From: Moraxella canis
Lineage (GTDB): Bacteria; Pseudomonadota; Gammaproteobacteria; Pseudomonadales; Moraxellaceae
DNA: 33,368 nucleotides
Reading direction: 5' to 3'
Assembly (NCBI RefSeq): GCF_002014965.1
Contig: NZ_MUXT01000003.1
Coordinates: 1 to 33,368 of the forward strand
Part shown: piece by piece, positions 1 to 33,368 of the stretch
Layout of the letters: every line of letters begins with the position of its first letter
Numbering within the stretch: position 1 is the stretch's first letter
Notes under the pieces: model-generated
The model's input: only the letters and a program-made list of their open reading frames with translations
Databases searched by the model: none
What the model was told of the DNA's origin: nothing
Position numbers and translations under genes: made by a program

Positions 1-59
1 CAGATTTTGGCTGCTTTTTTCTTTGATTTTTATGTCATTTTGTAACTACAAAATAATTA

Positions 60-254
60 CTAATTAATTACTTTTGCTACATAGTTGGCTAAGTTGATAT
101 CATCAATTACTGCTTTTACAATGGCATCAATATTCATGCTATCTATCTAAAAGCGCTTGGATGTTAGTAAATTTACTACCTTGGCTGGGTATTTTAGGTC
201 GTTTCGCCAATGCTCCATTAAATCGTTATAACTACCCCCAAATTCTGACGGCAT
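60..254 (-). other. Decayed coding remnants at left edge
   Basis: Two tiny minus-strand reading frames are visible: 254-147 (35 codons, begins MPSEFGGSYNDLMEHWRNDL) and 137-60 (25 codons, begins MNIDAIVKAVIDDINLANYV). A +1 change near position 190 would extend the first frame into a different tail, KIPSQGSKFTNIQALLDR, ending at a stop next to the second frame. This looks like the frameshifted 3' end of an older gene, perhaps a phage-type gene, followed by the start of another. I do not recognise either product. The rest of 1-414 is AT-rich and holds nothing else I can support. Confidence 0.25.
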
Positions 255-414
255 TAGGTGATATCGGCGTCACAAAACTTACGAATATGGTTTTTAGCTT
301 GTTAATCTGCTTGTTTGATTAGCTTTTTTGTCAAAGTGATTTGTTTTCAATAGGCTGTACCCCATTGATACACTACCGAGTCGCATAAAACCCATATCAA
401 TAGAATTTTATTTA

Positions 415-433
415 GGGTCTGTATTAGAATAAC
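415..433 (+). repeat. Left terminal inverted repeat of the IS
   Basis: GGGTCTGTATTAGAATAAC pairs imperfectly with the right end at 1109-1128. It sits 20 bases before the likely original transposase start at 454. A separate match to the IS tip (AGGCTGTAC) at 352-360 is too short to call. Confidence 0.6.
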
Positions 434-453
434 TCTCATGTTATACTAGTTTT

Positions 454-1109
454 ATGAAGATAACCCATTGTAAACTCAGTAAAAAAGTACAAAAAAAGGA
501 TGCTTGAATTTTTTTGTACTTGAAGTGACTGCTCGTTCGGCAGCTGATTTGCTTGGTATTCAGCATAATTCAGCAGCTTTATTCTATCACAAAATCAGAC
601 TTGTGATAGAATACCATCTTGATCTTAAGGCTAAAGAATTGTTTGATGGCGAAATAGAGCTTGATGAAAGCTATTTTGGTGGCATTGGCAAAGGCAAGCG
701 TGGTCGCAGAGCTGGTGGTAAAACAGCTGTCTTCGGTCTTTTAAAACGCAACGGTAAAGTCTTTGTGGTTGTGGTTAAAGACACCAAGACTAACACACCA
801 ATGCCTATCATCACAAGCAAAATCAAGCCTGACAGTGTTGTTTATACAGATTGCTATAAAAGCTACAATGCTCTTGATGTTTCTGATTTTAAACACTTTA
901 GAATTAACCATTCCAAAGAATTTGCAAAAGACCATAATCACATCAATGGCATTGAGAATTTCTGGTCGCAAGCCAAGCGTGTTTTAAGAAAGTACAATGG
1001 CATTGACAAGAAACACTTTCATCTTTTTATCAAAGAATGTGAGTGTCGTTTTAACTATGGTACACCCTCTAATCAGTTTAAAGTATTGAGAAGATGGTGT
1101 GGGATTTAG
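454..1109 (+). pseudogene. ISXO2-like transposase, frame-broken at the 5' end
   Basis: This is a DDE transposase of the IS1595 family. The main frame from about 489 to 1109 carries LDESYFGG, the KGKRGRRAGGK basic stretch, AVFGLLKRNGKV, VYTDCYKSY, FRINHSKEF and HINGIENFWSQAKR, all typical of IS1016-like enzymes. The expected N-terminus (MKITHCKLSKKVQKK) is encoded from ATG 454 in another frame, which ends at TGA 505-507. Compared with related proteins as I remember them, two single-base insertions (in the GG at 498-499 and the T run at 509-515) would explain the break. The junction also contains A_AAA_AAG (492-498), a classic -1 slippery heptamer in the correct register, so a programmed frameshift cannot be excluded. 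A TTG at 504 is open but would remove the N-terminus. Confidence 0.75.
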
Positions 1110-1128
1110 GCTAATCTAGTACAGCCTC
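1109..1128 (-). repeat. Right terminal inverted repeat of the IS
   Basis: GGCTAATCTAGTACAGCCTC begins on the last base of the transposase stop codon and is an imperfect inverted copy of 415-433. Confidence 0.65.
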
Positions 1129-1443
1129 TAATTTTTATCAGTTATTTACCAATATTCTAATAAGTTATATTTATTAAATATAATATTAAATAAAATTGTC
1201 TAAATGTATGTCATCAACTTTAGTGTACTATCCAATTCATTAACGGGTTTTTAAAGCAAATTATTCAAATTGATTTTTTGTGATTTGAAACCATATCTGC
1301 AGTTCGCTACACAAAATAATCCTTCTAAAATATATTTTGAAATCACTTATCTGAACTCATGGCAATATCATTTACCCAAAAGTTGTATTGACCTAACATG
1401 ACAATCTGGGCAAACTGTATTTTTTGATAAATTGATATACTTT
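1129..1443. other. Intergenic region, IS to moeB
   Basis: This is about 315 bases of AT-rich DNA with no convincing gene. A weak inverted repeat (TTCAAAT ... ATTTGAA) lies near 1264-1290, and no clear promoter or ribosome binding site could be assigned to moeB. Confidence 0.4.
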
Positions 1444-2238
1444 ATGACGAATACCGATACCAAATCCCACCCCAAAACCGAATTATGCGATGCCGAGCTG
1501 ATGCGTTATAGTCGTCAAATTTTATTAGACGGATGGGATATTGAAGCACAACTTAAAATTAAACAGTCGTCTGTTTCACTAATTGGGATGGGCGGTCTAG
1601 GTTGTATGGTTGCGCCGATTTTAGTGAGAGCGGGTGTGGGTGAAGTGCATTTATTTGATTTTGATACCATAGATGACAGTAATTTACAAAGACAGCTGTT
1701 GTACACTCAAGCAGATATTGGTTTACCAAAAGCACAAATAGCTAAACAAGCACTGATAGAACAAAACTCTTGGGCTACAGTCCATAGTCATAATATTGCG
1801 CTCAATGATGATACTATAAAAGAAAACTTAATATCTATTAAATCAGACTTATGGATTGATTGCAGTGATAATTTCGATATTCGTCAAACCCTTAACCGCC
1901 ATTCGATCATAACCGATACCGCTCTACTTTCATTGTCCGCCATTGGCGAAACTGGGCAGGTTGCACTTTTTGAGCCAAAAAAAACAGGCTGCTATGCATG
2001 TTTATTTGGTACTCCAATGAGCGCAGCCCAAAACTGTGCAACTTCTGGTGTGTTGGCAAGCACGGTGGCGGTGATCGGTGCACTCGGTGCTGACATCGCC
2101 TTACATTTTCTCGGTAAAGATCAAAATACCTTAGAAAATACGTTGATGGTATGGCAAGGTACTCGTGCCAATTTTCAAAAAATGAAGTTTGCCAAAAACC
2201 CCTCCTGCCCTATTTGTCAAAAATCTATCGCGCTATAA
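1444..2238 (+). CDS. moeB: MoeB-type MoaD adenylyltransferase
   Basis: This enzyme activates the C-terminal glycine of MoaD as an acyl-adenylate in molybdopterin synthesis. It is a ThiF/HesA/MoeB family protein of 264 residues from ATG 1444; a TTG at 1432 is also in frame but less likely. The N-terminal segment RYSRQILLDGWDIEAQLKI and the nucleotide-binding loop IGMGGLG (residues 47-53) are diagnostic. Zinc-ligand pairs CYAC and CPIC are both present. The C-terminal stretch KMKFAKNPSCPIC resembles the MoeB ending rather than ThiF. The moaD and moaE genes it should serve are in the same window, which supports moeB over thiF. It converges on narK2, and a shared hairpin terminator lies between them. 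Confidence 0.85.
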   Translation: MTNTDTKSHPKTELCDAELMRYSRQILLDGWDIEAQLKIKQSSVSLIGMGGLGCMVAPILVRAGVGEVHLFDFDTIDDSNLQRQLLYTQADIGLPKAQIAKQALIEQNSWATVHSHNIALNDDTIKENLISIKSDLWIDCSDNFDIRQTLNRHSIITDTALLSLSAIGETGQVALFEPKKTGCYACLFGTPMSAAQNCATSGVLASTVAVIGALGADIALHFLGKDQNTLENTLMVWQGTRANFQKMKFAKNPSCPICQKSIAL

Positions 2239-2260
2239 TAATTTAATATGAAGAAATAAT

Positions 2261-2292
2261 AAAAAACGGCTTTTATTAATAAGCCGTTTTTT
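2261..2292. terminator. Bidirectional terminator between moeB and narK2
   Basis: AAAAAACGGCTT, an 8-base loop, and AAGCCGTTTTTT form a perfect 12-bp hairpin with A and T runs on its flanks. It can stop transcription from both convergent genes. Confidence 0.9.
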
Positions 2293-2300
2293 ATTTGACT

Positions 2301-3647
2301 TTAACAAGGATATGGGGCATTTCTGCGTGAATAATACCACCATGTCAAAGCGATACATATAATATAAAATGCAATGAGTACAAGGAAGGTACCATTTACC
2401 CCTAGACCTGAGCCGAACATTTTTGGGATAAAAAACCCACCATATGCCGCAAATCCTGCCGAAAAACCCACAACTGCCGCAGATTCTTTGCGCGCTTGTA
2501 TAATAGCATCGGAGGAATGTAAACGCTCATGCATGGTTCGAAAGATCACAGGAATCATACGAAAGGTTGAACCATTACCAATCCCCGTAGTGATAAATAG
2601 CAACATAAACCCAGCAAAATAGCCTGTAAAATTACCATTTTTAAGGAAAAACATAACTGCGATGACAGCGATTGTCATGATAATGTAATTCCAGAATGTG
2701 ACGCGTGCACCGCCAATTTTATCAGACAACCAACCCCCTGCAGGGCGAAATAGAGCGCCAACTAAAGGACCTAGAAAGGCAACTTTTAGAGGATCAATCT
2801 CAGGGAATGACTGCTTAATGACCATAGGAAACGCTGCACTAAAGCCAATAAAAGACCCAAAAGTCGCCAAGTAAAGAATACACATGATCCAATTATGCTG
2901 TCTTCGAAAAATGATCGACTGTTCTTTGAACGACGCTTTGGCATTACTTAAATCATTCATGCCAAACCATGCAAGTACGGTCATAATAACGATTGGAATG
3001 ACCCAAACAAAAGCGGCGTTTTGCAAATATAAAACTTTGCCAGATTCAGTAACCTGACCATCTCCTGCCAATGCGCCAAATAAAGAAAATCCAATAACCA
3101 CAGGCACAACAAACTGCAGTACAGATACACCCAAATTCCCCAAACCTGCGTTTAAGCCTAGAGCCATACCTTGTTTAGACTTAGGGTAAAAAAATGAGAT
3201 ATTAGACATACTGGATGAAAAATTGGCACCGCCGAAACCGCATAGTAGCGCGATGATTGCAAATGTGGTGAAAGAAGTTTCAGGGTTTTGTATAGCCAAC
3301 CCCAGCCAAATTGTAGGTATAAGCAAAGATGCGGTTGATAGTGTCGTCCAGCGACGACCACCGAAAACAGGCACTAAAAATGCATAAAATAAACGCATGG
3401 TTGCCCCAGATAAGGCAGGTAGTGCCAAAAGCCATGACAGCTGCGCTTTGTCAAATTGAAAGCCAACTTCAGGCATACGAACTACAATCACGCTCCAGAT
3501 AACCCAGACCGAAAAGGCAAGCAATAATGCAGGAATTGAGATAAAAAGATTTCGAGTAGCGACACGGCTGCCGCCATTTTGCCAAAATGTTTCATCTTCA
3601 GGGCGCCAGTCATCGATGCGACGACCACCTTTAAGTTGATTATTCAT
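2301..3647 (-). CDS. narK2: NarK2-type nitrate/nitrite transporter
   Basis: This is a major-facilitator inner-membrane protein of 448 residues that probably exchanges nitrate for nitrite. Features shared with Escherichia coli NarK/NarU include SWLLALPALSGATMRLFY with a substrate-site Arg, VPVFGGRRWTTLST, LLCGFGGANFSSSMSNISFF and the nitrate-signature stretch GLNAGLGNLGVSVLQF. A second Arg lies in ALFRPAGGWLSDK, and GGFFIPKMFGSGL is near the C-terminus. The soluble N-terminus (RRIDDWRPEDETFWQNGG) is typical of this type. It begins 20 bases after narK1 stops, behind a TTGGAG ribosome binding site, so the two are co-transcribed. It is distinct from narK1 in sequence type, as in Pseudomonas narK1K2 pairs. 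Confidence 0.93.
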   Translation of the reverse strand: MNNQLKGGRRIDDWRPEDETFWQNGGSRVATRNLFISIPALLLAFSVWVIWSVIVVRMPEVGFQFDKAQLSWLLALPALSGATMRLFYAFLVPVFGGRRWTTLSTASLLIPTIWLGLAIQNPETSFTTFAIIALLCGFGGANFSSSMSNISFFYPKSKQGMALGLNAGLGNLGVSVLQFVVPVVIGFSLFGALAGDGQVTESGKVLYLQNAAFVWVIPIVIMTVLAWFGMNDLSNAKASFKEQSIIFRRQHNWIMCILYLATFGSFIGFSAAFPMVIKQSFPEIDPLKVAFLGPLVGALFRPAGGWLSDKIGGARVTFWNYIIMTIAVIAVMFFLKNGNFTGYFAGFMLLFITTGIGNGSTFRMIPVIFRTMHERLHSSDAIIQARKESAAVVGFSAGFAAYGGFFIPKMFGSGLGVNGTFLVLIAFYIICIALTWWYYSRRNAPYPC

Positions 3648-3667
3648 TTAGGTCTCCAAGATATTGG

Positions 3668-4939
3668 TTATAATTTTAAGGTTTTTGGCTGATGGTCTTG
3701 CTCCATTTTTGGCTTGACCTCTGATAAATAAATCCAAATTAAACTCACCCACACCACACCAAACATAATCATAAACGCCGATGAACGAATGCCTGTGATA
3801 TCTACAGCAGCACCAAACATAATCGGTAGAATAAAGCCGCCCAATCCCCCTGCTAAACCCACAACGCCTGAAACTGCACCCATATTATCCTTGTATTCAT
3901 CAGACAAATATTTAAATACTGATGCCTTACCAATTGCAAAGGCAATACCTAGCAAGAAAATCAGTACAGTAAAGACGGTGGCATTTAAGCCAATATAAAA
4001 GCTTTTTTCTCCATCGACTGTCTGAATGGTCAAGAATGTTTGAGGATAGGATAAGGCAAATAGCAGCAAAAACGATGACCAAAGTACCCACCAAGTGACT
4101 GTGTGTGCCGAATACTTATCTGACAGCCACCCACCCAGTGCACGCAATACCCCACCAGGCAAACTAAAACACGCCGCCAAAAATGCTGCTGTTTGTAGGC
4201 TAAAACCATATTCGCCGACATAATACTTGGTCATCCAAAGCGCCAGTGCTACATAGCCGCCAAAAACGATCGAATAGTATTGGCTATAACGCCAAACATT
4301 CTTATCCTTTAAAACAGCCAGTTGACTGGCAAGAGTAGCATTACCGGCAGTACGATGCGTTTTATTATCATAACTAAAAAACCAAAAACCAATGGCTGTA
4401 ATCAGCATAATACCTGCATAAACTTTAGGTAAAAAACGCCAGCCTTCTGCAGCACTGACCGCTGTGGAAGCCCCTACAGCGATAATGGCAGGACCGATCA
4501 TCTTAGTAATCGCTGAACCTGCATTACCTGCGCCAAATACACCCATGGCAAAGCCCTGCTTGTCTGCCTCAAACCACTTGGCTACATAGGCGATACCCAC
4601 CGAAAAGGATCCGCCTGCCAAACCAACAAACAAGCCCAATAATAAAAATTGCCAATATTGATCAGCATACCCCATTAAAAAGATCGGCAATACTGTCGCT
4701 AACATTAAGACGAAAAATACAATGCGTCCGCCATATTTATCTGTCATGATACCCAGCGGTAAACGAACTAGCGAACCTGTCAGAACAGGCGTGGCGGCAA
4801 GTAATCCAAATTGGGTTTCATTTAAGTCAAGTGCTTGCTGAATAGGAATACCCAAAACAGCAAACATCATCCAAATCATAAAACATACCGTAAATGCAAT
4901 GGTCGATGAGATGAGTACAATGGTAGATTTTGTTGTCAT
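3668..4939 (-). CDS. narK1: NarK1-type nitrate transporter
   Basis: This is a major-facilitator protein of 423 residues and the first gene of a narK1-narK2 operon. It starts at ATG 4939 with 12 predicted hydrophobic segments. It carries FGLLAATPVLTGSLVRLPLGIMTDKYGGR (substrate-site Arg plus the MFS loop motif) and the nitrate signature GVFGAGNAGSAITKM. A second GGVLRALGGWLSDKYSAH and GVVGLAGGLGGFILPIMFG follow. Type-I NarK proteins are thought to import nitrate with protons, complementing the type-II exchanger downstream. The upstream region shared with narX carries a perfect FNR-type box at class II spacing from a TATTAT -10 element. The specific symporter role is a family-based inference. 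Confidence 0.9.
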   Translation of the reverse strand: MTTKSTIVLISSTIAFTVCFMIWMMFAVLGIPIQQALDLNETQFGLLAATPVLTGSLVRLPLGIMTDKYGGRIVFFVLMLATVLPIFLMGYADQYWQFLLLGLFVGLAGGSFSVGIAYVAKWFEADKQGFAMGVFGAGNAGSAITKMIGPAIIAVGASTAVSAAEGWRFLPKVYAGIMLITAIGFWFFSYDNKTHRTAGNATLASQLAVLKDKNVWRYSQYYSIVFGGYVALALWMTKYYVGEYGFSLQTAAFLAACFSLPGGVLRALGGWLSDKYSAHTVTWWVLWSSFLLLFALSYPQTFLTIQTVDGEKSFYIGLNATVFTVLIFLLGIAFAIGKASVFKYLSDEYKDNMGAVSGVVGLAGGLGGFILPIMFGAAVDITGIRSSAFMIMFGVVWVSLIWIYLSEVKPKMEQDHQPKTLKL

Positions 4940-5030
4940 GATAGGCTCTTTTTACAAGATGCTAAAAACAGCTTTTATTTGGATCTCAAAATCTCTCCAA
5001 ATAAATCAGCTTTAGAAAAGTACACAAGCT

Positions 5031-5072
5031 ATAATAAATTGAAATTTTTTTTAATTAGTTGATTTAAATCAA
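5031..5072 (-). promoter_or_regulatory. FNR-type activated promoter of narK1K2
   Basis: TTGATTTAAATCAA at 5059-5072 is a perfect match to the FNR/DNR consensus TTGAT-N4-ATCAA. On the minus strand a TATTAT -10 hexamer lies at 5036-5031, with its centre 32 bases from the box centre. This is the geometry expected for a class II site at -41.5, which puts the start point near 5024 and gives a leader of about 85 bases. Confidence 0.8.
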
Positions 5073-5111
5073 TCATAAATTAATGCTCTTGTGTCTAAAA
5101 TATAGATTTCT

Positions 5112-5155
5112 ACTACTTAAGAAGTAGTCGTTCTTCATAAGGATTAGCGTATAAT
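5112..5155 (+). promoter_or_regulatory. Likely narXL promoter with upstream palindrome
   Basis: A perfect TATAAT lies at 5150-5155 with a poor -35 region, which suggests activation. The inverted repeat ACTACTTAAGAAGTAGT (5112-5128) is centred about 42 bases before the predicted start point. A similar palindrome precedes the Crp/Fnr gene at 24759-24774. The spacing does not fit the classical NarL 7-2-7 arrangement. Confidence 0.5.
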
Positions 5156-5188
5156 TGCTTGATTTTTCAAGAACTTGTTTTTAAGCAC

Positions 5189-5202
5189 CTGATTACAATC
5201 AA
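5189..5202. promoter_or_regulatory. FNR-like box before narX
   Basis: CTGATTACAATCAA differs from TTGAT-N4-ATCAA at one position. It lies downstream of the predicted narX start point and 45 bases before the start codon, so if it is used it would fit repression or an alternative promoter. Confidence 0.4.
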
Positions 5203-5247
5203 TCATTTTTTACTCAAATAGCAGCTCGTGGCTTTTTGGGGGTATGT

Positions 5248-7218
5248 ATGTTAAATAACCGACTTAGTGGCTTTTTGCCAAGATCGCTTTCAGTGCGTGC
5301 TTGGCTGGCAGTTGGCGTTATTGTATTTTTTGCGACAGTCACAGCCAGCACTTCAGCAGTCTTAGCCTGGGTATCAAAATCTGATGCTCAAGCACTCAAT
5401 TCTGTCGGATCAATTCGGATGGCAACTTATCGCATTAATTATTTATTAACAACCAATACCACTTTACCAATTGATGATCATTTAAAACTTGATCCAACCT
5501 TATCGATCAATCAGCAATTGATTGATGATATGCAAGCACGTTTGAATGTGCTGTATGCATATCAGAATATGCCTGGCAATAAGGACACCGAGATAGATAG
5601 CCAAACTGAAACAATTCAACACCATTGGCTAAAAATGCTAAAGCCTGCTTTAGTAAATAATGATAGTACCGCAGTATTAGTGGCGTCTGGTAAATATATT
5701 AAAGAAGTTAATGAGCTAACCAAAAAAATTCAGGTTCGCAGTGAAACTCGTCAGCACTGGCAACAAGTATTACAAATGTCTGCGCTTGGTATCATCTTAT
5801 TAACCCTATTATTAGGTATGTACGAGCTTAGACGCAATGTACTAAGACCCATTCACTCTCTCATAGACAGCACGCAGCATTTTCGACGCGGTCATCATGT
5901 GCCTGCGCTGGTAACTGGCTATCAAGAGTTTCAAACGCTTAGCAAATCATTTAATGATATGGCGGATACCATTAGCGAACATCAAGCCAAACTCAATCAA
6001 GAAGTATTAAACAAAACTCGGCATCTTACCCAAGCCAACCAATTGCTTAAACTATTGTATGATTTTTCCAATCAGCTCAATCAAGAGCCTGTTACATTAT
6101 CTAAGCTACATCATTTACTTGAGAATTTTTCAAAGATAAATCCAAGTTTTGGGTTTACATTATGCTTGCATGATCACCTAAAATTCAATGAATCTAGCAC
6201 TTCAGGACCTCTCTTGAAAAATGACACTACGCTTGTGTCATCAAAAGATAGCATTAGTATTCACAGTCACTCTGTTGAAGAATTGCAAACAGGCAAAACC
6301 GATCTTTTGTCGAGTAAAATTTGTTCTACAGGCAACTGCGAGCAATGCACTCTCAAAGCCAGACCCACCACAAAGATTTATCCAATCAGCGCCCAAAACA
6401 GCTACTGGGGCGAGCTGATGGTTCATCAGCAGTCTGAAGAAGATGACGCCACAGTTACCAAAGAGCTTGTACAAGCGTTAGCAAGTCTAGTAAGCCTAGT
6501 ATTTACCATCCAAAAGCAACGTCAACAAGAGCATCAATTAATACTTTTAGAAGAGCGGAACACCATTGCCCGCGAATTACATGACTCATTAGCACAGTCA
6601 TTGTCATACCTAAAAATTCAGCTTTCTATGCTGGGTACACATGCCCGCCAACTTTCTGATGCAGCTCAACAAAACCAAAATGATACGCTCATGGACCATA
6701 ATGAAGCCATGCTTCAAGTTTTAGGGCAAGCGCGTTCAGGGCTTGATGCTGCCTACATTCAGCTGCGCGAGTTACTCGTGACCTTTCGCTTAAAAATAGA
6801 ATCGGGCAGTTTTGATAATGCCATCGAACAAGCTTGTGACGAATTTTCTGCGAAAGGCGGTTTTAATATTACACTGGATAACCGGATTTTGAGCCAAAAT
6901 CTAAGCGCCAATGAGCAAATTGACTTATTACAAATTATTCGTGAAGCATTATCCAATATTCAGCGCCATGCATACGCCAAAGAGGTAACTGTCAGCCTTT
7001 ATCAAAAAACACATTTAGACACTGAGCAGCGTATTTATCTGGAAATCGGTGATGACGGCGTGGGTTTACCAAAGCATATTGACGGACAACAGCACCATGG
7101 ATTAAAAATTATGCAAGAGCGCACGCACAGTTTGGGTGGCGAGTTTGATATCAGTCAAAATACCCCGAAGGGCACTTTGGTGCGTATTTGGTTTTTACCT
7201 AAATTTTATGAAAACTAG
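5248..7218 (+). CDS. narX: Nitrate/nitrite sensor histidine kinase NarX
   Basis: This is a membrane-bound sensor of 656 residues. ATG 5248 is chosen because GGGGGT sits six bases before it. There are two membrane segments (about 19-42 and 178-195). The periplasmic P-box NSVGSIRMATYRI (residues 51-63) that binds nitrate is clear. A HAMP segment and a central Cys module follow, with C359, C364 and C367 in CSTGNCEQC. The HisKA_3 motif ERNTIARELHDSLAQS places the phospho-acceptor at H445, and the ATPase G-box GDDGVGLP lies near the C-terminus. Length and domain order match NarX rather than the shorter-linker NarQ. The narL gene follows after eight bases. It is divergent from narK1. Confidence 0.93.
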   Translation: MLNNRLSGFLPRSLSVRAWLAVGVIVFFATVTASTSAVLAWVSKSDAQALNSVGSIRMATYRINYLLTTNTTLPIDDHLKLDPTLSINQQLIDDMQARLNVLYAYQNMPGNKDTEIDSQTETIQHHWLKMLKPALVNNDSTAVLVASGKYIKEVNELTKKIQVRSETRQHWQQVLQMSALGIILLTLLLGMYELRRNVLRPIHSLIDSTQHFRRGHHVPALVTGYQEFQTLSKSFNDMADTISEHQAKLNQEVLNKTRHLTQANQLLKLLYDFSNQLNQEPVTLSKLHHLLENFSKINPSFGFTLCLHDHLKFNESSTSGPLLKNDTTLVSSKDSISIHSHSVEELQTGKTDLLSSKICSTGNCEQCTLKARPTTKIYPISAQNSYWGELMVHQQSEEDDATVTKELVQALASLVSLVFTIQKQRQQEHQLILLEERNTIARELHDSLAQSLSYLKIQLSMLGTHARQLSDAAQQNQNDTLMDHNEAMLQVLGQARSGLDAAYIQLRELLVTFRLKIESGSFDNAIEQACDEFSAKGGFNITLDNRILSQNLSANEQIDLLQIIREALSNIQRHAYAKEVTVSLYQKTHLDTEQRIYLEIGDDGVGLPKHIDGQQHHGLKIMQERTHSLGGEFDISQNTPKGTLVRIWFLPKFYEN

Positions 7219-7226
7219 GAATAACA

Positions 7227-7883
7227 ATGGTTTTAAAGATTTTTACCGCAGCCAATCCTGCACGCCTTCTTCTTGTCGATGATCATCCGATGTTGCGTCG
7301 TGGTTTGGCAGATTTATTAAGTCTAGAAAAGGATGTTCAAGTCATTGCTGAAGCCAACCATGGCATGGAAGCTTTGGATATTCTAAATCAAGAAATGGTA
7401 GATCTTGTGATTTTAGATCACACCATGCCTATCTTAAATGGCATTGAAACGCTCAAAAAAATACGGGAGTTAGGTATTCAAACCAAAGTTTTATTATTTA
7501 CCGTATCAGACAATAGCAAAGATGTTCAAGATGCGCTTCATTTGGGCGTTGATGGCTATCTACTCAAGGATATGGAGCCAGAGCAAATCATTACTGATAT
7601 ACGTAAGATTTTGCGCGGTGAATTAGTCATCAGTCCAAGTCTTGCACCGATTTTAGCACAAGCGATGCGCAAACCTGTTCAAACTGACAGCAGTCACGAG
7701 CTGACAGAGCGCGAGATCCAAGTTGCCAAAATGATTGCTCAAGGGATGAGTAATAAGATGATTGGTAACAAGCTTGGTATTGCTGAATCCACAGTTAAAG
7801 TTCATGTCAAACACATTCTTGGTAAGATTGGCCTGCGTACGCGCGTTGAAATTGCCGTTTGGGCGGTTGGTCATTATCAGTGA
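7227..7883 (+). CDS. narL: Nitrate response regulator NarL
   Basis: This is a two-component regulator of 218 residues. The receiver domain has the acidic pair D18-D19 (LLLVDDHP), the phospho-acceptor D64 in VILDHTMP, and the conserved Lys in LLKDMEP. The LuxR-type helix-turn-helix is LTEREIQVAKMIAQGMSNKMIGNKLGIAESTVKVHVKHIL. The start ATG 7227 follows an AGGA ribosome binding site that overlaps the narX stop, so narX and narL are one operon. It should be phosphorylated by NarX and act on nar promoters. Binding sites in this window could not be assigned with confidence. Confidence 0.92.
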   Translation: MVLKIFTAANPARLLLVDDHPMLRRGLADLLSLEKDVQVIAEANHGMEALDILNQEMVDLVILDHTMPILNGIETLKKIRELGIQTKVLLFTVSDNSKDVQDALHLGVDGYLLKDMEPEQIITDIRKILRGELVISPSLAPILAQAMRKPVQTDSSHELTEREIQVAKMIAQGMSNKMIGNKLGIAESTVKVHVKHILGKIGLRTRVEIAVWAVGHYQ

Positions 7884-7929
7884 TCAGTGAAATAATCAAG
7901 CATTGTAGTGACGCATACATCCAAAGTAG

Positions 7930-8033
7930 TAGAGAAAGTCAAAAAATTTTAACCATGTGGCTATAGGGAGCTTGGGTATTTTTTGTTATAGTTGTAATAC
8001 ATTCATCACCGAGGCAACGCCCATAAGTTATTG
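7930..8033 (+). ncRNA. Structured moaA leader, candidate Moco-type riboswitch
   Basis: The 150-base region before moaA contains pairing segments CTTGGG (7971-7976) and CCCATAAG (8020-8027). A competing small hairpin GGC-AAC-GCC (8013-8021) lies within ACCGAGGCAACGCC. No ribosome binding site is evident immediately before ATG 8036. Molybdenum-cofactor RNA motifs are known upstream of moaA operons in gammaproteobacteria. I cannot align this to the published consensus from memory, so the call rests on position and structure only. Confidence 0.3.
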
Positions 8034-8035
8034 TC

Positions 8036-9121
8036 ATGAAAAACTCTTTATTATTCCAACCGGCGCAGCCAGCCCACCAAGCGACGGATTGTTTTGACAC
8101 GGTATTTTATGGCAATGAGTTTACTCTAGCAACATCCAATTCAACAGAAAAATTGACTGATAACTTTCAGCGTAAACTAACCTATCTTAGACTTTCCATC
8201 ACTGATTTTTGTAATTTTCGTTGTAATTATTGTCTGCCTAATGGCTATCAAGGCAAACGCCCTAATAACGAGCTGACACAACAAGAAATTGCTACTTTAT
8301 TGGCAGGATTTGCTGCTCTTGGCACCACCAAAGTTCGCCTAACAGGGGGCGAGCCATCCATACGCCATGATTTACCTGACTTGATCAGACTCATCAAAAA
8401 TACAGAGGGTATCAAGACCGCGTGTATCAGCTCCAATGGCTATAAATTAGGCAAACATCTATCCGCTTGGCATGATGCAGGCTTGGATAAATTAAATCTA
8501 AGTATTGACAGTTTTAATCCGACAACATTTCATAAAATAACAGGCTATGATGGTCTGCCTGACCTACTTCGTGATATTGATAAACTCTTATACTCAACCA
8601 GCATCACCTTAAAGCTCAACGGCATTTTGATGGCGCATACCGCCTATGACAATCTTATGGCAGCACTGGACTTTGTCAAAGATCGTCCTGTTACTTACCG
8701 TTTTATTGAATTTATGCAAACATCGGATAATAGCCAACTGTTTTTTGCCGAACATACCAGCAGTCAGCATATCAAAACCCATCTAATCGAGCACGGTTGG
8801 AGAGCTCAAATGCGCGCAACGGATGGTGGACCTGCAACTGAATACAGCCATCCTGATTATTTCGGCAAAATTGGTCTGATTGAACCTTATTCACCCAAAT
8901 TTTGTGATCATTGCAATCGCCTGCGTGTTAGCAGTCAAGGTCAAGTGCATCTTTGCTTGTTTGATCGCCAAAATTACGACATTCGTCCTTATCTGACCCA
9001 AGGCGACACTCAGGGGCTCATTCAAGCTTTGCAAGCCTTAATGCCTATCAAACCTGAACATCATCACCTACACTCTGCCGACAGCGGCATGATGCATAAT
9101 TTATCCTTGGTAGGCGGCTAA
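8036..9121 (+). CDS. moaA: GTP 3',8-cyclase MoaA
   Basis: This is a radical SAM enzyme of 361 residues that starts molybdenum-cofactor synthesis by cyclising GTP. The N-terminal cluster motif has C59, C63 and C66 in TDFCNFRCNYCLP. TGGEPSIR and CISSNG are typical SAM-binding parts. The C-terminal second cluster is FCDHCNRLRVSSQGQVHLCLF. The protein ends in the conserved Gly-Gly tail needed in the active site. The first 45 residues before QRKLTYLRLS form a longer N-terminus than usual. It heads a run of cofactor genes on the same strand. Confidence 0.95.
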   Translation: MKNSLLFQPAQPAHQATDCFDTVFYGNEFTLATSNSTEKLTDNFQRKLTYLRLSITDFCNFRCNYCLPNGYQGKRPNNELTQQEIATLLAGFAALGTTKVRLTGGEPSIRHDLPDLIRLIKNTEGIKTACISSNGYKLGKHLSAWHDAGLDKLNLSIDSFNPTTFHKITGYDGLPDLLRDIDKLLYSTSITLKLNGILMAHTAYDNLMAALDFVKDRPVTYRFIEFMQTSDNSQLFFAEHTSSQHIKTHLIEHGWRAQMRATDGGPATEYSHPDYFGKIGLIEPYSPKFCDHCNRLRVSSQGQVHLCLFDRQNYDIRPYLTQGDTQGLIQALQALMPIKPEHHHLHSADSGMMHNLSLVGG

Positions 9122-9182
9122 AGTGTGATTGATCGGTTATTTCACTGATTGCTGAAACCATCAATACATAATGAGACAGCAA

Positions 9183-9860
9183 ATGAATACTCTACCTAAA
9201 TTTATTGGCACTCTGACCACCGTACGCACAGGTAAAATTGAGCCGTTTGTGCGTGGCGTGAGTGCTATTAATAAAATTCCCATTGATGGCAGCATGAAAG
9301 TTGATTTACTGGGTCTAGACGCAGACGAACAAGCTGAGCATAAATTTCACGGCGGACCACTCAAAGCAGTGCATCAAATGCCAATCACTACCTATGATGT
9401 CATCAATCAGGCGTTTGGTTTGAACGTCCCTGTTGGCTCACTCGGAGAAAATTTAACTGTCATTACCGATAAGATACCGATGAACGAACGCTCGGTATGC
9501 ATTGGCGATATCTATCAATTCGGTGATGCAGATGATTGCGTACAGCTTCGGGTCGTGCAGCCTCGCCGTCCTTGTTATAAGATCAATGATCGACTAAATA
9601 CTCCAAACATATCTTCTTTTGTTAGTCATCAAGGCATTGCTGGGTGGTATTATCAAGTGGTCAAAACAGGCATCATTAAGCCTGACTTACCCGTCTACCT
9701 TATCGAACGCCCTTTTGAATACGCCACTTTGCACACTCTTTGGCAATTAGTGAATCAAAAAAGCAAAATCGATGCCGCTACCGCCGCTCAGTGGCTGAAC
9801 ATTGATTGCCTTGAGAACAGCTGGAAACAGAAAATTTTTAATAAAATCCTAAGACCTTAA
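9183..9860 (+). CDS. MOSC domain protein, YiiM-like
   Basis: This protein of about 225 residues has a MOSC domain, the fold of molybdenum-cofactor sulfurase C-termini and of YiiM/YuaD proteins. Visible features are DEQAEHKFHGGPLKAVHQMP, GSLGENL, VCIGDIYQFG, and QPRRPCYKIN with the conserved Cys. YiiM-type proteins reduce N-hydroxylated compounds using the cofactor, but the substrate here is unknown. An in-frame ATG at 9171 is an alternative start; neither has a strong ribosome binding site. Its place between moaA and moaB supports a molybdenum-cofactor link. Confidence 0.8.
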   Translation: MNTLPKFIGTLTTVRTGKIEPFVRGVSAINKIPIDGSMKVDLLGLDADEQAEHKFHGGPLKAVHQMPITTYDVINQAFGLNVPVGSLGENLTVITDKIPMNERSVCIGDIYQFGDADDCVQLRVVQPRRPCYKINDRLNTPNISSFVSHQGIAGWYYQVVKTGIIKPDLPVYLIERPFEYATLHTLWQLVNQKSKIDAATAAQWLNIDCLENSWKQKIFNKILRP

Positions 9861-9898
9861 CTTTGATTTGATACTTTAATTAACCCACAGGACATCTT

Positions 9899-10468
9899 AT
9901 GTGTAACTTATGTAATGACCCCAATCATCAACCACAAGCCAAAAAATCCGATAAACCATTTACTCCCTTAAACATCGCTGTACTAACGGTATCTGATACG
10001 CGCACACTGGACGAAGATACTTCAGGAAAATTCTTGGTAGATAGCCTAGTGGAGGCAGGTCATGTATTGGTTGACCGCAAGCTGACCAAAGATGATATTT
10101 ATCAAATCCGTGCAGTGATTAGTACATGGATCGCTGATGAACGCATTCATGCCGTTATTACCACAGGGGGTACAGGTTTTTATCATCGTGATAACATGCC
10201 AGAAGCAGTCGGCGTGCTATTTGATAAAGAAGTGCAAGGCTTTGGTGAAATGTTTAGATACTTATCTCATGGCGAAATCGGAATGTCAACCCTACAATCT
10301 AGAGCAGTGGCAGGCATGGCAAACAACACAGTAATTTTTTGCTTACCAGGATCAACAGGAGCATGTCGAACAGGCTGGGAGGGTATTATCAAACAGCAGC
10401 TAGACAACCGAACTCGTCCTTGTAACTTTGTACCACATTTAATGCGTCAAAATCCATCGCACGGCTAA
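9899..10468 (+). CDS. moaB: MoaB/Mog-type molybdopterin adenylyltransferase
   Basis: This MoCF-biosynthesis domain protein of 189 residues probably adenylylates molybdopterin before molybdenum insertion by MoeA. Motifs are LNIAVLTVSDTRTLDEDTSG, VITTGGTGFYHRDNMPEA and FCLPGSTGACRTGWEGI. The TGGTG and PGS stretches are the substrate loops of the family. An N-terminal extension of about 24 residues begins with the Cys pair MCNLC and a His, which is uncommon. The start ATG follows an AGGA site. No separate mog gene is present in the window, so MoaB likely fills that role. Confidence 0.9.
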   Translation: MCNLCNDPNHQPQAKKSDKPFTPLNIAVLTVSDTRTLDEDTSGKFLVDSLVEAGHVLVDRKLTKDDIYQIRAVISTWIADERIHAVITTGGTGFYHRDNMPEAVGVLFDKEVQGFGEMFRYLSHGEIGMSTLQSRAVAGMANNTVIFCLPGSTGACRTGWEGIIKQQLDNRTRPCNFVPHLMRQNPSHG

Positions 10469-10478
10469 TAGTGGCAGA

Positions 10479-10509
10479 TTTGGATTCTCGGTTTAATGGT
10501 AACTATAAT
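10479..10509 (+). promoter_or_regulatory. Possible internal promoter before mobA
   Basis: TTGGAT (10479-10484) and TATAAT (10504-10509) are separated by 19 bases, upstream of mobA in the 67-base gap after moaB. The spacing is slightly long. Confidence 0.35.
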
Positions 10510-10535
10510 ATGATGCTTAACATCGGAATTAAGCC

Positions 10536-11123
10536 ATGAATTTATGCGCTGTCTTAATTTTAGCAGGGGGAGAGTCAACTCGAATGGGGCAACCCAAAGC
10601 ACAGCTTGCCCTGCCTAACAAAAGTACGGTGCTTGATTTTCATATCGCTTGTGCCAAAAAATTAAATCTACCCATTTTTTTGGCGGATAATGGTAAAAAT
10701 TGTGTGCATAATCCACTCATTACGCCACTTAAAGATTATTTGCCTTGCAATGATTCAGGTAAAGGTGCAGGTCCTTTATCCGGCATCGCTGCTGGCTTAC
10801 AGGCGGTAGAAAGCGAAGGCTATGTTTTGACTGTTAGCTGCGATCATTTACTAGCGATTGATAAAATTGCTGATATATTAAAGTTTACCAGTGCTCAAGT
10901 TGGCTATCTATACGCAAAAAAAGACTGTCCCTTATTAGGGGTTTACCATACCAGTATTCTACCAATATTACTTGATTTTCTGGCTCAGGGTGGTCGCTCA
11001 GTCATGCAATTTTTAGACCTTGTTGACCGCCAAACTTTTGATCTTAATGATGATTTACACTCTTTGACTAACTTTAACACACCCAGTGAATTTGCCTTAG
11101 CTTTGGAAAATTTTTATGACTGA
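10536..11123 (+). CDS. mobA: Molybdenum cofactor guanylyltransferase
   Basis: This protein of 195 residues attaches GMP to the molybdenum cofactor to make the bis-MGD form used by NarG. The nucleotidyltransferase signature LILAGGESTRMGQPK is at the N-terminus. GAGPLSGIAAGLQA and VSCDHLLAI, the metal-binding region, follow. NFNTPSEF near the end is typical of MobA. The moaC gene overlaps its last eight bases, which suggests translational coupling. No mobB is visible, and mobB is dispensable in other bacteria. Confidence 0.9.
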   Translation: MNLCAVLILAGGESTRMGQPKAQLALPNKSTVLDFHIACAKKLNLPIFLADNGKNCVHNPLITPLKDYLPCNDSGKGAGPLSGIAAGLQAVESEGYVLTVSCDHLLAIDKIADILKFTSAQVGYLYAKKDCPLLGVYHTSILPILLDFLAQGGRSVMQFLDLVDRQTFDLNDDLHSLTNFNTPSEFALALENFYD

Positions 11124-11607
11124 TTTAGATCACCGCACCCTAACTCATCTAGACGCCAATGGTGATATTAGCATGGTTGATGTTTCAACCAAAATAGCAA
11201 CCCAGCGCAGTGCTACCGCAAGCGCTCAGGTAATTTTTCCTTCAAACATCTATTTAGCCATCAAAAACGCTGATGGCATGACAAAAAAAGGATCAATTAC
11301 CCAAACAGCTCACATTGCAGGCATTATGGGTGCTAAGAAAACGAGCGATTTAATCCCTTTATGCCATCAGTTACCCCTTGATAGTGTTAAGCTAAGCTTT
11401 GACTATAATGATGCAAAATGTGCCATCGTTGTGACAGCAGCTGTCAAGGTGACTCACAAAACTGGTGTAGAAATGGAAGCCTTAACAGCAGTATCAGTAG
11501 CTTGTCTGACCATCTATGACATGACCAAAGCAATGAGCCAAGACATTATCATTACCGATGTTTGCCTATTAAATAAAACTGGGGGGAAATCTGATTATGT
11601 CAAATAA
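11116..11607 (+). CDS. moaC: Cyclic pyranopterin monophosphate synthase MoaC
   Basis: This protein of 163 residues works with MoaA to make cPMP. Conserved parts are MVDVSTK, HIAGIMGAKKTSDLIPLCHQLPL with the active-site His, VTHKTGVEMEALTAVSVACLTIYDM, and a KTGGKSD tail. The start overlaps the mobA stop and the end overlaps moaD by 11 bases, so mobA-moaC-moaD-moaE are translationally coupled. Confidence 0.95.
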   Translation: MTDLDHRTLTHLDANGDISMVDVSTKIATQRSATASAQVIFPSNIYLAIKNADGMTKKGSITQTAHIAGIMGAKKTSDLIPLCHQLPLDSVKLSFDYNDAKCAIVVTAAVKVTHKTGVEMEALTAVSVACLTIYDMTKAMSQDIIITDVCLLNKTGGKSDYVK

Positions 11608-11848
11608 CTTAACTGTTACTGTATTATATTTCGCCAGTCTTGCCGAACAGGCAGGTATAGATGAAGAAATTTTAACAACCTCGCATTATTATGTTAATGA
11701 GATTTATTCTTATTTATTAGATAAATACGATTTTAATTTAACACAAGATGAATTGGCGGTTGCTGTCAATCATCAGATTACCAGTTGGCAGACTAAGGTT
11801 AGCAATGGTGATATCATTGCCTTCATTCCACCTGTCGCTGGAGGTTAA
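11597..11848 (+). CDS. moaD: Molybdopterin synthase sulfur-carrier subunit MoaD
   Basis: This is a ubiquitin-fold protein of 83 residues that ends in the required Gly-Gly (FIPPVAGG). The C-terminus is adenylylated by MoeB and then carries the sulfur used for molybdopterin. VTVLYFASLAEQAG is the usual N-terminal strand. It begins inside moaC, and the ribosome binding site of moaE (GGAGGT) lies over its last codons. Confidence 0.93.
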   Translation: MSNNLTVTVLYFASLAEQAGIDEEILTTSHYYVNEIYSYLLDKYDFNLTQDELAVAVNHQITSWQTKVSNGDIIAFIPPVAGG

Positions 11849-11849
11849 T

Positions 11850-12344
11850 ATGGCTCAAAAACTACATCAAGGCTCATCAAAAATCGCTTTAAGCCATGAG
11901 GCTGCCTATCATGCAGCAATCACTGATGGATTCGCCCTATTGGACATCGCTATCGATGACAATAAACTAAAAAAAGGTCTGCTTGATGACCGCTGTGGGG
12001 CTTTAGCGACCTTTGAAGGTTGGGTGCGAAACCATAACAACAGCCGTCCAGTAGAGAAGCTCACCTATTATGGTTATGAGGCACTGGCACTTAATCAAGG
12101 AAAGCTATTGATCAGTGAAGCCTGCCAACGTTTTAAAATTGAAAATGCCATCGCCATGCATCGCATCGGTGATCTGAACATAGGCGATATGGCGGTGTGG
12201 ATAGGCGTTAGCGCTCATCATCGCTATCCTGCCTTCGAAGCTTGTCAGTGGTTGCTCGACGCCATCAAGGCACAGATTCCTATCTGGAAACAGGAGTTTT
12301 ATACGGATAGTCAGGAAAGCTTATGGCTTTCTAATAACGGTTAG
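11850..12344 (+). CDS. moaE: Molybdopterin synthase catalytic subunit MoaE
   Basis: This protein of 164 residues transfers sulfur from MoaD to cPMP. ATG 11850 is chosen because GGAGGT stands just before it and the protein then begins MAQKLHQGSS; an upstream open frame inside moaD is not coding. Diagnostic parts are GALATFEGWVRNHN, LTYYGYEALA, AMHRIGDLNIGD and VSAHHRYPAFEACQWLLDAIK. The catalytic Lys region is IPIWKQE. Confidence 0.93.
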   Translation: MAQKLHQGSSKIALSHEAAYHAAITDGFALLDIAIDDNKLKKGLLDDRCGALATFEGWVRNHNNSRPVEKLTYYGYEALALNQGKLLISEACQRFKIENAIAMHRIGDLNIGDMAVWIGVSAHHRYPAFEACQWLLDAIKAQIPIWKQEFYTDSQESLWLSNNG

Positions 12345-12355
12345 GTCAAAAAATT

Positions 12356-13141
12356 ATGCAAAAATTCTTTTTTAGCATATTAATATTGTTAGTTTTATCA
12401 AGTTTGAGTGCATGCAGTCAGGATCCTTCAACCAAAGCGCAGACTGTGACCGTTTATGCTGCGGCAAGCCTATCAAATGCCCTAGATGAGATTAATGCAT
12501 TATATCAGCAACAGCATGATACTGTCGTACATACCTCGTACGCCTCTTCAGGTACACTTGCCAAACAAATACAAAGTCGTGCGCCTGCTGAAGTATTTTT
12601 ATCGGCAGATACCACTTGGATGGATGATCTGGCAGACAAAAATTATTTGATCGAGGGTAGCCAAAAAAATTTATTGACCAATCGCTTGGTACTTATTACT
12701 CCAAAAGATAAGCCAGTTCCACTGAATGTTGCAGAAAATGGATTGTTTGACCCTCATCTTTTTCAAGGCAAACTTTGTATCGGCAACCCCCAAAGCGTGC
12801 CTGCTGGCAAATACGCCAAAGAAGCTTTTACCTATTTGGGTATATGGGATGGTCTTTTAGATAAATTGGTGGAAACCCAAGATGTACGCTCTGCTCTCAA
12901 CTTCGTTCATAGAGGCGAGTGTCAGCTTGGTGTGGTCTATCAAAGTGATGCTGTCATAGCAAACACTGTCCAGATTGTCGCCATATTTCCCAAAGATAGT
13001 CATCGCCCAATTACCTATCCCTTAGCGATGATTAAGCACGAAGATCGGCATAATCATAATATCAAGCCATATTATGATTTCATTCAAAGTGCTGATGCAA
13101 TAACCATTTATCAAAAATACGGTTTTGAAGTATTGCCATGA
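12356..13141 (+). CDS. modA: Molybdate-binding lipoprotein ModA
   Basis: This is the substrate-binding protein of a molybdate ABC importer, 261 residues. A lipoprotein signal with lipobox LSAC places the lipidated Cys at residue 20, so the protein is membrane-anchored rather than free in the periplasm. VYAAASLSNALDEI, YASSGTLAKQI and PAEVFLSAD contribute the oxyanion-binding residues typical of ModA. QSVPAGKYAKEA and ALNFVHRGECQLGVVY are also typical. The modB gene overlaps its end by four bases. Confidence 0.93.
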   Translation: MQKFFFSILILLVLSSLSACSQDPSTKAQTVTVYAAASLSNALDEINALYQQQHDTVVHTSYASSGTLAKQIQSRAPAEVFLSADTTWMDDLADKNYLIEGSQKNLLTNRLVLITPKDKPVPLNVAENGLFDPHLFQGKLCIGNPQSVPAGKYAKEAFTYLGIWDGLLDKLVETQDVRSALNFVHRGECQLGVVYQSDAVIANTVQIVAIFPKDSHRPITYPLAMIKHEDRHNHNIKPYYDFIQSADAITIYQKYGFEVLP

Positions 13142-13827
13142 TTAGCCTAACCCACGATGAGTGGCAAGTTATTTATTTATCCTGCAAAATCGCTTTATTT
13201 AGCTTAAGCATTACTTTGGTACCTGCAATAGGAGTGGGATACTGGTTGGCTCGCAAGCACTTTTGGGGGAAGTCTTTGGTGGAAACTTTAGTGTTTTTGC
13301 CATTGGTACTCCCCCCTGTCGTACCAGGCTATTTGTTACTTATCAGTTTTGGCAATCAAGGTGTTATCGGTCGTCATTTATCTGCTTTGGGGTTTGAGGT
13401 TGCCTTTAACTGGAAAGGTGCGGTTCTGGCAAGCAGTGTTATGGGCTTTCCACTCATGGTGCAGTCAGTGCGTTTGGCGATAGAGCTGGTAGACAGACGG
13501 CTTGAGATCGCCGCCATGACCTTGGGCGCAAGTCGCCTGAAGGTATTTTTTGGGATTACTTTACCTCTATCAAAAACTGGTATTTTGATCGGCGCAATGC
13601 TTGCTTTTTGTCGTAGCCTAGGAGAGTTTGGCGCGACCATTACTTTTGTAGGAAATATTGCAGGACAAACTCGCACCCTACCTTTGGCCATTTATAGCCT
13701 ATTACAGCAACCAAACAGTGATGATAAGATAATGCGCCTAATGATGATTAGTATCGGCGTAGCATTTATCGCCATGTGGATTGCCCAATGGTACAATCGA
13801 ACGCAAAGAAACAGGCTAACCCAATGA
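13138..13827 (+). CDS. modB: Molybdate ABC transporter permease ModB
   Basis: This inner-membrane permease has 229 residues and about five membrane segments. The EAA-type loop that contacts ModC is EIAAMTLGASRLKVFFGITLP. VFLPLVLPPVVPGYLLL and RSLGEFGATITFVGNI are characteristic of ModB. Its stop codon overlaps the modC start (ATGA). Confidence 0.94.
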   Translation: MISLTHDEWQVIYLSCKIALFSLSITLVPAIGVGYWLARKHFWGKSLVETLVFLPLVLPPVVPGYLLLISFGNQGVIGRHLSALGFEVAFNWKGAVLASSVMGFPLMVQSVRLAIELVDRRLEIAAMTLGASRLKVFFGITLPLSKTGILIGAMLAFCRSLGEFGATITFVGNIAGQTRTLPLAIYSLLQQPNSDDKIMRLMMISIGVAFIAMWIAQWYNRTQRNRLTQ

Positions 13828-14447
13828 ATATGTTTGAATGCGATTTCCATCTGACTTTGGGAAAGTTTAATCTTGATGTCAATTTATACTCAAACGCGCA
13901 AGTGGTGGGTTTATTTGGAGCATCAGGCTCAGGTAAAAGCAGTATTCTTCATGCTGTTGCAGGGATTCAAACTCCCCAAGCAGGCAAAATCATCATCAAC
14001 AAACAAACTTGGTTTGATAGCAATACCCATATTAATTTTAGCATTCAAAATCGCCGTGTTGGAATGGTTTTTCAAGACGCTCAACTTTTTCCGCACAAAA
14101 CTGTCATAGAAAATCTAACCTATGGTTATCAAAATATTCATCCAAATGAAAGACGGTTTCATCCTGATGAGATTATTGAGCTACTTAAAGTTGGTCATTT
14201 AATCCACCGTCTGCCAGACAAACTGTCTGGTGGTGAAAAGCAGCGAGTAGCTTTGGGGCGTGCTTTGTTATACTCCCCCAAACTGCTACTTTTGGATGAA
14301 CCTTTATCGGCACTTGATAGCATGCACAAACAAGATATCTTGCCATTTTTTCAAGCTGTTATTGATAGCACCGCGATACCAATGTTATATGTGAGTCATG
14401 ATAAGTCAGAAATTATGCACTTGACCGATGACATTTATTACTTATAA
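13824..14447 (+). CDS. modC: Molybdate ABC ATPase ModC, short form without TOBE domain
   Basis: This ATPase of 207 residues starts at ATG 13824, overlapping modB. It has Walker A GASGSGKSS, a Q-loop in VGMVFQDAQLFPHKT, the signature LSGGEKQRVALGRALL, Walker B LLLLDEP and the switch His in YVSHDKSEIMHL. Usual ModC proteins are about 350 residues and carry a C-terminal molybdate-binding TOBE/Mop domain; here the protein stops just after the H-loop. No obvious remnant of that domain fits into the 20 bases before moeA, so the loss is complete. Transport could still work without that feedback domain. Confidence 0.9.
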   Translation: MNMFECDFHLTLGKFNLDVNLYSNAQVVGLFGASGSGKSSILHAVAGIQTPQAGKIIINKQTWFDSNTHINFSIQNRRVGMVFQDAQLFPHKTVIENLTYGYQNIHPNERRFHPDEIIELLKVGHLIHRLPDKLSGGEKQRVALGRALLYSPKLLLLDEPLSALDSMHKQDILPFFQAVIDSTAIPMLYVSHDKSEIMHLTDDIYYL

Positions 14448-14467
14448 AATCAAATGGTCAGTGCAAC

Positions 14468-15745
14468 TCACATCACCCAATCAAATAGCTGAATCATCAC
14501 CTGTTCGCCTTGATTCGCACCCACACTATTTTCATCAAGTACAATTAGACAGTTGGCTTGAGACAATTGTTTGATGCGGTGCGAGTCTTGTGCACTGGCT
14601 GGTGTGACTTTTAAATTTTTTTCACCCATTTCAAAATAGCCGCGCTGATACTCTCGCCTACCTACACTTTTCTTGATGTTTGCCGTCGTAATCGCAGGCA
14701 GGTGTAAGGTAAGGGGCGCATCTATTGCCCCTAGCGCCTGCCATAGTGCTGGACGCACAAAGTTAATACAGCCAACTACTGTAGAAAGTGGATTGCCCGG
14801 TAACCCAAAATACAGCACCTTACGCGCATCCGTAGCGAATTCACCAAAAACAAACGGCTTACCCGGTTTCATAGCGACTTTATAGTGATTAATTTTACCC
14901 AAGCTTTTTACCACTTCGGTTAAAAAATCATAGTCGCCGACAGAAACACCAGCGCTAGAGATAATTATGTCACATTCTTCAATGGCGCGCTTGACTACTT
15001 CGTAAGTCTCATCAAATTCATCTTTGACAATGCCATAATCCTTGATTATGATAGGCAATTTGCTTAATAATGCCTTTAAAGTTGGAGTATTGGAATTATA
15101 AATCTGAGCCAAATTACTCAATGGCTGACCAATGGAAACCAGCTCATCGCCTGTGGCTATCAGACCAATTCTGAGTGGTGAAAACACTTCAATTTCATCA
15201 TATCCCATACCAGAAAGCAGACTAATATCACTGGGATTCAGACGCTTACCTGCACTAAGCAAGGTATCACCTTGAGCAATCTCTTCACCTTGGTGACGAA
15301 TATTGGCGCTGACTTTAGCAGGCTTGGTTAGTACAATGGAATAAGGCTGAGATTTATCAGTTATGTTAATTTGATCAAAAGTAGTATGTTCTTGCATCAC
15401 TACCGTATCACAACCCTCTGGTACAACCGCTCCTGTAAAGATACGCACCGCTTGGTTGGGTAAAATCTCGCCACTAAACGGCGTGCCTGCACAAGACTCG
15501 CCTATGACGGTAAATTCACCACCCTGCTGTAGTTGGCTTTGTGCAGCCAAAGCAAACCCATCCATCGCCGAAACATTCTGGCGCGGCATATCAAGATTTG
15601 CGTTTATATCAACCGCCAATATGTGATTAAGTGCATCGTTTAAAGCCAGTACTACCCTCTGTCTGGATACCAAAGGATTGTCAATATCCAAATATTCGTC
15701 CACGCGACTGATAATTGATTTTTGAAGCTCATCTACACGAATCAT
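14468..15745 (-). CDS. moeA: Molybdopterin molybdotransferase MoeA
   Basis: This protein of 425 residues inserts molybdate into adenylylated molybdopterin. Conserved parts are MPRQNVSAMDGFAL, VRIFTGAVVPEGCDTVVMQE, GDELVSIGQPL, IISSAGVSVGDYDF, KVAMKPGKPFVFG and YFGLPGNPLSTVV. The start ATG follows AAGGA. It lies 30 bases downstream of ppiC and is probably co-transcribed with it. It converges on modC with only 20 bases between the stop codons and no hairpin there. Confidence 0.95.
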   Translation of the reverse strand: MIRVDELQKSIISRVDEYLDIDNPLVSRQRVVLALNDALNHILAVDINANLDMPRQNVSAMDGFALAAQSQLQQGGEFTVIGESCAGTPFSGEILPNQAVRIFTGAVVPEGCDTVVMQEHTTFDQINITDKSQPYSIVLTKPAKVSANIRHQGEEIAQGDTLLSAGKRLNPSDISLLSGMGYDEIEVFSPLRIGLIATGDELVSIGQPLSNLAQIYNSNTPTLKALLSKLPIIIKDYGIVKDEFDETYEVVKRAIEECDIIISSAGVSVGDYDFLTEVVKSLGKINHYKVAMKPGKPFVFGEFATDARKVLYFGLPGNPLSTVVGCINFVRPALWQALGAIDAPLTLHLPAITTANIKKSVGRREYQRGYFEMGEKNLKVTPASAQDSHRIKQLSQANCLIVLDENSVGANQGEQVMIQLFDWVM

Positions 15746-15775
15746 GTGTTTTTCCTTTTATAAATTTAATATAAA

Positions 15776-16804
15776 TCAGCCACGATAAATATTTTGCTCA
15801 TTCATCTTAAGCTCAATGCCAATAATATCAGCCTTTTGGCTCAATTCAAATAAATAGTCACACAAACTATGATGAAATGACTGCTGCTTAAGATGATTTT
15901 CAATGATAGGATATGCCTCTTCAAAGCTCAGCTGCCTACCCTCCTGCTTTTGTAGAACTTCAATCACATGGATCCCATATCGCGTCTCAATCGGATTAAT
16001 ACTGATACCAACTGGCAAAGCAAATACAGCACTCTCAAATTCAGGCACGGTACTGCCTTTTTGTAATACACCCAATTCACCGCCATCATCTTTTGAAGGA
16101 CAGGCGGAGTATCGACGTGCAAGCTCAATAAAATCACTATCCCGATTTTGGCTTTGATTAAGCAAATCGATCAATTGGCGAGCTTGCTTTTTTAATTCAA
16201 TGCGCTCTTCACCCTCTTGTGGCGGGCACGCAAGCAAAATATGGCGAAGCGTCATTATTGGCGTACTAAAAAATTCAACTTGATTAGCATGATAGTAATT
16301 CTGACAGCTTGTTTTATCTGGTGATTTGGCGATAACTTGCTGCTCTAACAGCTTAGCGATGGCAGCTTCTTCATTCTCTAACCATACCCTTTCTCCCAAG
16401 CGCATCACCACTTCTTGGCGCAATAATTCACGCATAACTAAGGCTTGAGCTGCTAAAAACAATGCTTCTTCTTGGCTATTAGCAGGATGATACTGCACTT
16501 CGGCAGCTACTGCTTTGGGGTCTATTGCTACGCCATTCACAGTGATATTTGGTAAAGCTTGGTGGCTTGAGGCGATTAGATTGGTGCGGTCAGACATTTT
16601 TTTATCTAATGCTTGCTTGATAAATTGAGCATCAGATGAAGGTCTGCTCAGGTCTTCAGAAGTTGGCATAATACGAATATTATCGCCCTCTTGAGCCAAA
16701 TTCTCTATATTCAATACTTTGGTGAGCTTAGTAGAATCATCATGCTTATCTGTGCATATATTTTGAATTGTGTGTTGAGTCGGTATATAGGTTCCAACGC
16801 TCAT
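15776..16804 (-). CDS. PpiC-type peptidyl-prolyl isomerase (nar-associated)
   Basis: This parvulin-family protein has about 342 residues. ATG 16804 is preferred because AGAGG precedes it; an open frame extends upstream to 16900 without support. The parvulin domain covers about 184-290 (LRHILLACPP, FIELARRYSACPSKDDGGELGVLQKGSTVPEFE, VGISINPIETRYGIHVIEV). The helical region before it (about 90-180) resembles the SurA/NifM-like chaperone part. I see no signal peptide, so it is probably cytoplasmic. Similar isomerases follow narI in Pseudomonas and are thought to help nitrate reductase maturation. Here a terminator separates it from narI. Confidence 0.85.
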   Translation of the reverse strand: MSVGTYIPTQHTIQNICTDKHDDSTKLTKVLNIENLAQEGDNIRIMPTSEDLSRPSSDAQFIKQALDKKMSDRTNLIASSHQALPNITVNGVAIDPKAVAAEVQYHPANSQEEALFLAAQALVMRELLRQEVVMRLGERVWLENEEAAIAKLLEQQVIAKSPDKTSCQNYYHANQVEFFSTPIMTLRHILLACPPQEGEERIELKKQARQLIDLLNQSQNRDSDFIELARRYSACPSKDDGGELGVLQKGSTVPEFESAVFALPVGISINPIETRYGIHVIEVLQKQEGRQLSFEEAYPIIENHLKQQSFHHSLCDYLFELSQKADIIGIELKMNEQNIYRG

Positions 16805-16874
16805 AAGACCTCTTATCATGGTTGCAATGAAAATATGAATAATAAGATCATTATCCAAAATAAAGAGTCTGTTC

Positions 16875-16914
16875 ACCATACTTCTTTGGGAGAATGTCAA
16901 TTGATCACTTTAAA
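16875..16914 (-). promoter_or_regulatory. Possible FNR-type promoter of ppiC-moeA
   Basis: TTGATCACTTTAAA (16901-16914) matches the FNR consensus at 8 of 10 specified positions. A TATGGT hexamer on the minus strand at 16880-16875 lies about 30 bases from its centre. This would let ppiC-moeA respond to anaerobiosis on its own, beyond the narI terminator. Confidence 0.3.
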
Positions 16915-16930
16915 GAGAGTATCTTAGGAT

Positions 16931-16966
16931 AAAAAACCACAAAGACAAGGATGCAGTCTTTGTGGC
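16931..16966 (-). terminator. Terminator after narI
   Basis: On the minus strand CCACAAAGAC, a 9-base loop, and GTCTTTGTGG make a 10-bp stem followed by TTTTTT. It marks the end of the narGHJI transcript and separates it from ppiC-moeA. Confidence 0.88.
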
Positions 16967-17005
16967 AATGGCACAGTATTTTATTATTGTTATTATTGGT
17001 ATTAC

Positions 17006-17701
17006 TTACTGAGATCTCTTTTGGCGCAAAATTTGGTAATTGCGACCCAAATACCAAATTGGCGCTGAAATAATATGAATCAAGCGTGTAAATGGCACCA
17101 ATAAAATCAGTGTCGTCCCCAAGAACATATGCATCTTATAAATCAGCCCTGCATCTTCAACCAACGAGGCAGCATATACAGGTCTTAAAATCGCAAGATT
17201 TTGCGCCCAACCTGCCAATGATACCATCAACGCTCCATCTGAATGGTTCGGATACGAAAAAATCGTCCCAAGCCCCATCAGTAACTGAACCAAGATGATA
17301 ATAAGTAGCATCTTGTCGCTGAATGTAGAAGTGTGACTTACACGCGGGTTAGTAAAACGTCGCCAAATCAACATCACAAGCCCAATTAAACACATCACGC
17401 CTGCGATACCGCCCACGATGACAGCAAGCAGCTGTTTTTGAGGGGCGGTAATGATACGCTCATAAACAAAATGTGGTGTCAGCATACCAAAAAAATGCCC
17501 CAAAAGCACCACAATGATACCGATATGGAATAAATTACTGGCAAGACGCATATACCCATCAGACAGCATCTGGCTTGAGCCAGCACGCCATGTGTACTGT
17601 GATAAATCAAATCTTGCCCAACAGCCGAGTACGCACACAGTTAAGGCAATATAAGGATAAATGCCAAATAAAAAAACATGCATCCAGTTTTGAGCATTCA
17701 T
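17006..17701 (-). CDS. narI: Respiratory nitrate reductase gamma subunit NarI
   Basis: This is the membrane cytochrome b subunit that oxidises quinol and passes electrons to NarH. It has 231 residues and five membrane segments. The four heme-ligating His are H59, H69, H191 and H209, in FHIGIIVVLLGHFFG and KMHMFLGTTLILLVPFTRLIH. Its ATG overlaps the narJ stop (ATGA). A short TTATTATTGTTATTATTGG low-complexity run follows the stop codon. Confidence 0.96.
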   Translation of the reverse strand: MNAQNWMHVFLFGIYPYIALTVCVLGCWARFDLSQYTWRAGSSQMLSDGYMRLASNLFHIGIIVVLLGHFFGMLTPHFVYERIITAPQKQLLAVIVGGIAGVMCLIGLVMLIWRRFTNPRVSHTSTFSDKMLLIIILVQLLMGLGTIFSYPNHSDGALMVSLAGWAQNLAILRPVYAASLVEDAGLIYKMHMFLGTTLILLVPFTRLIHIISAPIWYLGRNYQILRQKRSQ

Positions 17702-18498
17702 ATACGAACTCCTTTTGGTGTGTTTGCAGAGTCTGTCTTGGTTTTTTGATTAAAATCTACCCAATGCACAGGCTGAGCGTCTTGATTTTGGGCATGCGCA
17801 CTTGCCATGTGGCTGATGCGTTTAGCTGTTTGACTCGAGGGGCACTGTGTGTCATTATTTGCCATGAAATTAACCACCTCTTCTTCCCACTCGGCATCAA
17901 TGGCTTCAGGTGTGGTATCATCAATCATTTTACCCATTTTAGTAAGCTCTTCATCAATATCACTTAAAGGCTTGCCTGAAATCTGTAGCAGAGCCTCAAA
18001 TAAGCTCACATATTTGCTGTTTTTATCAATCAATCTAGCAGCAAGCAGCGCTAAAATATGACTAATGTCTGCAATCTCAAGACGAATGGCAATATGATCA
18101 TCGGTCTGAGTGGCTTGATAAGCTAAAAATTCAAGATACATTGGAAGATAATCTGGCAACTCTTTAACATCAATTTCAAAGCCTGCTGATTCATATTGCG
18201 CCATCAAATCCACCATAGCTTGACCACGGTCGCGACTTTCGCCATGCACATGCTCAAACAACCATAAAGACAGTGTGCGGCCACGCTCAAACAAACTGTC
18301 ATAACGTGACTGAGCCTCAATGGCACCCAGATTCCCAAGCTCATCAATCAACTCACCAATATGCTGACGCACTTCTGGACTGATGAGCCCAGATGCCATG
18401 ACAATGTCACGGCATGCCTCAAGATTATTGTCCTCAAATAAGGCGTCGTGAGGATAATCAAGCAATAAGCTAATAACTTTTAATAATTTAAAATCCAT
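17698..18498 (-). CDS. narJ: Nitrate reductase assembly chaperone NarJ
   Basis: This cytoplasmic chaperone has 266 residues and is needed to insert the cofactor into NarG and dock NarGH on NarI. MDFKLLKVISLLLDYP is the usual start, and ATG 18498 lies one base after the narH stop. HVHGESRDRGQAMVDLMAQYESAGFEI and ELPDYLPMYLEFLA are family signatures. A longer in-frame start at 18528 lies inside narH and is rejected. The C-terminal 50 residues are polar and low-complexity, ending near PVHWVDF. Confidence 0.94.
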   Translation of the reverse strand: MDFKLLKVISLLLDYPHDALFEDNNLEACRDIVMASGLISPEVRQHIGELIDELGNLGAIEAQSRYDSLFERGRTLSLWLFEHVHGESRDRGQAMVDLMAQYESAGFEIDVKELPDYLPMYLEFLAYQATQTDDHIAIRLEIADISHILALLAARLIDKNSKYVSLFEALLQISGKPLSDIDEELTKMGKMIDDTTPEAIDAEWEEEVVNFMANNDTQCPSSQTAKRISHMASAHAQNQDAQPVHWVDFNQKTKTDSANTPKGVRI

Positions 18499-18499
18499 C

Positions 18500-20038
18500 T
18501 TAAGACTCCCAAGTCTGTACAGTGTCAATCATGTCACGACGATTGGATTTTCTTTGTCCGAACATATTGACATCATTGCTGCCACCACAGCCCGTACCGA
18601 AACTAAAACCACAGCCATTGCGTTCAGCAAAGGCATCACTCATCGCTTCTTCACGATGCGCCGTTGGAATGACAAAGCGATCTTCATAATTGGCGATCGC
18701 CAAATAGCGATACATTTCATCGACTTGGTGCTTGGTTAAGCCCACTGCATCAAGCACAGCTTTAGCATCTTGTTTCTCAACAAGCTCAAGGCGCTTATAG
18801 CTACGCATGGCTAGCAGGCGCTTAAGTGCTAAGCGAACAGGCTCTTCATCACCTGCGGTGAGCATATTAGCAAGATATTTTAATGGGATGCGCAGACTGT
18901 CCACATCAGGAATGAGTCCATCCATACCCACTTGCCCAGCTTCGGCAGCGTTTTGAATGGGTGATAACGGTGGTACATACCATACCATCGGTAAAGTACG
19001 ATATTCTGGGTGCAACGGTAAAGCAAGCTTCCAATCCATCGCAAGCTTATAGACAGGAGATTTTTGGGCGGATTCAATCACGCTCATCGGTACGCCATCT
19101 TTCAGGGCTTGCTCAATGACAGTGGGATCGTTGGGATCCAAAAAAACATCCAGCTGAGCTTGATATAACTCTTTTTCGTTTTCCACACTAGCGGCGGTCT
19201 TGATTTTATCAGCGTCATATAAAAGCACACCCAAATACCGAATGCGGCCAACACAGGTTTCAGAACAAATGGTCGGCTGACCTGATTCAATGCGCGGATA
19301 ACAAAAAATACATTTTTCAGATTTGCCTGACTTCCAGTTATAATAAATTTTTTTATAAGGACAGCCAGATATACACATCCGCCAGCCACGACATTTTTCT
19401 TGATCAATAAGAACAATGCCATCTTCTTCACGCTTATAAATTGCTCCAGATGGGCATGATGCCACGCATGTTGGGTTTAGACAATGTTCGCAAAGACGCG
19501 GCAGATACATCATAAAGGTATTTTCGTACTGACCATAGATATCCGCTTGCACATTATCAAAGTTTTTATCAATTCGGCGTTTGGCAAATTCAGAGCCTAA
19601 AATCTCCTCCCAGTTTGGACCCCATTCAATTTTTTGCATTCTTTTGCCCGTTATTAAAGAACGAGGGCGTGCTATCGGCTGATGCTCGCCAATCGGTGCA
19701 GATTGAAGATGCTGATAATCAAAATCAAACGGTTCGTAATAATCATCTATCGATGGCAAATCAGGATTGGCAAAAATATTGGCAAGAATGCGGAATTTGC
19801 CACCAATTTTAGGGTTAATTGTCCCATTGGCATTGCGAATCCAGCCACCTTTCCATTTAGCTTGGTTTTCCCATTCTTTGGGATAGCCGATACCGGGCTT
19901 GGATTCTACGTTGTTAAACCATGCGTATTCCATACCCTCACGGCTGGTCCAAACGTTTTTACAAGTTACAGAGCAAGTATGGCAACCAATACATTTGTCA
20001 AGGTTTAGCACCATGCCCACTTGAGAACGAATTTTCAT
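18500..20038 (-). CDS. narH: Respiratory nitrate reductase beta subunit NarH
   Basis: This electron-transfer subunit of 512 residues carries four iron-sulfur clusters. ATG 20038 is chosen, with GAGG nine bases before it. The first Cys group is C16, C19, C22 and C26 (CIGCHTCSVTC). Further groups are CEHCLNPTCVASCP, CRGWRMCISGCP with the Trp that marks the 3Fe-4S cluster, and CIFC ... CSETCVGR. It connects NarI to NarG. It is separated from narG by an unusually long 99-base gap holding two hairpins. Confidence 0.97.
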   Translation of the reverse strand: MKIRSQVGMVLNLDKCIGCHTCSVTCKNVWTSREGMEYAWFNNVESKPGIGYPKEWENQAKWKGGWIRNANGTINPKIGGKFRILANIFANPDLPSIDDYYEPFDFDYQHLQSAPIGEHQPIARPRSLITGKRMQKIEWGPNWEEILGSEFAKRRIDKNFDNVQADIYGQYENTFMMYLPRLCEHCLNPTCVASCPSGAIYKREEDGIVLIDQEKCRGWRMCISGCPYKKIYYNWKSGKSEKCIFCYPRIESGQPTICSETCVGRIRYLGVLLYDADKIKTAASVENEKELYQAQLDVFLDPNDPTVIEQALKDGVPMSVIESAQKSPVYKLAMDWKLALPLHPEYRTLPMVWYVPPLSPIQNAAEAGQVGMDGLIPDVDSLRIPLKYLANMLTAGDEEPVRLALKRLLAMRSYKRLELVEKQDAKAVLDAVGLTKHQVDEMYRYLAIANYEDRFVIPTAHREEAMSDAFAERNGCGFSFGTGCGGSNDVNMFGQRKSNRRDMIDTVQTWES

Positions 20039-20052
20039 ATTAATTTTCCTCA

Positions 20053-20070
20053 ACCTAGCAAAAGCTAGGT
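20053..20070 (-). promoter_or_regulatory. Hairpin abutting the narH ribosome binding site
   Basis: ACCTAGC, AAAA, GCTAGGT forms a 7-bp stem with a 4-base loop. On the mRNA it ends just before the GAGG of narH, so it could modulate narH translation or protect a processed 5' end. Confidence 0.6.
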
Positions 20071-20098
20071 AAAATGTGTCATTGAGTATAGTACCTAC

Positions 20099-20126
20099 TT
20101 TGGCAGAATTTCTTTATTCTGCCAAA
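20099..20126 (-). promoter_or_regulatory. Hairpin just after narG
   Basis: TTTGGCAGAAT and ATTCTGCCAAA form a perfect 11-bp stem with a 6-base loop. It lies 12 bases after the narG stop codon. No T run follows on the minus strand, so it is more likely an mRNA-stabilising or attenuating structure than a full terminator. Confidence 0.7.
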
Positions 20127-20137
20127 GAGCGTGCGCA

Positions 20138-23100
20138 TCAGTCTAAAGTAGTAGGTAATGGCTGTGGCAGACTGTCGTCTGGCTTGCCTTCTAGCCAGTC
20201 AATATTCGCCATTTTACGCACCACAACAAACTCATCTCGGTTGCATCCCACTGTGCCATAATAGTTAAATCCATAACTTTGTTGTGCATAACCGCCAATC
20301 ATGTGCGTCGGTTTTAAGATCGCGCGCGTCACAGAGTTATGAATACCGCCACGCGTACCTGAATTTTCAGAACCTGGGATATTGACTAGCTTTTCTTGAG
20401 CGTGATACATCATGGTCATTCCTTCTTTGACACGCTGTGAGACGACTGCTCGAGCGGTAATGGCGCCGTTATGGTTAAACACTTCAATCCAGTCATTATC
20501 CACAATACCTGCCTTCTTGGCATCAATTTCGCTCATCCACACAATTGGACCGCCACGACTTAGGGTAAGCATAAGCAGGTTTTCAGAATAGGTTGAATGG
20601 ATACCCCATTTTTGATGCGGCGTTAAGAAGTTCAGCACAATCTCTTTATTGCCATTGGACTGATAGCGTGTTAATGCTTGTGTAGCACGCGTGTCAATCG
20701 GTGGGCGATACTGCTGCATCTGTTCACCAAACGCCTGCATCCAAGGATGGTCTTGATAAAATTGCTGACGACCCGTAATTGTACGCCACGGTATCAGCTC
20801 GTGCACATTGGTATAGCCTGCGTTGTAACTCACCTTATCAGACTCAAGACCTGACCATGTCGGACTTGAGATGATCTTTCTTGGCTGTGCAACGATATCA
20901 CGGAAGCGTATTTTTTCATGCTCAGATGACTTAGCAAGATGTGTGTGATCTCGTCCTGTATTTTTTGACAAATCTGCCCATGCTTTGACTGCCACATGAC
21001 CATTGGTTTCGGGAGCCAGCATCAAAATCGTCTCGGCTGCGTCAACTGCGGTATCAATGCGTGGGCGACCGTGGGCGATGGTGTTTTCGGTAACGGTGTA
21101 GTTTAATGCCGCCAAATTGCCAACTTCTTCTTTGGTATCCCATGTAATACCTTTTGAGCCATTGCCCAAGGTGTCCATGAGACCGCCTAGAGACGTAAAT
21201 TTAGCATAAGTTGCTGGATAATCACGCTCCACTACCTTGATATGTGGACAGTTGATGCCTGGTACAGGGCGCTCGCCTGCGGTTTTCCAATCCGTACCGC
21301 CAAAGGGCTGAGCAAGTTCAGCAGGACTGTCGTGCTGCATTGGCAAGGTGACAATGTCGGTCTCGACACCCAAATGACCATGCGTTAGTTCGGAAAACTT
21401 TTTGGCGATGCCTTTATAAATTTCCCAATCAGTTTTGGATTCCCAAGCTGGATCGGTCGCCGCCGTCAAAGGGTGAATGAACGGATGCATATCCGAAGTA
21501 TTCATATCGTCTTTTTCATACCAAGTGGCGGTTGGTAAGACGATGTCTGAATATAGGCAGGTGCTAGACATTCTAAAATCCAGAGTGGTCACCAGATCAA
21601 GCTTGCCTGTTGGTGCATTATCTACCCAATCCACTTCATTTGGACGGATACCACCATGCACCGTTTCTTCACCCAAAATACCATGTTTGGTACCCAGCAG
21701 GTAATGCAGCATATATTCATGCCCTTTGCCTGATGAGCCAAGCAAGTTTGAACGCCAAATAAACAAATTTCTAGGGAAATTAGCTGGATTATCAGGACTT
21801 TCTGCTGCAAAGCGTATTGAACCATTCTCAAGACCATTGACCACATAAGTTTCAGCATCACCAGAGGCTTTGGCAGCGCGCCCAATCGCCAAGGGATTTT
21901 GATTCAGTTGTGGCGCAGACGGTAGCCACCCTGCGCGCTCAGCACGGATATTGTAATCAAGCATATGTTCAGGGAACTGCGCTTTATTGGCATGAGGTGA
22001 AAGAATTTCATGCGCAGAGACTTTTTCATGACGCCATTGACTTGAGTGATTATAAAAAAAGCTTGTACCATTCATATGGCGCGGCGGTCTATGCCAATCT
22101 AGAGCAAATGCTAAAGGTGCCCAACCTGTTTGCGGACGCAATTTTTCTTGACCGACATAGTGCGCCCAGCCGCCACCAGACTGCCCAATACAGCCACACA
22201 AAATCAGCATATTGATGACACCACGATAATTCATATCCATGTGATACCAGTGGTTCATACCAGCGCCAATGATAATCATGGACTTGCCATGGGTTTTGTG
22301 AGCATTTTCTGCAAATTCGCGTGCGATCTGGATGACTTTTTCGCGGCTTACACCAGTGATAGCCTCTTGCCATGCTGGCGTGCCTGCCACAGTTGAATCA
22401 TTATAATCATCGGTGACATGCTGACCGCCCATGCCGTTATCCACGCCCAGATTGGCAAGCATCAAATCAAATACGGTAACCACTTTGGCAGTCTCACCGT
22501 TAGCCAAAGTCAATGTACGACAAGGTAAGGTCTTGTATTGAATGTCATCGCCTTGAGCAGATGTAAAGTATGGATGTTCACCACCGCCAAAATAATCCAA
22601 GCCAACCAAAACGGTTTCGCCTGAATCTTTTTGAGATAACTGCAAAGTAACTTCGCTATTATTTTTACCCTCTTTGTTTTCAAGGTTCCAACGACCAGAC
22701 TCACCCCAGCGATAGCCAATAGAACCAATCGGTGAAACAAGCTCACCATTTTGATCAAGCGCAACAGTCTTCCATTCAGGATTATTATCTTGACCTAAAT
22801 GATCTATTAGATCAGAAGCTCGCAAGAATCGACCTGCATGAGCTGATTTACCCTCACCTTCAATCATAACAAGCATCGGCAAGTCGGTATATCGGCGCGC
22901 ATAATTTAAGAAATAATCGCTTGGCTGCTTTAAATAAAATTCTTTAATAATTACATGGCAAAAGGCTTGGGCAAGAGCGGCATCGGTACCTTGTTTTGGA
23001 TTGAGCCACAAATCGCACAGCTTGGCAATCTCGGCATAGTCAGGGGTGATGGCAACGGTTTTGGTGCCTTTATAGCGCACTTCCGTAAAAAAGTGAGCAT

Positions 23101-23890
23101 CAGGAGTACGAGTTTGCGGTACGTTTGAGCCCCAAGCAATGATATAATCTGAATTATACCAATCGGCGGCTTCAGGTACATCAGTTTGCTCGCCCCATGT
23201 CATTGGAGAAGCGGGTGGCAAATCACAGTACCAATCATAAAACGATAAGCAAGCTCCACCAATTAAGGATAAATAGCGGCTGCCAGCAGCATAGCTCACC
23301 ATACTCATGGCAGGGATGGGCGAAAAACCAATAATGCGGTCAGGTCCAAACGTCTTAGCAGTATAAACATTACTTGCAGCAATGATTTCAAAAACCTCAT
23401 TCCAACTAGAGCGCACAAATCCGCCCAAACCACGCTTGGACTTATACTGCGCAGTCTTATTAGGATCGCTGACAATACTACCCCACGCTTCAACTGGATC
23501 TGTATATTTAGTACGCGCTTCTCGCCAAAGCTTTAGTAAAGGTTTACGCACTTTTGGGTATTTGAGACGATTGGCAGAGTACATATACCAACTATAACTG
23601 GCACCACGTGGACAGCCGCGCGGTTCGTGGTTAGGCAAATCTGGGCGAGTGCGCGGATAATCGGTTTGCTGGGTTTCCCAAGTCACCAAGCCATTTTTAA
23701 CATAGATTTTCCATGAGCATGAGCCAGTACAGTTGACACCATGGGTTGAGCGGACAACTTTGTCATATTGCCAGCGATTACGATAAAAATTCTCCCAGTC
23801 ACGGCTTTCATCACGGACTTCACCATGTCCGTCGGCATATTCACCCGTTTTTTTCTTAAAGAAACGAAATTGGTCGAGTAAGTGGCTCAT
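20138..23890 (-). CDS. narG: Respiratory nitrate reductase alpha subunit NarG
   Basis: This is the catalytic subunit of 1250 residues, holding bis-MGD and the FS0 cluster, and it reduces nitrate to nitrite at the cytoplasmic face. FS0 ligands are H50, C54, C58 and C93 (HGVNCTGSC and RGCPRG). The molybdenum ligand is D223 in YDWYCDLPP. The match to NarG is continuous to the C-terminus (THMIGGYAQQSYGFNYYGTVGCNRDEFVVVRK). GAGGAAAG lies before the start ATG. The 160 bases upstream contain no clear FNR box, so its promoter could not be fixed; part of its transcription may come through the carbonic anhydrase gene. Confidence 0.98.
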   Translation of the reverse strand: MSHLLDQFRFFKKKTGEYADGHGEVRDESRDWENFYRNRWQYDKVVRSTHGVNCTGSCSWKIYVKNGLVTWETQQTDYPRTRPDLPNHEPRGCPRGASYSWYMYSANRLKYPKVRKPLLKLWREARTKYTDPVEAWGSIVSDPNKTAQYKSKRGLGGFVRSSWNEVFEIIAASNVYTAKTFGPDRIIGFSPIPAMSMVSYAAGSRYLSLIGGACLSFYDWYCDLPPASPMTWGEQTDVPEAADWYNSDYIIAWGSNVPQTRTPDAHFFTEVRYKGTKTVAITPDYAEIAKLCDLWLNPKQGTDAALAQAFCHVIIKEFYLKQPSDYFLNYARRYTDLPMLVMIEGEGKSAHAGRFLRASDLIDHLGQDNNPEWKTVALDQNGELVSPIGSIGYRWGESGRWNLENKEGKNNSEVTLQLSQKDSGETVLVGLDYFGGGEHPYFTSAQGDDIQYKTLPCRTLTLANGETAKVVTVFDLMLANLGVDNGMGGQHVTDDYNDSTVAGTPAWQEAITGVSREKVIQIAREFAENAHKTHGKSMIIIGAGMNHWYHMDMNYRGVINMLILCGCIGQSGGGWAHYVGQEKLRPQTGWAPLAFALDWHRPPRHMNGTSFFYNHSSQWRHEKVSAHEILSPHANKAQFPEHMLDYNIRAERAGWLPSAPQLNQNPLAIGRAAKASGDAETYVVNGLENGSIRFAAESPDNPANFPRNLFIWRSNLLGSSGKGHEYMLHYLLGTKHGILGEETVHGGIRPNEVDWVDNAPTGKLDLVTTLDFRMSSTCLYSDIVLPTATWYEKDDMNTSDMHPFIHPLTAATDPAWESKTDWEIYKGIAKKFSELTHGHLGVETDIVTLPMQHDSPAELAQPFGGTDWKTAGERPVPGINCPHIKVVERDYPATYAKFTSLGGLMDTLGNGSKGITWDTKEEVGNLAALNYTVTENTIAHGRPRIDTAVDAAETILMLAPETNGHVAVKAWADLSKNTGRDHTHLAKSSEHEKIRFRDIVAQPRKIISSPTWSGLESDKVSYNAGYTNVHELIPWRTITGRQQFYQDHPWMQAFGEQMQQYRPPIDTRATQALTRYQSNGNKEIVLNFLTPHQKWGIHSTYSENLLMLTLSRGGPIVWMSEIDAKKAGIVDNDWIEVFNHNGAITARAVVSQRVKEGMTMMYHAQEKLVNIPGSENSGTRGGIHNSVTRAILKPTHMIGGYAQQSYGFNYYGTVGCNRDEFVVVRKMANIDWLEGKPDDSLPQPLPTTLD

Positions 23891-24050
23891 TTTGCTTTCC
23901 TCGTTGTTGTAAAAAGAGCTTAGCTGGCTAGCGACAATCGAAACACCAAGCTAACATTAATTATAAAAATTTATTGGTTACCTAACTATTGCCTAAATGG
24001 CTATCATTAGATACTTCTTTGGGTGTAGTCGAATGACTGCTTTAATTTTA

Positions 24051-24683
24051 TTAATGCGAATAGATAAATGCCGATGCCAGCTGTTGTGCATTACTAATAC
24101 TCACGCCCAAATCCTCAATCAGCCCACTATTCATGTCATAAATCCAGCCATGTACCGAAAGTTGTCTGCCTTGATACCAAGCATTTTGCACTATGGTAGT
24201 ATGGCAAACATTAGTGACCTGACGCTTAACATTGATTTGGCATAATAAATCAAGCTCCTCTTCATCAGTTAAGCCCTCAAAAGCCTCACGATATTGGTAA
24301 CGCATTCCTTTCAACGGTCTCAGCCAATTATCTATCAAACCATATTCTTGTTGGCTAAGCGCCGCTTTAACGCCGCCGCAACCATAGTGACCACATACGA
24401 TAATATGCTCAACCCTAAGTACATCTACCGCAAACTGTAACACTGATAACAAATTCATATCAGTTGAAACCACCATATTTGCGACATTGCGGTGCACAAA
24501 AAGCTCTCCTGGCATGACGCCTACCACTTCATTGGCGGGCACACGACTGTCAGAGCAGCCGATCCATAAATATTTGGGTGACTGCGCCTTTGAGAGTCTT
24601 GGAAAATAGTCAGGATCACGCGCTGTCAGTGACTGCGCCCAATATTGGTTGTTATTTAACAAATCACTTAATGTTACATGCAT
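24051..24683 (-). CDS. can: Beta-class carbonic anhydrase
   Basis: This zinc enzyme of 210 residues interconverts carbon dioxide and bicarbonate. The zinc ligands are C43, H99 and C102, and the catalytic dyad is D45-R47 (CSDSRVPA, CGHYGCGGV). MPGELFVHRNVAN and QFAVDVLRVEHIIV are also typical. ATG 24683 follows GGGGG; a GTG at 24689 is also in frame. It lies just upstream of narG on the same strand. Its link to nitrate respiration is not evident from sequence. Confidence 0.93.
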   Translation of the reverse strand: MHVTLSDLLNNNQYWAQSLTARDPDYFPRLSKAQSPKYLWIGCSDSRVPANEVVGVMPGELFVHRNVANMVVSTDMNLLSVLQFAVDVLRVEHIIVCGHYGCGGVKAALSQQEYGLIDNWLRPLKGMRYQYREAFEGLTDEEELDLLCQINVKRQVTNVCHTTIVQNAWYQGRQLSVHGWIYDMNSGLIEDLGVSISNAQQLASAFIYSH

Positions 24684-24758
24684 ACACACCCCCAGAATTG
24701 ATTTGGTTTTAGCATAAACCAGTTGTCAACACCTAGCTATGCTCTAAATGGTTAAGAC

Positions 24759-24808
24759 ACTACCCTAAAGTAGTAAGCTTGGCTGACTGCTTTCTACCTA
24801 AGTATACT
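24759..24808 (+). promoter_or_regulatory. Promoter of the Crp/Fnr gene with upstream palindrome
   Basis: TTGGCT (24779-24784) and TATACT (24803-24808) are 18 bases apart. The inverted repeat ACTACCCTAAAGTAGT (24759-24774) sits just upstream of the -35 element. It resembles the palindrome before narX (ACTAC-N6/7-GTAGT). Confidence 0.5.
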
Positions 24809-24866
24809 ATGGCTAATATCTGTAAATATTTACAATACCTCAATCTAATTTGCCCACTCTTTAGCC

Positions 24867-25643
24867 ATGAAAAAACTGTATGATGAAAAAAAGATTGTTT
24901 ATCTTCAGCGCTTAGGCTGCCATCCTATTTTTGCGACAACCAATAAGAAACTTTCAATTTCAGCAGCAACGATTCACTACTACCCCAAAGGCAGTTTGAT
25001 TTATTTGCAATATGCTAAAGTGCGTTATTTATATTTTTTATTAGACGGTGCAATCCATTGCTATCGTCAGCAGCCCAATGGTCAAGAAAGCCTAATAAAC
25101 AGATTTGATACAAATAAAACTCATATCCATCAGGTGCAGATGATCAATGAAAGCCTGCCTAATTTAAAAGTAGATGAGTGTGATGAAAAACAAGATGAGA
25201 TGCTTGCGTATAATCAATATAACTCGTTTGGAAAAAATAGCTGCCATCAGTTAACCGCCAAAGCTTCACAAAATAGCTATGTTGCCATTTTACCCATTCA
25301 TGAGATAAAGAAAACATTCAACAACTCGTCTTTAGCTACGATATTTACTTGGTATGCAGAGCAGATGTATGAGCAAATCTCGACACAGTTTTTATTGTAT
25401 GATTTATTAAGTCTGAAAACTTCACAAGCGAAAGTAGCTTATTATCTGTTATGTCATGCTGATGACAACGGCAAAGTAGAGATACCCATGAGTCAAAAAA
25501 ATCTAGCAGGCCTACTGAGTATCCGTGCTGAAACACTCAGCCGAACTTTGCGATTTTTGATAAATCAGCAAATTATCAGCGTAAATGGTGCACAATACAC
25601 TATTTTAAAATCCGAACACCTAGAACAGATGGTGGAGCAATGA
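24867..25643 (+). CDS. Crp/Fnr-family regulator, DNR-like
   Basis: This transcription factor has 258 residues. A cyclic-nucleotide-type beta barrel (about 34-150) is followed by a dimer helix and a winged helix. The recognition helix contains ETLSR (222-226), the E-xx-SR pattern that reads TTGAT half-sites in FNR and DNR. The Cys cluster that binds the FNR iron-sulfur centre is absent; only C18 lies in the N-terminus. A polar insertion of about 40 residues (about 80-122) interrupts the barrel and is unusual for the family. Proximity to nnrS suggests an NO-responsive DNR/NnrR role. The perfect box before narK1 is a plausible target. Confidence 0.8.
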   Translation: MKKLYDEKKIVYLQRLGCHPIFATTNKKLSISAATIHYYPKGSLIYLQYAKVRYLYFLLDGAIHCYRQQPNGQESLINRFDTNKTHIHQVQMINESLPNLKVDECDEKQDEMLAYNQYNSFGKNSCHQLTAKASQNSYVAILPIHEIKKTFNNSSLATIFTWYAEQMYEQISTQFLLYDLLSLKTSQAKVAYYLLCHADDNGKVEIPMSQKNLAGLLSIRAETLSRTLRFLINQQIISVNGAQYTILKSEHLEQMVEQ

Positions 25644-25698
25644 CCACACAAACGCTATTTCATTTTTGATGAGATGATATTTTAAAAAATAGTGATTT

Positions 25699-25738
25699 AA
25701 TCAGCAGATTACTTTTTTAATCAGCAGATTACTTTTTT
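25699..25738. repeat. Two tandem copies of a 20-bp unit
   Basis: AATCAGCAGATTACTTTTTT occurs twice without a gap, directly upstream of nnrS. It may be a recent duplication of promoter DNA; each copy adds about two helix turns. No clear FNR/DNR box is present here. Confidence 0.85.
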
Positions 25739-25769
25739 GACAATCGTAATAACAATTCAAAGATTCGCC

Positions 25770-27035
25770 ATGCTTATGAATATCCAAAACACCGCCAAAC
25801 GCCCAACATCTCCCCATCCCATTTTAAATTTGGGTTTTCGCATATTTTTTGTGGGTTCGGCGGTGTTTGCTGCGATAAGTATGCTGCTTTGGCTGGTGAT
25901 ATTACAAGGCTTTGCTCCTTTTCAAGGAGTGGTTTCGCCCTTTTATTGGCATGGTCATGAGATGGTGTTTGGTTATGCTTTGGCAGTGATTGCAGGGTTT
26001 TTATTAACGGCAGTCAAAACATGGACAAATCAGCCCATGCCTTATGGCTGGCATTTGGGGGCGATATTTGGGGCGTGGGCAGTATCTCGCTTGATTTGGC
26101 TTGGGCTTCATGCCACACCTAGCATTGCCCTGTTTGTGGCGGCTTTTGTATTTGACATGATATTTTGGGGCATGACCACTTTTGCTGTCATCAAAGCGGT
26201 GTGGGCTGTTCGCCAAAAACGTCAAATTGGCATCATTGCCAAACTTGTTCTTTTGACTGTTGCCAGCGTTGCTTTTTATGTGGGCGTGCTGATAAATCAT
26301 CACGGCACACAGCAAATCGCCTTATATTTTGCCTTATATTTGGTGATTGGCGTGGTGTTTACCATTGCACGGCGTGTTTTGCCATTTTTTATTACCAAAG
26401 GCATCAGCGTCAATCATGATGGCACACCAAATGGCATACAGCTTGAACAAAAAAACTCCAATCTACTGGACAAGCTCAATTTATTTGGCTTTTTTGGATT
26501 TATCATTTTTGATTTGTTCATCAAACAGCCTATGATGGCTGGCGTGTGTGCGTTAGTATGTTTGGTGGCTAATTTGGCACGCCTAAACAACTGGTATCAC
26601 CACGCCATCTGGCAAAAGCCCCTGCTGTGGTCGCTCATCATCGCGTTTTTTGGCATGACAGTCAGTTTGGCGATGTTTGTGCTTTATCCGATTGCCACGC
26701 AGTTAAATTGGTTTGGCTCTGTTAATATCCACACGCTTGGACTACATGGTTTGGCGGTGTTTGGCATTGGGCTGATGACGATTGCGATGATGGCTCGGGT
26801 GTCGCTTGGGCATACTGGCAGAAATATCCATCAGCCCCCTGCCACTGTGTCATTAATGTTCATGTTGATGATTTTGTGTGGCATATTTCGTGTGGTCTTA
26901 CCGCTATTTTTTAATGATAGTTATATGCCGCTCATGTTATTATCACAAGTATTGTGGATAGCGTCTTTTGTGATATTTTGTCTTTGTTATGTGGGCATCT
27001 TAGTAAAACCAAGAACCGATGGGCTGTTTGGATAA
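25770..27035 (+). CDS. nnrS: NnrS family membrane protein
   Basis: This is a heme/copper-containing membrane protein of about 421 residues and 12 hydrophobic segments. NnrS proteins are linked to NO metabolism and relief of NO stress in denitrifiers. Matches include PFYWHGHEMVFGYALAVIAGFLLTAVKTWT, IGVVFTIARRVLPFF, NIHTLGLHGLAVFGIGLMTIAMMARVSLGHTGR and several conserved His. ATG 25770 is taken as the start, with ATG 25776 also possible; both lack a strong ribosome binding site. It is the last gene of the nitrate block. Downstream sequence is decayed and foreign. Confidence 0.9.
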   Translation: MLMNIQNTAKRPTSPHPILNLGFRIFFVGSAVFAAISMLLWLVILQGFAPFQGVVSPFYWHGHEMVFGYALAVIAGFLLTAVKTWTNQPMPYGWHLGAIFGAWAVSRLIWLGLHATPSIALFVAAFVFDMIFWGMTTFAVIKAVWAVRQKRQIGIIAKLVLLTVASVAFYVGVLINHHGTQQIALYFALYLVIGVVFTIARRVLPFFITKGISVNHDGTPNGIQLEQKNSNLLDKLNLFGFFGFIIFDLFIKQPMMAGVCALVCLVANLARLNNWYHHAIWQKPLLWSLIIAFFGMTVSLAMFVLYPIATQLNWFGSVNIHTLGLHGLAVFGIGLMTIAMMARVSLGHTGRNIHQPPATVSLMFMLMILCGIFRVVLPLFFNDSYMPLMLLSQVLWIASFVIFCLCYVGILVKPRTDGLFG

Positions 27036-27117
27036 TGCAAATAAATATTTAGATATCCATTTATAAAACCAACTTACAACCACAACACTTATCATGTGTC
27101 AAACATGAAAAGTAAGT

Positions 27118-27308
27118 ACGCTATCAACGTTAAACCTAAGATTGTATTCGTTGATAAAAGATAAAAGCTTTCGAGTACATACCGTTGCATTTTCTAGCCA
27201 TTTGATTTAGTAGCTTACAATCAAAATTTTCAACACCTTTGATATGATTGTTTTCTTTTTGCAAATTCTTTTGCTTGATTCATTTTTAAAATGCTTAAAA
27301 TGAATAAC
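27118..27308 (-). pseudogene. Decayed IS1595-family transposase remnant
   Basis: Translating the minus strand across frames gives EVIHFKHFK, then MNQAKEFAK, then NNHIKGVENF, then KCNGM and KAFYLFINEYNLRFN. These align in order with FKHFRINHSKEFAK, HNHINGIENF, KYNGI and HFHLFIKECECRFN of the transposase at 454-1109. Several frameshifts and stops separate the pieces. It is the 3' half of an old copy that ends against the tRNA-Gly terminator. It lies in inverted orientation relative to the left IS, on the other side of the nitrate genes. Confidence 0.75.
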
Positions 27309-27312
27309 TTCA

Positions 27313-27350
27313 ACAAAAAAAAGCCCAAATCTTTCGATTTGAGCTTTTTA
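27313..27350 (-). terminator. Terminator behind the tRNA-Gly 3' end
   Basis: On the minus strand AAAGCTCAAATC, GAAA, GATTTGGGCTTT forms a 12-bp stem (one G-U pair) followed by a T run. It directly follows the tRNA 3' end, as expected for the original tRNA transcript. Confidence 0.85.
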
Positions 27351-27355
27351 AAATT

Positions 27356-27400
27356 TGGAGCGGGAAACGAGATTCGAACTCGCGACCCCAACCTTGGCAA
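27356..27400 (-). tRNA. tRNA-Gly(GCC) 3' fragment, probable attachment-site scar
   Basis: Read on the minus strand, the fragment starts with the anticodon loop TTGCCAA. It continues with GG, the variable region and the T arm (GCGAG-TTCGAAT-CTCGT), then the acceptor strand TTCCCGC, discriminator T and CCA. The D arm, 5' acceptor strand and 5' anticodon stem are missing; the preceding bases are unrelated. It therefore cannot be a working tRNA. Such 3' halves are what integrases leave when an element inserts into a tRNA 3' end. By orientation the element lies at higher coordinates, and the native downstream chromosome is the nitrate block. Confidence 0.85.
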
Positions 27401-27924
27401 TCTCGGGCGACTATTTTTCACCGAATAACCTTATTTTAACTTAAATAATCTCTTTATATATCAATATCTTATGATTATTATCAGTGTGGATGCTGATTGC
27501 ACGCTTTGATGTCTTTTTATTTATTGGCACGAAAAAAAATAGGATAAATTTACCCCATCATTTTTCGTATTTTATCATAATTTTAAATTTTTTGCCCTTG
27601 TGCCTGCTGATGAAAGTTGCAGGTATTGATGGATTTGAATTATTTTAATTTTATATTTTCTATTTAATAATATTAAACTTTTTTATTCAAATCTTGTAAA
27701 TTGTCAGTTTGGTTTGGGATTTAATATGCCAATTTTGCGGTGATTGATGGTGTTATTCACCGCATATTTTGCGGAGAATATGTGGTATATAACCGCAGAT
27801 GAGGTGAAATTGAGTGGAGGTGGTTGATGTTTATATTCATAAATATTTAAATTAGATGGAAGCGACAAATTACGATAAAATAAGATAAAATACGATAAGT
27901 TGCGACATTTTATGGAAAATAACG
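27401..27924. other. AT-rich non-coding region with hairpins and short repeats
   Basis: No gene is supported in this stretch of more than 500 bases. TGCGGTGA (27736-27743) pairs with TCACCGCA (27757-27764), and CCGCA-TATTT-TGCGG (27760-27774) forms an overlapping alternative. At about 27870-27900, three 10-base units of the form TA(C/A)GATAA(A/G) follow each other, flanked on both sides by GCGACA. These lie just before the Fic gene and may belong to its regulation. Confidence 0.5.
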
Positions 27925-29175
27925 ATTAAATTACCCAAGCCACCTACTTTATCAGAACTAGAAGCGAGTGATATTTCATCTGTGCTTTTGAGATATTTGT
28001 CAGAACACCCACCAACAGATGCCAAGGGGCGTTATTTGTCACGGGAGCAGTTTCGCTATCGTCACCCAACTGACAGCAAACGGCGTTGGCTTGCTCAAAG
28101 ACTCAACCGTCACGCCATTATGCAGTCGATGTCTATTGGTGGTTATCAATTCTCGTATTGCTTACCACAAAGCCTGCAAGCCAAGCTATATTACATTGAG
28201 CATCACTATCACCAATGGCAATGGTCTATTGATACCGATGAGCTACTCTTTGAAGAGCCGATTACCAGTGCTCAGCTTGAAGGTGCATCTACCACACGCA
28301 AGGTTGCCAAAGAGTTACTCGGCAGTCGCCGTGCATCTATGAATAAAAGCGAGGTGATGATTGTCAATAATTATCACTTGATGCAAGCAGTGAAACAATA
28401 AATAAATCAACCGCTTGACATCACTATGATTTTGCAATTGCATCAAATCGCCACAGAGGGTGCGATTGACAATGATGCGATTTCGGGTGAATTTCGCCAA
28501 GATGATGAGATTGTCATTGCTGATTATCATGGGCAAATTGTTCATCAGCCCCCTGCATGGCAGACGCTACCCGTATTGATGCAGGCGTATTGCGATTTTG
28601 CTAATGCCGATCATCAAGGGGATGACTTTATCCATCCGATTGTCAAAGCGATTATTCTGCATTTTCTACTCGGCTTTATTCATCCTTTTGGTGATGGTAA
28701 TGGTAGAACTGCCCGAGCTTTGTTTTATTGGTCACTACAAAAATCAGGCTATACGCATTTTGATTATATCTCCATCAGTCGCTTATTGTACAAAGCACCC
28801 AAACAGTATGCGCAAAGCTATATTGATGTAGAAACTGATGAATTGGATATGACTTATTTTATTGCTTATCAGCTCACTATCATTGACCGCGCTATTAACG
28901 ATTTACAGGCGTTGCTATCGATTGACCAAGCGCCACAATCTATGCCAAAATCCGTACCTGCAAATCCGGCTGTTGATTATAGTAGTCTTAGCATCCATCA
29001 GTATCAGCTACTCACAAATACGCCAGCTGACCAAGTGTTGACTGCCAAACAAGTGTCTAATGAGCTTGGCATCTCAGATAGTACCGCTCGTAAGCTACTC
29101 AATGAACTTGAGAGTATGGGATTGGCAACCACTGTGCGTAATGGTCGTGGTAAGGGGTATTTGTTGGTGAGGTAG
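27925..29175 (+). pseudogene. Fic family AMPylase-type gene with ATT start and internal TAA
   Basis: The single frame from 27925 to 29175 would encode about 416 residues. Its start codon position is ATT, aligned with the ATG of a related 5' fragment at 30701, and GGAAAA lies at usual spacing before it. An in-frame TAA at 28399-28401 then cuts the protein after AVKQ, and the frame resumes with INQPLDITMILQLHQIATEGA. The N-terminal inhibitory motif SAQLEG (about 115-120) and the catalytic motif HPFGDGNGRTAR (about 253-264) are intact, and a winged-helix domain ends the protein. GTG 27982 and ATG 28426 give two shorter open pieces. It is probably a recent pseudogene; this family modifies proteins by nucleotidyl transfer. 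Confidence 0.85.
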
Positions 29176-29248
29176 GATTGATGTTGTCTTTAAGTGCTTT
29201 AATTAAAGGTATGTTTTGCATGGTTTGAGATTTTGGTGTACCGGTGCA

Positions 29249-30460
29249 TCATCCACCCAAAATCTCTCTCAAAAATACCCTCAAACTCAAACACTGTATC
29301 CCTTCAAAAGTATTGCCGTCAAATTCGTCCATTGTCACCACATATTTCGGGTAGTTGTCTTGGATTTTCAGCAGGTTGCCAAATTCTCGCTCAAGCGTTT
29401 TTTCTTCATTAATGGTCAGTGCGGCCTGCACATAAATACGTTCGCCATTACTCTCTGCTACAAAGTCAATTTCTTGGCTATTTAAACCGCCGATTTTGAC
29501 ATCATAACCTGCAATTTGAAGATGATTGAATATGCAGTTTTCAAGCAATTTGCCACGATCTTGTACCCGATAGCCAATCAGGGCGTTTCGCAAACCTAAA
29601 TCTTCAAAATAGTATTTTTCGCCAATCTCAAAAATGCGTTTACCTTCAATATCATAGCGTGGTACTTTGTGAATTAAAAAGGCGTTGGCAAGATATTCCA
29701 CATAATTTTGTACCTGCATGCTTGATGTGGTAATTTTCTGCGATTTTAAAAAATCAGAGATTTTTTTGGCGGAAAACAGATTGCCAATATTGCTTGCTAA
29801 AAATTGCGTAAGTTGCTCTAAAAATTGCACATTTCGTAACGCATAGCGGTTCACAATATCCCGAATGGCAATGGTGGAATAGATATTCCTCAGATATTCA
29901 AACACGATGTTGTCTTGCAACGGCAAGTCTTTCAAATAAGGCAAACCGCCATATTTCAAAAACAGCGACATCGATTTATCGCTATCGTCCAGTTTCATAA
30001 ATTCAAGAAATTCAAAATAAGATAGGGAATGGACATTAATTTCAATCGCTCGCCCACTCAGGCTGCCTGCAATATCCCGTGAAAGCAAATGAGCATTGCT
30101 ACCCGTGCAATACAAATCCAATTCGTCATCTAATAAAAGCGAACGCAACGCTTGTTCAAAATCTGTAATTTCTTGAATTTCATCGATAAAAATGTAATTT
30201 TTTTGACCGCTCTTTTTCTGCTCTTGCACAAAATCATTCAGGTTCTCTGCGGTTGTAATGTGACTAAATGCCAAGTCTTCTTTGTTGATATAAATAATGT
30301 GGGCATTTTCATCCACTGTTTGAATCTCTTGCATAATCTGAAACAGCAAATAGCTTTTACCCACACGGCGTTGCCCAGTAAACACTTTAATCAAAGGTTT
30401 TCCGATAAACGGGCGTACCGTTTCAAGGTATTTTTGGCGATAAACTAAATCTTTTTTCAC
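29249..30460 (-). CDS. AAA ATPase with DUF4143 domain
   Basis: This is an intact protein of 403 residues. Walker A is GQRRVGKS (29-36) and Walker B is FIDEIQ (91-96), followed by YCTGSNAHLLSRDIAGSLSGR and the DUF4143 region with a nuclease-fold C-terminus (EIDFVAESNGERIYVQAA). In that C-terminal core the usual E-x-K is replaced by Q-A, so nuclease activity is doubtful. The start is GTG 30460 behind AGGA. Proteins of this AAA_14/DUF4143 type are common in accessory DNA, but their function is poorly known. Upstream lie strong inverted and direct repeats. It converges on the broken Fic gene. Confidence 0.85.
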   Translation of the reverse strand: MKKDLVYRQKYLETVRPFIGKPLIKVFTGQRRVGKSYLLFQIMQEIQTVDENAHIIYINKEDLAFSHITTAENLNDFVQEQKKSGQKNYIFIDEIQEITDFEQALRSLLLDDELDLYCTGSNAHLLSRDIAGSLSGRAIEINVHSLSYFEFLEFMKLDDSDKSMSLFLKYGGLPYLKDLPLQDNIVFEYLRNIYSTIAIRDIVNRYALRNVQFLEQLTQFLASNIGNLFSAKKISDFLKSQKITTSSMQVQNYVEYLANAFLIHKVPRYDIEGKRIFEIGEKYYFEDLGLRNALIGYRVQDRGKLLENCIFNHLQIAGYDVKIGGLNSQEIDFVAESNGERIYVQAALTINEEKTLEREFGNLLKIQDNYPKYVVTMDEFDGNTFEGIQCLSLRVFLREILGG

Positions 30461-30498
30461 GGTAAAATCCTAAAACTATAATTGCTATTTTACCTTAA

Positions 30499-30559
30499 TA
30501 TAGAAAAAGTTTCAATTATACTTTAAACTTTTTCTATACATAAAAAAGTTTCAAGTATA
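30499..30559. promoter_or_regulatory. Operator-like inverted and direct repeats before the AAA ATPase
   Basis: TATAGAAAAAGTTT (30499-30512) and AAACTTTTTCTATA (30525-30538) are a perfect 14-bp inverted repeat with a 12-base spacer. AAAAAGTTTCAATTATA (30504-30520) recurs at 30543-30559 with one change, 39 bases away. They lie 40-100 bases before the GTG start, in the promoter zone, and look like a multi-site operator. Confidence 0.7.
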
Positions 30560-30700
30560 AAATAATTATCCAATGGTAAATTGTATGGAATGATTTGGGG
30601 CAAATTGATGGATTGTTTCTTTAAATCTGCATCGCTACGCACATGATCTAGGGTATGCAATACGCTACTAGCAAATTTAGATAATTTACGTCAAATTGCG

Positions 30701-30760
30701 ATGAAGTTGTCTAAGCCTCCCACTTTATTGGAGCTAGAAATGCGGGATATGGATTGGTAA
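30701..30760 (+). pseudogene. 5' fragment of a second Fic gene
   Basis: ATG 30701 opens a 19-codon frame, MKLSKPPTLLELEMRDMDW, then stop. It matches the beginning of the Fic gene at 27925 (IKLPKPPTLSELEASD). The similarity ends after about 16 codons, so this is a remnant of a paralogue, left after deletion of the rest. The remainder of 30561-30800 shows no gene. Confidence 0.65.
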
Positions 30761-30803
30761 AGTGAGGTTGATATCGCTTTTAAGCGTTTTGATCAAAGGG
30801 TGT

Positions 30804-31367
30804 TCACCTCCCCACCTCCTGCAAATACCCAAAACGATAAAACGGCTCACGGTAATCATGGTACAGCTTTCTTAAATTTACCGTATCTCGGCAAAACATA
30901 GCCGTGCGTATATTTATTCGATAGACATCTAGGCAGGTGCGTAATGAGCCGATGAAATCTTTGGTTTCAGGTGATTGGAGATTGGATGGTTGATATAAAC
31001 ACTCAACATTATCCAGTATTAACAAATATCGCTGATTACCTGAGATAATTTGCTCAAATACAACTCTGAGAGAATAACAGCTATCTGCTTGATTGGGGCA
31101 AACAGCTGCAATCATGTGGGTCAAAAAATGCTGATAAATAGATGCTTGCACATCAGCAAAGTCATAATAAATCACATGGATGTCAGTATCTTTAGACAGT
31201 CTTTCCAAGACTTGCTTATATTCATCCAATCGATACAAATACACATCATCACTGCTATAAAACACAGCAGTATCTAATATCCCTTCACAAAAGGCATCAA
31301 AGATACGTGTTGGTAGGTCTTTTATGGGTTTTTGGATTGTCATATATTTGATGGCTATCTCAATCAT
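30804..31367 (-). CDS. ATPase-like protein lacking Walker A, probably truncated
   Basis: This protein of 187 residues is translationally coupled to the antitoxin-like gene (ATGATTGA overlap). The second half resembles STAND/AAA NTPases: RYLLILDNVECL (113-124) is a Walker B-like strand, and GSLRTCLDVYRINIRTAMFCRD followed by EPFYRFG resembles the downstream sensor region. Where a P-loop should be, the sequence is LDTAVFYSSDDVYLYRLDEY, with no GK(S/T). Relatives as I remember them continue well past FYRFG, so the stop at YLQEVGR suggests loss of the C-terminus, next to the deleted Fic fragment. Function is unknown. ATG 31343 is a possible alternative start. Confidence 0.6.
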   Translation of the reverse strand: MIEIAIKYMTIQKPIKDLPTRIFDAFCEGILDTAVFYSSDDVYLYRLDEYKQVLERLSKDTDIHVIYYDFADVQASIYQHFLTHMIAAVCPNQADSCYSLRVVFEQIISGNQRYLLILDNVECLYQPSNLQSPETKDFIGSLRTCLDVYRINIRTAMFCRDTVNLRKLYHDYREPFYRFGYLQEVGR

Positions 31368-31572
31368 CTACAGATGCGTACGCTGTCATTTGTGCATAAA
31401 TAAATTCAGGTACCATGCAAAATTTAGGCTCTCCATCTTTTATAATCGCAATCACATCTTTTTCGACAACTTCCATCCAGTAATCAAAATTCTCTTCTAA
31501 CTCTGATAACTCGATGTAGTGTTTGGGTGCATAGTCTTGAAGTGTTAGCTTTTGGGTGCTTGCTTGTTCCAT
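31360..31572 (-). CDS. Small antitoxin-like protein (Phd/YefM-like)
   Basis: This protein of 70 residues includes HYIELSELEENFDYWMEVVEKDVIAIIKDGEPKFCMVPEFIYAQM. The pattern of a short DNA-binding-like N-terminus, ENFDYW, and 'I-I-K-D-G-E-P' followed by a hydrophobic strand resembles Phd/YefM antitoxins. AGGAAA precedes the ATG at 31572. It overlaps the ATPase-like gene by eight bases, as antitoxin and toxin genes often do, but that partner is not a known toxin. Confidence 0.6.
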   Translation of the reverse strand: MEQASTQKLTLQDYAPKHYIELSELEENFDYWMEVVEKDVIAIIKDGEPKFCMVPEFIYAQMTAYASVDD

Positions 31573-31608
31573 ATGAGTTTCCTTTTTTATGTTGTGATGG
31601 TTCTAAGG

Positions 31609-31876
31609 TTATTTGAAATGGGCTGTTTTGGCAAGCTGTTGCTCATAGGTATTTTGCAAGTCCAGCCAAAATCTAGGGCTGTTGCCAAAATACTGTGCCA
31701 AACGCAAAGCGGTGTCTACATAAATACCACGCCGTTCACTGATAGATATCATTAAGATGGTCAGGTGCAACGCCCAAAGCCTTTGATAAAGAAGCTTCTG
31801 ACAATGCCAAAGGTTTTAAATATTCTTCACGCAGTATCTCACCCACGTGAATCGGTCTCATGCTGTTGTTGGACAT
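31609..31876 (-). pseudogene. higA: HigA-type antitoxin gene, frameshifted
   Basis: ATG 31876 with GGAG before it opens MSNNSMRPIHVGEILREEYLKPLALSEASLSKALGVAPDHLNDI. A single extra T, in AATGATATCTATCAGTG near 31745, then shifts the frame to a stop at 31738-31736. The other frame continues correctly: ISERRGIYVDTALRLAQYFGNSPRFWLDLQNTYEQQLAKTAHFK, ending at 31609. This is a complete HigA/VapI helix-turn-helix antitoxin apart from one base. No HigB toxin gene is seen upstream on the minus strand. Confidence 0.85.
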
Positions 31877-32336
31877 AGGCACTCCATGATGTTATCGCGT
31901 AGGTAGTAATTAGTAAGTATTTGCAGTCTGGGTAGTAATTGCCTGTCCCTTGGCGTATTTTACCATAATTAATTAACAATAATGATCTAATAGATAAAAT
32001 TCATGCTGATGTATAACTGCGTGAGCAAACAGATGGAGATTGTTATCACCATGTGGAGTTTTTTTAAAGAATCTAAGACGTCCGATTTATTTTACAGTTT
32101 GTTTTACCCAATGAGTGGTTCATGCTGTCCAGAAGGTCATATTTATTCTTCGTTGCGACAAAGTAGTAAAAATGAAAGAAGACCAACTTCCCGAGAAATG
32201 CAGAAGGTTGGTTCTTGACCAAACTCTCATCTTAATCTTAACCTAGTGTCTAAGAATTGGGATTGGCTTGCCTAGCGGTTTTAATTGAAGCTTTACTTAT
32301 TTACAATAAATTGCCTTTATAGTTGATATATTGTTG
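31877..32336. other. Intergenic region without a supported gene
   Basis: The region is AT-rich. A 71-codon open frame at 32003-32218 (+) has no recognisable domain, and its first half lacks a convincing ribosome binding site. Imperfect inverted arms AAGACCAACTT (near 32178) and AAGGTTGGTTCTT (near 32204) could form a bulged hairpin. Direct repeats of GTAGTAATT occur near 31903 and 31931. No HigB remnant was found. Confidence 0.4.
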
Positions 32337-33299
32337 CTAATTCAGCGCGGCATTTTGATCTTTATATGAATCTTTATAAAATACAGGTGGAATATGCACG
32401 TATTTCTCAAATTCCTGTATTACTTCCCTAAAGATTTTGTCAGTATTATCTTCACTTACATATTCGTTAAATTCATTTTTTGTACTGTGAAAAACTTGAC
32501 CATTGATAATACTTGTACCATCCAATGATGCAGGAAATAGTTTTATCATTGTGGCTCTACCACAATCGAGATATTTCCCTAAAATTTTGGCATCAGTTAC
32601 ACTTGGATCAACCAGTTTGTAATCTTCTTTATACATATTTGCAATATACTGAAAACTATTCTCTCCCTCAAGAATCTTAATATCACTTAAATACTTGAAT
32701 AAAAAAAGTTCAACAAAAGTATATAATGAAATTTTTGCAGATGCGAATGTTAGATTAACTAGAATTTTATTGATTTTTTGAGCTAGTGAAGTTGGGTCTA
32801 AGTATTCTTTTTTTAGAATCTTGTCATTAAATTCACTTATTGATAGTGAAATATTATGGATAAGATTAGCAATTTCTTTATCATTTGTTCCAGGTTGAAT
32901 CTGAACATTGATTCGATTGCCATTTTCATCAAGTATAAAATTTCCTGTTTGAGGGTTTACCCAAATAAACTCACCCCCATCACTAACAATATAAATTCTG
33001 CTGTGTAGAGCTTTAGCCACTTCGATATTTTGAGCAATAGCATTACGAATATCCATTTCTTTTTTAAATTTCTCTGGGATTTTTTGTTCAACATATATAA
33101 TAATATTTTTATTGTTATCTAAAATTAGCACATCAGGCTTTTTATCTAACAGAGTTTTTTTAAGCGAAAAACGATTAATATATTTACCGCTCATTAGTGC
33201 TCTAACAGTCGTTTCACCCAAGCCGAAACATTCATACTTGTCAAGAATTTTTAAGTTTTTCGTGTACAATTCATTCTGGATTAATTGTTCAGATGGCAT
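32337..33299 (-). CDS. N-terminal part of a restriction-modification protein, probably truncated
   Basis: This protein has 320 residues; the start ATG 33299 follows GAGGGG. The first 110 residues look like a PD-(D/E)xK nuclease: KPDVLIL with D56, then IIIYVEQK with E71 and K73, and a long helix of the HsdR_N type. The region LVNLTFASAKISLYTFVELFLFKYLSDI (about 181-208) resembles the helical N-terminal domain of HsdM-type adenine methylases. Fused type IIG or type I-like enzymes continue with the SAM-binding motifs, but none appear before the stop. The C-terminus KDQNAALN is probably a junction. Restriction type is uncertain. Confidence 0.55.
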   Translation of the reverse strand: MPSEQLIQNELYTKNLKILDKYECFGLGETTVRALMSGKYINRFSLKKTLLDKKPDVLILDNNKNIIIYVEQKIPEKFKKEMDIRNAIAQNIEVAKALHSRIYIVSDGGEFIWVNPQTGNFILDENGNRINVQIQPGTNDKEIANLIHNISLSISEFNDKILKKEYLDPTSLAQKINKILVNLTFASAKISLYTFVELFLFKYLSDIKILEGENSFQYIANMYKEDYKLVDPSVTDAKILGKYLDCGRATMIKLFPASLDGTSIINGQVFHSTKNEFNEYVSEDNTDKIFREVIQEFEKYVHIPPVFYKDSYKDQNAALN

Positions 33300-33348
33300 G
33301 ACTCAACCCCTCAATTACTTGCAAGGTTGATGTGAAAAGAATTACACT

Positions 33349-33368
33349 TGTGCTGTGCTGTGCTGTGC
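33349..33368. repeat. TGTGC pentanucleotide tract at the window edge
   Basis: Four perfect tandem copies of TGTGC run to the last base of the window, so the true length is unknown. The tract starts 50 bases before the restriction-modification gene. On that strand it reads GCACA repeats, possibly at the 3' end of an upstream frame. Confidence 0.8.

Follow-up and report, generated by a model that had tools for sequence, protein, structure and literature searches.

Organization of the locus

The window, i.e. the whole stretch of 33,368 nucleotides of Moraxella canis DNA that was analysed, carries from left to right an IS1595-family element, a nar block, nnrS, a remnant of an IS1595-family element, a fragment of a tRNA-Gly(GCC) gene with its terminator region, and a Fic-family module, an AAA_14/DUF4143 ATPase gene and a short ORF (Table 1). 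In the nar block the NarG, NarH and MoaA proteins reach the NCBIfam cut-offs and a MoeA-like protein falls just below. The closest relatives of the NnrS protein are in Moraxella (best match 77% at the amino acid level), and its gene ends about 270 bp before the terminator region. The intervening IS1595 remnant was recovered with blastn (E = 7e-14 to an IS in the relative G019 and 1e-11 to the window's own IS) and with tblastn (E = 1e-4); the copy at the other end of the nar block is inverted relative to it.

Table 1. Features of the window considered in this study
Positions	Strand	Feature	Basis
411..1126	+	IS1595-family element flanking the nar block opposite nnrS	Pfam DDE_Tnp_IS1595
25737..27035	+	nnrS, gene on the terminator side of the fragment	Pfam NnrS
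~27129..27313	-	IS1595-family remnant between nnrS and terminator	blastn/tblastn
27309..27355	-	tRNA terminator region; in G009 both island ends carry it together with the fragment	G009 end repeat; fold
27356..27400	-	Displaced 3' tRNA-Gly(GCC) fragment, anticodon loop to CCA, attR core	Sequence identity; 5' half absent
27401..27856	.	Terminal AT-rich island end adjoining attR	91-92% to G009, G016, G023, G019
27863..29238	+	Fic-family module, broken into two ORFs (27982-28401, 28426-29175)	93% nt to relatives; Pfam
29249..30460	-	AAA_14/DUF4143 ATPase, candidate defence gene (PADLOC PDC-S01)	98% aa to G019 copies
30470..30582	.	AT-rich inverted-repeat spacer beside island modules	Recurrence in relatives
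30804..31367	-	Short conserved ORF, marginal BrxF similarity (E = 9e-4), no Pfam match	
31368..31944	.	Island DNA conserved in G019	Window 30803-31944 at 90% to G019
31945..33368	.	Probable further accessory DNA with a 320-aa ORF (32337-33299, -)	Short matches only in 22 genomes

A displaced 3' fragment of tRNA-Gly(GCC)

On the minus strand the fragment reads TTGCCAAGG...CGCTCCA, a sequence of 45 nt that occurs once in the window and corresponds to the last 45 nt of tRNA-Gly(GCC), starting at the anticodon loop (TTGCCAA) and ending at the CCA. Immediately before the TTGCC the window shows AGTCGCCCGAGA, whereas intact genes display TAGAGCACAACC (or CGACC), and the DNA replacing the 5' half is AT-rich, with 29% GC over 27401-27862 versus 42% over 1432-27035. 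ARAGORN predicted no tRNA in the window and Rfam likewise recovered nothing at gathering score in it. The weaker Rfam matches over the fragment, all below the gathering score, were rejected as chance matches, mostly to the terminator hairpin. This terminator-like hairpin lies behind the fragment, and it accounts for most of the predicted folding of 27309-27400 (-32.4 kcal/mol, z = -4.0). The first-pass annotation, which had described a fragment extending only from the anticodon loop to CCA with a terminator behind it, was exact in both coordinates and orientation, and its view that unrelated AT-rich DNA has taken the place of the 5' half is borne out by the GC content and the ARAGORN result.

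Searches of 22 Moraxella genomes (designated below by handles such as G009) with the fragment and terminator as query recovered matches in 20 of them, and as these relatives are found down to E = 3e-37 a chance origin of the fragment is excluded. The 45 nt are identical in 33 of the 38 other copies compared, which comprise 28 intact genes and 10 fragments, a damaged fragment in G019 being below the search cut-off and therefore excluded. Copies devoid of the 5' half were typed by the foreign sequence preceding the TTGCC. The window type (AGTCGCC..AGA or close to it) is also present in G009, G016 and G023, twice in G017, and in a damaged form in G019. A second type (..CTGACA) was recovered in G011, G010, G016 and another contig of G009, while the fragment in G024 belongs to neither type; partial copies in G015 (damaged) and G020 (at a contig end) were left outside these classes.

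Across independent assemblies the break in these displaced 3' fragments falls at the same base. A deletion can create tRNA fragments and the window is one contig, and one might accordingly invoke an integrase-independent event in which a second tRNA-Gly gene decayed or was partly duplicated, or else an assembly error; nevertheless, given the recurrence of the fixed break point with the same foreign end in independent assemblies, and the identical junction between nnrS and the fragment in G017, we consider such an origin scarcely credible. Alternatively, the fragment and its terminator might have been kept as a small RNA, a proposal with which the unchanged 45 nt in 6 of the 10 other fragments compared, and closer agreement among second-type fragments, would be consistent. 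Against this, a single base is lost in G009, several are missing from the G017 copy beside nnrS and there is an internal loss in G019, and there is therefore no clear constraint on the sequence, making retention as a small RNA very unlikely.

Empty and occupied target sites

For the second scar type both states of the tRNA-Gly target could be compared. G018 displays an exopolyphosphatase-like gene, tRNA-Gly, tuf and glmS in a single row, and in G011 the exopolyphosphatase-like gene and tRNA-Gly are in one place and a fragment precedes tuf and glmS in another; tuf and glmS are recognized at the NCBIfam cut-offs, and the exopolyphosphatase-like protein is similar to its model but below the cut-off. 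Upstream of the TTGCC 770 of 800 positions are identical between G018 and the intact side of G011, and downstream of it 1420 of 1501 are identical between G018 and the fragment side of G011. In the crossed comparisons 12 of 13 positions agree on the upstream side and 90 of 91 on the downstream side, where the aligned stretch corresponds to the tRNA end and terminator. Judged by these alignments, G018 is the empty and G011 the occupied state of the second island type, with the switch exactly at the TTGCC.

For the island type of the window, or for its nnrS flank, no empty site was recovered among the relatives in searches with nnrS and with the outer flank of the G016 island. In G010 and G021 the genes of the latter flank are 11-12 kb from tRNA-Gly on its 5' side, in G012 they are about 50 kb from it on its 3' side, and G004, G002 and G009 have them on other contigs; the G016 flank has therefore moved in one lineage or another. 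In G016 an IS1595 copy is situated 24 bp behind the attR terminator, and the arrangement in this genome might be read as an IS1595-linked inversion.

Complete islands, their integrase and site specificity

In contig 24 of G009 an interval of 42.2 kb separates a fragment (430-522) from an intact tRNA-Gly whose repeat is at 42532-42624; both have the same orientation, and the end repeat is 95 bp long with 95.8% identity. Beside the intact tRNA-Gly is a gene for a 393-aa tyrosine integrase combining Arm-DNA-bind_2 and Phage_integrase domains, and the interior of the island codes for a large tyrosine recombinase, a UmuC-like protein and a benzoate/catechol pathway. Of the ten pathway proteins scanned, nine (benA, benB, benC, benD, benE, catechol 1,2-dioxygenase, muconate cycloisomerase, 3-oxoadipyl-CoA thiolase and 3-oxoadipate enol-lactonase) reach the curated cut-off of the matching model, and an aromatic-acid transporter is just under that of its own. 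Stretches homologous to this ben/cat region are also present in G023, G010 and G016. Similarly, an island of G019 extends for 31.1 kb from the damaged fragment to an intact tRNA-Gly with an Arm-DNA-bind_2 tyrosine integrase. A second G019 island, at another tRNA-Gly, encodes a Zorya-like ABCD set and one protein with similarity to type I methylase and specificity proteins; its fragment end was not found in the search with fragment and terminator. The Zorya-like set occupies 11364-18616 of locus L108 (G019, contig 1, about 904-912 kb). In G010 a fragment of the second type and the intact tRNA are separated by 33.2 kb, and in G016 there are two tandem intervals, one of the second type (50.2 kb) and one of the window's type (22.4 kb), with short integrase ORFs (286 and 203 aa).

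The intact tRNA-Gly at the other end has the same orientation as the fragment in G009, G010, G016 and G019; in G017 it is inverted relative to the nnrS-side fragment, and the window ends before reaching it. For the end type of the window the length on the island side varies from 4.3 kb in G017 (measured to an inverted second fragment) through 22.4 kb in G016 and 31.1 kb in G019 to 42.2 kb in G009. We searched the 22 genomes for the integrase at E <= 1e-60 and recovered 12 matches in nine of them, 11 of which have a tRNA-Gly 3' end 0.73-0.96 kb upstream; these 3' ends include one fragment (G016), one damaged copy without a predicted tRNA (G015) and one with a differing terminator (G005). The twelfth match (G002) is 409 bp from a contig end, where an upstream tRNA cannot be judged.

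In light of these observations, a genomic island in tRNA-Gly(GCC) has its attR, the end with the displaced fragment, at 27356-27400. The first-pass annotation had proposed that the fragment marks the end of an integrated element, and had suggested searching for a complete tRNA-Gly(GCC) gene and an integrase at the far end; both were seen in G009 and G019, and the complete islands together with the end shared between relatives uphold the proposal.

Many phages use tRNA genes as integration sites, and integrases of this domain type occur in phages too, which would fit a fragment marking the end of a prophage. On the other side, no phage structural gene was recognized among the island ORFs in a visual inspection and in scans of some of them. 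None of the IMG/VR contigs contains the 41-base junction as an exact pattern, and the integrase has one 24-residue match there; moreover, the 12 phage records matched by window positions 26000-33368 all match at the tRNA/terminator stretch only. A prophage end is hence a very improbable account of the fragment. In the plasmid collection 127 records were matched, and the best 20 of these 127 match at the tRNA/terminator stretch, the Fic module or NnrS.

The decayed island to the right of the fragment

The terminal island end, of about 455 bp, abuts the tRNA-Gly fragment in five other Moraxella genomes, namely G009, G016, G023, G019 and G017, in G017 the copy on the nnrS side matches in pieces, at 74-75% identity, and the other copy at 81%. 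The adjoining Fic module of the window matches stretches that in G009, and likewise in one of the two G019 islands, contain a single ORF of 416 aa, and the Pfam Fic domain was detected only in the second of the two ORF pieces into which it is split in the window. The modules of the window follow in the order Fic, AAA_14/DUF4143 ATPase and short ORF, which differs from that in the relatives: in one G019 island the ATPase precedes Fic, contig 3 of G023 has the ATPase without a Fic of the window kind (which is on another contig of that genome), and contig 24 of G009 has the Fic module and no match to the window ATPase. An AT-rich inverted-repeat spacer is found beside swapped ATPase and Fic modules also in G009 (contig 24, 2603-2699), G019 and G023. 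A DUF4172-Fic gene adjoins the scar in G009, G023 and G019 and is absent from the window.

Thus, the distal end of the island lies to the right, from 27401 to at least 31944, and the element is decayed, because the DUF4172-Fic gene is missing, the remaining Fic is split and 31945-33368 has short matches only. An island on this side of the fragment, with accessory and broken content, had been predicted in the first-pass annotation; both the placement and the content are supported. That annotation had also regarded a lack of length variation to the right, or a complete tRNA-Gly directly to the left in relatives, as evidence against an island; lengths of 4.3 to 42.2 kb were observed, and no complete tRNA-Gly lies directly to the left in G017, the sole relative with the nnrS-fragment junction. 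The window stops before any attL, and the integrase of its own element is not within it. The last positions of the window (33340-33368) form a short tandem repeat of GTGCT and may represent a contig end.

Relationship to known integrative elements

That islands can end in displaced 3' tDNA fragments is well established, and the underlying mechanism is well known. According to the Islander study (PMC4383910), 3760 of 3919 islands have a 3' fragment and 2083 of 3919 use the anticodon-centred site A. The Moraxella islands resemble the tDNA islands described in that study (PMC4383910) in having an intact tDNA at one end and a displaced 3' fragment at the other, a tyrosine integrase, an anticodon-centred site and tandem arrays. 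Unlike them, the window holds one end only.

Catabolic islands of the ICEclc type in other Proteobacteria also target tRNA-Gly, and the Moraxella islands share with them both this target and a cargo for aromatic degradation (ben/cat in G009). They differ in that no conjugation genes, i.e. neither relaxase nor type IV secretion genes, were recovered among the island proteins scanned (a part of the island ORFs), and in the presence of a cluster with a 1014-aa tyrosine recombinase beside the integrase. The latter feature recalls the Gamma-mobile-trio (GMT) islands, in which neighbouring genes, one of them for a large tyrosine recombinase, form a cluster, and which have defence cargo, as is also found in one G019 island. 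No GMT-named family was recovered among the NCBIfam matches, though NCBIfam may hold no GMT models. The cluster near the integrase (locus L094, 1736-7650, minus strand) encodes the 1014-aa recombinase, with five relatives among the matches listed, along with 780-aa and 197-aa proteins without a Pfam match.

Among the papers listed in searches of the literature on Moraxella tRNA-Gly, islands and integrase there was no description of these islands, which does not prove that none has been published. tRNA-Gly(GCC) emerges as a site at which islands recur in Moraxella; their cargo includes benzoate/catechol degradation and candidate phage-defence genes. The island family deserves to be recorded, as does the reshuffled DNA that surrounds it.

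The nitrate-respiration block and the origin of the junction

Among the 22 genomes, only that of the close relative G017 has nnrS adjoining this fragment as in the window. Besides G017, nnrS matches of 1 kb or more are present in 13 of the 22, and they stop by window position 27056, before the terminator. A tRNA-Gly match of any kind is present in 12 of these 13, where it lies on a different contig or no less than 0.28 Mb from nnrS. NarG is present in 9 of the 22 genomes, and nar and nnrS are separated by 0.99 Mb in G016 and 0.65 Mb in G018 (each mostly one contig). The similarity between G017 and the window starts at 402, with identities of 94.5% over 402-14441, 67% over 14527-16692 and 84% over 16929-25846. 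Contig 1 of G017 displays anmK, an intact tRNA-Gly, the integrase, umu-like genes, IS1595 and the nar block, and ends inside nnrS; contig 55 likewise ends inside nnrS, next to which are the damaged fragment, island remnants and a second, inverted fragment, spanning 4.3 kb in total. The unbroken nar-nnrS-fragment sequence of the window joins these two contigs, and the nnrS-side fragment of G017 is therefore inverted relative to the intact tRNA-Gly. Such an arrangement is rejected by the orientation filter of Islander (PMC4383910).

The left side is therefore probably ordinary chromosome that was joined later, rather than the original neighbour of this tRNA gene, and the junction was probably rearranged after integration. 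The first-pass annotation had placed the native chromosome to the left, which is not supported in this simple form: the flank is joined through the IS1595 remnant, the other genomes searched have no tRNA-Gly next to it, and its continuation in G017 leads via another IS1595 copy to the integrase and an inverted intact tRNA-Gly.

Alternatively, the island might lie mainly to the left, with the nar-moa-nnrS block as cargo of a tRNA-Gly island and the fragment as an internal inverted relic of a second element. The G017 order of tRNA-Gly, integrase, umu genes, IS1595 and nar block is suggestive of this, as is the adjacency of nar and nnrS being confined to the window and, across two contigs, G017. 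Conversely, the collinear nar block of G019 is outside the island, on the 5' side of the tRNA gene and about 18 kb away from it, nar is 0.11 Mb (G016) and 0.36 Mb (G018) from the nearest tRNA-Gly match, and with IS1595 at both ends of the nar block recombination between IS copies suffices to explain the arrangement. We accordingly regard an island mainly to the left as unlikely.

We are instead highly confident in an explanation in which the fragment is the attR scar of a tyrosine-integrase tRNA-Gly(GCC) island, with the decayed element to the right, the nar-nnrS block having probably been joined later via IS1595. The island would have integrated by tyrosine-integrase recombination in the anticodon loop of the tRNA-Gly(GCC) gene, its attP copy of the 3' half restoring the tRNA at the other end and the original 3' half and terminator being pushed away to remain at 27309-27400. 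The element of the window is likely to have once possessed the same integrase and an attL beyond the window. Subsequently, the nar-nnrS block may have come to lie on the terminator side of the scar through IS1595 recombination. The inverted orientation of the G017 nnrS-side fragment counts against simple integration. In this regard, one IS1595 copy of G019 is inside the island beside umuC and another, inverted, is found towards nar, about 9 kb past the tRNA gene; recombination between copies so placed would flip the tRNA-integrase arm towards nar and generate the G017 order.

A bolder and rather doubtful extension is that tRNA-Gly(GCC) islands and IS1595 copies jointly serve as rearrangement pads in Moraxella, such that in the lineage of the window and G017 the whole nitrate-respiration block (nar, molybdenum cofactor genes and nnrS) was captured between an integrase-bearing end and an inverted attR scar and may be movable cargo. 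More generally, the locus illustrates that a displaced tRNA fragment can remain recognisable even though other DNA has taken the place of its original flank; island finders based on orientation would discard such a case. On contig 3 of G023 (23985-24150) a fragment is followed by about 165 bp matching the integrase-side leader of G009 and then by a MurU-like gene, constituting another rearranged attR.
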